Source: Arboricoccus pini (GTDB lineage: Bacteria > Pseudomonadota > Alphaproteobacteria > Geminicoccales > Geminicoccaceae). From it: a stretch of 64,000 nt of DNA. This document shows positions 1 through 64,000 of this stretch, in pieces. The notes below the pieces were generated by a model that did not search any database, was not told the DNA's origin, and saw only the letters and a list, made by a program, of their open reading frames with translations. A program made the translations under genes and the position numbers. Location of the stretch: positions 62,001 through 126,000 of the forward strand of contig NZ_FYEH01000007.1 in assembly GCF_900187945.1 (NCBI RefSeq), written 5' to 3'. Each line of letters opens with the position of its first letter. Within the stretch, counting starts at the first letter, position 1.

Positions 1-615
1 GATGTGCTGCGTGGCGTCGATCTCGCCATCCCGATGGGCAGCATCGTCGCCCTCGTCGGGCCCTCCGGTTCCGGAAAGTCAACGCTGCTCCATCTAGCGG
101 GCCTCTTGGAGCGGCCGGATAGCGGGCGCGTCTTCATCCAGGACCGTGAGGTCAGCAAGCTCAGCGACGGCGAGCGGACGCGCATCCGGCGTGGCCAGAT
201 AGGCTTCGTCTATCAGTTCCACCATCTATTGCCCGATTTTCAGGCGCTCGAGAACGTCATGATGCCGCAACTCATCGCCGGACGGGGCAAGGCCGAGGCA
301 CGCGCCCGGGCGATCGACCTGCTCACACGGTTAGGCCTTGCACATCGTCTCGATCACCGGCCCGGACGTCTCTCCGGCGGCGAGCAGCAGCGTGTGGCCA
401 TCGCCCGTGCCCTGGCTAATGAGCCGGCTCTAATTCTGGCCGACGAGCCGACCGGCAATCTCGACATCGCGACCGCCGATGCCGTCTTTGACGCATTTAT
501 CGAGCTTGCGCGTGACGCGAAGATCTCCGCTCTGATTGCGACCCACAATCCCGATCTTGCCGCACGCATGGATGCAACCTATCGCGTCGTCGAGGGTCGC
601 CTTGAGCAAGCCTGA
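1..615 (+). CDS. lolD: Lipoprotein-releasing ABC ATPase LolD (5' end outside window)
   Basis: Cytoplasmic ATPase that would power a LolC/LolE-type complex releasing lipoproteins from the inner membrane. The reading frame is open to the first base of the window. A GTG at 4 exists, but the residues before it (Asp-Val-Leu-Arg-Gly) fit the usual LolD N-terminal strand, so the gene very probably starts upstream. Visible motifs are Walker A GPSGSGKS, the signature LSGGEQQR, Walker B LILADEP and the switch His in ATHNPD. LolD is normally about 225-235 residues and about 204 are present here, so roughly 25-30 are missing. MacB- and FtsE-type ATPases are close relatives. The LolD call rests on the [14 protein letters not shown] stretch after Walker A. 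The next gene follows after 15 bases. Confidence 0.85.
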
Positions 616-630
616 GGGAGAGCAAAGCGC

Positions 631-1668
631 ATGACCAGCATGGCGATTACGCGACGACCCGTCCTTGCGGGGTTGGGCAGCCTGCTCGCCGGCACGGTCG
701 CGGTCGGTCGTGGTCAGGCGGCGGCGTTGAATTTTGTCAGGATCGGCACGGCGCGAGGCGGCGGCAGCTACGCCCAGCTTGGGAAGGCGATGGTCGCAGC
801 CTTATCCTCGCCCCCGGGCGCTGCTTGCGATACCGCCAGCAGCTGCGGTCTTCCCGGCGCAATCGTCACCGCACAGCCCTCGGCCGGCTCGCGGGCCAAC
901 GTCAAGGCGCTGGTCGATTCGGGCATCGAGTTTGCCCTGTGCCAAGCGGATGTCGCGACATGGCTGGCCAAGGGCGAGGGGCCGCTTCGAACCGGTGCCA
1001 ATGTCGATTCGCTACGTGTCGTCGCGGCGCTCGGCGACGAGGCCGTTCATCTGCTGGTGCGCGCGGATGCCGGCATCGGCGCTATCGGCGATCTGCGCGG
1101 CAAGCGCGTGGCTCTGGGCGAGGAGGGCTCGGGCACCAGGGTCGACGCTGATTTCGTCCTTGGTGCTTTCGGAATTCAGCCGGCCGACCTGCAAGCAAGC
1201 AACGTGTTGCCCCTGCAGGCCTTGCGTGGCCTTCTGGATGGCCAGCTGGACGCCGCGTTCCTCACGGGCGCGGCACCGCTTCGCGAGGTGAACGCGAAAG
1301 ATGCCCAAGGCGAATTGGCCCCGTTCGCCGGTCGGATCGCACTTCTCCCCCTGGACGGGCCGGAACTGCAGCCCTTCCTCGCCAATGGCAGCTTGTTGAC
1401 ACGCACCACATTGGCCGAGGGGCTTTATGGCATCGTGCCGCCGGGTGGTCTGGCGACGCTTTCCACGCGGACGCTGCTCGTGACGATGCGCCAGCAACAA
1501 GCGCGGTGGGTCAGCGCTTTTACCGCGGCCCTCTGGTCGTCGGCCGTGCAGCAAGAGCTGCAGCGAGCCGGCTTCAACCTGAAGGGCGCGGCCGAAGCGA
1601 TTCGCGACCTGCCCTTGATGTTGCATGATGGCGCGCTGAAGCAGTATCGCGCCATGGGCCTCGCCTGA
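631..1668 (+). CDS. TAXI-family TRAP transporter solute-binding protein
   Basis: Periplasmic binding protein of the TAXI type (TRAP-associated extracytoplasmic immunogenic protein), 345 residues. The N-terminus carries a Tat-like signal (ITRRPVLAGL, then a hydrophobic run ending near AQAAA-like residues at about 30). The mature start FVRIGTARGGGSYAQLGKAM is the typical TAXI opening, followed by a conserved GSRANVKAL region and FALCQADVA. A purine-rich GAGGGAGAG precedes the ATG by about 8 bases, which supports this start. No TRAP membrane subunit lies nearby, so either the partner is elsewhere or this is an orphan. The substrate cannot be read from the sequence; relatives bind carboxylates such as glutamate or 2-oxoglutarate. 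Confidence 0.8.
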   Translation: MTSMAITRRPVLAGLGSLLAGTVAVGRGQAAALNFVRIGTARGGGSYAQLGKAMVAALSSPPGAACDTASSCGLPGAIVTAQPSAGSRANVKALVDSGIEFALCQADVATWLAKGEGPLRTGANVDSLRVVAALGDEAVHLLVRADAGIGAIGDLRGKRVALGEEGSGTRVDADFVLGAFGIQPADLQASNVLPLQALRGLLDGQLDAAFLTGAAPLREVNAKDAQGELAPFAGRIALLPLDGPELQPFLANGSLLTRTTLAEGLYGIVPPGGLATLSTRTLLVTMRQQQARWVSAFTAALWSSAVQQELQRAGFNLKGAAEAIRDLPLMLHDGALKQYRAMGLA

Positions 1669-2100
1669 TCAGCCGACCGTCGCCGCCGGATCGTCCCGGT
1701 CCTTACCCCTGTCATTGGCAGGCCAGCCAAGTCCGCCGCGCCAGCGGTGCGGCCCGGCCAATCTTCCCGGCGACCGGCAATGCCTGTCGAGGAGGTCCAG
1801 CATGTCCCGGGTCGCTTCCCGCTGGCTGTTGGCATAGTGCGCCGCCGCTTCGATCGCCTCAGTGGTTGGATGCCGCTCGTCGAAGACGGCGCGCTCCAGC
1901 CTCGCCGCTCGTTCGGCTCGCCAGAAGGACATGGTGATCGCCCAAACAAGGTGCGATTCGATGGCACCGTTGGGATCAAGTTCGGCTTTTAGCTTCTCGT
2001 GCAGCGCTTCGAGAAGTTCCGGATTTTCGTGCCGTGTCGTGTAGGCCACGAAAGGCGATGGCTCGTTGGAGGGCTTGGCGGCACGGCGATCTGCAAACAT
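1669..2100 (-). CDS. Conserved hypothetical protein, 143 aa
   Basis: I do not recognise a named family with certainty. The central part (about residues 30-105) is helical and charged, with NPELLEALHEKLKAE, then ESHLVWAITMSFWRAERAARLE and ANSQREATRDMLDLLDRH. This resembles small proteobacterial proteins of unknown function whose core reads 'LVE..A...WRL.R..RLE' and which often have an N-terminal basic linker. The C-terminal 35 residues are Gly/Arg/Pro-rich and look disordered. A GAGGAA lies directly before the ATG. It is convergent with the TAXI gene, and the two stops abut. It is probably a real gene, judged by the helix periodicity and the codon bias of its core. Confidence 0.55.
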   Translation of the reverse strand: MFADRRAAKPSNEPSPFVAYTTRHENPELLEALHEKLKAELDPNGAIESHLVWAITMSFWRAERAARLERAVFDERHPTTEAIEAAAHYANSQREATRDMLDLLDRHCRSPGRLAGPHRWRGGLGWPANDRGKDRDDPAATVG

Positions 2101-2479
2101 TTCCTCAGGCGCTCCTTGGTATCGAAAAGGAAACCATGAAGATCCGGACGATCTTAATCAACAACTTATGATTGGGGTTTAGTCTAGGTTTCCTTCGAAT
2201 AAGGAAGGCACACGCGCTGCATTTAGACGGCGTTCACAATGCATTCCCGGGAGATTGCCGGGGAATTTTGCTTAACCATCGACCATCAGGTGGCAACGCG
2301 TCTAAAATGTCTGATCAAGGCATCGACCTCGGGGCTTGTCGCGTCTGGACACGAAGACGTCGTGATCATTGCCGATCACACGCTCCTGGTCAGCTAGATC
2401 TCCCAACTGATCAGTCATGGGATTGCGGCCGGAGGCACCTCGCGATCTGATCAGCGCATGCTTGGATGACGGAGCCCAA
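2101..2479. other. Intergenic region upstream of the betaine-type permease; no convincing gene
   Basis: This 379-base stretch is less GC-rich than its surroundings near 2150-2230 and probably holds the promoters for the flanking divergent genes. A 52-codon frame (2239-2397) opens with ATG but lacks a ribosome binding site. It continues past its TAG to 2468 with plausible amino-acid composition, so it may be a decayed remnant or chance. Another frame, 2172-2450, has no start context and shadow-like composition. I looked specifically for a ProV/OpuAA/ChoV ATPase, normally a neighbour of such a permease, and found no Walker or signature motifs. Confidence 0.4.
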
Positions 2480-3322
2480 ATGGACTTGACGATCCCGCGA
2501 ATACCGCTCGACGACTGGTGCGATCAGCTGCTCACCTGGCTCACCGATCATCTCTCCGGCGTGACCCGCGTCTTGAGTCGTGCCGTGTCAGGCTGGATCA
2601 GCAATCTGTCTGATCTTCTGCAGGTCATCCCGCCCTGGGCCTTCATCATCGTCGTTGGCCTGCTCGCTTGGCGAGTGGCCGGCTGGCGGATCGCGCTCAT
2701 GAGCATCATTGGGCTGGCCTTCCTTTGGAATCTGGGCCTTTGGGATCCGATGATCATCACGCTCGTCCTTGTCGTGCTCTCCACAGCGGCGGCCGTGATC
2801 ATTGGCCTGCCGATTGGGATCGCCTGCGCGCTCAGCAAGCGCACCTGGAAAACCGTGGCGCCGATCATGGATCTGGCGCAGACGATGCCAAGCTTCGTCT
2901 ACCTCATCCCAGCCATTCCTTTCTTCGGCCTGGGCCCGGTCTCGGCCTGCTTCGCGACCGTCATTTTTGCCATGCCGCCGACTATCCGCCTGACAGCGCT
3001 GGGGATCATGCAGGTGCCGGGCGAGATGGTCGAAGCTTCCGAGGCCTTCGGCTCAACGCGTTGGCAAAAGCTTTGGAAGGTCCAGATTCCGACAGCGCTG
3101 CCGACGATCATGGCGGGTATCAATCAGACTATCATGCTGTCGCTCTCGATGGTCGTGATCGCGGCGATGATCGGAGCGGGTGGCCTCGGTCGTGAGGTTT
3201 GGAGCGCCATTCAGCGCCTTGAGGCGGGCAAGGGCTTCCAGGCTGGCATCGCAATCGCCATCGTTGCCATCATCCTGGATCGGATCACGCAGGCCGTTTC
3301 GCGTCGACCGCAGTCACGCTGA
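2480..3322 (+). CDS. Glycine betaine/choline-type ABC transporter permease (OpuAB/ProW/ChoW family)
   Basis: Inner-membrane permease of a quaternary-amine ABC transporter, 280 residues from the ATG at 2480. GGAG at 2471-2474 with a 5-base spacer decides this start over an earlier in-frame ATG at 2417. A short amphipathic N-terminus is followed by about six to seven membrane segments. The EAA loop that contacts the ATPase is clear (VEASEAFGSTRWQKLWKVQIPTALPTI), and the family motifs QTMPSFVYLIPAIPFFGLGP and AAMIGAGGLG are present. The binding-protein gene follows after 43 bases. The ATPase gene expected for this family is absent on both sides, so the permease must use an ATPase encoded elsewhere or be non-functional. 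Confidence 0.88.
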   Translation: MDLTIPRIPLDDWCDQLLTWLTDHLSGVTRVLSRAVSGWISNLSDLLQVIPPWAFIIVVGLLAWRVAGWRIALMSIIGLAFLWNLGLWDPMIITLVLVVLSTAAAVIIGLPIGIACALSKRTWKTVAPIMDLAQTMPSFVYLIPAIPFFGLGPVSACFATVIFAMPPTIRLTALGIMQVPGEMVEASEAFGSTRWQKLWKVQIPTALPTIMAGINQTIMLSLSMVVIAAMIGAGGLGREVWSAIQRLEAGKGFQAGIAIAIVAIILDRITQAVSRRPQSR

Positions 3323-3365
3323 TCCGCCTCCCCACCGATTGATCTAACCACTGAAGGAAACGTGC

Positions 3366-4223
3366 ATGCAACGTCGTCATCTGCTGACCGGCGCTGCCGG
3401 TCTGGTCGCGGGCGCCAGCCTTCTCAGGGGCGCTCCCGTGCTGGCAGCCAGCAAGGACGTCAAGCTCGCCTATGTCGAGTGGTCTGACACCATCGTAGCA
3501 ACCAACATCCTTGCGCAAGTGCTCAAGCAGCAGGGTTACAAGCCCACCCTGACGCCCGTCTCGGGCGCGGCCATGTGGCAGGCTGTGGCCACGGGCGATG
3601 CCGATGCCATGGTGGCAGCATGGCTGCCCGTGACACATGCTGACTACTATAAGAAGCTCAAGAACCAGGTGGACCTGATAGGGCCCAACGTCACGGGCGC
3701 CCGCCTCGGTTGGGCCGTGCCCGACTATGTCGAGCTCACCTCGATCGCGGATCTCAAGGCCAAGGGCGACCTCGTCGACAACAAGGTGATCGGCATCGAT
3801 CCGGGTGCCGGCCTCATGCGGGCGTCCGAAAAGGCGATCAAGGATTATGGCCTCTCCAATATTACGCTCGTCGAGGGCAGCGATGCGACGATGACGGCGG
3901 CCCTCAAGGACGCCATCAACCGCAAGCAGAGCATCGTCGTGACCAGTTGGACGCCGCATTGGATGTGGGCGGCATTCAAGCTCAAATACCTGGAGGACCC
4001 GAAAAAGTCGCTGGGCGGCGAAGAGACGGTCAACACGGTAGCGCGCCAGGGTCTGAAAGATGATCTCCCCGAGGTCTACGCCATCCTGACCAAATTCAAG
4101 CTGTCGCTCGACGACGAGCAAGGGCTCATGCTCAAGAACCTTGACGCTGGCGTGGATCCGGCCAAGACGGCGGCCGACTGGGTAGCTGCCAACCCCGAGA
4201 AGGTCAAAGCGTGGCTGGCCTAA
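3366..4223 (+). CDS. Glycine betaine/proline betaine-type substrate-binding protein (OpuAC family)
   Basis: Periplasmic receptor for the permease just upstream, 285 residues. It has a twin-arginine-like start (QRRHLLTGAAGLVAG) and a likely cleavage site after AALA at about residue 28. The mature protein begins KLAYVEWSDTIVATNILAQVL and contains AMWQAVATGDADAMVAAWLPVTHADYY and GARLGWAVPDYV. These are diagnostic for OpuAC-type receptors, which clamp the quaternary amine with tryptophans; W79, W88-like and W/Y residues are retained in the expected blocks. GAAGGAAA precedes the ATG. It sits ahead of putA, so a proline-related ligand such as proline betaine is attractive, but that is inference from position only. 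A strong terminator follows the stop. Confidence 0.87.
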   Translation: MQRRHLLTGAAGLVAGASLLRGAPVLAASKDVKLAYVEWSDTIVATNILAQVLKQQGYKPTLTPVSGAAMWQAVATGDADAMVAAWLPVTHADYYKKLKNQVDLIGPNVTGARLGWAVPDYVELTSIADLKAKGDLVDNKVIGIDPGAGLMRASEKAIKDYGLSNITLVEGSDATMTAALKDAINRKQSIVVTSWTPHWMWAAFKLKYLEDPKKSLGGEETVNTVARQGLKDDLPEVYAILTKFKLSLDDEQGLMLKNLDAGVDPAKTAADWVAANPEKVKAWLA

Positions 4224-4241
4224 TCGCAATCTGACGCCCGA

Positions 4242-4285
4242 GGGGCGCAACCCTTTAAAATGGGGGTTGCGCCCCTTTTTTATTT
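4242..4285 (+). terminator. Rho-independent terminator after the betaine-type ABC genes
   Basis: A 12-base perfect stem, GGGGCGCAACCC (4242-4253) with GGGTTGCGCCCC (4264-4275), is separated by an AT-rich loop and followed by TTTTTTATTT. It is one of the two clearest terminators in the window. It separates the permease/receptor operon from putA, so putA must have its own promoter in the 60 bases that follow. Confidence 0.93.
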
Positions 4286-4344
4286 AGGTTGCGCCTTAGC
4301 GATGTCGCGCTATCCTCACCACGGGCTATTGGGGGGATGGCGGC

Positions 4345-7300
4345 GTGGCGACAACGACGGTCGGGGTGAAGATCGACGAGGATCTGCGAGCCAGACTCAA
4401 GGATGCGGCGGAATCGCTCGGGCGCACGCCACACGCCTTGATCAAGCAGTCGATCGCATTGTTGCTCGACCGTTGGGAGCAGGGACTGCCTATGGCCATC
4501 GGCGACGTTGACAGCGAAGCCGTACCAATGCCGTTCCTGGCATTCGCGCGAGGCGTCGGCGCGCAATCCGTGTTGCGGGCAGCTATTACGGCCGCTTATC
4601 GTCGACCCGAGGAGGAGTGCCTGCCGTTGCTCCTCGCGTCGGCGGCCCTCCCGGCACCGGCGCGCGAGCGTGCGACCAAGCTGGCGCAAGATCTGGCCTT
4701 GAAGCTGCGGGCCAAGAACCGTCGCGGTGGGGTCGAAGGCCTGATCCAGGAATATGCACTCTCCAGCCAGGAGGGCATCGCCCTGATGTGTCTGGCCGAG
4801 GCCCTTTTGCGCATTCCCGACCGGGCTACGCGCGATGCGCTGATCCGCGACAAGATCAAGGACGGCAACTGGCAGGCCCATCTGGGGCAGAGCCCTTCGA
4901 TGTTCGTCAACGCCGCGACTTGGGGATTGGTCGTCACCGGCAAGTTGACGACCACCAATAGCGAAGCGGGCCTGAGCAGTGCCCTTGGCCGACTGATCGG
5001 CAAAGGCGGGGAACCCTTGATCCGCAAGGGGGTCGACATGGCCATGCGGATGATGGGCGAGCAGTTCGTTACCGGTCAGACGATCGCCGAGGCGCTGGCC
5101 AACAGCCGTCGGCTGGAGGCGCGGGGCTTTCGTTATTCCTACGATATGCTGGGTGAGGCCGCGACCACCGCCGCCGATGCCGCCCGCTATTACCGGGATT
5201 ACGAGCAGGCGATTCACGCCATCGGCAAGGCCTCCGGCAGGCGCGGCATCTATGAGGGGCCAGGCATCTCCATCAAGCTATCGGCACTTCACCCACGCTA
5301 TGGCCGCAGCCAGCGTCATCGGGTCATGGAAGAGCTTTTGCCGCGGCTGAAGGACCTCATCCTGCTGGCGCGCCGCTATGACATCGGCATCAATATCGAT
5401 GCCGAAGAATCCGATCGGCTGGAACTCTCGCTCGATCTTCTGGAAGGACTCTGTTTCGATCCGGATCTGGCCGAGTGGAACGGCATCGGCTTCGTCGTCC
5501 AAGCCTACCAGAAACGCTGCACCTTCGTGCTGGACTATCTCATCGACCTTGCACGCCGCAGTTCCCGCCGGCTCATGATCAGGCTCGTCAAAGGCGCTTA
5601 TTGGGACAGCGAGATCAAGCGAGCACAGGTCGATGGCTTGGAGGGCTTCCCGGTCTTCACGCGAAAGGTCCACACCGACGTTTCCTATCTGGCCTGCGCC
5701 CGCAAGCTTCTGGGGGCGCCCGACGCCGTCTTTCCGCAATTCGCCACCCACAACGCCCAGACCCTCGCAGCCATCCACACCATGGCTGGGGAGAATTACT
5801 ATGCTGGCCAGTATGAATTTCAGTGCCTGCACGGCATGGGCGAGGTGCTCTACGAGGAGGTGGTGGGCAGGGAGAAGCTGAACCGCCCCTGTCGCATCTA
5901 CGCGCCCGTCGGCACGCACGAGACGCTTTTGGCCTATCTCGTCCGCCGCCTTCTGGAGAACGGCGCCAATACGTCTTTCGTCAATCGGATCGGCAATGCC
6001 GCCATTCCGATCGAGACGCTGGTGGCAGATCCCGTGGCGGAGGTTCAGGCCCAGGCGGTGCATGGCATGCCCCATCCGGCAATCGCGCTGCCGCGAGACC
6101 TCTATGGTGATCGGGCCAACGCCGCCGGCCTTGATCTCAGCAACGAGCAGCGACTGGCGTCGCTGGCGGCCTCGCTTCTTGGCAGTGCTGAATTGACCTG
6201 GCAGGCTGCCCCGTTGATCGGCGAGGCCGTCCCGCCATCGGCCGCGGGCGGCAGGGCCATCCTCAATCCGGCCGACCACCATGATGTCGTCGGTCATGTG
6301 CTGGACAGTTCGCCGGAGGAGGTGGAGGCGGCCATGGCAGCCGCCTTTGCAGCCGCGCCGATCTGGCAATCGACGCCGCCCTCGGAAAGGGCTGCTTGTC
6401 TCGAGCGGGCAGCCGAGCTCCTCGAGGCAAGGATGCCGGTTCTCATGGGGCTCATCGTTCGTGAGGCCGGCAAGTCCCTGGCCAATGCGGTAGCCGAGGT
6501 TCGCGAGGCCGTGGACTTCCTTCGCTACTATGCCTTGCAGGCGCGAACGCATTTTTCCATCGACGCGCACCGACCATTGGGCCCGGTGGTCTGTATCAGT
6601 CCGTGGAACTTCCCCCTTGCCATCTTCACAGGCCAGGTCGCGGCAGCCTTGGCGGCGGGCAATCCGGTCCTGGCCAAGCCTGCCGAGGAAACACCGCTCA
6701 TCGCCGCTCAGTCAGTCGCCATCCTCAGGGAAGCCGGGATCCTTCCGGGCGCCGTACAACTCCTGCCGGGCGATGGCGAGATCGGTGCGGCGCTGGTCGC
6801 CCATCAGGGCACGCGCGCCGTCATGTTCACCGGCTCCACTGGCGTCGCCCGCGCCATCCAGCGACAGCTGGCAGCACGGCTCAGCCCTGAGGGCAGGCCC
6901 ATTCCGCTGATTGCTGAAACCGGCGGCCAGAATGCTCTCATCGTCGACAGTTCTGCCCTGGCTGAGCAGGTCGTGGCCGACGTTCTCGTATCGGCCTTCG
7001 ATTCGGCCGGCCAGCGCTGCTCAGCGCTTCGCCTGCTTTGCGTGCAGGACGACATCGCCGATCGGCTCCTGACCATGCTGAAGGGCGCCATGGACGAGCT
7101 CTCGATCGGCAACCCAGACCGGCTCGAAACAGATATCGGCCCGGTCATCGCGGGAGACGCCAAGCAAACGATCGAAGCGCATATCGCCGCGATGCGAGCC
7201 TCAGGCCATCCTGTTCACAGTCTGGTGCTGCCGGAAGGCACGGGACGGGGCACTTTCGTGGCGCCGACGCTGATCGAGATCGAGCGGGTCGAGGAACTCG

Positions 7301-8172
7301 AGACGGAAGTCTTTGGTCCCGTCCTGCATGTTTTACGCTATCGGCGCGCCGATCTTGATCATCTCGTCGACGCGATCAATGCCACGGGCTATGGCCTGAC
7401 CTTCGGCATTCACAGCCGGATTGACGAGACGATCACGCGACTGATTCGTCGCATCGAGGCCGGCAATATATACGTGAACCGCAATATTGTTGGGGCCGTC
7501 GTCGGCGTTCAGCCCTTTGGCGGCCATGGCCTTTCGGGCACGGGGCCAAAGGCAGGCGGCCCCCTTTATATGCGCCGTCTGCTCGCCACCTGCCTTGAAG
7601 ATCTGCATATCGAGGGCGGAATGCCGGATCTTGCACGCTCCTACCTCTCCTGGCTTGGCGCGCGCGAACGAAAGCTGGCGGAACGGCTGGCCCAGTTGCC
7701 GATCATCGCCGACGCAGCGATCGACCTAGCGGGACCCGTCGGTGAGCGGAACAGTTACGAGTTGATCCCGCGATCTTGGCTGCTTTGCCTGCCCCGCAGC
7801 GAGGCCGGATTTTGGTTGCAACTCGGTGCTGCGTTCCTCGCGGGTGCGCGCGTCGAGATAATCCTACCATCCGCGCTGGCCCCCAAACTCAAGGCCTTGC
7901 CGCCTGAGATCAGCTCACACGTAACGGTGATCGAGTCGGTGACAGAGAGCCATGCCTTGGCGGTGCTCTTCGAAGGGCCGGGCGACGAACTGGCCGAGGT
8001 CAGCCAAGCGCTGGCTGCATTGGACGGGCCGATCCGCAGCATTTTCGGCCTGACGAGCGACGAGATAGCGGGCGGCAGCCTCTATCGCCAGGAGGCGTTG
8101 ATTTTGGAGCGCTCGATCAGCATCAACACGGCCGCAGCCGGCGGCAATGCGAGCCTGATGAGCATCGGCTGA
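4345..8172 (+). CDS. putA: Trifunctional proline dehydrogenase / P5C dehydrogenase / DNA-binding regulator PutA
   Basis: Oxidises proline to glutamate in two steps, with FAD-linked proline dehydrogenase passing P5C to the NAD-linked aldehyde dehydrogenase; 1275 residues. Residues 1-47 form a ribbon-helix-helix DNA-binding domain ([15 protein letters not shown], then [15 protein letters not shown]) like that of E. coli PutA, so autogenous repression is likely. The PRODH barrel spans about 150-560 with [28 protein letters not shown] and the FAD-site [11 protein letters not shown]. The P5CDH domain spans about 630-1110 with [12 protein letters not shown], general base E858 (AETGGQN) and nucleophile C892 (GQRCSALR). 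A C-terminal domain of about 160 residues marks this as the long PutA type. The start is GTG at 4345 with a G-rich SD at 4331-4340. It is convergent with prfC, only 6 bases away. Confidence 0.97.
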
Positions 8173-8178
8173 CGATGC

Positions 8179-9762
8179 CTAGGCGCGCTCGCGTGTCTCG
8201 GTAAAACGGATGGCGGGAAAATCATCCTGGATTCGATTCAGGTCCCAGGTGTTGCGAGCCAAATAGACAGGGTTTCCGTCGCGATCCTCGGCGAGGGACG
8301 ATTTCTTCTGCGTCCGGAACGCGTCCAGGGCACGCGAATCGTCAGCATCGCACCAGCGCGCCGTGACGTAAGGCGCGGACTCGAAGTCGATCGGCAGATT
8401 ATATTCAGCCTCCAGCCGCGTCTTCAGGACGTCGAGCTGCAACTGGCCAACGACGCCGACGATCCAGTCGGCGCCGATCATCGGCCGAAAAACCTGCGTG
8501 ACTCCTTCCTCGGCCAGGTCCTCTAGCGCCTTTCTGAGATGCTTGGCCCGCATCGGGTCGCCCAGCCGCACGCGCATGAGGATTTCGGGTGCGAAGTTCG
8601 GAATGCCGGTGAACTTGATGGGTTCGCCTTCGGTCAGGGCGTCGCCCACCCGAAGCTGGCCATGATTGGGCACGCCGATAATGTCGCCAGGCCAGGCTTC
8701 GTCAGCCAGTTCGCGGTCGCCGGCCATGAAAAAGATCGGATTGGAGACAGCCAGCTGCTTGGCGTGGCGAACCATGGTGAGCTTCATGCCGCGCATGAAG
8801 CGACCGGAGCAAAGACGAACGAAAGCGACGCGGTCGCGGTGCTTCGGATCCATGTTGGCCTGCACTTTGAACACGAAGCCCGCCACCTTGTCCTCGCCAG
8901 GTTCGATCTCACGATCGACCGACGCTTGTGGGCGAGGCGGGGGTGCATAGGCGACGAGCCCGTCCAGAAGAGCGCGGATGCCGAACGTCCGGAGCGCACT
9001 GCCGAAAAAGGCAGGCGACAGGTGGCCTTCGCGATAGGACTGCACGTCGAAATGCGGCAAGGCGCCGTCCACCAGCTCCATCGTCTCGTCGAGGTCGGCT
9101 AGCTGTGCCGCGGGGACGCGGTCGGCCAGACTATTGCTTCGACGGTCGGCGATCGTCTGCTCCGGCTCGCTCGCATCGCCCAGCAGCGTGAGACGGCCGC
9201 TCTCGCGCTCGAGGACGCCGCGGAAATTCTGCCCCATGCCTATCGGCCAGTTCATCGGCGCCACGTCGAGCGCCAGGCGGGAGGCGATCTCGTCCAGGAG
9301 TTCGATCGGGTCCTTCGCCTCGCGATCCATCTTGTTGATGAACGCCATGATGGGCACGTCGCGCATGCGGCAAACCTGGAAGAGCTTCAGTGTCTGCGGC
9401 TCGATGCCCTTGGCAGCGTCGATCACCATGACGGCGCTGTCGACCGCTGTCAGCGTCCGGTATGTATCCTCCGAAAAGTCCTCATGACCGGGCGTGTCCA
9501 GGAGGTTGAACGTGCAACCGCCATAGTCGAAGGTCATGACCGACGTCGAGACGGAGATGCCGCGCTGTTGCTCGATCTTCATCCAGTCCGAGCGCGCGCG
9601 ACGCCGTTCGCCCTTGGCTTTGACCTCGCCGGCCAAGTGGATGGCACCGCCGAAGAGCAGCAGCTTTTCGGTCAACGTCGTCTTGCCCGCATCCGGGTGA
9701 GAGATGATGGCGAAGGTTCGCCGTTTCTTCGCCTCGGCTTCGACGATGGGGGAGAGTGCCAT
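8179..9762 (-). CDS. prfC: Peptide chain release factor 3
   Basis: Ribosome-bound GTPase that recycles RF1/RF2 after termination; 527 residues, the normal RF3 length. The GTPase domain comes first. G1 is SHPDAGKTT, the switch region is EQQRGISVSTSVM, G3 is DTPGHEDFSEDTYRTL and G4 is NKMDREAKDP. Domain II follows at about 300-390 and the RF3-specific C-terminal domain after it (DFESAPYVTARW, AFRTQKKSSLAEDRDGNPVYLARNTWDL). RF3 is told from EF-G by the short length and by ERRRARSDWMKIEQQRG. It is the last gene of a minus-strand run, 84 bases after map, with a hairpin in that gap. Confidence 0.97.
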   Translation of the reverse strand: MALSPIVEAEAKKRRTFAIISHPDAGKTTLTEKLLLFGGAIHLAGEVKAKGERRRARSDWMKIEQQRGISVSTSVMTFDYGGCTFNLLDTPGHEDFSEDTYRTLTAVDSAVMVIDAAKGIEPQTLKLFQVCRMRDVPIMAFINKMDREAKDPIELLDEIASRLALDVAPMNWPIGMGQNFRGVLERESGRLTLLGDASEPEQTIADRRSNSLADRVPAAQLADLDETMELVDGALPHFDVQSYREGHLSPAFFGSALRTFGIRALLDGLVAYAPPPRPQASVDREIEPGEDKVAGFVFKVQANMDPKHRDRVAFVRLCSGRFMRGMKLTMVRHAKQLAVSNPIFFMAGDRELADEAWPGDIIGVPNHGQLRVGDALTEGEPIKFTGIPNFAPEILMRVRLGDPMRAKHLRKALEDLAEEGVTQVFRPMIGADWIVGVVGQLQLDVLKTRLEAEYNLPIDFESAPYVTARWCDADDSRALDAFRTQKKSSLAEDRDGNPVYLARNTWDLNRIQDDFPAIRFTETRERA

Positions 9763-9785
9763 GAGAGGTCCAGGAAAGGGAAAGT

Positions 9786-9807
9786 CGTCGGCCTATGAAC
9801 GCCGACG
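9786..9807. other. Perfect 7-bp hairpin between map and prfC
   Basis: CGTCGGC (9786-9792) and GCCGACG (9801-9807) flank an 8-base loop. On the minus strand it follows the map stop and precedes the prfC start by 24 bases. A pyrimidine-rich ACTTTCCCTTTCC follows it, but there is no true U-run. It could be a weak terminator/attenuator or a leader structure limiting RF3 synthesis. Confidence 0.4.
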
Positions 9808-9846
9808 GCTGGACTGGTGCCACGCTAAAAACAGGCGCCTAGGTGC

Positions 9847-10710
9847 CTAAGGCACGCCGTAGGGCGGTTTGTCGAAGCCCGCGGGGGAGAGGGTGAAGAT
9901 CTCGTAGCCCTCTTCGGTCACCCCCAGCATATGCTCGAACTGCGCGGAAGGCTCGCGGTCCTTGGTGACGGTCGTCCAGCCATCGTCGAGGATGCGGACC
10001 TGCCATGTACCGGCATTGATCATGGGCTCGATCGTGAAGATCATGCCGGGCTCGAGGACGAGTCCCTGACCAGGCTTGCCATAATGGCGCACTTCGGGCG
10101 GTTCGTGGAACTCGCGTCCGACGCCGTGACCGACAAAGTCACGAACGACCGAAAAGCTGCGACCCTTCCGGTTCTCTTCCGCCACGGCCTGAATGGCCGC
10201 GCCGATATCGCCCATCGTGGCACCCGGGCGCACGGCGTTGATCCCGGCCCACATGCTCTCGAACGTCCGTTCGGTCAAAAGGGCTCGCTTAACCGGTATC
10301 TTCGAGCCCACATGAAACATGCGGCTCGTGTCGCCATACCAGCCGTCGAGGATGACGGTAACGTCGATATTGAGCGTGTCACCTTCGCGCAGCCGGCGCT
10401 TTTCGCTCGGAATCCCGTGATTGACGACCTCGTTGATCGAAATGCAGGACGACGCAGGATAGCCTTTATAGCCGAGCGTGGCCGGCACGCCGCCATGATC
10501 GCGCATGAAGGTATCGATCAGGCGATCGAGTTCGGCCGTCGAGATCCCCTCGCGGACATGAGCAGTGATGAAGTCGAGCGTCCGCGCGGCAAGGTTGCCG
10601 GCGCGGTGTGCGGCGGCGAAATCGGCGGGCTCGTAAAGGTGCACGGGACGATTAGTGCCGCCCGTATCGATGACCGTGCGTTTCATACCTGCCGACAATT
10701 TCCTGGACAT
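9847..10710 (-). CDS. map: Methionine aminopeptidase, type I
   Basis: Removes the initiator methionine from nascent proteins; binuclear-metal pita-bread fold, 287 residues as drawn. All five ligands are visible in this numbering: D116 (NIDVTVILDGW), D127 (YGDTSRMF), H195 (VGHGVGREFHE), E228 (FTIEPMIN) and E259 (QFEHMLGV). The conserved substrate His is H98 (EVVNHGIPS). A second start at 10686 (MKRTV, residue 9) is equally possible, giving 279 residues. The roughly 30-residue lead before the catalytic fold is slightly longer than in E. coli Map but is common in alphaproteobacteria. It lies 57 bases after the dehydrogenase-fusion gene on the same strand. Confidence 0.96.
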   Translation of the reverse strand: MSRKLSAGMKRTVIDTGGTNRPVHLYEPADFAAAHRAGNLAARTLDFITAHVREGISTAELDRLIDTFMRDHGGVPATLGYKGYPASSCISINEVVNHGIPSEKRRLREGDTLNIDVTVILDGWYGDTSRMFHVGSKIPVKRALLTERTFESMWAGINAVRPGATMGDIGAAIQAVAEENRKGRSFSVVRDFVGHGVGREFHEPPEVRHYGKPGQGLVLEPGMIFTIEPMINAGTWQVRILDDGWTTVTKDREPSAQFEHMLGVTEEGYEIFTLSPAGFDKPPYGVP

Positions 10711-10767
10711 GGCTTGGGGCGCTCAATTCCGGGCGCCTAGCATTGCGTGCGCCCGCTTGTCAAATAT

Positions 10768-12078
10768 CTAGAGTACAGCAATTGGTTCGACCACCTCGGG
10801 ATTGAGAAGGTAGCCCTGCCCGGGATCAACACCATTCAGCACGTCAAGAAGCGAGTGCACGGCGCGACGGGCCATGGCGTCGAGCGACGTCTCCGAGAGG
10901 CCGGCGATGTGCGGCGTCAAGATCAGCCTCGGCGCCTCGAGCAACGCCGAATTCGCTGGAAGGGGCTCGCGCTGGAAAACATCGAGAACGGCACCACCGA
11001 GATGGCCGGCCCGCAGGCTGCTGACGAGAGCCGTCTCGTCGAGCAACTCGCCGCGGGCTACGTTCACGAGAAAGGATCCGGGCTTCATGGCTGCGAGCTC
11101 CCGTCCGCCGATGAGCTGCCGCGTCGACGGCAGCAGCGGCGCCTGGATCGAGAGGAAATCGACCTGTGGCAGCAGGCGCTCCAGCGGCATCAGCGTGCAG
11201 CCCAGTCGGGCGACCGTATCGGGATCCATGTTCGGGTCGGCCACCAGCATCTCTGCGCTGAACCCCTGGCAGCGCTTGGCAATGCTACGTCCGATGCGGC
11301 CAAAGCCGACGAGGCCGATGATGGCGCCGGAAAGGCCACTATGAAAAAGCGGCGCCCACTCGCCTCGACGAACGGCGGCGTCGTAGTCGAGCGTCCGTGT
11401 GGCGAGCAGGCCCATGGCTGCCAGTACATAGTCGGCAACGGTGTCGTTGTTGGTGCCAAGGGTCACCGCGACGGCGACACCCGCATTGGAGGCCGCCATC
11501 AGGTCGACATGCTCATGGCCGACGCCCAGCCTCGAGATACAGCGAAGCTCGGGACATTGGGCGAAAACCTGGCGGGTGTAGGACTCCATGCCGGCAATAA
11601 CGGCACAACAGCCGCCCAGCATGGTGACCAGCTCGGTCTCACCGGGCGTGTAATCGAGCGGGGCGAAGATCAGCTCATAACCGGCCTGTTCCAGGCCTTT
11701 GAGAAGATGGTGGCGTTCGCGCAAAGCAGGAGCGGTCACGAGGATTCGTCGAGAGACAGCGGCTGTCGGGCGGGGATGACGAAACCGATTATGCATTGAG
11801 ATCCGCGAGCTCTCGATCAGAGGCTCGAGGCCGGCCAGCGTCGTTGGCATTTGAGGCATCGTCCGGTGTGCCTCGAACGCAGCCTGATCCGCGTAGACCT
11901 CGTAGAGGAACACCCGATGCGCGTCATTTCCGTCCTCGATGACGTCGAATTGCAGGCAACCGGTTTCGTTGGCGAATGAAGCTTCGGCATGACGGGTGAT
12001 CAGCTCGAGAAATTCCTTCGTCCTGCCTTCCTTGACCGAAAATTCAACCAGGACGACAAATCCCTCTGATCCCTTCAT
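10768..12078 (-). CDS. Fusion of an ABM-type monooxygenase domain to a D-2-hydroxyacid dehydrogenase
   Basis: One uninterrupted frame, 436 residues from the ATG at 12078 (GAGGG 8 bases upstream; a GTG at 12087 and an ATG at 12084 also lie in frame but too close to it). Residues 2-92 look like an antibiotic-biosynthesis-monooxygenase (ABM) ferredoxin-like domain: VVLVEFSVKEGRTKEFLELI, then ETGCLQFDVIEDGNDAHRVFLYEVYADQAAFEAH. Residues 110-436 are a complete D-isomer 2-hydroxyacid dehydrogenase. The NAD motif is GLVGFGRIGRSIA (about 255) and the catalytic residues are R342 (NVARGELLDE), E371 (FQREPLP) and H390 (TPHIAGLS), as in phosphoglycerate or hydroxypyruvate reductases. The substrate is unknown. 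Gene order (small protein, amidase, exporter, this gene) suggests a small catabolic operon. Confidence 0.82.
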   Translation of the reverse strand: MKGSEGFVVLVEFSVKEGRTKEFLELITRHAEASFANETGCLQFDVIEDGNDAHRVFLYEVYADQAAFEAHRTMPQMPTTLAGLEPLIESSRISMHNRFRHPRPTAAVSRRILVTAPALRERHHLLKGLEQAGYELIFAPLDYTPGETELVTMLGGCCAVIAGMESYTRQVFAQCPELRCISRLGVGHEHVDLMAASNAGVAVAVTLGTNNDTVADYVLAAMGLLATRTLDYDAAVRRGEWAPLFHSGLSGAIIGLVGFGRIGRSIAKRCQGFSAEMLVADPNMDPDTVARLGCTLMPLERLLPQVDFLSIQAPLLPSTRQLIGGRELAAMKPGSFLVNVARGELLDETALVSSLRAGHLGGAVLDVFQREPLPANSALLEAPRLILTPHIAGLSETSLDAMARRAVHSLLDVLNGVDPGQGYLLNPEVVEPIAVL

Positions 12079-12114
12079 GCTCATCACCCTCTTATGTTGT
12101 TTGGTGCAACCTCC

Positions 12115-13014
12115 CTAGGCTGGAATGGCTCGCCTGCGATGCTCGCGCCAAGCGGCATACAGGCCGGCCCCGACCACCAGTGAAGCGCCCACTCCCGTCC
12201 ATACATCGGGGAGGTCACCGAAAAATAGGTAGCCGATCCCGACTGCCCAGAGGAGCAGGGTATAGGTGAAGGGCTGGACCACGACCGCCGGTGCCAATGC
12301 CAGGGCCTGGACGAGAAAGTAGTGCCCGGCAGCACCGAGTACACCCAGGAGAACCAGCAACGGGATATGTCGAAGCGCGATGGGCGTGAGAAAGAACGGC
12401 CCCATCAGCGATAGCATCAGCACCATGAGGATACTCTGCAAAAGATAGCTGGTATCGGCGGCATCGACGCGCGCCACCAGCCGCGTGAGCACCATGTAGG
12501 TCGCATAGAGCAGCATGGCGACGACGATGAAGGCCATATCCCTGCCAAGCGGCATCAGTCCGGGCCGCAGGATGATCAGGACGCCAACAAAGCCGATGGC
12601 GACGGCGGTCCAGCGTCGCCATCCGACTTGCTCGCCCAGGAAGAAGAAGGAAAGGGCTGTCACGACCAATGGCGTCACGGCGAAGATCGAGTGGGCGTTG
12701 GCAAGCGGCAGGGTCTTGAACGCGGTGATGACGAGCCCGGTCTCGACGATAAGAAACAGACAGCGGAGTAACTGTAACTTGAATGCACGCGTCTGCCGCA
12801 TGGCGACCAGCGGGTGACGTGGGGCCAGCGCCAGGATCACCAGCGGCAGCGCCATCAGATAGCGCAGCCAAAGAACGAGCTGGGGTGGATAGGACTGGAC
12901 GAGCGCCTTGCTCAGGCCGTCCATGGTCCCGAACATGCCCATGGCGACAAGCGTCAGGAGGATGCCCGTCAGTTCCGGTGCACGTGCCACTGCCAGCGCG
13001 GGTCGTGCCACCAT
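12115..13014 (-). CDS. EamA/DMT-family transporter
   Basis: Inner-membrane exporter or permease of the drug/metabolite transporter superfamily, 299 residues with two EamA repeats and about ten membrane helices. The first repeat opens GILLTLVAMGMFGTMDGLSKALV. The second contains LLGVLGAAGHYFLVQALALAPA, and the family's end-of-protein basic tail (WREHRRRA) is present. I start it at the ATG at 13014, one base after the amidase stop. A longer frame to 13089 would overlap the amidase by 74 bases and add a non-membrane stretch typical of a shadow. The tight junction implies translational coupling. Its substrate cannot be read; export of an amidase or dehydrogenase product is a guess. Confidence 0.87.
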   Translation of the reverse strand: MVARPALAVARAPELTGILLTLVAMGMFGTMDGLSKALVQSYPPQLVLWLRYLMALPLVILALAPRHPLVAMRQTRAFKLQLLRCLFLIVETGLVITAFKTLPLANAHSIFAVTPLVVTALSFFFLGEQVGWRRWTAVAIGFVGVLIILRPGLMPLGRDMAFIVVAMLLYATYMVLTRLVARVDAADTSYLLQSILMVLMLSLMGPFFLTPIALRHIPLLVLLGVLGAAGHYFLVQALALAPAVVVQPFTYTLLLWAVGIGYLFFGDLPDVWTGVGASLVVGAGLYAAWREHRRRAIPA

Positions 13015-13015
13015 C

Positions 13016-14464
13016 TCATGCTCTCGCCGGCATGCCGCCGCGCTCGAGCCAAGCCGGACGACGGACGGCGAAGCCTGTGGCCGATTCAAAGGCTTCTGCC
13101 ACGGCTAGAAGCTGGGCTTCCGCGAAAGGTCGGCCTACCAGTTGCAAGCCCATGGGCATGCCGTCGCGATCGAAGCCCATGGGCGTGCTGAGCGCCGGTA
13201 GTCCCAGATAGTTGAAAGCGCCGATCAGGGCCGCCAGCTCGTTCGATGCCTGGACATAGCGTGCATCACCGCCCGTGCTCGTCTCGGCAATGGTGGGCGG
13301 CCGTTGAGGGATGGTTGGCAGGGCGATGATGTCGGCGTCGGCGAAGACGGCGTCGCAATAGGCCCGCAACTGGCCTGCCCTGGCAGACAGCGCGCGCAGA
13401 TAAGCGCTAGCGGGAGCGGCGAAGCCGGGGAGCATGCGCGAAGTCGTCGTGACATTGTAGTCATGTGGCCGGGTGCGCACGAGAGTCTCGTGCAGGGAGG
13501 CTACCTCCACCACGGAGATCAGCCGCCGAAGGGCGTTTAAAGGCTCCATTGGGGGCAGCGGCCGCTTCGTCGCTTCCAGGCCGATCTCGGCAAGCACCCG
13601 GCCAGCTTCGGCAAAACCGTTGCGGACATCGTCGTCGAGCGGACCCTCAAAGCCTTCTTCGGTAGCCAGCGTCACGCGCAGGCCCTTGATAGGCTGGCCG
13701 ATCCGCTGGCGGTAACGCTCAACGGGGCGCCGGCTCGTGGTGCCATCCTTGGGATCGAAGCCGGCGATCAATTCGAGCATCAAGGCGCAGTCGGCGGCCG
13801 ACCGGGCGATGGGGCCCACATGGTCGAGGGAGAATGATAACGGCATCGCATTCGCTCGGCTCACCCTTCCGTAGGTGGGCTTGATACCGACCACACCGCA
13901 GAGCGACGAAGGAGTACGGATCGAGCCGCCCGTGTCGGATCCCAATGTGGCGAACGTGAGCCTGGCAGCCACCGCCGTGGCACCGCCGCTGGTCGAACCC
14001 CCGGTGACCCGCTCCGGATTCCAGGCATTCTTCGGGTGGCCGGTATGGTCGTTGTGACCCGTAACGCCCAGCGCGAACTCCACCATGTTGAGGCGGCCCA
14101 CATCAATGGAGCCCGCCGCACTTAGGCGTTCAATCACAGTCGCTGTGACCTGCGGCACATAGTTCTTGAAGATCAGGCTGCCCATCTCGGAGGGCCGGCC
14201 AGCGTGATGAAACATGTCCTTGTGCGCCAGGGGCACGCCATGGAGGGCGCCTCGCAGGATTCCCCGCCGACGTTCCGCATCGCAACGCGCGGCCTCTTCG
14301 CGAGCGGCCTCTGCATGCACGCGGGCAGTGGCATTGAGGGCGCGGCCTTCCTTGTCCAGCGCCGATAACATGGCTTCAGTCACCTCGAGCGAGGTGACCT
14401 CGCCCGTCCGGATTTTCTGGGCGATCTCTATGAGACCCAGGCTCAGCAGCTCAGCATTCCTCAT
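13016..14464 (-). CDS. Amidase-signature family hydrolase
   Basis: Ser-cisSer-Lys amidohydrolase, 482 residues. The triad is K82 (PLAHKDMFHHAG), the cis-serine region S157/S159 (GGSTSGGA) and nucleophile S181 (SDTGGSIRTP). The conserved GVVGIKPTYGRVSR and FSLDHVGPIARSAADCALML follow. GatA, AtzE, AtzF and indoleacetamide hydrolases share these blocks, so the substrate is open. GatA is unlikely because no GatB is adjacent. The small gene upstream overlaps this start by 4 bases (ATGA), and the transporter downstream begins one base after its stop, so the three are surely co-translated. A partnership with the small protein, as in AtzE-AtzG or GatA-GatC, is likely. Confidence 0.93.
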   Translation of the reverse strand: MRNAELLSLGLIEIAQKIRTGEVTSLEVTEAMLSALDKEGRALNATARVHAEAAREEAARCDAERRRGILRGALHGVPLAHKDMFHHAGRPSEMGSLIFKNYVPQVTATVIERLSAAGSIDVGRLNMVEFALGVTGHNDHTGHPKNAWNPERVTGGSTSGGATAVAARLTFATLGSDTGGSIRTPSSLCGVVGIKPTYGRVSRANAMPLSFSLDHVGPIARSAADCALMLELIAGFDPKDGTTSRRPVERYRQRIGQPIKGLRVTLATEEGFEGPLDDDVRNGFAEAGRVLAEIGLEATKRPLPPMEPLNALRRLISVVEVASLHETLVRTRPHDYNVTTTSRMLPGFAAPASAYLRALSARAGQLRAYCDAVFADADIIALPTIPQRPPTIAETSTGGDARYVQASNELAALIGAFNYLGLPALSTPMGFDRDGMPMGLQLVGRPFAEAQLLAVAEAFESATGFAVRRPAWLERGGMPARA

Positions 14465-14676
14465 TTGTTCTCGCCCACATTCGCGGTGCTCTCGGGCGAG
14501 GCGCTCAGGACCTCGAGCGCTTCCAGAAACTGCTGTGGTTCAGCGGCGAACGGCATGTCGGCGGTGGCACGCAGCACAGTCTCGGCCAAAGCCTGAGCGG
14601 TTTCGATCGCGGCGGGCGGAACGGTCAGTTGCGCCCCTAAATCCTTAGGACCAGTCGTCGTTTCGTCGCCCGCCAT
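14461..14676 (-). CDS. Small AtzG/GatC-like partner of the amidase, 71 aa
   Basis: 71-residue protein from the ATG at 14676, which has an AGAGGAC about 10 bases upstream. The same frame runs on to 14889 but would then overlap the divergent gene at 14873, and its extra residues lack coding character. The helical part (PPAAIETAQALAETVLRATADMP, then FLEALEVLSASP) resembles AtzG-like/DUF4089 proteins. These wrap around and stabilise amidase-signature enzymes much as GatC does GatA. The stop overlaps the amidase start by 4 bases. The assignment is by length, position and loose pattern, so it is an inference rather than a firm family call. Confidence 0.6.
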   Translation of the reverse strand: MAGDETTTGPKDLGAQLTVPPAAIETAQALAETVLRATADMPFAAEPQQFLEALEVLSASPESTANVGENK

Positions 14677-14872
14677 CCCGGTCCGTCCTCTTCTTACCAC
14701 GAGTGGCAAGCTACCATTGGCTGACATCGCACTAAAGAGCCCCGGCCCCCGCAGATGTTGCCGTTGCGCATCGTTACGTGCTTTGATGGCGCGAATTCGG
14801 ATGAATGTGGCATAGATCCTCTTTCCGCCCGGCGCGGAACGGACACAGCCGACAAACCAGAACGGCGAGAGT

Positions 14873-15424
14873 ATGAGCTCGGGCGTCATCGAGGTTCCGC
14901 ACGGAACCTATCGTATTCGGACGATGAAGATCGGAACAAGCTGGAGGGCCAGCTCGTTCGTGGCGGATCATCTCGTCTTCAAGGACACTTCGGGGCCCAC
15001 GTCCGAAGCAGCGATCGAGGCTATGAAGGCACGCCTTGATGAACGTGACCAAAAGCAGCGGCAGGGCTGGGTCGACGGTGTTCCATCCGTTGATTCGTTC
15101 GTCGAGGCGCTCCAGAAAATGGAGATTGCCGAGCCGCTGAAGGCGATGCTGCGCGCACATGCGGCCGCCGCCGATCATCGCATGACGTCGATCGAGATCG
15201 CCAAGGCCGGCGGCTACAAGGCCTATACCGTGACCGCCACCCAATATGGCAAGCTCGGCCGGCTGATAGGTGACTATCTGGGCATGCCCGTCTCGGCTGA
15301 CGATGAAGGAACGGGCCATGCCAGTGTTCTGGCCGTGGCTGAGCCCGCCAGCAAGAAGGCGGATATCGTATGGCAATTGCATCCGACGTTGGTCGAGGCC
15401 TTGCAGAAGCTGGACCTCGCCTGA
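14873..15424 (+). CDS. Hypothetical protein with a putative DNA-associated helical motif, 183 aa
   Basis: No named family is assigned with confidence. Residues 1-45 form a beta-rich start (EVPHGTYRIRTMKIGTSWRASSFVADHL). The middle, about residues 94-135, reads AAADHRMTSIEIAKAGGYKAYTVTATQYGKLGRLIG. This is like the 'IAKAAGY..Y...N..YG.LG..IG' helix-turn segment that accompanies HNH nucleases in some predicted restriction proteins. No HNH or other catalytic motif is present, so it is not a nuclease by itself. The C-terminal 35 residues are an alpha/beta tail (ADIVWQLHPTLVEALQKLDL). It is divergent from the amidase operon and stands alone. Confidence 0.65.
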   Translation: MSSGVIEVPHGTYRIRTMKIGTSWRASSFVADHLVFKDTSGPTSEAAIEAMKARLDERDQKQRQGWVDGVPSVDSFVEALQKMEIAEPLKAMLRAHAAAADHRMTSIEIAKAGGYKAYTVTATQYGKLGRLIGDYLGMPVSADDEGTGHASVLAVAEPASKKADIVWQLHPTLVEALQKLDLA

Positions 15425-15929
15425 GGGCCGCACGGGGGAGGGACGATCGTGCAGCCGCAAACATCGCCGCTGCACGCTGTCTTAGGACGTGTTTGGGACG
15501 CCGATTTGTTGGCGTCGCGCTATCATCTGAGTGAAGTCTTCAGCGGTTTCGCCGGGCTCGGTTGCTTGTAGATGTCCCGCCGAAATCCGGAACGACGAAA
15601 TTGGCGCCGCTTCGACGGTTCAGAAATCGCAGCTTAGATGAAAGTGCGGAAGTATTGATTGTCGTCTGGGGTGCGATCGGTTTCGACAGTGATGCTGATC
15701 ACTTCAACTGAGCGATGAATTCGCGACCAATGCTTCGTTGGTTCTTCATCTGATGTGATCGTCGATAGGGGCGCTGCTCGTCCCTCGACAAGGATGGCGC
15801 AGGTCGATTGCCGGACTTGCGCGGGATCGACCAAACCCTGTCCCCGTTGTTTGCCATACGAGCGAATTGACATCCTTGCGGCCCTGTCCATATACGCACG
15901 CAAACGCGTATGCTTATGTTAGGAATTAC
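15425..15929. other. Intergenic stretch without a supported gene
   Basis: The roughly 500 bases between the unknown protein and the helicase hold no frame with both a ribosome binding site and coding composition. A minus-strand frame at 15634-15903 (89 codons) has unlikely composition. A 20-base hairpin (GACGCC at 15496-15501, GGCGTC at 15510-15515) could slow or end transcription from the upstream gene but lacks a U-run. The region from 15620 to 15760 is relatively AT-rich. The stretch is large enough for a leader RNA of the helicase gene, as seen for some cold-regulated DEAD-box genes, but nothing here shows one directly. Confidence 0.4.
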
Positions 15930-17480
15930 TTGTCGCCCGCTGATTCAATGATCGCGGCTCCCGAGGCCGGCTTTGCGGCCATGGGGCTGCGACCGGAAAT
16001 TCTTCGTGCCATCGATGAGATGGGCTACAGCCAGCCGACGCCTATCCAGGCGGAGGCAATTCCCTATGTCTTGAAGCGTACCGATGTGATCGGTATCGCG
16101 CAAACGGGGACGGGCAAGACGGCATCGTTCACCTTGCCGATGCTCGATATCCTGGCTGCTGGCCGAGCGCGGGCGCGCATGCCTCGCTCGTTGATCCTGT
16201 CGCCGACGCGCGAGCTCGCGACGCAGACGGCGCGAAATTTCGAGATTTACGGTAAGTATCTCAATCTGTCGATGGCGCTCCTCATCGGCGGCGTAGGGAT
16301 GGGTGACCAGGAAAAGGTTCTCGAAAAGGGCGTTGACGTCCTTATCGCGACGCCTGGTCGTCTCATCGACTGGTTCGAGCGTGGCCGTGTGCTTCTGGGC
16401 GGTGTCGAGGTTCTTGTAATCGACGAGGCGGACCGCATGTTCGACATGGGCTTCATGCCCGATGTGGAGCGGATCGTCTCCCTGCTGCTAGGACGCAAGC
16501 AGACCCTGCTCTTTTCCGCGACCATGCCGCCGGAAGTCCGTCGGCTGGCCGACCGCTTCCTGGACCATCCGATCGAGATCAAGGTAGCGCCTCCGGCAAC
16601 GACGGCTGCGACGGTCGAGGATTTCATCGTCGAGGCTGGCGAGGACAAGAAGAAGACGCTGGCCAAGCTGATCCGCCGCGAGGGGATCGAGAAGGCCATC
16701 ATCTTTTGCAACCGGAAGCGCGAAATCGGTGGTGTCATGCGCCATCTGCAGCGCGCGGGTCTCAATGCGCGTGATCTTCATGGCGATCTCGAGCAGCATC
16801 ACCGGCAGCTCACCCTCGACCAGTTCACTAAGGGTGAAGTCGACTTCCTTGTGGCGACGGATGTAGCCGCGCGCGGTCTCGACGTCAGCAACATGCCTTG
16901 CGTCATCAACTACGACGTGCCGCTTAATCCCGACGATTATGTGCACCGTATCGGCCGGACGGGGCGTGCTGGCCGCAAGGGTCGCGCCTTCACGATGGTG
17001 GGGCCGGAGGACCGCAAGCTGCTGGCGAACGTCGAGCGCGTCACTCAGCGCAACATCAAGCGTCTCGTCGTCGGTGAAGCTGGCAACGACGTCATTGACG
17101 ACAAGGATCCGGGGCGCGACGCCGACATGGCCAGAACCGGCCGCCACAGGTTAGCCCGGCCTAGCGAGCCAGTTCCGGACGCCGACAATTCGTCGCCGTC
17201 GCCGGTCGCCGCGGGTGGACGCAGACGACGGCGCGTCGAGACGGAACGACCGGCGGCCGAGCCCGCGCCCGTCGTGGCAGCCAGCACCGCGCGCCAGCCT
17301 GCCAAGGCGGCTTCTCCCGCGCGTCGTGACGGGGCGAAGGGGGGGCGGGGGAGCCAGGAGGAGAAGCGGAGCGAAAGCCCCGTTCTCGGCTTCGGCGACG
17401 ATGTTCCCGCCTTCATGCTGCAGAAAGTTCCAGCCCGGCTTCGCTCGCGCAATGTGGCGGACGAGTCGGACGAGGACTGA
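15930..17480 (+). CDS. DEAD-box ATP-dependent RNA helicase (RhlE-like)
   Basis: RNA helicase, 516 residues if started at the TTG at 15930 (AGGA at 15921-15924, 5-base spacer). An ATG at 15948 is the alternative but has no Shine-Dalgarno sequence. A still earlier in-frame ATG at 15867 lies in non-coding-like DNA. Motifs in order are the Q motif (MGYSQPTPIQAEAIP), I AQTGTGKT, Ia PTRELATQ, II DEAD, III SAT, IV IIFCNRK, V ATDVAARGLDV and VI HRIGRTGR. The last roughly 120 residues are Arg/Ala/Pro-rich and probably disordered, as in RhlE/DeaD tails that bind RNA. The next gene starts inside its stop codon, so the two are translationally coupled. Confidence 0.95.
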   Translation: MSPADSMIAAPEAGFAAMGLRPEILRAIDEMGYSQPTPIQAEAIPYVLKRTDVIGIAQTGTGKTASFTLPMLDILAAGRARARMPRSLILSPTRELATQTARNFEIYGKYLNLSMALLIGGVGMGDQEKVLEKGVDVLIATPGRLIDWFERGRVLLGGVEVLVIDEADRMFDMGFMPDVERIVSLLLGRKQTLLFSATMPPEVRRLADRFLDHPIEIKVAPPATTAATVEDFIVEAGEDKKKTLAKLIRREGIEKAIIFCNRKREIGGVMRHLQRAGLNARDLHGDLEQHHRQLTLDQFTKGEVDFLVATDVAARGLDVSNMPCVINYDVPLNPDDYVHRIGRTGRAGRKGRAFTMVGPEDRKLLANVERVTQRNIKRLVVGEAGNDVIDDKDPGRDADMARTGRHRLARPSEPVPDADNSSPSPVAAGGRRRRRVETERPAAEPAPVVAASTARQPAKAASPARRDGAKGGRGSQEEKRSESPVLGFGDDVPAFMLQKVPARLRSRNVADESDED

Positions 17481-17722
17481 TGCGGACCATCTTCGTTCAG
17501 GTCAAATGCGCGCTCGGTCGAGCCTATGCGACCGCAGAGCAGGCGATCGAGAGCATCGAGGAAGCTTCCGAGGTCTATTCGACCTCAGGCGAGTTCGATC
17601 TCATCATGAAGTTCCACCTTGCCGACGATGTCGATATCGGTCGGTTCGTGACGAGCCGGGTGCAGACCCTGGACGGTGTCAGGGAGACGTTCACCCTGAT
17701 CGCATTCAAGGCCTTCGCTTAG
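17480..17722 (+). CDS. Stand-alone Lrp/AsnC ligand-binding (RAM) domain protein
   Basis: 80 residues that match only the C-terminal RAM half of Lrp/AsnC regulators (IFVQVKCALGRAYATAEQAI, SEVYSTSGEFDLIMKFHL, then VQTLDGVRETFTLIAFKAF). No helix-turn-helix is present, so it cannot bind DNA alone. Such proteins are thought to form ring oligomers that bind amino acids, or to mix with full-length Lrp. Its ATG shares the A of the helicase TGA, so the two are made together. Whether that coupling is functional or accidental is unknown. Confidence 0.88.
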   Translation: MRTIFVQVKCALGRAYATAEQAIESIEEASEVYSTSGEFDLIMKFHLADDVDIGRFVTSRVQTLDGVRETFTLIAFKAFA

Positions 17723-17743
17723 GCGGCATAGCGACGGAGCCGT

Positions 17744-18394
17744 ATGGTAGTGAGCGACAAGCCCCTGAGGCCGAGCAGGTTCGAGATTATCGCAAGACAG
17801 CGGGCCTATCAGGGCTTTTTCGCGCTGGATGTCGTCGATCTCAGGCACGAACAATTTGATGGCAGCTGGAGCCAGCCCATACGGCGCGAGCTTTTCTGCA
17901 TCAGCAACGCGGTCGGCATTCTTCCCTATGATTCGCGCCGCAATCGCGTCGTGCTGATCGAGCAATTTCGCACAGGTCCGCTGGGCGCGGTGCGCGACGC
18001 GACAACGGCGCAGCCCTGGATGATCGAGACACCGGCGGGCCTGATCGAGACCGGCGAGGATCCGGAGATGGCTGGTCGTCGCGAACTCGTCGAGGAATGC
18101 GGCCTGACTGCTGATCGTATGGAGTTGATTCACCAGTTCTACCCGAGCCCAGGCGCCTCGGCCGAGAGGGTCAATCTGTTCGTCGCCGAGGTAGACCTGC
18201 CGGTCATTGGCCAAAGCGTCCACGGCTTGGCCTCGGAGCACGAGGATATCTTGAACCATGTCCTGGAACTGGAGGAAGCGCTGTCCTGGCTGGATGACGG
18301 GCGCATCCAGGGTGTTACGGCCGTCATGGCCCTTCTGTGGATGAAGTCCTCCTCCGCCGCCTTGCAAGAACGCTGGCGGGCCGGGCGCGACTGA
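17744..18394 (+). CDS. NUDIX hydrolase, ADP-ribose pyrophosphatase type
   Basis: 216-residue protein, probably hydrolysing ADP-ribose or a similar nucleoside diphosphate sugar. The full Nudix box is present: Gly-x5-Glu-x7-Arg-Glu-Leu-Val-Glu-Glu-Cys-Gly-Leu, from GLIETGED to RRELVEECGL (residues 106-127). An N-terminal beta domain precedes it (FEIIARQRAYQGFFALDVVDLRH, RELFCISNAVGILPYD), as in NudF. FYPSPGASAERVNLFVAEVD after the box is the ADP-ribose pyrophosphatase (TrgB/NudF) pattern. It is separated from the RAM gene by 21 bases and so probably shares its transcript. Confidence 0.92.
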   Translation: MVVSDKPLRPSRFEIIARQRAYQGFFALDVVDLRHEQFDGSWSQPIRRELFCISNAVGILPYDSRRNRVVLIEQFRTGPLGAVRDATTAQPWMIETPAGLIETGEDPEMAGRRELVEECGLTADRMELIHQFYPSPGASAERVNLFVAEVDLPVIGQSVHGLASEHEDILNHVLELEEALSWLDDGRIQGVTAVMALLWMKSSSAALQERWRAGRD

Positions 18395-18447
18395 CGCTAT
18401 CGCCGGCTCTTGATCCGATCTAGACTGGATCCGATCTTAAGAATTCG

Positions 18448-18762
18448 ATGCAACAAGTGGACGCGAACCGCGCGATGCAGGCCCGTATTTATCAGCCCGC
18501 CAAAACTGCTGTGCAATCCGGCCGTTTCCGGACCAAGAGCTGGATTGTTGAATTCGAGCCTCGCTCGCGCCAGGAGGCCGATCACCTGATCGGCTGGATC
18601 GGCAATGGCGAGACCGAGCGGCAATTGACGCTGCGCTTCGCAAGCCAGGAGCAGGCGATCGCCTACTGCGAGAAGAACGGCATCGACTATACTTTGTCGC
18701 TGCCGCATGCCCGCATCGTTCGCCCGAAGGCCTATGCCGACAATTTCATCCGCCGCACCTGA
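18448..18762 (+). CDS. Complex I accessory subunit, NDUFS4 (18 kDa) type
   Basis: 104-residue protein of the ETC complex I NDUFS4-like family, a peripheral-arm accessory subunit of NADH:quinone oxidoreductase found in mitochondria and alphaproteobacteria. The conserved blocks are ARIYQPAKTAVQSG, KSWIVEFEPRSRQEADHLIGWIG, LRFASQEQAIAYCEKNGIDYTL and PKAYADNF. The ATG at 18448 lacks a clear SD sequence. An ATG at 18475 (MQARIYQ) begins right at the conserved core and may be the true start. The gene stands apart from any nuo operon, which is usual for this subunit, and is followed by tRNA-Arg. Confidence 0.93.
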   Translation: MQQVDANRAMQARIYQPAKTAVQSGRFRTKSWIVEFEPRSRQEADHLIGWIGNGETERQLTLRFASQEQAIAYCEKNGIDYTLSLPHARIVRPKAYADNFIRRT

Positions 18763-18823
18763 CGCGACCGGCGCGGCTAGAGCTGTTCGGCGGCTTTTGC
18801 TATAAACCCGCCGCCGGTCCTGC

Positions 18824-18900
18824 GCGCCCGTAGCTCAGCCGGATAGAGCATCTGCCTTCTAAGCAGAGGGTCACAGGTTCGAGTCCTGTCGGGCGCGCCA
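18824..18900 (+). tRNA. tRNA-Arg (anticodon TCT)
   Basis: 77-base cloverleaf with encoded CCA. The acceptor arms are GCGCCCG (18824-18830) and CGGGCGC (18890-18896), with discriminator G then CCA. The D arm is GCTC/GAGC. The anticodon stem TCTGC/GCAGA holds the loop CTTCTAA, giving anticodon TCT, which reads AGA/AGG. The T arm ACAGG-TTCGAGT-CCTGT is perfect. No good terminator follows, only a short run of T at 18902-18907. Confidence 0.98.
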
Positions 18901-19077
18901 TCTTTTTCGGTGGGCTGATTTTTGGTGTCGAACCGGTGTCTCGACGATCGTCGCGAGCGGGCTGACGGAAAGCCACGGTTCAAGGAGTAGCCGCGGCTAC
19001 CGGCAGAAGCAGCCGTGCAAGCAGATCGCCCGAGCCCGGGCTTGGCTGTTTCTCAGTTGCGAAGAGGTTCGAACGAG

Positions 19078-19509
19078 ATGAGCGGGGAGCACCTGATCGA
19101 ACGGTTGGTAGGTGCTTGGCAGCTCTCTCGCGTTATTTCCAATGGCGCCAGCTATCGCGGTCGCGCCGTCTGGAGGCCCGAGGCGGGGCATCTGCACTAT
19201 CGCGAGGACGGGACGATGCGGCTGGCCGATGGCCGCATTTTCTCGTGCTATCGCAGCTACCTCTTCCAGCTCGATGAATTGAGGCTAACGGTCTATTTCG
19301 ACGAGCAGCCGCCCAGGTTGTTCCATCGAATGGAATTGAAGGCCGGAGACGACGGCACGTTCAGAGCCGAAGGTCATCATGATTGCGGGCGGGATCGCTA
19401 TCTCACGACCTACGAGATCGGCAATTTCATCCGCATCGTTCATGACGTCAAAGGACCGTTCAAGGACTATCGCCTGATCGGCACCTATCAGCGTCAGACG
19501 GTAAGATGA
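19078..19509 (+). CDS. DUF6314 family protein
   Basis: 143 residues from the ATG at 19078; the frame extends to 19015, but the conserved part begins with the later ATG. The pattern LVGAWQLSRVI, GRAVWRPEAGHLHYREDGTMRL, SCYRSYLFQLDE, LRLTVYFDEQPPRLFHRMEL and HHDCGRDRYLTTYEI is that of DUF6314, a small beta-barrel-like family of unknown function with conserved aromatic, His and Cys residues. The gene is convergent with urtE and their 3' ends overlap by 16 bases. No function is assigned. Confidence 0.72.
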   Translation: MSGEHLIERLVGAWQLSRVISNGASYRGRAVWRPEAGHLHYREDGTMRLADGRIFSCYRSYLFQLDELRLTVYFDEQPPRLFHRMELKAGDDGTFRAEGHHDCGRDRYLTTYEIGNFIRIVHDVKGPFKDYRLIGTYQRQTVR

Positions 19510-20189
19510 GCTTTGATGGCGGCCTCGTCGATCTTGTCCGGCGCCCCGTCAAGCACGATCTGGCCGCGATCCATGACCAGGATGCGGTCGGCCAGTTCTC
19601 GCGCGAAATCGAGATATTGCTCGACTAGAAGCACGGCCATGCCGCGCTGATCACGCAGATATTTAAGGACGTTGCCGATATCCTTGATGATCGAGGGCTG
19701 GATGCCTTCGGTCGGCTCGTCCAGGACGATCAGCTTGGGATTGGTGACCATGGCCCGGCCGATGGCCAGTTGCTGTTGCTGGCCGCCCGACAGATCGCCG
19801 CCCCGTCGATTGAGCATTTTGCCCAGGACCGGAAAGAGCGCGAAGATCTCATCATCGATCCGCCGACGATTTCGTGGCAGGACGCCAAAGCCGGTCTCAA
19901 GGTTCTCCTTGACCGTCAGGAGCGGGAAGATTTCCCGACCCTGCGGCACAAAGGCAATGCCGCGCCGGGCGCGCTCGGCTGGCGCCATCGTCGTGATATC
20001 GTGACCGTCAAACGTGATGCGTCCACCGCTTGGTCGGTGCTGGCCGGTAATCGCCCTTAGCGTCGAGGTCTTGCCCACGCCGTTGCGGCCGAGGACGCAG
20101 GTGATCGCTCCCTCAGCGGCTGCCAGCGATACGCCCCAGAGGGCCTGGCTCTTACCATAGTGAAGATTGATGTGCTCGACGCGAAGCAT
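19494..20189 (-). CDS. urtE: Urea ABC transporter ATPase UrtE
   Basis: 231-residue ATPase of the LivF type, the second nucleotide-binding subunit of the urea importer. It has Walker A GRNGVGKT, an unusually complete signature LSGGQQQQLAIGRAM, Walker B LIVLDEPTEGIQP and the stretch VLLVEQYLDFA that distinguishes UrtE from LivF. It is the last gene of urtABCDE, 6 bases after urtD. Its 3' end overlaps the convergent DUF6314 gene. Confidence 0.95.
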   Translation of the reverse strand: MLRVEHINLHYGKSQALWGVSLAAAEGAITCVLGRNGVGKTSTLRAITGQHRPSGGRITFDGHDITTMAPAERARRGIAFVPQGREIFPLLTVKENLETGFGVLPRNRRRIDDEIFALFPVLGKMLNRRGGDLSGGQQQQLAIGRAMVTNPKLIVLDEPTEGIQPSIIKDIGNVLKYLRDQRGMAVLLVEQYLDFARELADRILVMDRGQIVLDGAPDKIDEAAIKAHLTV

Positions 20190-20195
20190 GATCGT

Positions 20196-20963
20196 CTACC
20201 TCCCCAGATAGACTTCGATGACGCGCTCGTTGCTCTGGACCTGATCGAGCGACCCTTCCGCCAGCACCGAGCCTTCATGGAGCACGGTGACCTTGACGTT
20301 GAGGGCGCGCACGAAGGTCATGTCGTGCTCGACGACCATGACTGAGCGCGTCTTGTTGATCTCCCGCAGGAGATCGGCCGTCGCCTCGGTCTCGAGATCC
20401 GTCATGCCGGCGACAGGCTCGTCGACGAGCAGCAACTCGGGCTCTTGAACCAGCAGCATGCCGATCTCCAGCCATTGCTTTTGACCATGGCTGAGATCGC
20501 CTGCCGGACGATCGCGAGCGGCTGTCAGCCGCACCGTTTCCAGGACGGCGTCGATCCGCTCGATCTGGCGGGGCTTGATCGAACGGAAGAGGGTGCTGAA
20601 AACGTCGCGTGGTCCGGCGATCGCCAGCACGAGATTGTCGAAGACCGTATGGTTCTCGAAGACGGTCGGCTTTTGAAATTTTCGGCCGATGCCGGCGCGT
20701 GCGATGGTCGCTTCGTCATGCCGAGTAAGATCGAGATTGCCCTTGAAGCGCGCCGTTCCCTTCTGGGGGCGGGTCTTGCCCGTGATCACGTCCATCATCG
20801 TTGTCTTGCCGGCGCCGTTGGGGCCGATGATGGCCCGCATCTCGCCGGGCTCGAGCAGCAGGGAAAGGGCATTCAGTGCCTTGAAACCGTCGAACGTCAC
20901 CGAAATGCCGTCCAGATAAAGGATAGGGTCACGGGCGGGGCGATCGACGGACACGGCGCTCAT
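20196..20963 (-). CDS. urtD: Urea ABC transporter ATPase UrtD
   Basis: 255-residue ATPase of the LivG type. Walker A is GPNGAGKT, the signature is DLSHGQKQWLEIGM (the SHGQKQWLEI variant is typical of UrtD) and Walker B is LLLVDEPVAGMTD. The ATG at 20963 overlaps the urtC stop by 4 bases. The open frame continues another 150 codons upstream inside urtC, but that part is an Arg-rich shadow. Expected to pair with UrtE beneath the UrtB/UrtC membrane subunits. Confidence 0.95.
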   Translation of the reverse strand: MSAVSVDRPARDPILYLDGISVTFDGFKALNALSLLLEPGEMRAIIGPNGAGKTTMMDVITGKTRPQKGTARFKGNLDLTRHDEATIARAGIGRKFQKPTVFENHTVFDNLVLAIAGPRDVFSTLFRSIKPRQIERIDAVLETVRLTAARDRPAGDLSHGQKQWLEIGMLLVQEPELLLVDEPVAGMTDLETEATADLLREINKTRSVMVVEHDMTFVRALNVKVTVLHEGSVLAEGSLDQVQSNERVIEVYLGR

Positions 20964-22069
20964 GAGCGGGCCTCCCCGGCTTCGGCGGCCGCGGACTTGC
21001 GGTTGAAGGCGTCGATGCCGCCCAGGCGAAGTAGGCCTGCTATGCCTTTGGGCAGGAAGAGGGTGACGAGCACGAACATGAGGCCGAGCGCGAAGAGCCA
21101 CCATTCCGGGAAGTTGTTCGTCAGCCAGGATTTCACGAAGTTGACGCCCACGGCACCGACAATGGCGCCCCAGAGCGTGCCGCGACCGCCCAGCGCTACC
21201 CAGATCACCGCCTCGATCGAGTTGCCCGTCCCGAACTCGGAAGGATTGATGATACCTACCTGAGGCACGTAGAGGGCCCCGGCGATGCCTGCCAGCATGG
21301 CCGAGATCGTCCAGACGAAGAGCTTGTAGTGCTCGACGCGATAGCCGCAAAAGCGCGCGCGCGATTCGGCATCGCGGATGGCGACGATGACGAGACCTGC
21401 CCTTGAGCGCGTAACAAAGACGCAAAGGAGATAGGCCAAGGCAAGCGTGATCGCCGTTACGGAAAAGAGTGCCGAGCGGGTCGCATCCGCCCCCGTATCG
21501 AACCCGAGGATCTCCTTAAAGTCGGTCAGGCCGTTATTGCCGCCCATGCCCATGTCATTGCGGAAAAACGCCAGCAGGAGGGCGAAGGTCATGGCCTGGC
21601 TGATGATCGAGAGATAGACGCCCGTCACGCGGCTCCGGAAGGCCAGCCAGCCAAAGACGAGGGCGAGTGCCCCGGGGACCAGGACGATCATGGGAAAGGC
21701 GAACCAGGCATGATCCATGCCCCACCAGTACCAGGGGAGCTCCTTCCAGTTCAAAAACACCATGAAGTCCGGCAGGATCGGGTCGCCATAGACGCCGCGC
21801 GACCCGATTTGCCGCATGAGGTACATGCCCATCGCATAGCCGCCGAGCGAGAAGAAGGCGGCGTGGCCGAGCGAGAGGATGCCGCAATAGCCCCAGACGA
21901 GGTCGAGGGCCAATGCCAACATGGCGTAACAGAGATATTTGCCGAAGAGACTGACGGCGTAGGTCGGCAGGGTGCCGGTCGATAGATGCAGGATCGGCAC
22001 AAGGATGGCGATAGCGATGAGGACGGCCGGCACCACGACCGATGCGAAGGGCATGCGGCTGCTGATCAT
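20960..22069 (-). CDS. urtC: Urea ABC transporter permease UrtC
   Basis: 369-residue membrane protein of the LivM family with about ten helices. Family blocks are YAMLALALDLVWGYCGILSLGHAAFFSLGGYAMGMYLMRQIG, VTGVYLSIISQAMTFALLLAFFRNDMGMGGNNGLTDF and WVALGGRGTLWGAIVGAVGVN (each only sampled here). The DMGMGGNNGLTDFK stretch is characteristic of UrtC rather than LivM. It overlaps urtB and urtD by 4 bases on either side, a fully coupled operon. Confidence 0.95.
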   Translation of the reverse strand: MISSRMPFASVVVPAVLIAIAILVPILHLSTGTLPTYAVSLFGKYLCYAMLALALDLVWGYCGILSLGHAAFFSLGGYAMGMYLMRQIGSRGVYGDPILPDFMVFLNWKELPWYWWGMDHAWFAFPMIVLVPGALALVFGWLAFRSRVTGVYLSIISQAMTFALLLAFFRNDMGMGGNNGLTDFKEILGFDTGADATRSALFSVTAITLALAYLLCVFVTRSRAGLVIVAIRDAESRARFCGYRVEHYKLFVWTISAMLAGIAGALYVPQVGIINPSEFGTGNSIEAVIWVALGGRGTLWGAIVGAVGVNFVKSWLTNNFPEWWLFALGLMFVLVTLFLPKGIAGLLRLGGIDAFNRKSAAAEAGEARS

Positions 22070-23661
22070 GCCTCGATGGCCCGGCCCTTGAGCGCGAAGA
22101 GGCCGCGGGGGCGTTTTTGAATGAAGAGGATGACGAGAACGAGAAGGATGATCTTGCCGAGCACAGCGCCTGTGAACGGTTCGAGCAGCTTGTTGGCGAT
22201 GCCGATCGCCATGGCGCCGGTCAGCGTACCCCAGAGATTGCCAACCCCGCCGAAGACGACGACGAGAAAGCTGTCGATGATGTAGCCCTGCCCGAGATTG
22301 GGGCTCACATTGTCGATCTGGGAGAGTGCCACGCCGGCGATGCCGGCAATGCCCGAGCCGAGCCCGAACGTCAGCGCATCGACGAGCCCGGTACGGATGC
22401 CCATGGAGGCGGCCATGCGTCGATTCTGGGTCACGGCCCGCATCTCGAGGCCGAAGCGCGAATAGCGGATGAAGGCCAGGAGACCCAGGAAGACGGCCAG
22501 GCAGAAGATGATGATGACGAGCCGGCCGCTCGTCAGGGTCAGGCCGTCGAGGATGTCGAAGGAGCCGCTCATCCAGCTGGGCGAGGTGACCTCGCGATTG
22601 GTCGGACCGAAGATCGAGCGGACTGCCTGCTGCAGGATGAGCGAGATGCCGAATGTGGCAAGCAAGGTTTCAAGCGGTCGCCCGTAGAGGAACCGGATTA
22701 CCGTGCGCTCCAGGATGACGCCGGCAAGCCCGCCCACGACGAAAGCGGCCGGCACGGCGGCAATAAGCGACCAATTGGCTGCATCGGGAAGATAGGTCAC
22801 GAACAGCGTCTGGACGACATAGGTCGTGTAGGCGCCAAGCATGACCATCTCGCCATGCGCCATGTTGATCACCCCCATGACGCCGAAGGTGATGGCAAGG
22901 CCGATGGCGGCCAGGAGCAGGACCGAACCCAAGCTTATTCCGTAGATCGCATCTTGAACGCGAGCCAGCATCGACTGACGCATTTCGATCGAGGAGACGC
23001 TGGCCGCTGCCGCCTCGCGTATCGACGCGGAGGTGTCGTTCGCAAGGTTGCGCAGCATGGCCAGCGCGTCCGGATCACCGCGCCTGCCGATCGTCTCGAC
23101 CGCCTGGAGACGCTGCGCTTCGTCTCCCTGGCCGTTCGCGAGGAAAATGGCGGCGCGCGCGGTCTCCATCACGGCTTTGACGTCGGGATCTCGTTCCTTG
23201 GCGAGGGCTGCTTCGAGCGCAGGCAGGGCCTCGCCATCGCGTGCCTTGAAGACTGCATCGGCGGCTTGTCGCCTGATCGCAGCGTTGGGGCTGCTCAGAT
23301 TGAGCGTCCCCAACGCTGCCTCGGCTGCCCGGCGAATGCGGTTGTTAACGCGCACCGCCTTGGCGCCGGCCGCTGCATCCCCCGCTGGCTGCAGCGTGGC
23401 GGCATCGAGCAGGCTGTCGTCGGCCTGCCGGATGAAAAAGCTGGGAGGATCGCCGGCAACAACCATCAGCCTGTTGTCCTGAAGGGCCGCAAGCACCGCC
23501 CCGGCACGCTGATCGCCACTGCCCGCCAAAATAACCACGCCCCGCTCCACGTCGTCGAACTTCCCGCCCAGCAGGTGGAGACCGTCATCGAAGCCGTCGG
23601 CCCGGGTCTCTGCTGAGAGTCCGAAGCAGAGAAGGAAGGCTAGGAGGAGGATGCGCAGCAT
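22066..23661 (-). CDS. urtB: Urea ABC transporter permease UrtB
   Basis: 531-residue LivH-type permease with the long periplasmic N-terminal domain seen in UrtB. A signal peptide (residues 1-21, LLLAFLLCFGLSAETRA) precedes about 200 residues of alpha-helical repeats resembling HEAT repeats (RRQAADAVFKARDGEALPAL, RRGDPDALAMLRNLANDTSA). Membrane helices then start at about 240 (LGSVLLLAAIGLAITFGVMG, INMAHGEMVMLGAYTTYVVQ). GSGIAGIAGVALSQIDNVSPNLGQ is the conserved permease block. It starts 24 bases after urtA. Confidence 0.95.
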   Translation of the reverse strand: MLRILLLAFLLCFGLSAETRADGFDDGLHLLGGKFDDVERGVVILAGSGDQRAGAVLAALQDNRLMVVAGDPPSFFIRQADDSLLDAATLQPAGDAAAGAKAVRVNNRIRRAAEAALGTLNLSSPNAAIRRQAADAVFKARDGEALPALEAALAKERDPDVKAVMETARAAIFLANGQGDEAQRLQAVETIGRRGDPDALAMLRNLANDTSASIREAAAASVSSIEMRQSMLARVQDAIYGISLGSVLLLAAIGLAITFGVMGVINMAHGEMVMLGAYTTYVVQTLFVTYLPDAANWSLIAAVPAAFVVGGLAGVILERTVIRFLYGRPLETLLATFGISLILQQAVRSIFGPTNREVTSPSWMSGSFDILDGLTLTSGRLVIIIFCLAVFLGLLAFIRYSRFGLEMRAVTQNRRMAASMGIRTGLVDALTFGLGSGIAGIAGVALSQIDNVSPNLGQGYIIDSFLVVVFGGVGNLWGTLTGAMAIGIANKLLEPFTGAVLGKIILLVLVILFIQKRPRGLFALKGRAIEA

Positions 23662-23685
23662 GGTTGCAACCTTATGCGGCGGTGT

Positions 23686-25011
23686 TTAAACGCCGCCGCA
23701 TTTGCCTGACTTGACGTTGAAGTTGCCGCAATTCATGGGCTTACGCCAATCGGCGATGAGGTCCTTGGAGCCTTCCAGATAGTCGGACCACTCGTCGCCG
23801 ACGACGAGGCCGGGGGTCTCCCAGACCGTGTTGATCTGGCCGTTACCCTGAATCTCGCCAATCAGGACGGGCTTGGTGATGTGATGATTGGGCATCATCG
23901 TCGCATAGCCGCCCGTCAGGTTCGGCACCGAGACGCCGATCATCGCATCAATGACGGCATCGTGGTCGATCGTGCCCGCCTTTTCGACAGCCTTAACCCA
24001 CATGTTGAAGCCGATATAATGGGCCTCCATGGGGTCATTGGTGACGCGCTTGTCGTTCTTGATGAACTTGTGCCACGCCTTGATGAAGGCCGCGTTCTCG
24101 GGCGTATCGACGCTCATGAAGTAATTCCAGGCCGCCAGATGGCCGACCAAAGGCTTCGTGTCGAGACCCGCCAATTCTTCCTCGCCGACCGAAAAGGCGA
24201 CGACCGGAATGTCGGTCGCCTTGACCCCCTGGTTGGCAAGCTCCTTGTAGAACGGTACGTTGGCATCGCCGTTGATCGTCGAGACTACGGCCGTCTTCTT
24301 GCCGGCGGAGCCGAATTTCTTGATCTCGGAGACGATCGTCTGCCAGTCGGACTGACCGAACGGCGTATAGTTGATCATGATGTCGTCAGCGCCGACACCC
24401 TTCAGCTTCAAATAAGCCTCGAGGATCTTGTTGGTCGTGCGCGGATAGACATAGTCCGTCCCCGCCAGCACCCAGCGCTCGACGCCTTCCTCGTTCATCA
24501 GATAATCAACCGCCGGCACCGCCTGTTGGTTCGGAGCCGCGCCCGTATAGAAGACGTTGCGTGAGCTTTCCTCGCCCTCGTACTGCACGGGATAGAAAAG
24601 AATGCCGTCGTCCTGCTCGAAGACCGGGAGCACCGACTTGCGGCTGACAGAGGTCCAGCAGCCGAAGACTGCAGCTACTTTTTGGGCTTCCAGGAGATCC
24701 TTGGCCTTCTCGGCGAAGAGCGGCCAGTTGGAGGCCGGATCGACGACGACAGCCTCAAGCTTTTTGCCGAGCAGGCCGCCTTTGGCGTTCTGCTGCTCGA
24801 TGAGCATCAGCATGACGTCCTTTAGCGTCGTCTCCGAAATCGCCATAGTGCCGGACAGCGAATGGAGGATGCCGACTTTGATCGTCGCATCGGCGGCCAA
24901 CGCCTGGCCTGCGCCCAGGCTGAGGGTTGGTAGGAGCGCTGCCGCGGCGGCGCCCTTTGCTGCGATGCCGGCAAAGGCACGGCGAGACAGGGTTCGAGGC
25001 GCTGACGTCAT
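23686..25011 (-). CDS. urtA: Urea ABC transporter substrate-binding protein UrtA
   Basis: Periplasmic urea receptor, 441 residues from the ATG at 25011 (an in-frame GTG at 25017 is closer to the GGGAG). It has a twin-arginine signal (LSRRAFAGIAAKG) and then a hydrophobic stretch ending at ALAAD, about residue 40. The mature start IKVGILHSLSGTMAISET and the later WTSVSRKSVLPVFE, FYPVQYEGEESSRNVFYTGAAPNQQ and AAWNYFMSVDTPEN are the UrtA fingerprint. First gene of urtABCDE. No urease genes lie in this window, though they often neighbour urt. Its promoter lies in the 200 bases shared with the divergent sensor gene. Confidence 0.95.
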   Translation of the reverse strand: MTSAPRTLSRRAFAGIAAKGAAAAALLPTLSLGAGQALAADATIKVGILHSLSGTMAISETTLKDVMLMLIEQQNAKGGLLGKKLEAVVVDPASNWPLFAEKAKDLLEAQKVAAVFGCWTSVSRKSVLPVFEQDDGILFYPVQYEGEESSRNVFYTGAAPNQQAVPAVDYLMNEEGVERWVLAGTDYVYPRTTNKILEAYLKLKGVGADDIMINYTPFGQSDWQTIVSEIKKFGSAGKKTAVVSTINGDANVPFYKELANQGVKATDIPVVAFSVGEEELAGLDTKPLVGHLAAWNYFMSVDTPENAAFIKAWHKFIKNDKRVTNDPMEAHYIGFNMWVKAVEKAGTIDHDAVIDAMIGVSVPNLTGGYATMMPNHHITKPVLIGEIQGNGQINTVWETPGLVVGDEWSDYLEGSKDLIADWRKPMNCGNFNVKSGKCGGV

Positions 25012-25092
25012 GATCACATTTCTCCCTTGGGACGCACCAAGACGGCGGTGCTCCGGCAGGCCCTGGATGCGGGTCCTGGGCAGTTCAGGGAA

Positions 25093-25108
25093 TACGTCGA
25101 ATGACGTA
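25093..25108. promoter_or_regulatory. 16-bp palindrome in the urtA / sensor-kinase divergent promoter
   Basis: TACGTC (25093-25098) and GACGTA (25103-25108) form a perfect inverted repeat around GAAT. It lies 82 bases upstream of urtA and 103 bases upstream of the TTG of the sensor kinase, a position suited to an operator for the LuxR-type regulator encoded in the same locus. Regulators of that class often bind short TAC-type inverted repeats. Assignment to that protein is inference. Confidence 0.45.
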
Positions 25109-25141
25109 GCGCCAGCTCTATGAGGAGAAGGGCTTGGCGCT
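25108..25141. promoter_or_regulatory. Second inverted repeat in the same divergent promoter
   Basis: AGCGCCA (25108-25114) and TGGCGCT (25135-25141) are perfect 7-base arms separated by 20 purine-rich bases, directly abutting the 16-bp palindrome. It could be a second operator, or a hairpin in the leader of either transcript. No canonical sigma-54 element (GG-N10-GC) was found on either strand of this region. Confidence 0.3.
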
Positions 25142-25210
25142 GGAGTGCGCCTAGGGCAACCGCTAATGATTGAAGCGGCTTGGTTTCGATCCGCTGCGAT
25201 GGAGTGATGC

Positions 25211-28200
25211 TTGGACGAGCAGGCGGCGGTGGGGCGGCAACGGATCGTTCGTGAACGGCGCGACTATAATCGCTGGGTCGCGAACCAGACGCTTGAGGAC
25301 TATGCGCTACGTTTTACGGCCAAAGCTGCTAGGCGATGGTCCGCCTGGCGGGTGGCCCACGCCGCCCTGGGGGTCGTCTCCTTCCTGGCACTCGAGGCGA
25401 TCGGCGGCGCCATCACGCTCACTTTCGGGGTCACCAACGCCGTGGCGGCCATTCTCGTCGTGGCTGCCCTCATCTTCGTCGCGTCCGTGCCGATCTGCTA
25501 CTATGCCGCCCGTGACGGAGTCGATGTCGACCTCCTGACCCGGGGCGCCGGCTTTGGTTATATAGGCTCGACCATCACGTCGCTGATCTATGCCTCTTTC
25601 ACCTTTATCTTCTTTAGCATCGAGGCCGTCATCGTCGCTGCCATGCTCGAGAGCTTTCTCGGCATTCCGCTCTGGCTTGGCTATATTCTCTGCGCGCTCG
25701 TCGTCATTCCCATCGTGGTCTACGGCTTCACGTTCATCAATCGGTTGCAGATCGCTACGCAGCCGCTCTGGTTCGTACTCAATCTCGTCCCGTTGGTCCT
25801 GATCCTTGGCGCGCATCCCGACTGGTTGCCGGATTGGCGCAGCTTCACCGGTTCGGCTGGCCCCAGAGGTGCGTCTTTTGATCTCCTCCTCTTCGGGGGC
25901 GCCGCATCGATCCTTTTCGCTCTGATCACCCAGACGGCCGAGCAGGTCGATGTGATTCGGTTTTTGCCCGATCGGCGCGGTCAGAAGCCATTTCGGTGGT
26001 GGACCGCCCTCCTGGCCGGCGGACCGGGCTGGATCGTCATCGACGTCTTGAAGCTCCTAGCCGGCTCCTTCCTCGCCTATGCGGCCTTGCGCTACGGCTT
26101 GCCGCCCGAGCAAGCAGTTCAGCCGCACGAGATGTATCTCGTGGCCTTCCGCACCTGGTTCAGCCCGGGCACCGCGGTCATGCTCGTCTTTCTTCTCGTC
26201 ACCGTTTCGCAACTCAAGATCAATGTCATCAACGCCTATGCGGGTTCGCTCGCCTGGTCGAATTTCTTTTCCCGCCTGACGCATGCGCATCCGGGCCGCG
26301 TCGTCTGGCTGGTGTTCAACATCATGATCGCGCTCCTCCTGATGGAATTGGGCATCCACAAGACGATCGCGAACACGCTGGTCATCTACTCCGATGTGTC
26401 GGCCGCCTGGATGGGGGCCTTGATCGCGGATCTCGTCGTCAACAAACCGTTGGGCTGGAGTCCGCGCCATATCGAGTTCAAGCGCGCTCATCTCTATGAC
26501 ATCAACCCGGTCGGCGTAGGCGCCATGATGCTGGCCGGCATTCTCTCGCTTGCCGCCTATGCGGGCTGGCTCGGAGTCGAAGCTGAGGCGTTTTCGACCT
26601 TTATCGCCTTTGCAGTTGCCTTCGCGACCGCGCCCATGCTGGCCAGGCTGACAGGGGGGCGCTTCTATCTGGCCCGCAAGCCGCGGGCGGCCTGGTCGCG
26701 ACTTGAGAGTTTGAAATGCTCGATCTGCGAGCACGACTTCGAGCCCGAGGACATGGCTTATTGTCCGGTCTATGCGGGTCCGATCTGTTCGCTCTGTTGC
26801 ACCTTGGACGCGCGGTGCCAGGATGGGTGCAAGCCGCATGCCCGCCTGGGCAACCAGATACTCGCCCCGTTACGGGCGCTCATGCCCGGCAACTGGCAAG
26901 GCATCGCTGGAGGGCTGCTTGCCCGTTTTCTCGGGGTCTTTCTCTTGTTTGCCGGGACTATCGGCCTCGTCCTCTTCGTCATTCACGCCCAGACAGTCAC
27001 ATCCGCCGTCGTTTCGGCCCGGAGCTTCGCCGCGGCCTTTGGTACCGTTTTCGTCATTTTGCTTATCGTTAGTGGCATCGCTGCCTGGCTGTTGGTGCTA
27101 GCGCAGGAAAGCCGGCGTGCCTCGCAGGCGGAGACGAAGCGGCAGACCGCTCTTCTCATGGCCGAGATCCGCGCTCACCGGCAAACCGATGCCGCCTTGC
27201 AGCAGGCTAAGGAGGCGGCCGAGGCTGCCAGTCTTGCCAAAAGCCGATATGTCGTCGGCATCAGCCACGAGTTGCGCAGCCCCTTGAATGCGATTTTGGG
27301 CTATGCCCAGCTTCTCGAGCACGACGCCGCTATTCCCGAGGGTCGACGCGAGGGAATCGCCATCATCAGGCGCAGTGGCGAGCATCTGACGGCGTTGATC
27401 GAAGGCCTTTTGGACATTTCCAAGATCGAAGCCGGCCGTATCGCTCTTTATCGCGACGAACTCCGGCTGCCACTCTTTCTCGACCAACTGGTGCAGATGC
27501 TGCGGGTGCAAGCCGATGCCAAGGGCATTGCCTTCCACTATGACCGCCCGAAGCTCCTGCCGGAGCTGGTTTATGCCGATGAGCAGCGTCTTCGGCAGGT
27601 GCTGATCAATCTGCTCTCCAATGCCATCAAGTTCACAACCGTGGGGCAGGTGACGTTCAGATTGCGCTGGCGTAACGAGATTGCGGAGTTCGAAGTCGAG
27701 GACACCGGGCCCGGTATCGCCGAGGCCGATAAAGAGCGCATTTTCGAGCCTTTTCAGCGTCTGCCGACCGCTAGCGGTGCGCCGGGAACAGGGCTTGGCC
27801 TCACGATCTCCAAGCTATTGACGGCGATCATGGGAGGCGAACTCACGCTGGTCAGCGAGCTTGGCAAAGGCAGCCGATTTCGCGTCCGGTTGATGCTGGC
27901 CAGGGTCGAGCACGGTGGCAGACCCGCCTCCCTGGCACGGCAGCGAGCTGCGGAAGGCAATCGCCGGGTCATCGGCCATACGGGCGAGAGACGCTCCATC
28001 ATGGTCGTCGACGACGACATGGTTCACCGCCGGCTGATCGCCGACATGTTGACCCCTTTAGGGCTGCTCGTGCTTGAGGCCTCGGATGGAGCATCGGGCC
28101 TAGCCCTGGCCAAGCAGTCGTCGCCCGATCTTTTTCTCGTCGATATCCGCATGCCCGGCCCTCTGAACGGCTGGGAGTTGGCCAGGCAGTTGCGTGCCGA

Positions 28201-28633
28201 GGGATTTTCCAACACGCCCATCCTTATCGTCTCGGCGACGCTGCGTGAGCTGCAGGAGCCACCCCACGAGGAGACTTTCCACGACGATGTGGTGTCCAAG
28301 CCAATCGATCTGCAGCAACTCCTGGACAAGATCGGTCATTATCTTCGTATTCAATGGACAAGTCTCGATGTCACGCCCGAGGCGGTCGTGGCGGATGTGC
28401 CATTCTTGTCGGGTTCGCAATTGGCCGAGTTACGGGAACTTGCCGCGATCGGCTATGTGCGCGGGATCCGCAACCGGCTAGACGCGCTGGAACAGGAATT
28501 CACGCTGGCACGGCCCTTCATCAGTCAGCTCAAGGCGTTGCTCGCCGATTATCGTCTGGAGGCATTCACGGAGGCGCTCGATAAGGCGGAAGCCGAGCTT
28601 GCAGCCGGCATTGCCGGGGCGGCGTCCTCTTGA
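25211..28633 (+). CDS. NCS1-type permease fused to Cys-rich module, histidine kinase and receiver
   Basis: 1140-residue hybrid sensor in one frame, from a TTG at 25211 (GGAG at 25201-25204). Residues 1-40 are cytosolic. About 45-490 form a 12-helix NCS1 nucleobase/allantoin-type permease (YNRWVANQTLEDYALRFT, ITLTFGVTNAVAAILV, ITQTAEQVDVIRFLPDRRG). Residues 503-540 hold eight cysteines (C503, C506, C518, C526, C529, C530, C536, C540), like a metal site. Two more membrane helices follow at about 560-640, then the kinase: H box SHELRSPLNAI with His near 686, N box NLLSNAIKF, and G boxes EDTGPGIA and GTGLGLTISK. A receiver follows (DDDMVHRR, phospho-acceptor D978 in LVDIRMPG) and an unassigned helical tail of about 90 residues. 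It is divergent from urtABCDE, so sensing of urea or a related nitrogen compound is a reasonable inference. Whether the permease half still transports is unknown. Confidence 0.9.
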   Translation: MDEQAAVGRQRIVRERRDYNRWVANQTLEDYALRFTAKAARRWSAWRVAHAALGVVSFLALEAIGGAITLTFGVTNAVAAILVVAALIFVASVPICYYAARDGVDVDLLTRGAGFGYIGSTITSLIYASFTFIFFSIEAVIVAAMLESFLGIPLWLGYILCALVVIPIVVYGFTFINRLQIATQPLWFVLNLVPLVLILGAHPDWLPDWRSFTGSAGPRGASFDLLLFGGAASILFALITQTAEQVDVIRFLPDRRGQKPFRWWTALLAGGPGWIVIDVLKLLAGSFLAYAALRYGLPPEQAVQPHEMYLVAFRTWFSPGTAVMLVFLLVTVSQLKINVINAYAGSLAWSNFFSRLTHAHPGRVVWLVFNIMIALLLMELGIHKTIANTLVIYSDVSAAWMGALIADLVVNKPLGWSPRHIEFKRAHLYDINPVGVGAMMLAGILSLAAYAGWLGVEAEAFSTFIAFAVAFATAPMLARLTGGRFYLARKPRAAWSRLESLKCSICEHDFEPEDMAYCPVYAGPICSLCCTLDARCQDGCKPHARLGNQILAPLRALMPGNWQGIAGGLLARFLGVFLLFAGTIGLVLFVIHAQTVTSAVVSARSFAAAFGTVFVILLIVSGIAAWLLVLAQESRRASQAETKRQTALLMAEIRAHRQTDAALQQAKEAAEAASLAKSRYVVGISHELRSPLNAILGYAQLLEHDAAIPEGRREGIAIIRRSGEHLTALIEGLLDISKIEAGRIALYRDELRLPLFLDQLVQMLRVQADAKGIAFHYDRPKLLPELVYADEQRLRQVLINLLSNAIKFTTVGQVTFRLRWRNEIAEFEVEDTGPGIAEADKERIFEPFQRLPTASGAPGTGLGLTISKLLTAIMGGELTLVSELGKGSRFRVRLMLARVEHGGRPASLARQRAAEGNRRVIGHTGERRSIMVVDDDMVHRRLIADMLTPLGLLVLEASDGASGLALAKQSSPDLFLVDIRMPGPLNGWELARQLRAEGFSNTPILIVSATLRELQEPPHEETFHDDVVSKPIDLQQLLDKIGHYLRIQWTSLDVTPEAVVADVPFLSGSQLAELRELAAIGYVRGIRNRLDALEQEFTLARPFISQLKALLADYRLEAFTEALDKAEAELAAGIAGAASS

Positions 28634-29496
28634 CAAGGCGCGACGTCGTTCTCGTCGTCGACGATACGCCAGGTACGCTCGGCATGTTGAACGATGCCCT
28701 CGAGAGCGCCGGGTTCATGGTGCTGCTGGCCCAATCGGCCGCTGCCGCGTTCAGCGTTATCGAGCGTGTTGCGCCTGATATCATTCTCATGGATGCGATC
28801 ATGCCGGGGATGGACGGCTTTGAGGCCTGTCGTCGCCTGCGACGGTTGCCTGAGCTTACCAATGTGCCCATTGTCTTCATGACTGGCCTGACCGAGAGTG
28901 CCAGCGTGGTACGTGGCCTGGAGGCGGGCGGCGTGGATTATGTGACGAAACCACTTCGACCCGACGAGGTCATAGCCCGTCTTGGCGTGCACTTGGCGAA
29001 TGCCCGCCTGGCTCGAAGCTCGCAAGCGGCACTCGATGTCGCGGGGCGCTATCTCCTGGCGGTCGATCCCGAGGGGCGGATTCTTTGGGCGACACCCCAG
29101 GCGAGGAGCCTGTTGGCCGCGGCCGGTCTCGATGCATGTGTGCCAAGCCTTGCAGGCCAACTCGATCGAAATCCAGGCGGTAGCCTGGTCGGTCCATCGC
29201 TCGAATTGCAGCATGTTGGCCAAGTGAGCGATGAAGAACGCTTGTTCCGAGTGATGCCCGCCGCGGATCCGGAAAGGGAGGCCACACTCCTCAAGGAGCG
29301 GCTGCAACTGACCAGCCGCGAGGCGGAAGTGCTGGTCTGGCTAGGACGCGGCAAGTCCAATCGGGATATCGCTGATATTCTGCTGCTTAGTCCACGAACG
29401 GTGAACAAACACCTCGAACAGATCTACCCCAAGCTCGGCGTCGAGAACCGCGCCGCCGCGACAGCGCTCACCGTCAAGATCATCTCCAGCACCTAG
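28630..29496 (+). CDS. Response regulator with receiver, PAS-like and LuxR-type DNA-binding domains
   Basis: 288-residue transcription regulator, from a TTG at 28630 that overlaps the kinase stop by 4 bases. The receiver (residues 5-125) has DD at 11-12, phospho-acceptor D55 (IILMDAIMPGMDG), switch T (FMTG) and K in TKPLRP. Residues about 135-205 look PAS-like (GRYLLAVDPEGRILWATPQARSLLAAAG). Residues 225-288 are the LuxR/FixJ helix-turn-helix (LTSREAEVLVWLGRGKSNRDIADIL, SPRTVNKHLEQIYPKLGVENRAAA). It is the obvious partner of the upstream hybrid kinase, and the palindrome in the urtA promoter is a candidate target. The kinase's own receiver would make this a phosphorelay or a two-output system. 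Confidence 0.93.
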   Translation: MTRRDVVLVVDDTPGTLGMLNDALESAGFMVLLAQSAAAAFSVIERVAPDIILMDAIMPGMDGFEACRRLRRLPELTNVPIVFMTGLTESASVVRGLEAGGVDYVTKPLRPDEVIARLGVHLANARLARSSQAALDVAGRYLLAVDPEGRILWATPQARSLLAAAGLDACVPSLAGQLDRNPGGSLVGPSLELQHVGQVSDEERLFRVMPAADPEREATLLKERLQLTSREAEVLVWLGRGKSNRDIADILLLSPRTVNKHLEQIYPKLGVENRAAATALTVKIISST

Positions 29497-29519
29497 CGTT
29501 CTTGCCGGAGGCAAGCCGT

Positions 29520-29732
29520 TCAGGCTTCAAGTCGGGCGACCTCGCGGGCTAGCTTGATGAAATCATCGCGGCCGATCCCGAGATCGGCCAGTTCGGCGTT
29601 GCTCAGATAGCTGAACTCGGTCATCGCTCGACGATAGGCGCGACGGCGAGCGGCCAGGCGCCGAAGAAACGCAAACGCGTGCGGGGCCTTGTCGGTCAAC
29701 AGCGGGCTCGTCAGAGAGGCGGGCATGGTCAT
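29520..29732 (-). CDS. DUF1127 family small protein
   Basis: 70 residues. The C-terminal half carries the DUF1127 pattern (RAYRRAMTEFSYLSNAELADLGIGRDDFIKLAREVA), common in alphaproteobacteria. It is preceded by a basic helix (LRRLAARRRAYRR). In other alphaproteobacteria such Arg-rich proteins affect RNA turnover and nutrient or phosphate responses. The role here is unknown. It lies downstream of pyk on the same strand, 85 bases after a strong inverted repeat. Confidence 0.85.
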   Translation of the reverse strand: MTMPASLTSPLLTDKAPHAFAFLRRLAARRRAYRRAMTEFSYLSNAELADLGIGRDDFIKLAREVARLEA

Positions 29733-29816
29733 GTCGATCCAGATCTAGCAGTGCCGATGGGCATCTGCTCATCTATGCAAGCCAGAGATATCCTTTGCAT
29801 GATATCGGGGTAAGTT

Positions 29817-29847
29817 CACATGTTGCATCGCACCGATGCAACATGTG
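29817..29847. repeat. Perfect 14-bp inverted repeat between pyk and the DUF1127 gene
   Basis: CACATGTTGCATCG (29817-29830) and CGATGCAACATGTG (29834-29847) flank a 3-base loop. On the minus strand it follows the pyk stop by 17 bases, a terminator position, but no U-run follows in either direction. A very stable RNA hairpin protecting the pyk 3' end, a factor-assisted terminator, or an operator for the DUF1127 gene are all possible. Confidence 0.75.
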
Positions 29848-29864
29848 ACATGCGGTGCGTTGTC

Positions 29865-31277
29865 TCAGATCTGGACCACGCGAAGATTGTTCGTGGTGCC
29901 GGACTGGCCGAAGGGAATGCCGGCGACGACGACGACATGGTCCCCCGGTTCGGCGAATTCCGCTGCCGCCGCCTGCTGACGGGTATGCTCGACCATTTCC
30001 TCGTAGGTATTGATGACGCGGGAGTGGAGACTGCTCACACCCCAGAGAAGCGCCATCTGGCGGGCCACTTGTTCATTGGGCGTGAAGCCTAGGACGGTGA
30101 TGCCGGGGCGCTGGCGGACCAGGCGCGCCGCCGATGTCCCGCTCGACGTGTAGACGACGATCAACCTAGCGCTGATAGCCTCGGCCAAGGCGGCGGCGGA
30201 GGCCGCGACGGCATGAGGGACGGTGGTGTCGAGGTCCGGATGGAGCGCGTGGATGAGCGAGCGATAGGAGCCGTCGGTTTCGGTACGTTCGATGATGCGT
30301 GACATCATCGTCACGGCCTCGACCGGATAGGCGCCCGAGGCACTCTCGGCCGAGAGCATGACGGCGTCGGCGCCGTCATAGATGGCGGTCGCCACATCCG
30401 ACGCCTCGGCGCGTGTCGGTGTTGGCGCATTGACCATCGAATCCAGCATCTGCGTCGCCACGATTACGGGCTTGCCGATCATACGGCACAGGCGCACGAG
30501 CTCCTTTTGGCGCCCGGGCACGTCTTCGTGTGGGATCTCAACGCCGAGATCGCCCCGCGCTACCATGATGGCATCGGAAAGGCGCACGATGTCCTCGATC
30601 TGCTTTAGAGCTTGCGGCTTTTCGATTTTGGCCAGGAGCGCGGCCTTATCGCCAATCAGGCCACGCGCCTCGATTAGATCGCCTGGCTTCTGTACAAAGG
30701 ACAGAGCCACGTAGTCGACGCCGAGTTCGAGGCCAAAGGCGAGATCGGCCCGGTCCTTGGGCGTCAGCGGGGAGAGATCAAGCGGTGTGTCGGGCAGGTT
30801 GACGCCCTTGCGATTGCTGATCACGCCACCGACGATCACTTCCGCATGGATCTTGTCCGTCTCCAACTCCTTAACCTTGAGCTTTACCCGGCCATCGTCG
30901 ATCAGGAGGGAGGCGCCCGGCAGGATGGCCTTGAAGATTTCCGGGTGGGGTAGCGGTATGGCGGCCTTGCCGCCTTCCTCCTTGCCAAGGACGAACGTGA
31001 CGGTTTCGCCGGCGGCAACCTCGATCTTGCCGTCCTTGATGACGCCGACCCGGATCTTTGGCCCTTGAAGGTCTTGCAGGATGCAGATCGGCCGGCGAAC
31101 CTCGGCTTCGAGGTCGCGAATGGCCTTGTGAACGGCACGATGATCGTCGTGGGTGCCGTGGCTGAAATTCAGCCGGAACACGTCCGCACCGGCATCGAAC
31201 AGCTGACGCAGTCTCTCGGGCGACGAACTCGCTGGCCCGATGGTAGCTACGATCTTCGCGTGACGATGTCTGTGCAT
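29865..31277 (-). CDS. pyk: Pyruvate kinase
   Basis: Final glycolytic enzyme, converting phosphoenolpyruvate and ADP to pyruvate and ATP; 470 residues, normal length. It has the N-terminal KIVATIGPASSSPERL, FRLNFSHGTHDDH, the catalytic-site signature IMVARGDLGVEI (about residue 240), PVIVATQMLDSM and the SAESASGAYPVEAV block. The C-terminal allosteric domain (residues 345-470) ends with GIPFGQSGTTNNLRV. It appears monocistronic on the minus strand. Confidence 0.97.
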   Translation of the reverse strand: MHRHRHAKIVATIGPASSSPERLRQLFDAGADVFRLNFSHGTHDDHRAVHKAIRDLEAEVRRPICILQDLQGPKIRVGVIKDGKIEVAAGETVTFVLGKEEGGKAAIPLPHPEIFKAILPGASLLIDDGRVKLKVKELETDKIHAEVIVGGVISNRKGVNLPDTPLDLSPLTPKDRADLAFGLELGVDYVALSFVQKPGDLIEARGLIGDKAALLAKIEKPQALKQIEDIVRLSDAIMVARGDLGVEIPHEDVPGRQKELVRLCRMIGKPVIVATQMLDSMVNAPTPTRAEASDVATAIYDGADAVMLSAESASGAYPVEAVTMMSRIIERTETDGSYRSLIHALHPDLDTTVPHAVAASAAALAEAISARLIVVYTSSGTSAARLVRQRPGITVLGFTPNEQVARQMALLWGVSSLHSRVINTYEEMVEHTRQQAAAAEFAEPGDHVVVVAGIPFGQSGTTNNLRVVQI

Positions 31278-31578
31278 GAAGAGAGCCTTGCTTGGATGGG
31301 CGAACGCCCCGTCCGAGTGACGGATAATGGGCGTAAGAGCTCCGTTCCTAGACCCTGTCGTAATATCCGTCAGCAGGTGGGAGCCAACATCTGCATATCC
31401 TGCTTGCCCTTTTTCGCCGGCGACGGGATGGAGGATGGCGCGCCGGCTATTCCAAGGCCATGCCGCCGTCCATTATCGTCTGGCTGATATCTTGCTAGAA
31501 ATATGGCTGGCGTTGCCGGGAGGACCCGTCCATGCAGCGAAGCGGTGAGATGGCTATGCGTGCAACGGAGTGGTTTGC
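31278..31578. other. Intergenic region between pyk and the DUF4326 gene
   Basis: About 300 bases carrying the divergent promoters. Frames on both strands here (for example 31327-31548 plus and 31370-31702 minus) have no ribosome binding site and shadow-like composition. I see no hairpin with a U-run, no tRNA and no known riboswitch core. Promoter hexamers cannot be assigned with confidence. Confidence 0.4.
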
Positions 31579-31986
31579 GTGAGCAGACGCGTCCAGCGCC
31601 GGCCCGGCGCCGATTTGGGCAAGGCGGTTTTTGTCGGCAGGGGGACCTGCTGGGCCAACCCGTTCCATATCGGCCAGACCCATCTTCTGGCGGTCCATCC
31701 AAGCGAACTCGACCGTAAGCCGGTTGCTTACGGGATCGAATACAGCGTGGAGGGCCGAAAAGGCTTGCCGCTCGTCCACCTTTGGGAAGCCCCGCTGACG
31801 CTTCCCAGCGTCCTTGGTCTGTACAAGGCCCATATTCTCGAGCGCTTCGGGCAAAGTCATGTCAGCCGCGAACTCGGCGGCCGCCAGCTAGCCTGCTGGT
31901 GCGCCCTGGACCAGCCTTGCCATGCGGACGTTCTGCTGTCGCTCGCGAACGCAAGGAGTAACCCCTCGGCGTTCGCGAGCGACTGA
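31579..31986 (+). CDS. DUF4326 domain protein
   Basis: 135 residues from the GTG at 31579 (GGAG at 31567-31570, 8-base spacer); a GTG at 31570 is in frame but sits on the SD sequence. The pattern is RRVQRRPGADLGKAVFVGRGTCWANPF at the start and LACWCALDQPCHADVLLSLAN near the end. That is DUF4326, a family found in phages and bacteria with conserved WxNPF and CWC...CHxD motifs. The Cys/His set could bind a metal. Function unknown. The last ten residues (NPSAFASD) follow a short imperfect repeat of the base run GTTCGCGA. Confidence 0.8.
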   Translation: MSRRVQRRPGADLGKAVFVGRGTCWANPFHIGQTHLLAVHPSELDRKPVAYGIEYSVEGRKGLPLVHLWEAPLTLPSVLGLYKAHILERFGQSHVSRELGGRQLACWCALDQPCHADVLLSLANARSNPSAFASD

Positions 31987-31992
31987 GAGGCA

Positions 31993-32127
31993 TTACGGCT
32001 TCGTCGGCGACGCGTTGATGAAGTCGTGTAGATCGCGGCCCTGCTGCGGCGTGACACGCGTCTGATCCGGCGACGTGCAGGCACTAAGGGCCAGCAGTGT
32101 CAGACCGATCAGAATACCACCACGCAT
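31993..32127 (-). CDS. Very small lipoprotein, 44 aa
   Basis: 44 codons from the ATG at 32127, preceded by an excellent GGAGAGG (about 7 bases away). The peptide has a short signal (MRGGILIGLTLLALSA) and a lipobox LSAC with the lipid-modified Cys at residue 17. It then has a hydrophilic tail of 27 residues (TSPDQTRVTPQQGRDLHDF). Such short lipoproteins are often missed by gene callers. Function unknown. It is convergent with the DUF4326 gene, with 6 bases between the stops. Confidence 0.7.
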   Translation of the reverse strand: MRGGILIGLTLLALSACTSPDQTRVTPQQGRDLHDFINASPTKP

Positions 32128-32166
32128 AGGGCCACCTCTCCGCATAGGGACGAAGCCTGCCGCCCG

Positions 32167-32481
32167 TTACTTCAAATGCTGGGCCAGGAACTTGTTCATT
32201 TCGAACATGGTGCACTTGTCTTTGCCAAACACCTTCTTCAGCTTGTCGTCGGCCAGGATCTCGCGCTTGTCCGCGGGATTTTGCAGGTCGTGCTTCTTAA
32301 TGTATTCCCACACCTTGCTCACCACCTCGCCGCGGGCCAAGGGGGCCTTGCCCACAATCTCGGCCAACTCGGGCGACGGCTGCAGGGGCTGCTGCAAAGC
32401 GTTGGGTTTCGCTCCGGCGGGTTTCTTGACCGCCGCCGTCTTGGCAGGCGGCGCTTTCTTCTCCGTCGTCTTGGTTGCCAT
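32167..32481 (-). CDS. SWIB/MDM2 domain protein
   Basis: 104 residues from the ATG at 32481 (GGAGG about 7 bases upstream; the frame runs on to 32541 without support). Residues 1-37 are Lys/Ala/Pro-rich and histone-tail-like (TTEKKAPPAKTAAVKKPAGAK). Residues about 38-104 are a SWIB domain (PSPELAEIVGKAPLARGEVV, KVWEYIKKHDLQNPADKREI, DDKLKKVFGKDKCTMFEMNK). SWIB proteins occur in chromatin remodellers of eukaryotes and as small DNA-associated proteins in Chlamydia and some alphaproteobacteria. Role here unknown. Confidence 0.92.
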   Translation of the reverse strand: MATKTTEKKAPPAKTAAVKKPAGAKPNALQQPLQPSPELAEIVGKAPLARGEVVSKVWEYIKKHDLQNPADKREILADDKLKKVFGKDKCTMFEMNKFLAQHLK

Positions 32482-32600
32482 GCTCAATCCTCCGTGGTTC
32501 CCGCCGTTCAACATAGACGCGCCGGCGCGGCTCGTCCCCATGAACCGCCTTCAAATCGCCACGTTCCAGCAGATATTTGCAATCCGCCAACGCTATTTCA

Positions 32601-33500
32601 TCACTTAAGTGGCGAAAGATCATCGCTCCAGACCATCATGGCCGGTTGCGGGTGCGTCCGTACGACCCTGGCGGCGTCGCTAATTGCCCTTGGTGGGCCG
32701 GGCGGCAGGGCCGCGATTTCGACGCGAAGATGCGCGATGCGCTCGCCAAGCCCAGGATGCGTGCCAAAGAAGTTCGTATCGTTGTCTTTGCCGCCGGTCT
32801 CGATCGAAAGCAGCTCCAGGGCGCGAAGGGCGGCTGACTGATCGTAGCCGGCAGCGTTCATGATTTCCAGGCCGAGCTTGTCCGCCTCTAGCTCCTCCCG
32901 TTGGGAGAAAACGAGCGTAGCCGCATCGCGGCCCTTTGCGGCCAATCCATCAGTAGCCCGTCCTAGTTCCTGGGAACTCGTATGGTCCATCGAGACGCCG
33001 CCCATGGCGGAGGCGGTCATCAGCCCGGCACCGAGGAGGAAGCCGGCAACAGCGCCGATGCGCTCGCGCAAGGACAAAAGATTGCCGTGGCCGGCAATGC
33101 GATGGCCGATCTCGCGCGCCATGACGAAAGCCAGCTCATCTTCGTATTGCAGCACATGTACCAAGTGGCCGGTAAGCATTAGTTCACCGTTGCGTGACAT
33201 GGAGGGGGTCAGTGCCCGGCTGTTCGAAAGCTTGAGCCGTACGCGACAATCGCCGTTAAGGGCATCGCAGACGGGCTTTGCCGCGACGTTCAAGCGTTGC
33301 AGGATGGCATAGGCCTCGGCCGGCCGGACGCGTTCCCGCGAGGTCAAGGCGATTGGAGTGAGCGACGAGCGATCGATGTTCGCGAGCCGATCGGTGTCGG
33401 CCCGCACTGCGTCGCCATCGACATCGCTGAGCGTCACGCCGCTCGTGCAGCCTGTGAGCAGGAGAGCAACGGCGGCGCCAAGCCTCGTCCCGCGTCCCAT
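32601..33500 (-). CDS. M48-like metalloprotease lipoprotein with an altered zinc motif
   Basis: 299 residues, probably exported and lipid-anchored (signal residues 1-17, lipobox LLTGC with Cys18). The M48 core follows (residues 75-260). The family's HExxH zinc motif reads R129-E-I-G-H133, so the first histidine ligand is arginine (codon CGC at 33116-33114, one base from CAC). The second His and the downstream glutamate block (EELEADKLGLEIMNAAGYD) are kept, as is GTHPGLGERIAHLR. It is therefore probably inactive or altered, unless the base is a sequencing error. It is related in layout to LoiP/BepA-type peptidases that watch over outer-membrane proteins. Confidence 0.85.
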   Translation of the reverse strand: MGRGTRLGAAVALLLTGCTSGVTLSDVDGDAVRADTDRLANIDRSSLTPIALTSRERVRPAEAYAILQRLNVAAKPVCDALNGDCRVRLKLSNSRALTPSMSRNGELMLTGHLVHVLQYEDELAFVMAREIGHRIAGHGNLLSLRERIGAVAGFLLGAGLMTASAMGGVSMDHTSSQELGRATDGLAAKGRDAATLVFSQREELEADKLGLEIMNAAGYDQSAALRALELLSIETGGKDNDTNFFGTHPGLGERIAHLRVEIAALPPGPPRAISDAARVVRTHPQPAMMVWSDDLSPLK

Positions 33501-33545
33501 GACACTCTCCCGACTGATGCTGGCGGAAATTCCAGAATATCAACC

Positions 33546-33579
33546 AAAGGTAGATAATAATAATTATTTATCAACCTTT
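33546..33579. promoter_or_regulatory. AT-rich 34-bp imperfect palindrome, candidate operator
   Basis: Outer arms AAAGGT (33546-33551) and ACCTTT (33574-33579), inner arms GATAA (33553-33557) and TTATC (33568-33572), centred on TAATAATTA. It lies between the divergent M48 gene (46 bases away) and MFS gene (127 bases away) and is strikingly AT-rich against its surroundings. It suits a dimeric repressor site; no dedicated regulator gene is adjacent. Confidence 0.55.
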
Positions 33580-33706
33580 CGAAAGCGTCGAGTGAAGCTG
33601 CCATTGGGGCATTCGCGATAAGTCGTGGAAGGTGCGAAGCCGACCATGCAACCACTTGTCGCTTTCGCTGCTTTCTTATCCAGCAAAAAAAGCATGTGGG
33701 GGCGCC

Positions 33707-35137
33707 ATGGACGCGATAAGGACGCAGATTCCAGCTAGGCTGGACCGTCTGCCCTGGACACGTTTTCATCTCTTCGTGATCCTAGCGCTCGGCATCACCT
33801 GGATCCTGGATGGCCTGGAAGTGACCATCGTCGGTGCAATGGGTGGCGTGCTGCAGCATGGCGATACGCTGGCCTTAAGTGCCGCGCAGATCGGCGATAT
33901 CGGCGCCCTCTACATCGCTGGCGCCGTGATCGGGGCCCTCTTCTTTGGCTATCTGACCGACCGGCAGGGGCGTCGCCTGATCTTTTTCCTCACCCTGGCT
34001 GTCTATCTGGCAGGTGTCGTCGTCAGCAGCGTTGCCCAGGGCTTCTGGTCGCTGGCCGTCGGCCGGCTGCTGATCGGACTTGGCATTGGCGGCGAGTATG
34101 CTGCGGTCAACTCCGCGATCGATGAACTCATACCGGCACGGTTGCGTGGACGTATCGCCCTCCTCGTCAATGGAAGTTTCTGGATTGGCGCGGCGGTCGG
34201 TGCCAGCCTGACGACGATCCTCCTGGACCCTGCCATCGTACCCGTCGACCTGGGCTGGCGGATCGGCTTTGGCCTGGGGGCGCTCATTGCCGTCGTCGTG
34301 CTCTTCCTGCGTGGATTCGTGCCCGAGAGCCCGCGCTGGCAGGCGACGCACGGCTACGTGGAGGCAGCCGAATCGACGATGCGACGCATCGAGGCAACGG
34401 TATCAGCCGAGGCACAGGCCCATCTTCCGCCGCCGGGCTCGGCCATTACCATTCATCCGCAAAGGACATTCGGGTTTGCCCGGATCTTGAAAGCGATGCT
34501 CTCGACGCATCGCCGTCAGGCCGTCCTATGCCTGACCCTCATGGGCACGCAGGCCTTCCTCTATAATGCCCTCTTCTTCACCTACGCCTTGATCTTGATC
34601 CATTTCTTCGGCGTCGATGCCTCCAGAGCGGGACTCTATCTTCTGCCGTTCGCGCTCGGCAATTTCCTGGGGCCGGTTCTTCTTGGTCCGCTCTTCGACA
34701 CGATCGGCCGGCGGCTCATGATCACCTCTACCTACGCGCTCTCGGGTATACTTCTGGCGTTGACCGCCTGGATGTTCGTAAACGGCCTGCTTACGGCCAC
34801 GACGCAGACTGTCTGTTGGTCGATCATATTCTTCTTTGCTTCGGCCGCAGCGTCGAGCGCCTACCTGACGGTGAGCGAGATCTTCCCTTTAGAAGTGCGC
34901 GCCCTGGCGATCTCGCTCTTCTATGCCATCGGAACGGCGGTGGGCGGTGTGCTCGGTCCGCTGATCTTCGGCCGGCTCGTCGATACCGGGTCCATCTGGG
35001 CTCTGTTCGGTGGCTTTATCGCTGCAGCGGTTCTTATGCTGGTCGCTGCCCTGGTCGAGCTCATGATAGGCGTGGACGCAGAGGGCAAGTCGCTGGAGGA
35101 CATAGCCACGCCCCTTTCCGCCAGCGCCAGTTCCTAA
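33707..35137 (+). CDS. MFS transporter (sugar/metabolite:H+ symporter type)
   Basis: 476 residues from the ATG at 33707 (GTGGGGG upstream; an earlier in-frame start at 33632 lies in Ser/Leu-rich shadow). Twelve membrane helices. The loop motifs are GYLTDRQGRRL (between TM2 and TM3), GRLLIGLGIGGEYAAVNSAIDELIPARLRGR (TM4-5) and the second-half counterpart GPLFDTIGRRLM. A central loop (residues 220-275) ends the first six helices. The pattern is that of the metabolite:H+ symporter/sugar porter group, but the substrate cannot be assigned. There is no operon partner; GapR is convergent two bases away. Confidence 0.92.
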   Translation: MDAIRTQIPARLDRLPWTRFHLFVILALGITWILDGLEVTIVGAMGGVLQHGDTLALSAAQIGDIGALYIAGAVIGALFFGYLTDRQGRRLIFFLTLAVYLAGVVVSSVAQGFWSLAVGRLLIGLGIGGEYAAVNSAIDELIPARLRGRIALLVNGSFWIGAAVGASLTTILLDPAIVPVDLGWRIGFGLGALIAVVVLFLRGFVPESPRWQATHGYVEAAESTMRRIEATVSAEAQAHLPPPGSAITIHPQRTFGFARILKAMLSTHRRQAVLCLTLMGTQAFLYNALFFTYALILIHFFGVDASRAGLYLLPFALGNFLGPVLLGPLFDTIGRRLMITSTYALSGILLALTAWMFVNGLLTATTQTVCWSIIFFFASAAASSAYLTVSEIFPLEVRALAISLFYAIGTAVGGVLGPLIFGRLVDTGSIWALFGGFIAAAVLMLVAALVELMIGVDAEGKSLEDIATPLSASASS

Positions 35138-35138
35138 G

Positions 35139-35384
35139 TTACATCATGCCGATGGCTGATTTGTAGAGTTCCAAAAGTTCGTCCTGCTCGACGCGGTCAT
35201 GCGGCTTCATACGCCGCAGCGAGAGGAGCTTGCGGATCACCTTGACGTCGAAACCCTCGCCCTTGGCCTCGGCCATGACCTCCTTGATCTGCTCGGCGAC
35301 CTCGCGCTTCTCCTCTTCCAGTCGTTCGACTTTTTCGATCAGGTTGCGCAGTTGATCGCCGGCGATACCTTGAGTGTCCGCCAT
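35139..35384 (-). CDS. gapR: GapR-type nucleoid-associated DNA-binding protein (DUF2312)
   Basis: 81 residues matching GapR: IAGDQLRNLIEKVERLEEEKREVAEQIKEVMAEAKGEGFDVKVIRKLLSLRRM is one long helix pair, followed by DELLELYKSAIGM (sampled here in overlapping pieces). In Caulobacter this essential protein clamps AT-rich, overtwisted DNA ahead of polymerases as a tetramer and aids topoisomerases. The length and motif order are canonical. Convergent with the MFS gene. Confidence 0.95.
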   Translation of the reverse strand: MADTQGIAGDQLRNLIEKVERLEEEKREVAEQIKEVMAEAKGEGFDVKVIRKLLSLRRMKPHDRVEQDELLELYKSAIGMM

Positions 35385-35527
35385 CTCAATCCCTCAATTC
35401 ACTGGTTTGCAAGGCCGAGCGCGGTTCTAGGGCGTGGGCTGGGTGGAGGCCAGCCCTTGACAGACCGCTGGCTTCAGATCGCCGGCGCTTCGCCCACGGG
35501 TCAGCTCAGCTGACGCCTAAAAGATCC

Positions 35528-36019
35528 TTAGCGCTCGATGCGCAGAACTTCCATGGGCGGCCTCGATGGATCGAAGCTTACCTCGTCGCCAACCACGGCG
35601 CCGAGCAGCGCCTCGCCTAACGGGGCAGTCCAGTTCAAAAGCCCGGCTGTCGGATCTGCCTCGTCCTCGCCCACCAGCCGATAGGTGCGCTGCTGGCCGT
35701 TGGCGTCCCGCAACGTGACGCTCGTCCCGAAGCTCACTTCGTCGATCGGACCCTCAGACGGAGTAACGAGTTGGGCGGTTGATCGCCTCTGTTGCCAGTA
35801 GCGAAGATCGCGAATCAACACAGCCTGACGCTCTTTGGCCGTAGCGTCGCCGGGAGCATCGGGATCATGCGCGTCCAGAGCTGCCCGCAAGCTGGCGATC
35901 TTCTCATCCATCATTTTGATGCCGTTCGCTGTCACGAGGTTCGGCCGACCGCTCACGGCTCTGTCGGGAATCTCGATCTGTCCCTGTGTGGCATCCTCAT
36001 TGACGAAGGCGCGGCTCAT
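35528..36019 (-). CDS. GreA/GreB-family transcription factor with an atypical tip
   Basis: 163 residues beginning MSRAFVNED like GreB. The C-terminal FKBP-like domain is clear (VSFGTSVTLRDANGQQRTYRLVGEDEADPTAGLLNWTAPL, then GAVVGDEVSF). The N-terminal coiled coil (residues 25-80) lacks the usual GDLSENAEY tip whose acidic residues promote RNA cleavage. Here the region reads DAHDPDAPGDATAKERQAV. It therefore probably binds the RNA polymerase secondary channel without the normal cleavage-stimulating chemistry, as in Gfh1- or Rnk-like members. That consequence is inference. Confidence 0.85.
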   Translation of the reverse strand: MSRAFVNEDATQGQIEIPDRAVSGRPNLVTANGIKMMDEKIASLRAALDAHDPDAPGDATAKERQAVLIRDLRYWQQRRSTAQLVTPSEGPIDEVSFGTSVTLRDANGQQRTYRLVGEDEADPTAGLLNWTAPLGEALLGAVVGDEVSFDPSRPPMEVLRIER

Positions 36020-36046
36020 CGTTTCTCCCCAGGTCGATGCTTTATT

Positions 36047-37048
36047 TCACGTCCCCGCCATCTCCGGCTCCAGCGGATAGGCGCCGGCCTGCCGGGCGCG
36101 CTGCACGAGAAGCGGCAAGATAATGTCGAGTGTGGGTGTCGGCTGATCAAGCTGGCGCGCAAAATCTTTGAGGATCAGAAGCTGGCTATCGATCTCCATC
36201 GGTCGGCCAAGCTCAAGGTCCTGCAGCATCGAGGGCTTATGGTCCGTCTTTTCAGCCGAACTTTGCTGTTCGGGATCGATGTCCAACTCGAAGCCGTGCG
36301 CTCTCGCGATTGCCAGTGTCTCCGTGATCAGTCCTTGCGCAAGGCAACGGATCTCGGGATTCGCAAATGCCGCCTTCGCCGTTTGCCCGGTCAGGCAACA
36401 GATGGGCGAACTCGCGACATTGAGCGTTAGCTTCGTCCACATGGCGCGCCGGATATCTGGGTCCATGCGCACATCCAGCTCGGCTCCCGCAAGCGCGCTC
36501 GCCACCTTGAGAGCGCGCGCCTTTGCTCCTTGGCGCGCCTCGCCCAGGATGAAACGATCGCCCTGGGCTCGCGCATTTTGCACATGACCGGGTGCCACGA
36601 CCGTATTGGGCGAATAGATCACCATGCCCAAAGCCTTGTCCGCACCGATTAGGTTCTCGAGGGTCTGGTCCGGGTCGAGACGACGTGTATCCGGGCCCAA
36701 GCCGCCGGGTCGAAAGCCATGCGCGTAGAACCAAAAAATGCCGTTCACCGCGAAGACCAACGCCGTTTCCGGATGGATGAGCGGAGCGATGCTACGGGCG
36801 ATGCCAGGCAGCGCCGGTGTCTTGGCCGAGAGGATGACGACATCTTGAGGACCTAGAGCGGCTGGATCGTCGCTGGCGGTCGGATGAACGACGAAATCCT
36901 CGGCCGGAGTCTGCAGGCGTAGACCTTGCGAGCGGATCGCCTGCAGGTGGGCGCCTCGGGCGATGAGCGAGACGTTCTTGCCAGCGCGTGCCAGCCTTGC
37001 GGCGAGATAGCCGCCCACGGCACCGGCTCCGAAGATGCAGATCTGCAT
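36047..37048 (-). CDS. 2-dehydropantoate 2-reductase-like (ketopantoate reductase family)
   Basis: 333-residue NADPH-dependent reductase. The N-terminal Rossmann fold starts MQICIFGAGAVGGYLAARLARAG. VILSAKTPALPGIAR and VFAVNGIFWFY follow. The C-terminal ApbA_C helical domain (RRAMWTKLTLNVASSPICCLTG, then KPSMLQDLELGRPMEIDSQL) carries the conserved Lys, Asn, Ser and Glu positions. It is longer than E. coli PanE (303). Many alphaproteobacteria have several paralogues with other 2-oxoacid substrates, so panE itself is not asserted. Confidence 0.88.
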   Translation of the reverse strand: MQICIFGAGAVGGYLAARLARAGKNVSLIARGAHLQAIRSQGLRLQTPAEDFVVHPTASDDPAALGPQDVVILSAKTPALPGIARSIAPLIHPETALVFAVNGIFWFYAHGFRPGGLGPDTRRLDPDQTLENLIGADKALGMVIYSPNTVVAPGHVQNARAQGDRFILGEARQGAKARALKVASALAGAELDVRMDPDIRRAMWTKLTLNVASSPICCLTGQTAKAAFANPEIRCLAQGLITETLAIARAHGFELDIDPEQQSSAEKTDHKPSMLQDLELGRPMEIDSQLLILKDFARQLDQPTPTLDIILPLLVQRARQAGAYPLEPEMAGT

Positions 37049-37166
37049 GCGATTCTTCCGATCACTTTGGCGGCCCGCGCAAATCGGGCGGCATTGACGA
37101 AGACTGACGCCGCCGCCGCACGGGCGGTGACCGACCAGTACTTTTAAGGCAGATTGACGATGGGCG

Positions 37167-37727
37167 TTAGCGCAGCGTCATGGTGCCCAGGCGAATTGAG
37201 TATCGGCCGGCCCGCGACAGATTTTCTTCGATTTTCAAGCTGAAGCCCGGGCCAGGACCACCTGCCATGTCGCGCCAGAGCGCAATTCGTTCGCCGCCGG
37301 CAAATTCGAATGTCTGGCTTCGTTGATAACGATGACCTGGCGTGCTGCTGGCTAGGCAGCTATCGACGGCTTTGCTCGTCTGGTCAAAGGCGCCCTGCAG
37401 GGCGCTGCCGTCGTCACCCTGTGCATCGTCACCCCAACAGACGTACTCGGCGCGAAAGCGGGCCGAGCCCTCAACGGAGCATGAGCGAAAGCCTTTCGGA
37501 ATGACCCTTCCAGTCCACGCGCTCATGCCGATCGGTTTGGCCCGGAGGCTGGCGAAGCCGGCCGATTCGGCACGGGCTATCTGGAGGACGCCATCGCAAA
37601 AGCCGGTGACGGCTCCTCCTGATGCGATCACCGCTTCGGTATCGTTAGTGTCCTTGTCGCCGGCGCAGGCCACGGCCAGAAGCAAGGTGGAAAGGGAGAC
37701 GAGGTTGCGCCAGAGCACACGCCGCAT
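37167..37727 (-). CDS. Hypothetical lipoprotein, 186 aa
   Basis: I do not recognise the family. It has a basic N-terminus, a hydrophobic signal and a lipobox at LAVAC (Cys21), followed by a charged linker (GDKDTNDTEAVI). The mature part has five cysteines (for example GFCDGVLQIARAE, FRSCSVEG, YVCWGDD, SCLASS), suggesting disulphides. It ends with a beta-rich stretch (FSLKIEENLSRAGRYSIRLG). It is divergent from the ClC gene. The Cys pattern and codon use support a real gene. Confidence 0.65.
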   Translation of the reverse strand: MRRVLWRNLVSLSTLLLAVACAGDKDTNDTEAVIASGGAVTGFCDGVLQIARAESAGFASLRAKPIGMSAWTGRVIPKGFRSCSVEGSARFRAEYVCWGDDAQGDDGSALQGAFDQTSKAVDSCLASSTPGHRYQRSQTFEFAGGERIALWRDMAGGPGPGFSLKIEENLSRAGRYSIRLGTMTLR

Positions 37728-37905
37728 GACAAGGACCGCCTCGCTGATGCAAAAGGAAGAAGTGAGGTCCTGCTCTATGGCAGGCGAAGCGTTGCTGTAT
37801 CAAGGGTTGGGCAGACAGGGATCGAATGCGCCTTCTTGGATTTTCAATGGAGTGGCCCTGGTTCGAGGTGTCACGCGGAACGAGGCTGATTGAAGGCGGA
37901 TTGGC

Positions 37906-39327
37906 GTGACAGAGGTGGAGGCAGTGGTGGGCCATGCCCCGCAGCGGGTGAGCATGCGCCGACCTTCGGTAGAGCTTTATCTGCTGATCGCCGTCCTCGT
38001 GGGCATCCTGGGTGGCGCTGCCGGCGTCATTCTGCATGTGGCCGTGGAGTATTTCTCACACTGGCCGGATTGGCTGTCTGCCAGGCTGGGCGCGGGGGCA
38101 GGCACCGTCCTCCTTGTCGTCATCCCACCGACCCTCATTCTGGCGGCGCGCACCCTGGCGATCCACCTGGCGCCGGAGGCGGCCGGCAGCGGTATTCCCG
38201 AGGTCGAGGCGGCGATCGAGGGACGATCGACGATCCGCTGGCGGCGCGTCTTCCCGGTGAAATTATTGGGCGGCATCATGGCTCTGAGCTCGGGCCTGGT
38301 CGGGGGACGCGAGGGACCGACCGTGCACCTCGGTGCTTCGGTCGCAGCCGGGCTGGCCGAGCGATTCCGGCTGACCGACAATGACTATAAGGGCCTGCTG
38401 GCGGCAGGTGCCGCAGCCGGCCTTGCTGCCGCCTTCAACGCGCCGCTCGCCGCCATTCTCTTCGTCATCGAGGAGACGCGACGGCAGTTCCCCTATGCCC
38501 AGCGTACCTACTTGGCCGTCATCGTGGCTTCCTGCCTGGCAGCCTTGCTGACCGAGGGTATCGCCGGCACGGTGCCGCAGCTATTGACACTCGCAGATCC
38601 GGTGCCGCTCGCGAGTCTGATCCTCTTCCTGCCGCTGGGCGCCGTCCTCGGCTGTCTCGGCGTGATCTTTAATACCAGCTTGCTGGGCACGCTGGATCTG
38701 GTAGCCCGCCTCGGCCGCCGCGGCGGCATCGCCTTCGTAATCGTCGTTGGCGCCATTATCGGCATTCTGATGGGCCATTTCCATGAGGCCACCGGTGGCG
38801 GCGAGCATCTTGTCCAGGAACTGCTTGGCGCGCCTCACGGGCTGACCTTCCTTCTAGCCGTAGCGGTGTTCCGTTTCCTTCTGACGCTCGCCTCCTACGC
38901 CTGCGGCGCGCCCGCCGGCATCTTCGCGCCTCTCCTGGCGCTGGCCGCCGCGGCGGGCCTGGTCTTCGGCAAGATTGTGCTGCTCGTCCTGCCAGAGAGC
39001 TATGTCTCGATCCCGATCCTGCCGGCGATCGCGGTGGCAGCGATGGGCGGGACCTTTGCGGCCGCGGTACGCGCGCCCCTGGTCGGGGCCATTCTTACGC
39101 TGGAACTGACAGGGGCCTGGGATCTTCTGGTGCCTGTCCTGTTGACCTGCGCCATCGCGCACCATGTCGCTGGGCGGCTGGGAGGCCGGCCGATCTACGA
39201 GGCCCTTCTCGACCGGAAGCTCAAACTCGCGGGCCAGCTACCCATTTCTCACCCTGGGTCTGGAGCAGGGCTAGGTGCCCGTTCGCTGAGGTCACGCCGC
39301 CGGGGGACCAAACCGCCGCCGGAATGA
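37906..39327 (+). CDS. ClC-family chloride/proton antiporter
   Basis: 473-residue membrane protein. All selectivity signatures are present: GSGIPE near residue 100, GREGPTVHLGA with the gating glutamate E136, and GAPAGIFAPLLALAA. The internal proton glutamate is within FVIEETRRQF (E189/E190) and the C-terminal Tyr region is PIYEALL. Keeping both glutamates points to a 2Cl-/H+ exchanger rather than a channel. No CBS domains follow; a basic 40-residue tail ends the protein. The start is GTG at 37906; an ATG at 37954 is possible and still precedes the first helix. Confidence 0.94.
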   Translation: MTEVEAVVGHAPQRVSMRRPSVELYLLIAVLVGILGGAAGVILHVAVEYFSHWPDWLSARLGAGAGTVLLVVIPPTLILAARTLAIHLAPEAAGSGIPEVEAAIEGRSTIRWRRVFPVKLLGGIMALSSGLVGGREGPTVHLGASVAAGLAERFRLTDNDYKGLLAAGAAAGLAAAFNAPLAAILFVIEETRRQFPYAQRTYLAVIVASCLAALLTEGIAGTVPQLLTLADPVPLASLILFLPLGAVLGCLGVIFNTSLLGTLDLVARLGRRGGIAFVIVVGAIIGILMGHFHEATGGGEHLVQELLGAPHGLTFLLAVAVFRFLLTLASYACGAPAGIFAPLLALAAAAGLVFGKIVLLVLPESYVSIPILPAIAVAAMGGTFAAAVRAPLVGAILTLELTGAWDLLVPVLLTCAIAHHVAGRLGGRPIYEALLDRKLKLAGQLPISHPGSGAGLGARSLRSRRRGTKPPPE

Positions 39328-39374
39328 GCCGGCGCATTGCCTTTTTGCCGATCCGCGATCAATAGACTGGCGCC

Positions 39375-41633
39375 ATGAGCGACACCCAGGACCTTCCCAC
39401 GCCGCAGCCAGGCTCCCCCCGGCCGCAAGATTCCTATCTCCAAGGACTAAATCCCGAGCAACACGCGGCGGTCGTGGCCGAGGATGGGCCCCTTCTGGTC
39501 CTGGCCGGCGCGGGTACGGGCAAGACGCGGGTCCTAACAACGCGCCTTGCCCATCTCCTCATCACCGGCAGGGTGAGGCCGGGCGAGATCCTGGCCGTCA
39601 CATTCACGAACAAGGCCGCGCGAGAGATGGTGCACCGCGTGGAGGGCCTGGTCGGCCATGGTGTGCAGGGCATGTGGCTCGGCACGTTCCACGCAATGGG
39701 CGTGCGGATGTTGCGGGCTCATGCCGAACTCGTCCACCTGAAATCCAACTTCACGATCCTTGACACCGACGATCAGCAGCGCCTGGCCAAGCAGGTTCTC
39801 CAGGCCGCCAATATCGACGATAAGAAATGGCCGCCGCGTGCTCTGGTCGGCCTCATCCAGCGATGGAAGGACAAAGGCTGGCGACCCGACCAGGTACCAG
39901 CCTCGGAGGTCGGTGATTTCGCGTTGGGCAAAGGACTGGAGCTTTATGAAGCCTATCAGGGCCGCCTGGCGACGCTGAATGCCTGCGACTTCGGCGATCT
40001 TCTCCTGCACTGCCTGACGATCCTGACGCAGCACCCGGACGTGCTGGAGCGTTATCAGCGGCGTTTCAAGGCGATCTTGGTCGACGAGTATCAAGACACC
40101 AACGTCGCCCAGTATCTCTGGCTGCGTCTTCTGGCGCAGACGTGGCGCAACATCACCTGCGTCGGCGACGACGACCAGTCGATCTATTCCTGGCGTGGTG
40201 CCGAAGTTGGCAATATCCTACGGTTCGAACAGGATTTTCCCGGCGCCGAGGTCATCAGGTTGGAGCGAAACTACCGTTCCACCGGCCACATACTCGGGGC
40301 TGCCTCGGGCCTGATCGCGCGCAACCGTCAGCGGCATGGCAAGACGCTTTGGACCGACGACGAAGAGGGTCAGCAGGTCAAGGTCGCGGGGCTCTGGGAC
40401 GAGGAGGAAGAAGCGCGCTGGATTGGCGACGAGATCGAATCGTGGCAGCGGCAAAAGCACAAGCTGGCCGACGTCGCGGTCCTGGTCCGTGCCTCCTTCC
40501 AGACCCGCGCGCTCGAGGAGCGCTTCATCCAGATGGGCCTGCCTTATCGCGTCATTGGTGGCCCGCGATTCTATGAGCGCGCCGAAATCCGCGATGCGAT
40601 CGCCTATCTTCGCTTGGTCGCCAGCCCGGACGATGATTTGGCCTTCGAGCGAATCGTCAACGTGCCCAAGCGCGGCATCGGCGATGCCGCCATGAAGACC
40701 GTCCACAACATGGCCCGTGCTGGTCACGTGTCGCTGTATCTAGCCGGTCATGCCCTGTCCGGCACGGATGATCTGGCGGCACGGACGCGGACCTCGCTCG
40801 TCAATTTTCTTCATATGGTCGATCGCTGGCGCGGCGACATGCGGGAGAAAAGCCCGCGCGAATTGGCGGAGACCGTGCTGGACGAGAGCGGCTACACCGA
40901 GATGTGGCGTCAGGAGCGCTCACCCGATGCCGCTGGCCGGCTCGAGAATCTCAAGGAACTCGTGAAGGCGCTGGAGGAGTTCGACACGTTGGCGGCCTTT
41001 CTCGAGCATGTGAGTCTGGTCATGGAAAACGCCGCTGATCCGACGGCCGACATGGTCAGCATCATGACGCTGCACGGCGCCAAGGGTCTTGAATTCCAAA
41101 ATGTCTTCCTGGCTGGTTGGGAAGAGGGTCTTTTTCCCAACCAACGGGCCCTTGACGAGGGGGGAGCCAAGGCTCTGGAGGAGGAACGTCGGCTTGCCTA
41201 TGTGGGAATCACGCGGGCGAGGCGGCGGCTGACCATCTCCTTCGCCGCTAATCGACGGGTCTATGGTCAATGGTCGTCCTCGGTTCCGTCCCGTTTCCTG
41301 GACGAATTGCCGAGCAAACATGTGGATCATCTCGAGCGCGCGCCCGATGCGCGGCCGGATCTCGACCCGTTTTTCGATGATGCGCCCTTCGCGCCCATTC
41401 CCAATCGCTTTCGTTCGCGTCGGGCCGAGCAGGCCAAGCTGATCGAAGGTCGAGCGGAGATTCTGCAGGTGCGCTCGAGCACGCCGTCCCGCAAGTTCGA
41501 CATCGGCCAGCGCATTTTCCACGACAAGTTCGGCTATGGCCGCATCGAGGCGATCGAGGGCAACAAGCTCGAGATTGCCTTCGAGAAGGCGGGTCGGAAG
41601 AAGGTTGTCGACAGCTTCGTCGAGGCGACATAA
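39375..41633 (+). CDS. uvrD: DNA helicase UvrD/PcrA family
   Basis: 752-residue superfamily 1A 3'-5' DNA helicase of mismatch and excision repair. Motifs are GLNPEQHAAV (Q), AGAGTGKTRVL (I), VTFTNKAAREM (Ia), LVDEYQDTN (II), GDDDQSIYSWRGA (III), RLERNYRST (IV), TLHGAKGLEFQNVF (V) and YVGITRARRRL (VI). The C-terminal tail (residues 690-752) has the conserved KFGYGRIEAIEGNKLEIAFEKAG Tudor-like element that contacts RNA polymerase in relatives. The ATG of prmA overlaps its stop. Confidence 0.96.
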   Translation: MSDTQDLPTPQPGSPRPQDSYLQGLNPEQHAAVVAEDGPLLVLAGAGTGKTRVLTTRLAHLLITGRVRPGEILAVTFTNKAAREMVHRVEGLVGHGVQGMWLGTFHAMGVRMLRAHAELVHLKSNFTILDTDDQQRLAKQVLQAANIDDKKWPPRALVGLIQRWKDKGWRPDQVPASEVGDFALGKGLELYEAYQGRLATLNACDFGDLLLHCLTILTQHPDVLERYQRRFKAILVDEYQDTNVAQYLWLRLLAQTWRNITCVGDDDQSIYSWRGAEVGNILRFEQDFPGAEVIRLERNYRSTGHILGAASGLIARNRQRHGKTLWTDDEEGQQVKVAGLWDEEEEARWIGDEIESWQRQKHKLADVAVLVRASFQTRALEERFIQMGLPYRVIGGPRFYERAEIRDAIAYLRLVASPDDDLAFERIVNVPKRGIGDAAMKTVHNMARAGHVSLYLAGHALSGTDDLAARTRTSLVNFLHMVDRWRGDMREKSPRELAETVLDESGYTEMWRQERSPDAAGRLENLKELVKALEEFDTLAAFLEHVSLVMENAADPTADMVSIMTLHGAKGLEFQNVFLAGWEEGLFPNQRALDEGGAKALEEERRLAYVGITRARRRLTISFAANRRVYGQWSSSVPSRFLDELPSKHVDHLERAPDARPDLDPFFDDAPFAPIPNRFRSRRAEQAKLIEGRAEILQVRSSTPSRKFDIGQRIFHDKFGYGRIEAIEGNKLEIAFEKAGRKKVVDSFVEAT

Positions 41634-42526
41634 TGCGTTCGATAAGTCTCTGGAAGACCAATTTCCTTGCTCCGGCATCGGCCATGCCGGCGCTGCTCGA
41701 TGATCTCGATGAGCTGGCGCTCAGCGTCGCGGTCTTCGAGGACGAGGCCAACGAGCTGGAGGAGACTGTCCGCTGGCGTATCGACCTCACCTTCGATCAC
41801 GAGCCGGCCTTGGATAAGCTGGAAGCCGGGCTGCAGGAGATCGTCGGTAGGCACGGTTTCACGTTACGTCTGGCGGCGCTCGAGCCCATCCCCGAAGCCG
41901 ACTGGTTGGCGGTAACCGCTGCGGCTGTAAAACCGCTTCGGCTTGGCCGATTCTTCGTGCATGGCGCAGCCGCGCGCAGCGAAGTGCCAGCGGATGCGAT
42001 CGGGATCGAGGTGGAAGCGGGCCTGGCATTCGGGTCGGGCGAGCACCAGACGACGCAAGCCTGCCTCGATGCGATGGAGGGGCTGACCGGTCGGCGCTTC
42101 GCCCGCGTTCTCGACCTTGGGACGGGCTCGGGTATTCTGGCGATCGCTGCGGCCCATCTCTGGCCCGAAGCCGTCGTGACCGCCGTCGACAATGACCCGG
42201 TTGCCGCGCGTGTGACGGCCGAGAATGCGCTCTTGAACGGCGTGGGGGGCAGGATCACCGCCGGCGTAAGCGAGGGCTGGCGCTCCGATCTCGTCCGGCT
42301 GGCTGCACCCTATGATCTGGTCCTGGCGAACATTCTGGCCGATCCCCTAATCGTGATGGCAACGGATCTGGCACCAAATCTGGCCTCGGGAGGCGTGGTC
42401 GTGCTCTCAGGCTTTATCGGTCGCGACCTTCCGCGTGTCCTGGGGGCGCATGAGGCTCAGGGCCTGCGCGAGCTGGAAAGGGTCGAGCGCGATGCGTGGC
42501 GCGCCCTCGTTCTGACGACGGCCTGA
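41633..42526 (+). CDS. prmA: Ribosomal protein L11 methyltransferase
   Basis: 297-residue SAM-dependent methyltransferase that trimethylates L11. The N-terminal substrate domain (residues 1-110) precedes the Rossmann domain. Motifs are GLAFGSGEHQTTQACLDAM, RVLDLGTGSGILAIAA (SAM binding, about residue 160), VTAVDNDPVAARVTAENA and the catalytic-loop LVLANILADPLI. It starts one base inside the uvrD stop (TAATG), so it is coupled to uvrD. Confidence 0.94.
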   Translation: MRSISLWKTNFLAPASAMPALLDDLDELALSVAVFEDEANELEETVRWRIDLTFDHEPALDKLEAGLQEIVGRHGFTLRLAALEPIPEADWLAVTAAAVKPLRLGRFFVHGAAARSEVPADAIGIEVEAGLAFGSGEHQTTQACLDAMEGLTGRRFARVLDLGTGSGILAIAAAHLWPEAVVTAVDNDPVAARVTAENALLNGVGGRITAGVSEGWRSDLVRLAAPYDLVLANILADPLIVMATDLAPNLASGGVVVLSGFIGRDLPRVLGAHEAQGLRELERVERDAWRALVLTTA

Positions 42527-42527
42527 G

Positions 42528-42558
42528 CGGCGACGCCTGAGGCGAAGGCGCATCGCCG
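42528..42558 (+). terminator. Weak hairpin after prmA
   Basis: CGGCGA (42528-42533) pairs with TCGCCG (42553-42558), with inner GCC/GGC pairing possible. A short TCATTCATT follows rather than a U-run. It could reduce read-through from uvrD-prmA into the transaldolase gene. Weak support. Confidence 0.35.
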
Positions 42559-42594
42559 TCATTCATTGCTGGGAGTGTGCACTCGAACCTCGGA

Positions 42595-42620
42595 GGAGGT
42601 ATACTATGTCGCAGCAATAA
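42595..42620 (+). promoter_or_regulatory. Perfect SD and 4-codon mini-ORF, or TATACT -10 element, before tal
   Basis: GGAGGAGGT ends five bases before an ATG at 42606 whose frame is only MSQQ then TAA. The same bases include TATACT (42600-42605), one mismatch from the -10 consensus. The mini-ORF ends 26 bases before the transaldolase ATG and is out of frame with it. It may be a translated leader controlling tal, or the SD-like run may simply lie upstream of a promoter's -10 box. The two readings are mutually exclusive for transcription start placement. Confidence 0.4.
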
Positions 42621-42646
42621 GTAACTCATTCACTCAGCGAGGTGTC

Positions 42647-43621
42647 ATGGCTTCCAAGCTTGATCAACTGCGCGACATGACCGTCGTCGTTGCCGATACC
42701 GGCGACATCGATGCGATTCGCAAGCTAAAGCCCGTCGATTGCACGACCAACCCCACACTGCTTCTGAAGGCAGCAGGCATGGAGGGCTTGGCCCATATCG
42801 TCCGCGAGGCGGTAACTTGGGGCGGGACGCAGAACGGCAGCCGTGAGGCTGTCATCTCCGCCGTGGCCGACCGTCTGGCGGTTTCCGTCGGCGCCGAGCT
42901 GACCAAGCTGGTGCCAGGCCGCGTCTCCACCGAGGTCGATGCCAATCTCTCTTTCGACACCGCGGCGACGATAGAGAAGGCGCGCGAGATCATCCGCGCC
43001 TATAAGGACCGAGGCATTGAGCGGGATCGTATCCTGATCAAGATCGCCTCGACGTGGGAAGGCATCCAGGCCGCCAAGGTCCTCCAGGCCGAGGGCATCG
43101 ACTGCAACCTCACGCTTCTCTTCTCGCTTGCCCAGGCCATGGCCTGCGCGGAAGCGGGTGTCTTCTTGATCTCGCCTTTCGTCGGTCGCATCCTGGATTG
43201 GCATAAGAAGGCTGAGGGCAAGGATTTCGGTCCGGAGGAAGACCCGGGCGTCATCTCGGTTCGCAGCATCTACGCGGCCTATAAGTCCAAGGGCATCAAG
43301 ACGATCGTCATGGGGGCCTCTTTCCGATCTGCGGCCGAAGTCGAGGCGCTGGCTGGCTGTGATCGCCTGACGATTTCGCCAGCCCTCCTTGAAGAGCTGG
43401 ACAAGGATCAAGGCAAGCTCGAGCGCAAGATGTCGCCCGATGCCTATGGCACGGTACCTGTCATTCCGGCGACCGACGAGCGTTCGTTCCGCTGGGCGCT
43501 GAACGAGGACGCGATGGCGACTGAGAAGCTGGCCGAGGGCATCCGCGCCTTCGCCGCCGACCTTCGCAAGCTGCACGATCTGATCGGCAAGCAGATCGAG
43601 CAGACAGCAAAGGCAGCCTGA
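42647..43621 (+). CDS. tal: Transaldolase (TalB type)
   Basis: Pentose-phosphate enzyme moving a three-carbon unit between sedoheptulose 7-phosphate and glyceraldehyde 3-phosphate; 324 residues from the ATG at 42647 (GAGGTG upstream). Conserved [13 protein letters not shown] near the N-terminus, the catalytic lysine in [19 protein letters not shown] (Lys near 134), and [18 protein letters not shown], then [13 protein letters not shown]. The length and the STWEGI block place it with the E. coli TalB group. The frame upstream to 42566 is not supported. Confidence 0.95.
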
Positions 43622-44042
43622 GGCCGTGGTTTCAATGACCGGCTGGCTCGAGAGCCGGCCGGTCCGTAGCATCCAGTTTGCCGACGAGCCTGGCGAAGAC
43701 GGAAAGGAGCGCATGACGCTCCGCTCTTCGGGATCCGTTGCCGGGAATATCTTGAGGTCGATATGGCGGGGCAGCCCGTCAGTCGCGATGTTCGGCGTGT
43801 GTCGACCGACACCGGACGGTTATCATCGCGCACAAGCTTCCGCCAATCGCCGCTCGAGCTCATGTGGAGCGTCCACACGCTTCCTGCTTATCCCTTTGAC
43901 GGCGTTATGATAAACACCAATCGTGAGGCAGCGGCTAGGTAGCCGCATCCTGCCTTCACCTCCTCTTGTCCAAGCTTTGGCTGGCCTCCCTTGTCGTTCT
44001 CGGTCATAGATCGGGACAAAGATTAAGGGGAGGCAATCAATA
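43622..44042. other. Intergenic region between tal and the sugar ABC operon
   Basis: About 420 bases. A hairpin (CCGGCT at 43639-43644, AGCCGG at 43653-43658) right after tal may end its transcript, though no U-run follows. A 59-codon frame at 43763-43942 has ATG and a GAGGT 4 bases upstream, but its sequence resembles no family and its stop lies inside a stable hairpin, so I do not call it. Frames at 43626-43910 (plus) and 43444-43878 (minus) are composition shadows. The last 20 bases hold the good SD (AAGGGGAGG) of the binding-protein gene. Confidence 0.4.
43923..43959. promoter_or_regulatory. Long imperfect hairpin upstream of the sugar ABC operon
   Basis: Inner perfect stem GCGGCT (43931-43936) / AGCCGC (43941-43946) with loop AGGT, extended by GTGAGGCA (43923-43930) against TGCCTTCAC (43951-43959) with one bulge and a 4-base internal loop. 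It lies 83 bases before the ATG. It may be a leader structure, a terminator without U-run, or an operator. Confidence 0.45.
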
Positions 44043-45377
44043 ATGATCCGTTCGTTCGGAAGGACGACCCGTCGGCAGTTTCTTGTGACGGGCGTGGCCG
44101 CGGGGGCGGGGGTCGGGATGCCGTTCGTCAGGCGGGCCTTGGCAGCGACGAACTGGCGGAAGTTCGATGGCACCTCGATCGAGGTGTCGATGATCAAAAG
44201 TCCGCGCGGCGATATCATCCAGAAGAATCTGAAGGCGTTCGAGGATCTGACCGGGATTGAGGTCGGGCTCGAGCAGGTGCCCGAGCAGCAGCAGCGGCAA
44301 AAATCGGTTGTTGAGTTCTCGAGCGGGCGGCCGAGCTTCGATGTCTGCCATCTCTCCTACCATGTGCAAAAGCGGCTCTTCGAGAAGGGCAGGTGGTTGG
44401 CCGACCTCAAGCCATTCCTTGACGATCCGGAATTGCGTGATCCCAATCTCGATCCGGAGGATTTCTCCGCTGCGGGCAAGGCCTACGCCACGAATGAGCA
44501 GGGCGAGTTGCGCAGTCTGCCGATCAGCGTCGACTACTGGATCATCTACTGGAACAAGGATCTGTTCCAGAAAGCCGGGCTCGAATTCCCTCAGACGTTT
44601 GATGCACTCATCGCGGCGGCGGAGAAGCTGACCGATCCCGCGACGGGGACCTATGGTTTCGTCGCGCGCGGCATGAAGAACGCGAATCTGCCGGTCTGGG
44701 CCAGCTTTCTTCTGGGCTATGGCGTCGAACCGGTCGGGCCGGGCCTTCAACTCAACACGACAAGCGAAGGTGCTCTGGCTGCGACACGCATGTACCAGCA
44801 TCTCCTGACCAAGACCGCTCCCCCTGGAACCATCGGGTTCAACTGGAACGAGTGCCAGGCCGCCTTCTTGCAGGGCAAGGCGGCGATGTGGCTGGACGGC
44901 GTGGGCTTCGCGCCGCCTCTCGAGGATCCGACCAAGAGCCGCGTCGTTGGCAAGGTGGGCTACGCCGTCATGCCCAAAGGCCCTCAGGCACATGCCTCCG
45001 CGACTTTCGGCGACGGCCTTGGCATTGCCGATGCGAGCCAGAACAAGGAAGCTGCCTTCCTCTTCTTGCAATGGGCGCTCTCTAAACCGTTGCAAGCGCA
45101 GTTGCTGCAGACTGGCTCGGGCGTCCCCTTCCGCAAGTCGGTTCTGGCGGACCAGACGGTTCGCCAGGGGGTGAAGATGCCTGCGGCCTGGGTCGATTCG
45201 GTCATCGGTTCGGCCGAGGTCAGCAAATTCGGCCTGCCGGTTGTCGTTCCGGTCACTGAGTTTCGCGACATATTCGGGATAGCACTGACGAACACGCTAT
45301 CGGGCGCCGATCCGAAGGACGAGCTACAGAAGGCGACCGACCAGTTCCGACCGATTCTTGAGAAAAGCGAAGCCTAG
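44043..45377 (+). CDS. Sugar-type ABC transporter substrate-binding protein (family 1)
   Basis: 444-residue periplasmic receptor. Tat signal TTRRQFLVTGVAAGAGVG, with cleavage likely after ALAA at about residue 36. The mature part shows FEDLTGIEVGLEQVPEQQQRQK, the hinge sequence YWIIYWNKDLFQKAGLEFPQTF and QAAFLQGKAAMWLDGVGF. These are standard for family-1 (MalE/UgpB-like) carbohydrate receptors. The SD sequence AAGGGGAGG is strong. Two permeases follow directly. The sugar cannot be inferred. Confidence 0.92.
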   Translation: MIRSFGRTTRRQFLVTGVAAGAGVGMPFVRRALAATNWRKFDGTSIEVSMIKSPRGDIIQKNLKAFEDLTGIEVGLEQVPEQQQRQKSVVEFSSGRPSFDVCHLSYHVQKRLFEKGRWLADLKPFLDDPELRDPNLDPEDFSAAGKAYATNEQGELRSLPISVDYWIIYWNKDLFQKAGLEFPQTFDALIAAAEKLTDPATGTYGFVARGMKNANLPVWASFLLGYGVEPVGPGLQLNTTSEGALAATRMYQHLLTKTAPPGTIGFNWNECQAAFLQGKAAMWLDGVGFAPPLEDPTKSRVVGKVGYAVMPKGPQAHASATFGDGLGIADASQNKEAAFLFLQWALSKPLQAQLLQTGSGVPFRKSVLADQTVRQGVKMPAAWVDSVIGSAEVSKFGLPVVVPVTEFRDIFGIALTNTLSGADPKDELQKATDQFRPILEKSEA

Positions 45378-45378
45378 G

Positions 45379-46308
45379 ATGGCCGCGCTAGGAATGGTCG
45401 GCCGTCCGGCTGGCGGGTCGCGTCGCCGCCGGCTGAACTGGCATTCGGGCGGCTACATGCCGTTCATCTGGCCAGCTTTGCTGATAACGTTGGCTGTCAT
45501 CGTCTTCCCCTGGGTATTCACGGGTTGGATGAGCCTGCAGAACTGGCAGGTAGGCGCGGAGCGGAGTTTCATCGGCCTTGCGAACTATGCGAGGCTCTTT
45601 TCCGATGAGCGCTTCTTCGAGGCGACCGGGCGGACGCTCCTCTACACGTTTCTGTCGGTCCTGCTGCCTCTGATCTTCGGAACGATCGCCGCCCTGGTCT
45701 TCCACGAGGAATTTCCACTCCGAGGGTTCCTGCGTGGCATCGTCGTCATGCCGATGATGGCAACGCCCGTGGCGATCGCCCTCGTCTGGACGATGATGTT
45801 CCATCCGCAACTCGGGATCTTGAATTACCTTCTCTCGCTGCTCGGGATCCCGCCACAGCTTTGGGTGTTCGATCCCGGCACGGTCATCCCTTCGCTTGTT
45901 TTGGTCGAGACATGGCAATGGACGCCGCTCGTCATGCTGGTGGTCCTGGGCGGTCTGGCCTCGCTGCCGAGCGAGCCCTATGAGAGCGCCTTGATCGACG
46001 GTGCCACTTGGTTTCAGCGCCTGCGCTTCATCACCTTGCCCATGATAGTGCCTTTTCTCGTCGTCGCCGCCTTCCTTCGCGGCGTGGATGCCCTCAAGAG
46101 CTTCGACATCATCTTCGCCATCACGCAAGGCGGCCCGGGCACGGCTTCTGAGACGATCAACATCTATCTCTATCTCCAGGCCTTCTCCTTCAACGACATG
46201 GGGTACGGCTCCGCCATTGCCGTCATCTTCATGGTCCTTGTCGTTGCGCTGACACTCATTCTTCTCTGGCTGCGTGGGTGCACGGGTTGGCGGGAGGCAC
46301 AAGGATGA
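45379..46308 (+). CDS. Sugar ABC transporter permease, MalF type
   Basis: 309-residue membrane protein from the ATG at 45379, one base after the receptor stop. Six helices after an Arg-rich N-terminus (GRPAGGSRRRRLNWHSGG). The EAA loop is YESALIDGATWFQRLRFITLPMIVP, preceded by TWQWTPLVMLVVLGGLASLP. GGPGTASETINIYLY is typical of MalF/UgpA-like subunits. It overlaps the next permease by 4 bases (ATGA). Confidence 0.93.
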   Translation: MAALGMVGRPAGGSRRRRLNWHSGGYMPFIWPALLITLAVIVFPWVFTGWMSLQNWQVGAERSFIGLANYARLFSDERFFEATGRTLLYTFLSVLLPLIFGTIAALVFHEEFPLRGFLRGIVVMPMMATPVAIALVWTMMFHPQLGILNYLLSLLGIPPQLWVFDPGTVIPSLVLVETWQWTPLVMLVVLGGLASLPSEPYESALIDGATWFQRLRFITLPMIVPFLVVAAFLRGVDALKSFDIIFAITQGGPGTASETINIYLYLQAFSFNDMGYGSAIAVIFMVLVVALTLILLWLRGCTGWREAQG

Positions 46309-47120
46309 GCCGCACACCGCTGCAGAAACTGGTGCTGTTCCTTGTCGTCCTGGTGGTGATCTCGCCGGCCTTCCTGTTCTTTCTCTGGATGGCCTCGCTC
46401 TCGCTCAAGCCCGAGATCGACAATACGGCCTATCCGCCGGTCCTGATCCCCTCCAGCCTCGACTGGTCAAACTACTCGGCCATGTTGAATGAGCATGATT
46501 TCGGCCGCTATTTCACTAACAGCCTGATCGTGACGGGTTCGGCGGTGGCGCTGGCCCTCTTGGTGGGCGTGCCGGCTGCCTACGGCATTGCCCGGGCAAA
46601 GGCGCACAAGCTGGCCCTCGTCGTCATGATCGCCCGGATGACGCCAGCCTTGAGTTTCCTCATTCCTCTTTTTCTGCTCTTCCAATATCTGGGGCTCATG
46701 CGCTCGCTCTGGCCGCAGATCATCACGCATCTGGTGGTGACCGTCCCGGTCGTCATCTGGATCATGACGAGCTTCTTCGAGACCCTGCCGATCGAGCTCG
46801 AGGAGGCCTCGCGGATCGATGGCGCCAATCGTTGGCAGGTCTTTCGTCTGATTGCCCTGCCGCTGGCCCGTCCCGGCATCATGGTGGCGCTGATCCTGGC
46901 TTTTATCTTCTCCTGGAACAATTTCGTGTTTGGTATCGTTCTGGCGGGGCGCACGACCAGGACCCTGCCCGTGGCGGTCTATAATTCCCTGACCTATGAG
47001 CAGATCAGCTGGGGACCGCTCTCTGCCGCGGCGATCCTCGTCACCTTGCCCGTCCTGCTTTTGACGATCATCGCGCAAAAGCAGATCGTCCAGGGCATGA
47101 CGTCCGGAGCGGTCAAATAG
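46305..47120 (+). CDS. Sugar ABC transporter permease, MalG type
   Basis: 271-residue membrane protein from the ATG at 46305. Six helices, EAA loop LEEASRIDGANRWQVFRLIALPLARPG, and the C-terminal AQKQIVQGMTSGAVK that closes MalG/UgpE-type subunits. No ATPase gene follows. The operon ends at the convergent larC, which overlaps it by 8 bases, so a shared ATPase from elsewhere (MsmX/UgpC-like) is needed. Confidence 0.94.
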   Translation: MSRTPLQKLVLFLVVLVVISPAFLFFLWMASLSLKPEIDNTAYPPVLIPSSLDWSNYSAMLNEHDFGRYFTNSLIVTGSAVALALLVGVPAAYGIARAKAHKLALVVMIARMTPALSFLIPLFLLFQYLGLMRSLWPQIITHLVVTVPVVIWIMTSFFETLPIELEEASRIDGANRWQVFRLIALPLARPGIMVALILAFIFSWNNFVFGIVLAGRTTRTLPVAVYNSLTYEQISWGPLSAAAILVTLPVLLLTIIAQKQIVQGMTSGAVK

Positions 47121-48300
47121 GGCCGGGATCGTCCTCGGCGTGTCGGCGCAGGCGCTGGCGTTCTTGCATGTCGCCATGAAGATCGTCAGCTTCCACCTTC
47201 AAGCTGGTTGTGCCGTCGGGGCGTTGGGTCCGCTTGATCCTCAAGCTGCCTGCATCGCTGGCGATGCTAAGGCTCTCACGCGGCAAAATACGCCGTTGCA
47301 CCTCCTGCTGGCGCAGGCCGATCGTGCTGGTCTCGAGAAAGACGGCATCAGTGACCGCCGGGATCGCTCCCGCGTCGCAGAGAATCTGGACCTGTAGGGC
47401 GAGGCGGCCCTTCTTACCGAACGCGGGAATCTGGAGGACGTCTAGGACGTCGCTTCTGGCGCGCAGGCGCTCGAGCCCGAGCGCCAGGTCCTCAGGGCTT
47501 TGATCGTCGACCTCAAAGGTGATGACTCCGACCGTGCCGCTCGCCAAATTCGGCTCCGGCTGGTCGTCGAGCGCCAACACCGCCAAGCAGTTGCTGATTC
47601 CCGGCAGTCGCCGACTGCCGAAGCCATAGCCCCGGCATGCGAGACGGCCCGTCGGGCGGGGCCGGCCGGGTTCGCAAAGATGGCGCAGGATCGCGGCCCC
47701 GGTCGGTGTTACGCGCTCGCCGTCGATACCGTCATCGGCGAAGCGAAAGCCGGTCAGCAGGCGACTGGTGGCCGGGGCCGGCACGGGCAGGAGGCCATGC
47801 GCCGTCTTGATCCGGCCGCTGCCGAGCGGCAGCGTGCCGACGGACCAGGACGCTCCGTCCATCTCGTCGATCAGACAGGCCGCGGCGACGATGTCGGCGA
47901 TCGAATCGAGACCGCCCACCTCATGGAAAACTACGGCATCGACGGCCACGCCGTGGATCGCGGCCTCAGCCTCGGCCAGCAGACCGAAGATCGAGAGGGC
48001 ATGAGCGAGGATGCCGGCTGGCAAGGATGCTTCATGCAGCAGGCGCCGGATCTCCCGCCAGGGTCGATGCCCGTGGCCGTGGTCGTGGCCGCGCTCTTCC
48101 GGCGGCAGCGTGACCAGCCAGCGCGAGCCGCTAAGGATGCCGTCGTGATGAGCCGCGTGGTCGGCTTTAAAGCCCAGCCTAGCCGCGATCGGGGCCAAGG
48201 TCGCCGCCAGGGCCTGCCGCGTGCCCGGAAAGGCATCCAGAAGGGCGGCTGTGAACATGTCGCCGGCAATGCCGCCCAGCGGGTCCAGATGAAGATGCAT
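47113..48300 (-). CDS. larC: Nickel-pincer cofactor synthesis protein LarC
   Basis: 395 residues from the ATG at 48300 (a TTG at 48312 is weaker). LarC inserts nickel into the pyridinium-dithiocarboxylate mononucleotide cofactor of LarA-type racemases. The diagnostic start HLHLDPLGGIAGDMFTAALLD, a His-rich loop (ERGHDHGHGHRPW), VVFHEVGGLDSIADIV and the C-terminal half (TFEVDDQSPEDLALGLERL) are all present. It reads in one frame, while some bacteria need a frameshift to make full-length LarC. No larA, larB or larE lies in the window. Confidence 0.93.
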   Translation of the reverse strand: MHLHLDPLGGIAGDMFTAALLDAFPGTRQALAATLAPIAARLGFKADHAAHHDGILSGSRWLVTLPPEERGHDHGHGHRPWREIRRLLHEASLPAGILAHALSIFGLLAEAEAAIHGVAVDAVVFHEVGGLDSIADIVAAACLIDEMDGASWSVGTLPLGSGRIKTAHGLLPVPAPATSRLLTGFRFADDGIDGERVTPTGAAILRHLCEPGRPRPTGRLACRGYGFGSRRLPGISNCLAVLALDDQPEPNLASGTVGVITFEVDDQSPEDLALGLERLRARSDVLDVLQIPAFGKKGRLALQVQILCDAGAIPAVTDAVFLETSTIGLRQQEVQRRILPRESLSIASDAGSLRIKRTQRPDGTTSLKVEADDLHGDMQERQRLRRHAEDDPGPI

Positions 48301-48492
48301 GTGTCGACCCAAAGCAGAGCGGTGGGTGATCTACGTATGACCTGCTGATAGCGCAGCGCGAAGGGTCCGTTAACCTTTGGCTAAAGGATCGGGATTAAAA
48401 GAGGCCGACGCTCGGCCGCGTTTGGTTAGCCGGTCTGGGGCGGGCGGCGAATAGCGAAGCGCTGATCTAGGGAACCAGATGGGGATTGAGCG

Positions 48493-49011
48493 ATGAGCGA
48501 ACCACTTAGCGAGATCGAGCAGTTGAAGCTGCAACTCGACGAGTTGTCCTTGATGATCGCCACCACCATCAAGGAGGTCGGTGGCGTTCGTCATCCGTCC
48601 ATGGAGGACGACAGGCTGAGCGGTGCTGTCGACGAACTCGCCGCCATGGTTCTCGATACCGAGGCAGCGACAGATGCGATCCTCGATGCGGCGGAATTGC
48701 TGGAGCAGATGGCGCAAGGCGCGTGGGACGCTCAAGGCAACTCGTTGCGGGAGCCGATGAGCGCCATCACGACACGCATCTTCGAGGCCTGTAATTTCCA
48801 GGATCTAAGTGGGCAGCGTATTGCCAAAGTAACGACGCTGCTCCGCGATATCGACGCGCGGCTAAGCACCATCATCGAGGCGCTTGGCGCTCGCCGGTTC
48901 GATCCAGTCGACATACCCGCCGCGCCGGACGGTGACGCTGCCCTTTTGAACGGTCCCGCCAGGACGGGGCAGGGACTGGAGCAGGACTCGGTCGACGCGC
49001 TCATGCATTGA
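48493..49011 (+). CDS. cheZ: CheZ-family CheY-P phosphatase
   Basis: 172 residues. A long helical hairpin carries the phosphatase signature ACNFQDLSGQRIAKV, where the Asp and Gln correspond to the catalytic pair of E. coli CheZ (D143, Q147). A flexible Pro/Ala/Gly linker follows. The C-terminal tail DSVDALMH resembles the CheY-docking peptide of CheZ. No chemotaxis or flagellar genes are adjacent, so this is an orphan copy acting on a CheY encoded elsewhere. It has a shorter N-terminus than E. coli CheZ (214). Confidence 0.85.
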   Translation: MSEPLSEIEQLKLQLDELSLMIATTIKEVGGVRHPSMEDDRLSGAVDELAAMVLDTEAATDAILDAAELLEQMAQGAWDAQGNSLREPMSAITTRIFEACNFQDLSGQRIAKVTTLLRDIDARLSTIIEALGARRFDPVDIPAAPDGDAALLNGPARTGQGLEQDSVDALMH

Positions 49012-49162
49012 GCGTGGCCTTCACAGGCCGGCGACCCGCGCTACTATGGACCCATCAGTCGATTGCGCGACGGAATGCGCCGCCCACGTCGTTATACCCG
49101 GAGCGAGCTTTGACTTGACCGGCGGCAAGGGTGCCGCCACGGCTCGCTCGAGAGGGCGATAC

Positions 49163-49432
49163 ATGGCCATGTCCTTTTCAATTGGTTTAAAGCGCGTGGC
49201 ACTCGTGGCCAGCCTCATACTGGGTGCCTCTTCACTGTCGGCCTGCGGCTGCGGCTTTCTTGGATTGGACGCTTGCCGCGGCGGCCACTGGGATGGAGGA
49301 CGTCATGGCGACTCTGGCTCGCCTGGCCCCGGTTCTGGCGGCTACCGGGGTGGTTCTGGCGGCCCGGGGGGCGGACCCGGTGGTGGCCCGGGTGGCGGTG
49401 GAGGCGGTCCGGGTGGCGGCGGCCCTGGGTAG
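49163..49432 (+). CDS. Small glycine-rich lipoprotein, 89 aa
   Basis: 89 residues from the ATG at 49163 (the frame opens at 49046 but the signal peptide starts here). The signal sequence FSIGLKRVALVASLILGASSLSA is followed by Cys at the lipobox LSAC, giving a lipid-anchored mature protein of about 60 residues. The tail from about residue 50 is almost entirely Gly with Pro every three to five residues. The GC-rich tail tract could be prone to slippage. No function is assigned. Confidence 0.6.
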   Translation: MAMSFSIGLKRVALVASLILGASSLSACGCGFLGLDACRGGHWDGGRHGDSGSPGPGSGGYRGGSGGPGGGPGGGPGGGGGGPGGGGPG

Positions 49433-49514
49433 TACTGAGTCGGACGTTCGCGAATGGGCGCCTATACCTGTTGACGTCGGCGCCTAAAGAAATCAAAAGG
49501 CCGGTGCTCTGGAT

Positions 49515-49540
49515 CTCCCCGCGAGTGCGGGGAGCTTTTT
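49515..49540 (+). terminator. Rho-independent terminator before rpmI
   Basis: Perfect 8-base stem CTCCCCGC (49515-49522) / GCGGGGAG (49527-49534) with loop GAGT, then CTTTTT. It separates the glycine-rich lipoprotein gene from the ribosomal-protein operon, or acts as an attenuator within the rpmI leader. Confidence 0.9.
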
Positions 49541-49652
49541 GCCGTCAGGCTCGTGCCATCGGGTGCTTGCATCGGAGGATGGCTCCCGTTATAAGCCCCC
49601 AGCTTGCGCGGGCGGCAGGGCCGAACCCCGCGCTTTTGGAGTTTTCTTTTTC

Positions 49653-49850
49653 ATGCCGAAGATCAAAACCAAGCGCTCGGCGGCGAAGCGTTTCACGTTT
49701 ACCGGTACCGGCAAGGTTAAGGCCCGGCACTCGACCCAGCGTCACATGCTGTCGAGCAAGCCCAAGGCAGCCAAGCGACTGCATCGCAAGGCCACCTACC
49801 TCGCGCCCGGTGACGCGGCTCTCGTTCGCCTGATGATGCCTTACGGCTGA
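49653..49850 (+). CDS. rpmI: 50S ribosomal protein L35
   Basis: 65 residues, normal for L35, opening MPKIKTKRSAAKRFTFTGTG and containing RHSTQRHMLSSKPKAAKRLH. TTTTGGAG lies 12 bases before the ATG. rplT follows after 143 bases. infC, the usual upstream partner, is absent; a terminator lies there instead, so this operon has its own promoter between 49540 and 49650. Confidence 0.97.
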   Translation: MPKIKTKRSAAKRFTFTGTGKVKARHSTQRHMLSSKPKAAKRLHRKATYLAPGDAALVRLMMPYG

Positions 49851-49917
49851 GTTTTTCATGCTCGGGCCCGGCCGGGAGCGTTCCGCTGATGGAGCCTCTT
49901 GGTTCAGGCAGCCCGGT

Positions 49918-49969
49918 GGGCCTAGGCCCAATGATGCCTTTCGGGTTCGAGTTGGGGCATTTCAGCCCC
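49918..49969. promoter_or_regulatory. Clustered inverted repeats between rpmI and rplT
   Basis: A 12-base palindrome GGGCCTAGGCCC (49918-49929) and a hairpin GGGGC/GCCCC (49954-49958, 49965-49969) occupy the 143-base spacer before rplT. L20 represses its own operon through RNA structures in some bacteria, so these may be leader elements. That role is not shown by the sequence. Confidence 0.35.
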
Positions 49970-49993
49970 GGATGTTAGTTTCGGAGTAGCAAG

Positions 49994-50353
49994 ATGGCAC
50001 GCGTCAAGCGCGGTACTACGAGCCACGCTCGGCACAAGAAGGTCCTGGAGCAGACCAAGGGCCATCGCGGTCGGCGGAATAGCTGCATCAAGACTGCCCG
50101 GCAGTCGATGGAGAAGGCGCTTCAGTACGCCTATCGCGATCGGCGGGTGAAGAAGCGCGAGTTCAGGGCGCTCTGGATTCAGCGCATCAATGCGGCCGTT
50201 CGCGAGGATGGCATGACCTACGGCAACTTCATCCATGGCCTCTCCAAGGCTGGGATCGAGGTTGATCGCAAGGTGCTGGCGGATCTGGCCGTGCATGACC
50301 GGACAGGTTTCGGCTTGTTTATCGAGAAGGCGCAGGCTGCCTTGCAGGCCTGA
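49994..50353 (+). CDS. rplT: 50S ribosomal protein L20
   Basis: 119-residue primary rRNA-binding protein needed early in 50S assembly. It opens [20 protein letters not shown] and contains [20 protein letters not shown] and [21 protein letters not shown]; length and composition are canonical. A GGAG at 49982 region precedes the ATG. A terminator lies between it and pheS. Confidence 0.98.
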
Positions 50354-50418
50354 GGTAGAGCCTCGGGATGGTTGCGGCATCTTGATGGTGCTGCTGCAGA
50401 CAAGCCAGCTTGCGTAGG

Positions 50419-50443
50419 AAAGGGGCCCATGCGGCCCCTTTTT
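50419..50443 (+). terminator. Rho-independent terminator between rplT and pheS
   Basis: AAAGGGGCC (50419-50427) pairs with GGCCCCTTT (50433-50441) around CATGC, ending in a T run. It follows rplT by 65 bases and precedes pheS by 74. No Phe-rich leader peptide is visible before it, so I read it as a plain terminator rather than a phenylalanine attenuator. Confidence 0.85.
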
Positions 50444-50517
50444 GCTGTTCTGCATCGTGAATTGCGACGCTTTGCCAGCCAGCCGGGCGGAGAGCGCTGC
50501 TGGACGGAAGACAGGTC

Positions 50518-51612
50518 ATGGAAGAACAGTTGGACGCGCTCAAGGCGACGACGCTGGCGGCGATCGCCGACGCGGCGGATCTTCGCACCTTGGATGAGGC
50601 CAGGGTCGCTTCCCTGGGCAAGAAGGGCAAGGTTACCGAGCTCGTGAAAGGCCTGGGCAGCGTCGACCCGTCGGAGCGCCCTCGCCTCGGCCAATTGTTC
50701 AATCTGCTCAAGCGCGAGCTTGAGGAGGCTTTCGCCGTCCGCAAGTCCGAACTCGAGGCGCAAGCACTCGATGCCCGCCTGCGCGATGAGCGCATGGATG
50801 TGACGTTGCCGGTGCGTGAGCGCCCCGTTGGTCGCATCCACCCGGTAAGCCAGGTACAGGAGGAGATCACGGCGATCTTCGCCGACATGGGCTTCGAGGT
50901 GGCCGAGGGGCCGGACATCGAGGATGACTGGCATAATTTCGAGGCGCTCAACATGCCGCCGGATCATCCGGCCCGGCAGATGCAGGACACGTTCTACCTG
51001 GCCGAGGGCGCGGCCGAAGGGATCGCCAAGGGTCGACCTCTCGTCCTGCGTACGCATACGAGTCCCGTGCAGATCCGCACCATGCTGGGCGGCAAGCCGC
51101 CTTATCGCATCATTGCACCGGGCAGGACCTATCGGCGCGACAGCGACCTTACCCATACGCCTATGTTCCATCAGGTGGAGGGGCTGATGATCGACCGTCA
51201 GACCCATATGGGACACCTCAAGGGATGTCTTACCGACTTCCTGTCGGCGTTCTTCGAGCGCGAGCGCGTGCCGGTACGCTTCCGCCCGAGCTTCTTTCCT
51301 TTCACCGAGCCGTCCGCCGAGGTCGACATTGGCTGCCGGCGTTCCAAGGACGAGCTGATCCTGGGCGAGGGGGATGACTGGCTGGAGATTTTGGGCTCCG
51401 GCATGGTGCACCCCAACGTTCTGCGCGCCTGCGGCCTGGATCCCGACGAGTGGCAGGGATTTGCCTTCGGCATGGGGATCGATCGTGTGGCCATGCTTAA
51501 ATATGGCATCCCCGACCTTCGGACCTTCTTCGAGGCCGATCTGCGTTGGCTGCACCATTACGGCTTCTTGCCGCTTGATCTTCCGACGACATATGCGGGG
51601 CTTTCGCGATGA
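50518..51612 (+). CDS. pheS: Phenylalanine-tRNA ligase, alpha subunit
   Basis: 364-residue catalytic alpha subunit (class II aminoacyl-tRNA synthetase). An N-terminal coiled coil (residues 1-90) precedes the catalytic core. Motif 1 region [30 protein letters not shown], motif 2 [26 protein letters not shown] and motif 3 [16 protein letters not shown] are visible (sampled). The pheT start overlaps its stop by 4 bases. Confidence 0.97.
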
Positions 51613-54017
51613 AGCTGACCTTGCCCTGGCTCACGGAGCATCTCGATACCGACAAAAGTCTGGCCGAGCTTGCCGACAAGATGACGGCACTCGGTCTCGA
51701 GGTTGAGGAAATCGTCGATCCGGGAGCTCCCTTGGAGGGCTTTACGGTGGCGCATGTGCTCTCGACCCGCCCGCATCCCGATGCCGAACGGTTGAAGATC
51801 TGCACGGTCGATACCAAGGACGGCCTTAAGGAAATCGTCTGCGGTGCGCCCAATGCCCGGGGGGATATTTGGGGCATCCTTGCGGTCGAGGGGCTGAGGA
51901 TTCCAGCCAGCGGCGAGGTTTTAAAGAAGGCCAGGATCCGCGGCGTGGAGAGCCAGGGCATGCTCTGCTCGGCACGGGAACTGGGCCTCGGCCAGGACCA
52001 TGACGGCATTATCGAGCTGTCGGCCGAAGGGCTCGAGGTCGGCATGCCAGCGGCGTGCGCACTTGGTCTCGAAGGTCCGGTGATCGAGGTGAAGTTGACG
52101 CCCGACCGCGCGGACTGCTTTGGCATTGCCGGAATCGCGCGCGACCTCGCGGCGGCCGGCATGGGCAGGCTCAGGCCGCGCTCCTTCGATCCCATCCCGG
52201 TCGAAGGACCAAGCGGGCCCGGGATCCGGCTGGATTTCATGCCGGAGCAACGGCAGGCATGTCCGCTCTTCGTTGGCCGGCGGATCAGCGGCGTGCGTAA
52301 TGGGGCCAGTCCGCGCTGGCTGCAGGAGCGGTTGCGCGCCGTGGGCCTGCGGCCGATCTCGGCCCTGGTCGACATCACGAATTTCGTGATGCTGGACATC
52401 AACCGCCCCTTGCATGTCTTCGATCTGGGCAAGCTCGAGGGGGATCTCACCGTGCGCATGGCGCGTCCGGGGGAGAAGCTGGCGGCACTGGACCAGCGGA
52501 CCTACGAGTTGGACGCGCAAACCGTCGTCGTCGCCGATGACAAGGGGCCGCAGGCTCTGGGCGGCATCATGGGGGGCGAGGCGTCGGGCGTTACCGAGGC
52601 CACGACCGATATTCTGCTCGAGATAGCGCTCTTCGATCCGATGGTGACTGCCCGGACGGGACGCCGCCTGGGCATCGAGAGCGATGCCAGGGTGCGTTTC
52701 GAGCGTGGGCTCGATCCAGAACTGGTCATGCCGGCTACCGAATATGCCACGCGTCTTATCCTTGAGATTTGCGGCGGCAAGGCCGGTCCTTCGAGTGTGG
52801 CGGGCGAGATGCCTGCGTGGCGGCGGCCGATGAGCTACCGGCCGGCGGCGCTCCAGCGGCTGACCGGCATCGAGCTTGAGAGCGGTCGGGCACGCGAGAT
52901 GCTCCTGGCCCTGGGTTTCGAGGTCGAAGCGTCCGCGCAAGGCGGCCAGCCCCATCTGGACGTGGTGCCGCCGTCCTGGCGGGGCGACATTACGACCGAG
53001 GCCTGCATCGTGGAGGAGTTGGCCAGGCTGGTCGGTTACGAGCACATCCCCGAGACGTCGGTGCATCGCGAGACGTCGGTGGGACGGCCGGTCCTTACCG
53101 TCGAACAGCGGCGGCGCAGTCTGGTACGTCGGGTCATGGCCGAAAGCGGCTTGTTCGAGGCGGTCACCTGGTCGTTTATTCCACCAGCTCAGGCGGTGCT
53201 GTTTGGCGCTGCCTCGCCGATCCTGAAGCAGAACCCGCTGAACGCCGAGCTCTCGGCAATGCGGCCTTCGCTCTTGCCCAATCTTCTAAGCGCGGCTGCG
53301 CGCAACTACGCGCGCTCGATTCCTCAAGGAGGTCTGTTCGAGTTGGGGCCGCGCTTCAAGGGCGCTCAGCCCGGCGAGCAGGTGTGGGGACTGGCGGGCC
53401 TTCGCTTTGGCGCGGCCGGCCCGCGAACCTGGAGCCAGGCGCCGAGGCTGGTCGATGCTCTGGATGCCAAGGCCGATGCTCTGGCAGCGATCGAGGCGGC
53501 AGGCATTCGGGCCGATGCCGTGCAGGTGAGCGCCGAAGCCCCCGTCTGGTATCATCCAGGTCGTTCGGGAGCACTGAAGCAGGGGCCGAACGTCCTTGCC
53601 TATTTCGGCCAGATCCACCCGCGCGTGCAGCAGGCATTCGATCTGGATGCCCAGACGGTTGCCTTCGAGCTGGATCTGGACGCGCTGCCCCATCCCAAAG
53701 CCAGGGGCAAGAACCGCGCTGCCCTCGAGACGATGCCTTATCCACCGGTCGATCGCGACTTCGCCTTCATCGTGGACGGCGACCGCGAGGCGGAGTCGCT
53801 CCTGAAGTCGGTGCGGTTGGTCGATCGCAAGCTTGTCCGCGAGGTGAGGCTATTCGATGTCTATCAGGGCAAGGGCCTGCCCGAAGGCAAGAAGAGCTTT
53901 GGCGTCGCTGTGCGATTGCAGGCGGCGGACCGGACGCTGGCCGAGGCCGAGATCGACGCCATCGCCCGCCGCATCGTCGAGGCGGCGGCCAAGCATGGCG
54001 CCTCACTCCGACAATAA
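51609..54017 (+). CDS. pheT: Phenylalanine-tRNA ligase, beta subunit
   Basis: 802-residue beta subunit, forming an alpha2-beta2 enzyme with PheS. In order there is a tRNA-binding EMAP-like domain (residues 40-150, [16 protein letters not shown]), the B3/B4 editing domain (about 210-390, [34 protein letters not shown]), B5, and the C-terminal anticodon-binding ferredoxin-like domain ([33 protein letters not shown]). Length and order are normal. Confidence 0.97.
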
Positions 54018-54108
54018 TACATGAGGGCTGCAACGGGACGCTCCCAGCGACAGGCGGGGGGCATCTGCGCTAGATAGCTCTCTTGCAGCCTCTTTTGAGA
54101 TCGATTTG

Positions 54109-55905
54109 ATGACCGACCTCGCTCACATCCGTAACTTTGCCATCGTCGCCCATATCGATCATGGCAAATCGACCCTGGCCGATCGTCTGATCGAAACCTG
54201 CGGCGGCTTGGCGGCCCGCGAGATGACCAGCCAAGTGCTGGACAGCATGGATATCGAGCGTGAGCGCGGCATTACGATCAAGGCGCAGACGGTGCGGCTG
54301 CTCTATCGCGCCAAGGATGGCCAGGATTATACGTTCAATCTGATCGACACGCCGGGCCATGTCGACTTCGCCTACGAAGTTAGCCGGTCAATGCGTGCCT
54401 GCGAGGGCGCGCTGTTGCTCGTGGATGCGACCCAGGGCGTCGAGGCGCAGACCCTGGCCAATGCCTATCAGGCAATCGACGCCAATCTGGAATTGCTGCC
54501 AGTCCTGAACAAGGTCGATCTGCCGGCCGCCGAGCCTGAGCGGATCAAGCAGCAGATCGAGGACATTATCGGCCTCGACGCCTCAGACGCCCTGCAGATC
54601 TCGGCCAAAACCGGGCTCGGCGTCCCCGACGTCCTCGAGGCAATCGTCAAATATCTGCCGCCGCCTACGGGCGATGCGGATGCTCCCTTGCAGGCTCTGG
54701 TCATCGATTCCTGGTACGATCCCTATCTCGGTGTCGTAACGCTCTTTCGGGTCCGCAACGGTGTGATCCGCAAAGGCCAGAAGATCCGATTCATGGGGAC
54801 GGGTGCAGCACACCCGGTGGACCGCGTTGGCGTCATGACGCCAAAGCCGCTCTTGATGGACGCGTTGGGGCCGGGGTCCGTGGGCTTTTTTACAGCTGCC
54901 ATCAAGGACATCGCGGACGCGCGGGTGGGCGATACCATCACGGACGACCGCAAGCCCGCAACGGTGGCACTCGAAGGCTTCCGACCGAGCCAACCGGTCG
55001 TCTTTTGCGGCATGTATCCGGCCGAAGCCGACAGCTACGAAACGCTGCGGGACAGCCTGGGCAAGTTGCGCCTGAACGATGCGAGCTTCGAATTTGAGCC
55101 CGAGAGTTCCGGCGCCTTGGGATTGGGTTTCCGTTGCGGCTTTCTGGGATTGTTGCATCTTGAGATCATTCAGGAGCGGCTGGAGCGGGAATTCGACCTC
55201 GACCTTGTGATCACGGCACCATCGGTCGTTTATCGCGTGCACATGACGGACGGAACGAGCTACGAGCTGCATAACCCGGCCGATTACCCCGACGTGACCA
55301 AGATCGATCATGTGGAGGAGCCCTGGATCAAGGCTTCGATCATGGTGCCCGATGAATTCCTCGGGCCGGTCCTGGCACTATGCCAGGAAAAGCGCGGGGT
55401 TCAGCAGGACATGACCTATGTCGGCAACCGGGCGATGGTCGTCTATCGCCTGCCGTTGAACGAGGTCGTGTTTGATTTCTATGATCGGCTGAAATCGATC
55501 AGCCGAGGCTATGCGAGTTTCGACTATCAGCTGGATGGCTATGGCGAGAGCGACCTCGTCAAGCTCGATATCCTGATCAACAGTGACAAGGTCGATAGTC
55601 TGTCGATGATTGTTCATCGATCCATGGCAGAACTCCGCGGGCGTAACACTTGCGAGAAATTGCAACAGCTTATTCCTAGGCAGATGTTCCAAGTAGCCAT
55701 CCAGGCAGCTATTGGGGGCAAGATCGTCGCGCGTGAGACGGTGAAAGCTTTCCGTAAGGATGTGCTGGCAAAATGCTATGGCGGCGATATCAGCCGCAAG
55801 CGCAAGCTCTTGGACAAGCAAAAGGAGGGCAAGAAGCGTATGCGCCAGGTCGGGCAGATCGAAATTCCCCAGGAAGCTTTTCTTGCCGCTCTCAAGATGA
55901 GTTGA
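54109..55905 (+). CDS. lepA: Elongation factor 4 (LepA)
   Basis: 598-residue ribosome-associated GTPase from the ATG at 54109 (an in-frame TTG is adjacent). G1 [25 protein letters not shown]3 [16 protein letters not shown] and G4 [11 protein letters not shown] are present. The LepA-specific C-terminal domain is clear ([41 protein letters not shown]). It lies 91 bases after pheT. Confidence 0.97.
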
Positions 55906-56020
55906 GAGCGGACGACAGCCGTCGCGAGGATGTGAACCAGACCGGGGCTGCAGCGGGGTACCCCAAAAGGTGTTGCGCTCGCACGCAGGGTTAAATGCAA
56001 CGATGAATCGCTTGCGTCGC

Positions 56021-56043
56021 AAGAGATTTCGCCACTATCTCTT
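56021..56043 (+). terminator. Hairpin downstream of lepA
   Basis: AAGAGAT (56021-56027) pairs perfectly with ATCTCTT (56037-56043) around a 9-base loop. The 244-base spacer after lepA holds no gene. The hairpin is AU-rich and lacks a U-run, so its terminator role is uncertain. Confidence 0.35.
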
Positions 56044-56149
56044 GCTAATAGATGTCAAGTAAAAGTGTCGATCGCTCGATCTGCGGGGAGCCGGGGGGCC
56101 TCAGTGCAGTTTGAAACTGTGAGCGACCGTTAGAACTTGGATTGGTTGA

Positions 56150-56563
56150 ATGACGACGAAAGATTGGCTTTCGTTCTGTTCGTCGAAGTCGGACTATGTC
56201 GTATCTGGCCCCCATCTTCATGCGAACGACGTCATGGATGAGGCTGGCACCGACTCGGGCCAGTTCGGCGCTGCGGACCTCATGCCATGGGATGCCGAGC
56301 AGGTGGTCGAACTGAGCCTCCGTCTTGAAGATCTGATCGGCGACGCGAATCAGGAAATCGTCGTGTTTAACGATTCGTCATTTTCCGAGATGACCCTCGT
56401 TACCGACGTGGCACTCCTGGAACGCTGGGCTGTTCAGAATCACATCACCGCTGCCGGCGAGGACGTGTCGGGCTTTATTGCCCTTCGCTTTGCCAATGGC
56501 ATTCACGTCTACCATCAGCGCGAACTCGCTCTCTCGGTCGTTCGTTCTTCTGAATTCGACTGA
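56150..56563 (+). CDS. Hypothetical protein, 137 aa
   Basis: Family not recognised. The protein is acidic and has no signal peptide or membrane helix. The core (residues 45-125: PWDAEQVVELSLRLEDLIGDANQEIVVFND, EMTLVTDVALLERWAVQNHITAAGEDVSGFIALRFANGIHVYH, sampled in parts) alternates strands and helices like a small alpha/beta protein. Plausible codon use and an unbroken frame support it. There is no operon partner; the lactonase gene begins 92 bases further on. Confidence 0.55.
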   Translation: MTTKDWLSFCSSKSDYVVSGPHLHANDVMDEAGTDSGQFGAADLMPWDAEQVVELSLRLEDLIGDANQEIVVFNDSSFSEMTLVTDVALLERWAVQNHITAAGEDVSGFIALRFANGIHVYHQRELALSVVRSSEFD

Positions 56564-56655
56564 ATCCTTGCCCTCTTGCGAAGGCGGCGACAATGCACGC
56601 TTGTGCAAAGTTACCGGTTCGTGGCTCCGTGTGACTAAGCGCGTGAGAGGTGCCC

Positions 56656-57558
56656 TTGGTTGCGTTTCCCGTCGTCGATTCGCATATCCATCTGATTGAC
56701 CCGTCGCGGCTGGCTTATCGCTGGCTGCAGAACAATTCCGTCCTCCGACGGCGCCATGCGCTGCTCGAATACGGTCAGGCCCAGGCTGGCCGAGCAGTGG
56801 CGGCCATCGTTGCCGTCGAAGCCGATGCCGACGATGCGGACAAAGAGATTCTCTATCTGCTCGAACAAGCCGAGAACGACAGTCGGATCGGCGCCATCGT
56901 CGCCCATCTACCGCTCGAGCAGGGCGAGAGACTGGAAGAGACAATGGCAAGCAGGGCGACGACGGGACGGGTGAAGGGACTGCGCCGCCTTCTTCAGGAT
57001 GAACCAGCGCCAGGGTTCTGCCTGCAACCCGGCTTTATCGAAGGGGTCCGGCTTGCCGGGCGTTTCGATCTTACCGTCGACCTCTGCATCCGCCAGCATC
57101 AGTTGCAGGACCTGATCAAGCTCGTCGATGCCTGTCCGAAGACACGCTTCGTCCTCGATCATATCGCCAAGCCCGCGATCCGCGATGGCGCTCTCGAGCC
57201 ATGGCGGCGCGAGTTCCGCGACCTGGCGGCGCGACCCAATATCGTCTGCAAGCTTTCCGGGGTCGCGACCGAGGCGGATCCGATCCATTGGACCCCCGAG
57301 CAATTGCGGCCCTATATCGATCATGCCTGGGAGAGCTTCGGGGCCTCCCGGCTGCTCTTTGGCAGCGACTGGCCGGTCTGCCTTATGGCCGTCGATTGGA
57401 TCGCCTGGGTTGAAATCCTTGAGGCGGCGCTGGCGGCTTTCAGCGACAACGAGAAGCGTGCCTTTTGGGGTCGGAACGCGATTGCCGCCTACAAGATGGA
57501 CGCGACACTGCTCGAGACCGACGAGGGGGACTCGCTGAAAACGACCATGCCAGGCTGA
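56656..57558 (+). CDS. Amidohydrolase-2 family lactonase (L-fuconolactonase-like)
   Basis: 300 residues from a TTG at 56656 (GAGAGG at 56645-56650, 5-base spacer; the GTG at 56650 lies on the SD sequence). TIM-barrel hydrolase with the metal motif VVDSHIHLID, the conserved TTGRVKGLRRLLQDEP, FVLDHIAKPAI and FGSDWPVC. These are hallmarks of the COG3618 lactonases that open L-fucono- or related sugar lactones. The aldo-keto reductase 95 bases downstream would supply such a lactone. Confidence 0.88.
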   Translation: MVAFPVVDSHIHLIDPSRLAYRWLQNNSVLRRRHALLEYGQAQAGRAVAAIVAVEADADDADKEILYLLEQAENDSRIGAIVAHLPLEQGERLEETMASRATTGRVKGLRRLLQDEPAPGFCLQPGFIEGVRLAGRFDLTVDLCIRQHQLQDLIKLVDACPKTRFVLDHIAKPAIRDGALEPWRREFRDLAARPNIVCKLSGVATEADPIHWTPEQLRPYIDHAWESFGASRLLFGSDWPVCLMAVDWIAWVEILEAALAAFSDNEKRAFWGRNAIAAYKMDATLLETDEGDSLKTTMPG

Positions 57559-57653
57559 GTAGCCCCTATCCTCGGCATGCGACGGGCTCTGGCGTTTCGA
57601 ACAGCGGCAAAGCATTCTAGAGGCCTCGACAATAAGAAAATGCGGAGGCGGCA

Positions 57654-58679
57654 ATGGCATTGTCCTTGGAGACGCGGGCGGTTGGGCGCACGGGCCTTGA
57701 CGTGCCGGTACTTGGGCTCGGGGGTGCCCCCTTGGGCGACATCTATGCCAAGCTGCCCGAAGATCAGGCCCTGGCCACCATCGAGAACGCCTATGCCGCC
57801 GGTATCCGGCTCTTCGATACAGCCCCGCTCTATGGCCATGGTCTCTCGGAGCATCGCTTCGGTCACGTCCTGCGTACCAAGCCGCGTGACAGCTATATCC
57901 TCTCGACCAAGGTCGGCCGCTGGCTGGAGCCCGCCGCGCCTGGCACGTTCGATCGAGGCCAGTGGCAAAACCCGCTGAATTTCCGTCTGCGCGTCGACTA
58001 TAGTTACGATGGCGCCATGCGCGCGATCGACCAAAGTCTGCAGCGCCTGGGCATCGAGCGCATCGACATCGCCTTCATTCACGATCTCGATATCTGGACG
58101 CACGGTAGCCGCGAGGTCTTCGAGACCCACTACAAGACGGCCGTCGAAGGTGCCTTCAAGGCGCTGGCCCGCCTGCGCGAGGAAGGCGTCATCAAGGCGT
58201 TGGGGCTGGGCGTCAACGAGATCGAGCCCTGCGTGCGTTTCGCGCGCGACGCCGATCCCGACCTCTTCATGCTGGCTGGCCGCTATACGCTTTTGGAACA
58301 AGGTGGTCTCGACGACCTGTTTCCGCTCGCCGAGGCCAAGGGCTTCAGCTTCTTTCTGGCCGGTCCCTTCAATTCCGGTATTCTGGCCACCGGCGCCGTG
58401 CCGGGGGCAAAGTACAATTACCAGGATGCGCCGCCCGAAATATTGGATCGCGTCCGAGAGATCGAGGCGGTCTGCGCGCGCCATGGCGTACGGCTGCCGG
58501 CGGCGGCAATTCGCTTTCCGCTGGGGCATCCCCGCATCGCCGCCATCATTCCAGGCGCGGTCAGGCCGGCCGAGGTGGAGGCGAATATCGAGCTTATGAC
58601 GGCCGCGTTGCCGCCTGACCTCTGGACGGATCTGCGTGCGGCCGGCCTATTGCGGGAAGGTACGCCCGTGCCGGCCTGA
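57654..58679 (+). CDS. Aldo/keto reductase, L-fucose/D-threo-aldose dehydrogenase type
   Basis: 341-residue NAD(P)-dependent sugar 1-dehydrogenase. Catalytic residues appear as D-Y in FDTAPLYGHGLSE, Lys in ILSTKVGRWL and His in IAFIHDLDIW. GRTGLDVPVLGLGGAPLGD and FGHVLRTKPRDSY are typical of D-threo-aldose or L-fucose dehydrogenases and pyridoxal dehydrogenases. The preceding lactonase makes oxidation of L-fucose or a similar sugar to its acid the simplest reading. The remaining pathway enzymes are not in the window. Confidence 0.9.
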   Translation: MALSLETRAVGRTGLDVPVLGLGGAPLGDIYAKLPEDQALATIENAYAAGIRLFDTAPLYGHGLSEHRFGHVLRTKPRDSYILSTKVGRWLEPAAPGTFDRGQWQNPLNFRLRVDYSYDGAMRAIDQSLQRLGIERIDIAFIHDLDIWTHGSREVFETHYKTAVEGAFKALARLREEGVIKALGLGVNEIEPCVRFARDADPDLFMLAGRYTLLEQGGLDDLFPLAEAKGFSFFLAGPFNSGILATGAVPGAKYNYQDAPPEILDRVREIEAVCARHGVRLPAAAIRFPLGHPRIAAIIPGAVRPAEVEANIELMTAALPPDLWTDLRAAGLLREGTPVPA

Positions 58680-58689
58680 AGCGTCCAGG

Positions 58690-60390
58690 TCAGTCGATGG
58701 CGATCGGCAGCTCGATCAGGTTGACGCTGCCGGATGCGATCCCGGCCTCGAGTGCGGGCGCGATGTCGGCCGCCCGCTCGACGCGACGGGCCGGCACCCC
58801 CATCGAGGCGGCAAGCGCCAGGAAGTCGATTGCCGGATCTTCCAGATCCATGGCGATGAAGTGATTACGCTGGGCGGAGAAATAGCCCGCCTGCGATTTC
58901 ATGAAGCTCTTGAGGATATTATACTCGCGGTTATTCATGACGACGAAGGTAACCGGCAGGTTCTCGTGGGCCGCGGTCCAAAGCGCCTGCGGCGAGTACA
59001 TGGCGGCACCGTCGCCGACCAAGGCCACCACCGGCTCGCGGCCGAGGCCGAGCGAGCAGCCGACGGCAGCTGGCATGCCCCAGCCAAGCCCCCCGCCGCG
59101 CAGGAAGGCGTATTGCCTGGACCAGTCGCTGTTAAGGAAGCCGCGGACATGGCTCGATGTGGCGATCGCCTCGTCGACAATGGCGATCTTCGGGCCGATG
59201 GCACGCACCACTTCCCGGGCCGCGACCAAAGGCGTCGTCAGTGGTCGGTCCCATTCCTCCTCTGCTCTGGCCGTCAGCACCGCGCGCTGGCGCGCACGCT
59301 CCAGGGCTGCCTTGTCGCGCAGGGCCAGATAGTCGGTGCTGCGCGGAGCCGTCAGACGCTCCACTTCCGGAAGGAGTGCCATGAGCGATGCCTTGATGTC
59401 GCCCACGACAGAGAGCTTCGTTACATAGGTGCGGCCGAGGTCGCGGACGTCGGCCGACATTTGCAGGACCTCGCAGGAGGCGGGCACGGCCGGCCCCTCG
59501 GTGTAGAGAATCGTGATCAGCGACTTGCCGCCCAGGGCGAAAAGCGCGTCGAAGTCGCCAAGGCGGGCGGCAATCTCGCTGGCCTTGGTCGGCATGTTGC
59601 CCTGCCATAAGGGATGGCTGGTGGGGAAAGGGATGAAGGCCGGCCAGGACGAGCCGTAGACCGGTGCGCCCAGCATCTCGGCCAGCGCCACGACCTCCGA
59701 GGTGGCATCGCTCGCGTGGATCTCGTCCCCGGCGATGATGACCAGCCGGCCAGGCTTGACGCTAGCCAGCTCCTTGGCCAACCGGTCGAGAGAGCCCGCG
59801 ACAGCGCGGCGTTCGATAGTCGATTGGGGAGCAACCCCAACGGTGCTCATTTCCTCCATCACGTCCATGGGCAAGGAGAGAAAGACCGGTCCCGTCGGTG
59901 CTGCGCCCGCATCCTGGAAGGCGCGGCGGACCAGAACCGGCAATTGGTCGGCACTCGTCACCTCCTGTGCCCATTTGACGGCCGGCGTGGCGAGACGCAC
60001 GAGGTCGCCGTAGAGTAGCGGATCGGTGATTGTGTGGCGGGAATCCTGCTGCCCAGCGGTGACGACGAGAGGCGTGCCGGCGACGGTGGCATTGAGGAGA
60101 TTGCCCATGCCATGGCCTAGACCGCCAGCGGTATGCAGATTGATGAAACCGGGGCGACCGGCCGTTTGGGCATAGCCATCCGCCATCGCCACGACCGACG
60201 CTTCCTGGAGAGCCCAGATATAGTCGATATCGCGGCAATTCAGGAGTGCGTCCATCAAGGGCAATTCGGTCGTGCCGGGATTGCCGAAGATATAGCGGAC
60301 ACCCTCGTTCTTCAGGACCTCGAGCAGGAGGTCGGCCCCCCGCCTGGCGTTCACCTGGTCGAGGTTGGAAATGGGGCTACCTTTAAGCAT
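58690..60390 (-). CDS. Thiamine-diphosphate enzyme, benzoylformate-decarboxylase-like
   Basis: 566 residues from the ATG at 60390 (GGAG upstream; an in-frame TTG at 60405 is possible). Three ThDP domains are present. The N-terminal block GVRYIFGNPGTTELPLMDALL, cofactor-activating Glu in ALQEASVVAMADGYAQ, and NLHTAGGLGHGMGNLLNA with a conserved His are of the MdlC type. The diphosphate-binding motif is VALVGDGAAMYSPQALWTAAH, then VVMNNREYNILK. Benzoylformate decarboxylase has Ser in the GNPG.. motif where this has Thr, so the substrate may differ (other 2-oxoacids). It follows murJ on the same strand, 78 bases away, and is convergent with the aldo-keto reductase. Confidence 0.88.
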   Translation of the reverse strand: MLKGSPISNLDQVNARRGADLLLEVLKNEGVRYIFGNPGTTELPLMDALLNCRDIDYIWALQEASVVAMADGYAQTAGRPGFINLHTAGGLGHGMGNLLNATVAGTPLVVTAGQQDSRHTITDPLLYGDLVRLATPAVKWAQEVTSADQLPVLVRRAFQDAGAAPTGPVFLSLPMDVMEEMSTVGVAPQSTIERRAVAGSLDRLAKELASVKPGRLVIIAGDEIHASDATSEVVALAEMLGAPVYGSSWPAFIPFPTSHPLWQGNMPTKASEIAARLGDFDALFALGGKSLITILYTEGPAVPASCEVLQMSADVRDLGRTYVTKLSVVGDIKASLMALLPEVERLTAPRSTDYLALRDKAALERARQRAVLTARAEEEWDRPLTTPLVAAREVVRAIGPKIAIVDEAIATSSHVRGFLNSDWSRQYAFLRGGGLGWGMPAAVGCSLGLGREPVVALVGDGAAMYSPQALWTAAHENLPVTFVVMNNREYNILKSFMKSQAGYFSAQRNHFIAMDLEDPAIDFLALAASMGVPARRVERAADIAPALEAGIASGSVNLIELPIAID

Positions 60391-60468
60391 CCAGCCGTTC
60401 TCCAATCATGACCTGTTTTGTCTGGAGCAAAGACTATGCCTTAAGGTCTTCGTCTTCGCTTCGCTTTT

Positions 60469-62022
60469 TCAAGCGTTCCGGTTTCGGGCGCCGATAGCGA
60501 GACGCAATTCCCGGGTCGAGACCAGGCCCAATGCGAGAGCCAGAGCCGCATAGAGAACGGCACTCCCGGCGACGATTCCCGCAAGGATCATTACCTCGCG
60601 TAGGCGGTCGCCGCCGGCGGCATCGACGAGCAGCCAGTGATTGGCGCCGAGGAGCACGATGGTCAAAAGGCCAGCCGCGACGACCGCTTTCGGCAGCCGC
60701 GACTTGAAGGCGGGATCGGGTACCAGGTGGCCTCGGCGATGGAGGACGATGCCAAGGAAGATGACGTTGATCCAGGAGGACACGGTCGTCGAGGCGGCAA
60801 TACCGACTGGCCCGAACGGACCCATCAGGGCGAATTTCAAGCCGACATTGAAGGCAACGGCCACCAGCGAAACGTAGAGCGGAGTCTTGCTGTCCTCGCG
60901 GGCGTAGAAGCCCGAGACCATGGCCGGAACGAGGACGAAGGCCGGCAGTCCCATGCCGTAGGCCTGCAGCACGGAAGCCGTGGCGGCCGCATCGGCGACG
61001 CTGAAGGCGCCGCGTCGAAAGAGCATGTCCATCAACGGAAAGCTGATGGCAATGAAGGCGGCCACAGCTGGCAATGTCAGGACGAGCGAGATCTCGATGG
61101 CGCGGTTCTGGCTGGCGGCAGCGGCTTCGAACTGACCGGCCTTGAGCTGGCGGGAGAGCTGCGGCAGGAGGGCCGTGCCTACGGCGATGCCGATTACGCC
61201 CAGCGGTAACTGGTTTAGCCGGTCGGCATAATAGAGATAGGAGACGGCACCGGTCGGCAGGAGCGAGGCGATCAACGTGTCGACGAAGAGGCTGATCTGG
61301 GTAAGGCCGCGGCCGAGGGCCGCCGGGCCCAGCACTCTCAGGAAGCGATTGACCTCCGGCGTGGCGCGGGGGCGGCGAAAATGCAGATCCATCCCGGCCC
61401 GGCGGCTGTCCCAATAGAGGTAGGCCAGTTGGGCCACGCCCGAGAGAAGGACGCCCACGGCCAGGGCGTAGCCCGCATTTGGCAGGAACGGCGTCAAGCC
61501 GAAAAGGGCCGCCAGCAGCACGACGTTCATCAGGATCGGCGCCGCTGCGGCGGCTGTGAAGCGCTGCATGCTGTTGAGGACGCCACCGATCAGAGAGACC
61601 AGCGTGATGCAGAGAAGATAGGGAAACGTGATGCGGGTGAAGGCAATGGCCAGATCGAACTTGGCGGGTTCGGCGGCAAAGCCCGGTGCGAAGACCAGCA
61701 TGAACCAGGGCATGATGACCCAGAAGAGAAGGAGGAGACCCAGTTGGACCGCCACCATCAAGGTGAAGAGCATTTCCGCGAATGACTTGGCCTCGGTCTG
61801 ACCCTTGCGCACGAGTACGCCCGAGAAGACCGGAACGAAGGCCGCGTTGAATGCGCCTTCGGCAAACAGCGAGCGGAAATGATTGGGAAGACGGAAGGCG
61901 ACGAAAAATGCGTCAGCCACCGGTCCGGCACCAAGGATCGCCGCCGTGGCGACATCTCGAACGAAGCCGACGATACGGCTTATCAGGGTAAGACCCCCGA
62001 TATTGGCAATCTGGCGAAACAA
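60469..62022 (-). CDS. murJ: Lipid II flippase MurJ
   Basis: 517-residue, 14-helix MOP-superfamily transporter that flips lipid II for peptidoglycan synthesis. It starts with TTG at 62022, supported by AAGGGAG five bases upstream. Family residues are ISRIVGFVRDVATAAILGAG near the N-terminus, then FVAFRLPNHFRSLFAEGAFNAAFVPVF. ALGRGLTQISLFVDTLIASL and YYADRLNQLPLGVIGIAVGTALLP follow. Length is normal. Confidence 0.96.
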   Translation of the reverse strand: MFRQIANIGGLTLISRIVGFVRDVATAAILGAGPVADAFFVAFRLPNHFRSLFAEGAFNAAFVPVFSGVLVRKGQTEAKSFAEMLFTLMVAVQLGLLLLFWVIMPWFMLVFAPGFAAEPAKFDLAIAFTRITFPYLLCITLVSLIGGVLNSMQRFTAAAAAPILMNVVLLAALFGLTPFLPNAGYALAVGVLLSGVAQLAYLYWDSRRAGMDLHFRRPRATPEVNRFLRVLGPAALGRGLTQISLFVDTLIASLLPTGAVSYLYYADRLNQLPLGVIGIAVGTALLPQLSRQLKAGQFEAAAASQNRAIEISLVLTLPAVAAFIAISFPLMDMLFRRGAFSVADAAATASVLQAYGMGLPAFVLVPAMVSGFYAREDSKTPLYVSLVAVAFNVGLKFALMGPFGPVGIAASTTVSSWINVIFLGIVLHRRGHLVPDPAFKSRLPKAVVAAGLLTIVLLGANHWLLVDAAGGDRLREVMILAGIVAGSAVLYAALALALGLVSTRELRLAIGARNRNA

Positions 62023-62158
62023 GGCCGCTCCCTTGGCTGCTCGGGCCGCCGCAAGCTACCCCGGCCGCTCGGCGCTCTCCAACCCCCATGCCAAGTGAAA
62101 AAAATGTCGTTGGCGAAAGGAATGGCACCTTATCCCCCGACAACATGACCTCGCAGAA

Positions 62159-62635
62159 ATGGGATTCGTCGCGATGCAGGCCTTCGGCATCGGCACGCTG
62201 ACCGATCCCGTCAAGCTCATGATTGACGCCGGCATCCCCGTCATCGACATGGATACGCACATCGCACCTTGGCAACTGGTCGACATCCGGGGGTCGGTGA
62301 CCCAGACTCTTTGCGACGCCATCGGTGGCAAGAGGACGATGATCATGATCCAGGGAGCGCTCGGCCATACGGGGGCGCAGGGTCGCGCTCGGGGCTTCGA
62401 GGCCGCGCTGGCGAAATATCCCGACATCAAGGTGCTGGATGATCAGCCGGCCGACTGGGATGTGACCTTTGGCGGCCTCGGTGTCCGAGGTGCCCTCAAT
62501 GACGGCCTCGACCATGTCGATATCGATACCTTCCTTCAGGTTCTGATCCGCAGGCTCATCCTTTTTTTGGCCCTCATCATCAACGTCTATGGCGAGCGAC
62601 TGAGGTTTCGCTGGGCCGACATGGCGGTAGGATGA
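62159..62635 (+). pseudogene. Decayed fragment of an RbsB-type sugar-binding protein
   Basis: Residues about 3-102 of this frame match the middle of a periplasmic sugar-binding protein of the ribose/xylose type. Recognisable parts are LTDPVKLMIDAGIPVIDMDT, QLVDIRGSVTQTLCDAIGGK, MIMIQGALGHTGAQGRARGF and ALAKYPDIKVLDDQPADWD. The signal peptide and first domain are missing, and after 62465 the sequence turns into unrelated residues. There is no proper ribosome binding site. Full members are about 300-330 residues. It is a remnant from loss of a sugar ABC system between murJ and the efflux operon. Confidence 0.75.
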
Positions 62636-62699
62636 GTCCGTGAGATGGCAGCGGTTTTAATGGCGTTCGGAACTGAGCCCGGCTAAGTTTAAAGCCGCC

Positions 62700-63902
62700 A
62701 TGGCGCGAGGGCTGGTCGCTCGCGCGGAAAGCCCGTTCGCCTTCATGTCGATGCGCAAACCCGTCTTTTTCGTGCTTTCCTTCCTTTTCGTGGCGGGTGG
62801 GGCCTATGCCCTCAAAGGTCCGCTCGCCAGCTTCGTGGCGCCCTCGCCGGCGGCCGAGCCCCAGGTCGTCGCGGTCGTGCCCGTCAGTGTCGCCGTCGTC
62901 CAGCAAAAAGCCATGCCGGATCTCGTCCAGGCGGTCGGCACGGTGCGCAGCATTGCCTCGATTGAAATCCTCTCGCGCCTGAACAGCCAAGTGACCATGG
63001 TTGCCGTCCAGGATGGCGCCATGGTCAAGGAGGGCGACCTTCTCTTCCAGCTGGACAAAGCTGATCTCGATGCGCAGGTCCAAAGAAGCCAGGCTGATAT
63101 CGACAAGGACCAGTCGACACTTGCCTATAACCAGGCCCAGCTCAGACGCTACACGGAGCTTGCCTCCAAGCATTGGCAGAGCCAGGATCAGCTGGATCAG
63201 GTCAGGGCGGCGGTGGCCAGCGGCCAGGCGACCCTGGAAGCGGACGCAGCCACCTTGCGCCAGCTCCAGGTGCAGCGGAGCTGGGCGCGGATCACGGCGC
63301 CGGTTGCCGGCCGGGTCGGCATCGTCGAGGCCCATCTGGGAACGACCGTCAAGGCCAATGACCCGACGAAGCCGCTTGTCACCATCAACCAGATCAGCCC
63401 GATCTATGTCTCCTTCGCGGTGCCCGAGCGGTACCTGCCGCGCATCCTCGCGGCCCATGCGCCGCAGGCTGTGGAAGTAAAGGCGGATGGAGCCCAGGGA
63501 GCGGTCGACGGCAAGGTTGCCGTCGTCGACAACACGGTCGACCAGTCGACCGGCACCATCACGCTCCAGGCGATCTTCGATAACAAGGACGAGGCCCTCT
63601 GGCCTGGCCAGAGCGTGCGCGTACGCCTGACATTGTCGACCGATCCGCAGGCGCTGGTCGTCCCTGCCGAAGCCGTGCAGGTCGGTCAGGATGGCGCCTA
63701 TGTCTTCGTCGTCCCCGGCAGTGACAAGCCGCAGCGGGCCGAGGCCCGCAAGGTCGATCTCGCCCGGACGGTGGATGGCATGGCCGTCCTCTCGAGCGGT
63801 GTGCGGCAAGGCGAGTTCGTCATCATCGAGGGCCAGCTCCGCCTCGATGACGGTACGCCCGTCAGGGTAATGAAGGGCGGCAACGCCCAGGCGGCGCTCT
63901 AG
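62700..63902 (+). CDS. RND efflux periplasmic adaptor (HlyD/MFP family)
   Basis: 400 residues as drawn. An ATG at 62745 or 62751 would put the membrane anchor (RKPVFFVLSFLFVAGGAYAL) right at the start and may be the true one. In order: anchor, beta-barrel strand VQAVGTVRSIASIEILSRLN, lipoyl half (VQDGAMVKEGDLLFQLDKAD), a helical hairpin (residues 120-190), lipoyl half two (ITAPVAGRVGIVEAHLGTTV) and a C-terminal beta domain (GQSVRVRLTLSTDPQALVVP, QVGQDGAYVFVV). It pairs with the inner-membrane pump that begins 5 bases after its stop. Confidence 0.93.
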   Translation: MARGLVARAESPFAFMSMRKPVFFVLSFLFVAGGAYALKGPLASFVAPSPAAEPQVVAVVPVSVAVVQQKAMPDLVQAVGTVRSIASIEILSRLNSQVTMVAVQDGAMVKEGDLLFQLDKADLDAQVQRSQADIDKDQSTLAYNQAQLRRYTELASKHWQSQDQLDQVRAAVASGQATLEADAATLRQLQVQRSWARITAPVAGRVGIVEAHLGTTVKANDPTKPLVTINQISPIYVSFAVPERYLPRILAAHAPQAVEVKADGAQGAVDGKVAVVDNTVDQSTGTITLQAIFDNKDEALWPGQSVRVRLTLSTDPQALVVPAEAVQVGQDGAYVFVVPGSDKPQRAEARKVDLARTVDGMAVLSSGVRQGEFVIIEGQLRLDDGTPVRVMKGGNAQAAL

Positions 63903-63907
63903 CCGGC

Positions 63908-64000
63908 ATGGGTCTGTCAGAAGCCTGTATCCGCCGGCCGGTGGCAACGACGCTTCTGATGCTGGCAATCGTCCTGGCCGGTCTTGCTGCCCTGCGCTTC
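63908..64000 (+). CDS. RND efflux pump inner-membrane subunit, N-terminal fragment (runs off window)
   Basis: Starts with ATG at 63908; only 31 residues are inside the window. LSEACIRRPVATTLLMLAIVLAG is the typical start of AcrB/MdtB-type RND pumps: a short amphipathic helix with RRPVATTLL leading into the first membrane helix. The adaptor gene is directly upstream, so these form one operon. Drug or metabolite specificity cannot be told. Confidence 0.9.
   Translation, partial: MGLSEACIRRPVATTLLMLAIVLAGLAALRF

Follow-up and report, generated by a model that had tools for sequence, protein, structure and literature searches.

The window analysed here, a stretch of 64,000 nucleotides of the Arboricoccus pini genome, carries a large sensor gene, an overlapping response regulator gene and the divergently oriented urtABCDE operon, as summarized in Table 1. 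UrtA to UrtE matched NCBIfam TIGR03407-03411, five of five above the cut-off, and this result together with the gene orientation confirmed that sensor and regulator diverge from a urea transporter operon.

Table 1. Features of the sensor-urt locus, with positions given as in the window.
Feature	Position	Strand	Basis
Sensor gene: predicted NCS1-fold permease, Cys-rich segment, two membrane helices and hybrid histidine kinase, 1140 aa	25211..28633	+	Single open frame
NCS1-fold 12-helix permease domain (predicted), residues 21-480, proposed receptor	25271..26650	+	Predicted fold, profile alignment, hydropathy
Eight-cysteine segment, residues 503-540	26717..26830	+	Sequence, alignments A1 and A2
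Two extra membrane helices (residues 573-591 and 613-631), leading into signalling helix	26927..27103	+	Hydropathy, model
HisKA (677-742), HATPase_c (790-896) and receiver (Response_reg, 930-1041)	27239..28333	+	Pfam
Response regulator: REC (Response_reg, 7-118), PAS-like middle, GerE/LuxR HTH (226-279)	28630..29496	+	Pfam, model
Palindrome TACGTCGAATGACGTA, proposed regulator binding site	25093..25108		Conservation; within the window's genome, TACGYMNNNNKRCGTA is matched exactly at this site alone
urtA, urea ABC transporter substrate-binding protein	23686..25017	-	TIGR03407, 567.5 bits (cut-off 492.75)
urtB	22066..23661	-	TIGR03409
urtC	20960..22069	-	TIGR03408
urtD	20196..20924	-	TIGR03411; match covers residues 168-409 of a frame open upstream to 21425
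urtE	19494..20189	-	TIGR03410

The hydropathy profile of the sensor, after neighbouring peaks had been merged by hand, resolved 12 hydrophobic regions within residues 52-478 and two more at the extra helices, and the Pfam search located HisKA, HATPase_c and receiver domains, which define it as a hybrid histidine kinase. The 1140-residue frame with permease, Cys-rich segment, two helices, kinase and receiver was thus found as originally predicted. Pfam gave no PAS domain in the kinase and no significant match in the segment between transporter and kinase, and nothing significant was obtained for the permease and Cys-rich parts against Pfam and PDB sequences, the best match being a zinc finger protein chain (E 0.66). 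Among 385 genomes of the window's class, the fusion was unbroken in 25 of the 26 matching ones (own included), with one frame of 1124-1243 aa, and the remaining one (G353) had a broken 281-aa frame. The fusion is therefore conserved and not an assembly artefact.

The regulator starts inside the sensor stop codon (TTGA) with a 4-nt overlap and, having a receiver and a GerE HTH in Pfam, is of the NarL/LuxR type. Its middle part (approximately residues 142-210) showed a PAS-like strand/helix pattern in the structure model, consistent with the REC-PAS-like-LuxR layout proposed earlier. The chains matched in the fold search, StyR and FixJ among them, were receivers or whole regulators, and Asp55 and Lys107 were invariant in 46 rows.

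The NCS1 label given to the permease domain needs a qualifier, since it rests on the predicted fold and on profile-profile alignment. PF02133 (Transp_cyt_pur), the Pfam NCS1 model, had no match in the sensor, and the NCBIfam CodB model matched weakly (E 1.7e-6; 27.1 bits, the cut-off being 326). On the other hand, the permease model (pLDDT 78.7) was closest to CodB (Z 35.6, 398 aligned residues, 3.1 A), followed by Mhp1 (Z 30.3); the best other LeuT fold reached Z 24.5, and the SSS/SLC5 chains remained at Z 23.8 or lower, far under CodB. Alignment with a canonical NCS1 profile by hhalign extended over 412 columns with a probability of 97.9 and E 4.4e-13; this profile was built without two sequences of doubtful frame (L268 and L254), whose inclusion gave E 1.4e-11 and left the residue mapping unchanged. 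The domain thus resembles CodB and Mhp1 in predicted fold and in full-length profile alignment, and differs from them in its 17% identity, the missing PF02133 match and the C-terminal Cys segment.

The binding pocket, mapped by profile alignment rather than superposition, was retained in part. The equivalent of CodB Trp108, which is Trp in 7/7 canonical rows, was Phe in 109 and Leu in 19 of the 128 fused rows, and that of Phe204, Phe or Trp in five and Leu in two of the seven canonical rows, was Leu in 125/128. The fused sensors accordingly lack the aromatic pair that sandwiches the base, a feature said in the accessible part of PMC9379551 to be conserved across the NCS1 family. The Na2 threonines of CodB, positions that vary in some canonical NCS1 rows too, were also replaced (Thr278 by Lys in 128/128, Thr279 by Ile in 127/128), while the Asn corresponding to CodB Asn280 was invariant. 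Ten pocket-region residues, among them Gln241, Glu244, Gln245, Lys336 and Asn338, did not vary across the 128 fused rows or the three stand-alone ones in A1. As judged from these alignments, loss of the Trp/Phe sandwich alongside ten invariant pocket-region residues would suit a small, non-aromatic ligand. A residue switch separating amide-linked from urea-linked sensors was also sought, and no clean one was found. At the best pocket position, the Trp108 equivalent, every one of the 78 amide-linked rows had Phe, and Leu was found in three of the eight urea groups as well as in the Azospirillum and Acinetobacter rows. Two of these groups are sisters, and we do not claim the position as a specificity determinant.

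The eight cysteines following the permease were kept in 19/19 fused rows of A1 and 52/52 rows of A2, from which a sensor with a stop within its frame (L093) had been excluded. The three stand-alone permeases of A1 retain four of them, and one of these retains five. The segment may bind a metal.

Linkage of the fusion to nitrogen genes, set beforehand as the test on which the proposal could fail, was scored by the presence of urt, ure or fmd markers in the flanks read, each at most about 9-10 kb long. In the best GTDB loci 76/80 were linked, three of the four misses being cut by contig ends. The sensor was matched in 52 of 398 genomes of the phylum sample, where all 50 adequately flanked fused loci, counting those outside the class sample, were linked, as were five other places including the window. 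In the window's own class sample, 20/24 were linked (window not counted), and in a second one (the class of G580, taken as Gammaproteobacteria) 10/16. Among the 18 fused places of the latter, two stretches were too short to tell and six held no such marker; three of these six (L326, L327 and L333) were cut on one side, and three carry other outputs. No marker apart from the first sensor and regulator was seen on the far side of the second copy in G1007, the sensor was unlinked in Azospirillum (L126) and in four class genomes (G081, G063, G191 and G288), and L061 and L062 had no sensor match. Most copies hence lie beside urt, ure or fmd genes, and a minority are unlinked. These counts are to be read with the samples partly overlapping (G426 and G580 are in two, and some species may recur), related species not being independent and the class and phylum of sample genomes being inferred.

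The commonest partner was a urt-type transporter with formamidase (fmdA, fmdB, amiF), followed by urt and/or urease, and no purine or allantoin partner appeared among the marker genes and annotated neighbours read. The tie to urea uptake that had been proposed thus extends across many genomes, while its allantoin/purine branch found no counterpart in the genes read, and because of this partner spectrum the ligand class is better read as urea together with short-chain amides. Between amide and urea the neighbour type changed at least six times on a quick tree, the ten pocket residues staying the same. The first tree kept 131 of 167 sensors, leaving out L083 and those at least 90% identical; both trees were quick, with many weak branches (open forks 44/128 and 35/142).

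Stand-alone permeases of the same family, annotated as allantoin or cytosine permeases, lay beside urease or amidase genes at eight of the ten loci read, three in urease clusters and five adjoining formamidase or aliphatic amidase. Five of the loci (H107, H111, H114, H117 and H118) were hand-picked from the 18 nearest plasmid matches to a stand-alone query (H101-H118), and a 552-aa protein of 28% identity (L254) was left out of the ten. A quick tree placed the split between fused and stand-alone rows on a single undirected branch (support 99). The receptor module was also found on PAS-GGDEF-EAL and PAS-PAS-kinase outputs, which helps the idea that the transport fold may act as the receptor.

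The sequence between the sensor and the divergent transporter operon provided a candidate operator, the palindrome TACGYM-N4-KRCGTA. Among 133 divergent intergenic regions it occurred exactly in 54 and with at most one mismatch in 106 (shuffles, 0 and 0.7), and in the 124 regions outside its derivation the counts were 49 and 98. The window's 4.07-Mb genome contains one exact copy, that of Table 1, and none at its urease clusters; the 26 one-mismatch sites of this genome do not rise above background, the reversed pattern giving 115. At urease promoters the motif was weak (0/9 exact, 2/9 with one mismatch). Three genomes, all from one genus, have the sensor separated from urt, and in these one-mismatch sites were present upstream of both the sensor and the remote amide-type urtA. 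The single exact copy in G081 was on another contig than sensor and urtA, and G063, G191 and G288 had no exact copy. At locus L324, with no urt marker within the 20 kb read, an exact palindrome separates the sensor from a run of a stand-alone permease, fmdA, fmdB and a nitrilase-family amidase, and in Acinetobacter two overlapping one-mismatch palindromes lie between sensor and stand-alone permease.

Taken together, we consider it likely, from domains and gene context, that the two genes form a two-component system controlling the uptake and breakdown of urea and short-chain amides. In the proposed mechanism, the N-terminal NCS1-fold domain would bind urea, formamide or another small amide of this kind by its carboxamide group, and the transporter fold would change conformation and pass this change on to the kinase by way of the Cys-rich segment and the two final helices. 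The kinase would then phosphorylate the REC-PAS-LuxR partner, possibly by relay via its own receiver, and the regulator, presumably bound to TACGYM-N4-KRCGTA between the divergent operons, would activate the transporter operon and probably also its own genes. The putative target differs among loci: the urea-type urtABCDE in the window, a urt operon of the amide type together with formamidase in most relatives read, and in others either urease or a stand-alone member of the permease family plus formamidase.

The receptor could also function in transport. That the permease part works as a urea/amide transporter whose flux the kinase reads, rather than the ligand occupancy of a dead transporter, is a tentative reading of appreciable but minority probability, to which the pocket residues shared by fused and stand-alone forms and the description of CbrA, in the accessible parts of PMC7096432 and PMC13022988, as combining transport and kinase activity lend weight; however, urtABCDE or a stand-alone permease next door already fills the transporter role, and the CrbS authors argue against transport-dependent signalling in the part of PMC5715377 available. 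The signal could also come through the Cys-rich segment: the sensor would then read an intracellular or periplasmic state (metal, redox or nitrogen) via this segment or the PAS-like domain, with the permease as an anchor or vestige. The invariant cysteines and the replaced Na2 threonines fit such a state sensor, as does the nickel requirement of urease, but formamidase and amidase are not nickel enzymes, the core cysteines occur in stand-alone permeases devoid of a kinase too, and a mere anchor would not need ten invariant pocket-region residues; this reading is unlikely. Detection of a purine, allantoin or another nucleobase, with urea genes induced as the end of purine breakdown, would match the NCS1 fold and the annotation of the stand-alone relatives but is highly improbable given the Phe/Leu and Leu at the sandwich positions (Leu at the second also in 2/7 canonical rows), the formamidase, amidase and urease partners and the fact that, to our knowledge, purine breakdown does not pass through formamide.

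For a receptor of urea and short amides, the parallel with CbrA drawn in the original prediction was supported in the transceptor idea that the transporter domain is the nutrient sensor, described for the histidine-responsive CbrA/CbrB in the accessible part of PMC13022988, although CbrA has SLC5 and STAC where the present sensor has an NCS1 fold, a Cys-rich segment, a hybrid kinase and a LuxR-type partner. In the latter design it is nearer to CrbS/CrbR and RpuS/RpuR, which respond to acetate and pyruvate and, according to the sections of PMC5715377 and PMC9100948 available, consist of an SLC5-STAC-PAS-hybrid kinase with a LuxR-type regulator; both share with our system a transporter fold on a hybrid kinase with C-terminal receiver and a short repeat at target promoters, here the candidate palindrome. 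The differences are that the LeuT-fold branch is, by the predicted fold, NCS1 here and SLC5 there, that 12 + 2 helices with an eight-Cys segment stand in place of 13 helices with STAC, that the PAS-like domain is in the regulator while the kinase has no Pfam PAS, that TACGYM-N4-KRCGTA replaces the ACTU repeat, and that the neighbours are urea/amide rather than acetate or pyruvate genes. Transporter-derived sensor kinases in the open-access literature searched have an SLC5 fold and a STAC linker, and no paper on an NCS1-kinase fusion was found there; the window's sensor is an NCS1-fold counterpart of CrbS and CbrA.

As for the regulon, the fmdCABDEF genes of Methylophilus methylotrophus, induced by formamide and urea, serve short-chain amide and urea uptake with formamidase and similarly combine a binding-protein transporter with an adjoining formamidase, whereas no sensor of this kind is mentioned there (PMC10781810, accessible part). 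A genome paper (PMC13296017, in part) notes that genes for a two-component regulator of the LuxR family adjoin a urtABCDE operon. The plasmid urea transport cluster of Klebsiella ST307/CG307, suggested to aid urinary colonisation, is given in the accessible parts of PMC5506382 and PMC13060141 as transporter (UrtABC) and AmiF only, with no sensor kinase mentioned ("kinase" and "sensor" had no match in the former text, "histidine kinase" and "two-component" none in the latter). The one Klebsiella plasmid locus that we read (L030, K. quasipneumoniae), which resembles that cluster in its transporter and formamidase genes, comprises urtABCDE, formamidase, this sensor and regulator and a one-mismatch palindrome.

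It is thus probable that in bacteria a protein resembling a nutrient pump serves as the receptor for urea and for nitrogen sources of the formamide type. The wider reading, to which we give an even chance, is that the Cys-tailed NCS1 branch, so far unrecognised, comprises urea/short-amide permeases, was joined once to signalling as a portable carboxamide receptor for kinases and c-di-GMP enzymes, and governs through TACGYM-N4-KRCGTA a widespread urea/amide regulon present also on Klebsiella plasmids. The sensor would provide a second transporter-to-receptor case, from another LeuT-fold branch, in which permease and sensor forms of the same pocket can be set side by side, and the stand-alone transporter relatives that still adjoin the same enzymes permit the direct question of how a transporter becomes a receptor. 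The palindrome is a testable candidate operator, the sensor-regulator pair would be a control element on Klebsiella plasmids, and the sensor can now be named as a candidate for the step at which the inducer is sensed when urea and formamide are utilised.

As summarized in the table, the sensor occupies one uninterrupted frame, in which hydropathy analysis placed twelve hydrophobic regions within residues 52-478 and two more at 573-591 and 613-631, an eight-cysteine segment spans residues 503-540, and Pfam assigned HisKA, HATPase_c and a receiver to the C-terminal part; the domain order of the original prediction was thus borne out. The overlapping regulator was likewise found as proposed, with a receiver and a LuxR HTH assigned by Pfam and a PAS-like middle domain seen in a predicted model (pLDDT 92), and so was the divergence from a urea ABC operon, since urtABCDE lies opposite the sensor with all five subunits above the NCBIfam cut-offs. 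In the window, UrtB is lengthened at its N-terminus by a HEAT-repeat extension; the UrtB annotated in the amide-type operons of Chelatococcus and Klebsiella has 308 aa. An amidase signature family gene (PF01425) is situated about 5 kb past urtE.

Features of the window and of related loci
Feature	Location	Strand	Remark
Sensor gene	25211-28633	+	single frame, 1140 aa
Regulator gene	28630-29496	+	start inside sensor stop codon (TTGA)
Palindrome	25093-25108		only exact site in the 4.07 Mb own genome
UrtB gene	22066-23661	-	531 aa
Amidase signature family gene	13016-14464	-
Receptor module + PAS-GGDEF-EAL	L325 (G900:C3:73730-93653), 7119-10790	-
Receptor module + PAS-PAS-HisKA-HATPase-REC	L329 (G900:C11:13882-33805), 9141-12959	+
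Invariant pocket-region residues	Thr131, Gln241, Glu244, Gln245, Asp247, Gln334, Lys336, Asn338, Asn341, Tyr343		protein numbering (alignment numbering is 20 lower)

The NCS1 label of the permease domain stood at the level of fold. PF02133 had no match in this domain or elsewhere in the own genome, and the NCBIfam CodB model hit the sensor weakly (E 1.7e-6), but residues 21-706, modeled with AlphaFold2 from 52 sequences (pLDDT 78.7), aligned best with CodB (Z 35.6, 398 residues, 3.1 Å) and second with Mhp1 (Z 30.3), other LeuT-fold families reaching at most 24.5, and the family profile aligned with the canonical NCS1 profile over 412 columns (E 4.4e-13). With PF02133 silent, the predicted fold is NCS1, in a divergent branch. 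The pocket, mapped with the CodB pocket and Na2 residues named in PMC9379551, was retained only in part. The aromatic sandwich is lost in the fused proteins (Trp108 equivalent Phe in 109/128 rows and Leu in 19/128; Phe204 equivalent Leu in 125/128), and the Na2-site threonines are replaced (Thr278 by Lys in 128/128, Thr279 by Ile in 127/128), but the Asn280 equivalent remains Asn in all 128. Ten pocket-region residues are invariant in the 128 fused rows and in the three stand-alone, kinase-less permeases of a separate alignment (A1), which also keep the core cysteines. Because the sandwich is lost and these ten residues are invariant, the pocket may suit a small polar ligand more than a nucleobase, and a Lys in the Na2 site would argue against the use of sodium.

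The gene was found in 1 of 31 genomes of the order sample (the own one alone) and in 26 of 385 of the class sample, own genome counted. With a stand-alone relative as query, matches were found in 52 of 398 genomes of the phylum sample (presumably Pseudomonadota) and in 17 of 369 of the class of genome G580, taken as Gammaproteobacteria from the gene order of G580. Among plasmids, 534 of 72,556 records matched, some through stand-alone relatives, and 342 of the 534 were Klebsiella by the first word of the name; on K. quasipneumoniae plasmid pHNLW22-1 (L030), sensor and regulator adjoin urtABCDE and formamidase. A broken copy (L061, G353:C211:61501-79809) is reduced to a 281-aa frame with the regulator still after it. 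A GTDB scan gave at least 588 encoded relatives among at least 595 pattern stretches, and the best 80 of the relatives were read.

To the linkage with urt and nitrogen genes that had been predicted, tblastn with marker proteins around each sensor gave a largely favorable answer. UrtA was nearby in 76 of these best 80 GTDB loci, together with formamidase in 58 and with urease in 8, while the remaining 10 had urt alone; three of the four misses (L083, L113, L125) end at contig ends, leaving L126 from Azospirillum as the one true miss. In the class sample, window excluded, 20/24 were linked, the misses being G081 and three genomes of a single genus. The phylum sample comprised 58 places, five of which (the window and four class-sample places, all linked) had been counted before; among the other 53, L254 was a stand-alone permease and L227 and L253 were cut, and all 50 adequately flanked fused loci were linked (31 urt + formamidase, 2 formamidase, 7 urease, 6 urt + urease, 4 urt). 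The linkage was less consistent in the class of G580, where 20 places, two of them stand-alone, left 18 fused: only 10/18 were linked, 2/18 were cut (L337, L338) and 6/18 were unlinked, namely L325, L326, L327, L329 and L333, together with the second of the two copies in G1007. The stretches of L326, L327 and L333 were cut short on one side, and the nearest UrtA to the second G1007 copy lies about 10 kb away, beside the first copy. In G1007, two sensor-regulator pairs stand in tandem about 9.5 kb apart (L331/L341, G1007:C1, about 1532000 and 1541500), and urt and formamidase lie beside the first pair alone. Shorter sensors of 885-891 aa occur in L216 (G487:C3) and L234 (G584:C2), both with formamidase within about 5 kb; in L216, Pfam found no receiver in the sensor, a separate REC-kinase gene follows it, and an amidohydrolase adjoins.

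The linked transporters are of two kinds, a urea type with UrtA at least 63% identical to that of the window, often with urease, and an amide type with UrtA 36-43% identical, usually beside formamidase. On a quick tree of 131 rows this label requires at least six changes; the three sensors nearest to that of the window (Acidisoma, Roseomonas, an Acetobacteraceae strain) are of the urea type and the next two of the amide type. In the own genome, the main urease cluster is on another contig (C12), and L339 (C26:28501-48500) contains two further, divergent urease sets, whose UreC match the marker at 59% and 52%, as well as a distant urt-like set.

Comparison by eye of nine intergenic regions suggested the palindromic motif TACGYMNNNNKRCGTA, which was examined in those 133 of 168 loci where UrtA or UreA starts divergently no more than 1500 bp away. 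It was exact in 54/133 and present with at most one mismatch in 106/133, against 0 and 0.7, respectively, in dinucleotide shuffles; the corresponding values were 49/124 and 98/124 for regions left out of the derivation, and 44/103 and 80/103 for sensors less than 90% identical. Permuted half-site palindromes occurred on average in 1.6/133 regions, and among 174 distinct permutations the highest count was 55, for the almost identical motif TAYGCM, followed by 10. With at most one mismatch, the motif was found at 92/111 amide-type UrtA, 12/13 urea-type UrtA and 2/9 UreA starts, its center lying at a median distance of 118 bp from where the target gene is estimated to begin. In the own genome, 26 places matched at this tolerance, which is no excess (reversed pattern: 115). 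In a genus with sensor and urt apart, represented by three closely related genomes, no exact palindrome was found genome-wide, and one-mismatch sites lie just upstream of the sensor (L055, L056, L057) and about 150-200 bp upstream of the remote amide-type urtA (L291-L293). G081 has one exact palindrome, on a different contig from its sensor and urtA.

Ten loci of stand-alone permeases were also read. Three lie within a urease cluster (L032, L318, L323) and five beside formamidase or amidase (L319, L320, L321, L322, L324); in Acinetobacter (L033, an unannotated record identified by tblastn) the partner is the sensor alone, and in Streptomyces (L031) no such partner was found beside the permease. 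A single Methylovirgula cluster (L321) combines fmdB, fmdA, sensor, regulator, stand-alone permease and an amidase, with urt absent from its annotation. In L324, an exact palindrome separates the sensor from consecutive stand-alone permease, fmdA, fmdB and amidase genes, and the permease here stands in for urtABCDE. Fused and stand-alone forms split at one branch by one change (support 99; 145 rows, 10 stand-alone). Two genes of genome G900 (L325, L329), with no urt, ure or fmd marker in the stretch read, join the receptor module to PAS-GGDEF-EAL and PAS-PAS-kinase-REC outputs, which shows the module to be an interchangeable input.

From the architecture, predicted fold, linkage and palindrome documented here, we propose that urea or a short amide would bind the permease-like domain, that the resulting conformational change would be coupled through the Cys segment, and that phosphotransfer to the regulator would lead to its binding at the palindrome and to activation, not repression, of the target genes. 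Outside support comes from the fmd cluster of M. methylotrophus described in PMC10781810, in which a binding-protein transporter for short-chain amides and urea lies next to formamidase and induction is by formamide and urea. The anticipated parallel with CbrA holds for the transceptor idea, and the overall plan of transporter fold, hybrid kinase, LuxR-type partner and promoter repeat is common to CrbS/CrbR and RpuS/RpuR; the present system differs from all three in fold branch, linker, operator and targets. No paper on an NCS1-kinase fusion was found in searches of the open-access literature; PMC13296017 mentions this gene order for a single genome, and, in the parts available, the articles describing the plasmid cluster of Klebsiella ST307/CG307 (PMC5506382, PMC13060141) name the transporter and AmiF alone. 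Our claim is limited by the minority of unlinked copies and by the weakness of the palindrome at urease promoters. The sensor system is real, conserved and functionally coherent, urea or a short amide is its likely ligand, and the system is a new form among transporter-derived sensor kinases.
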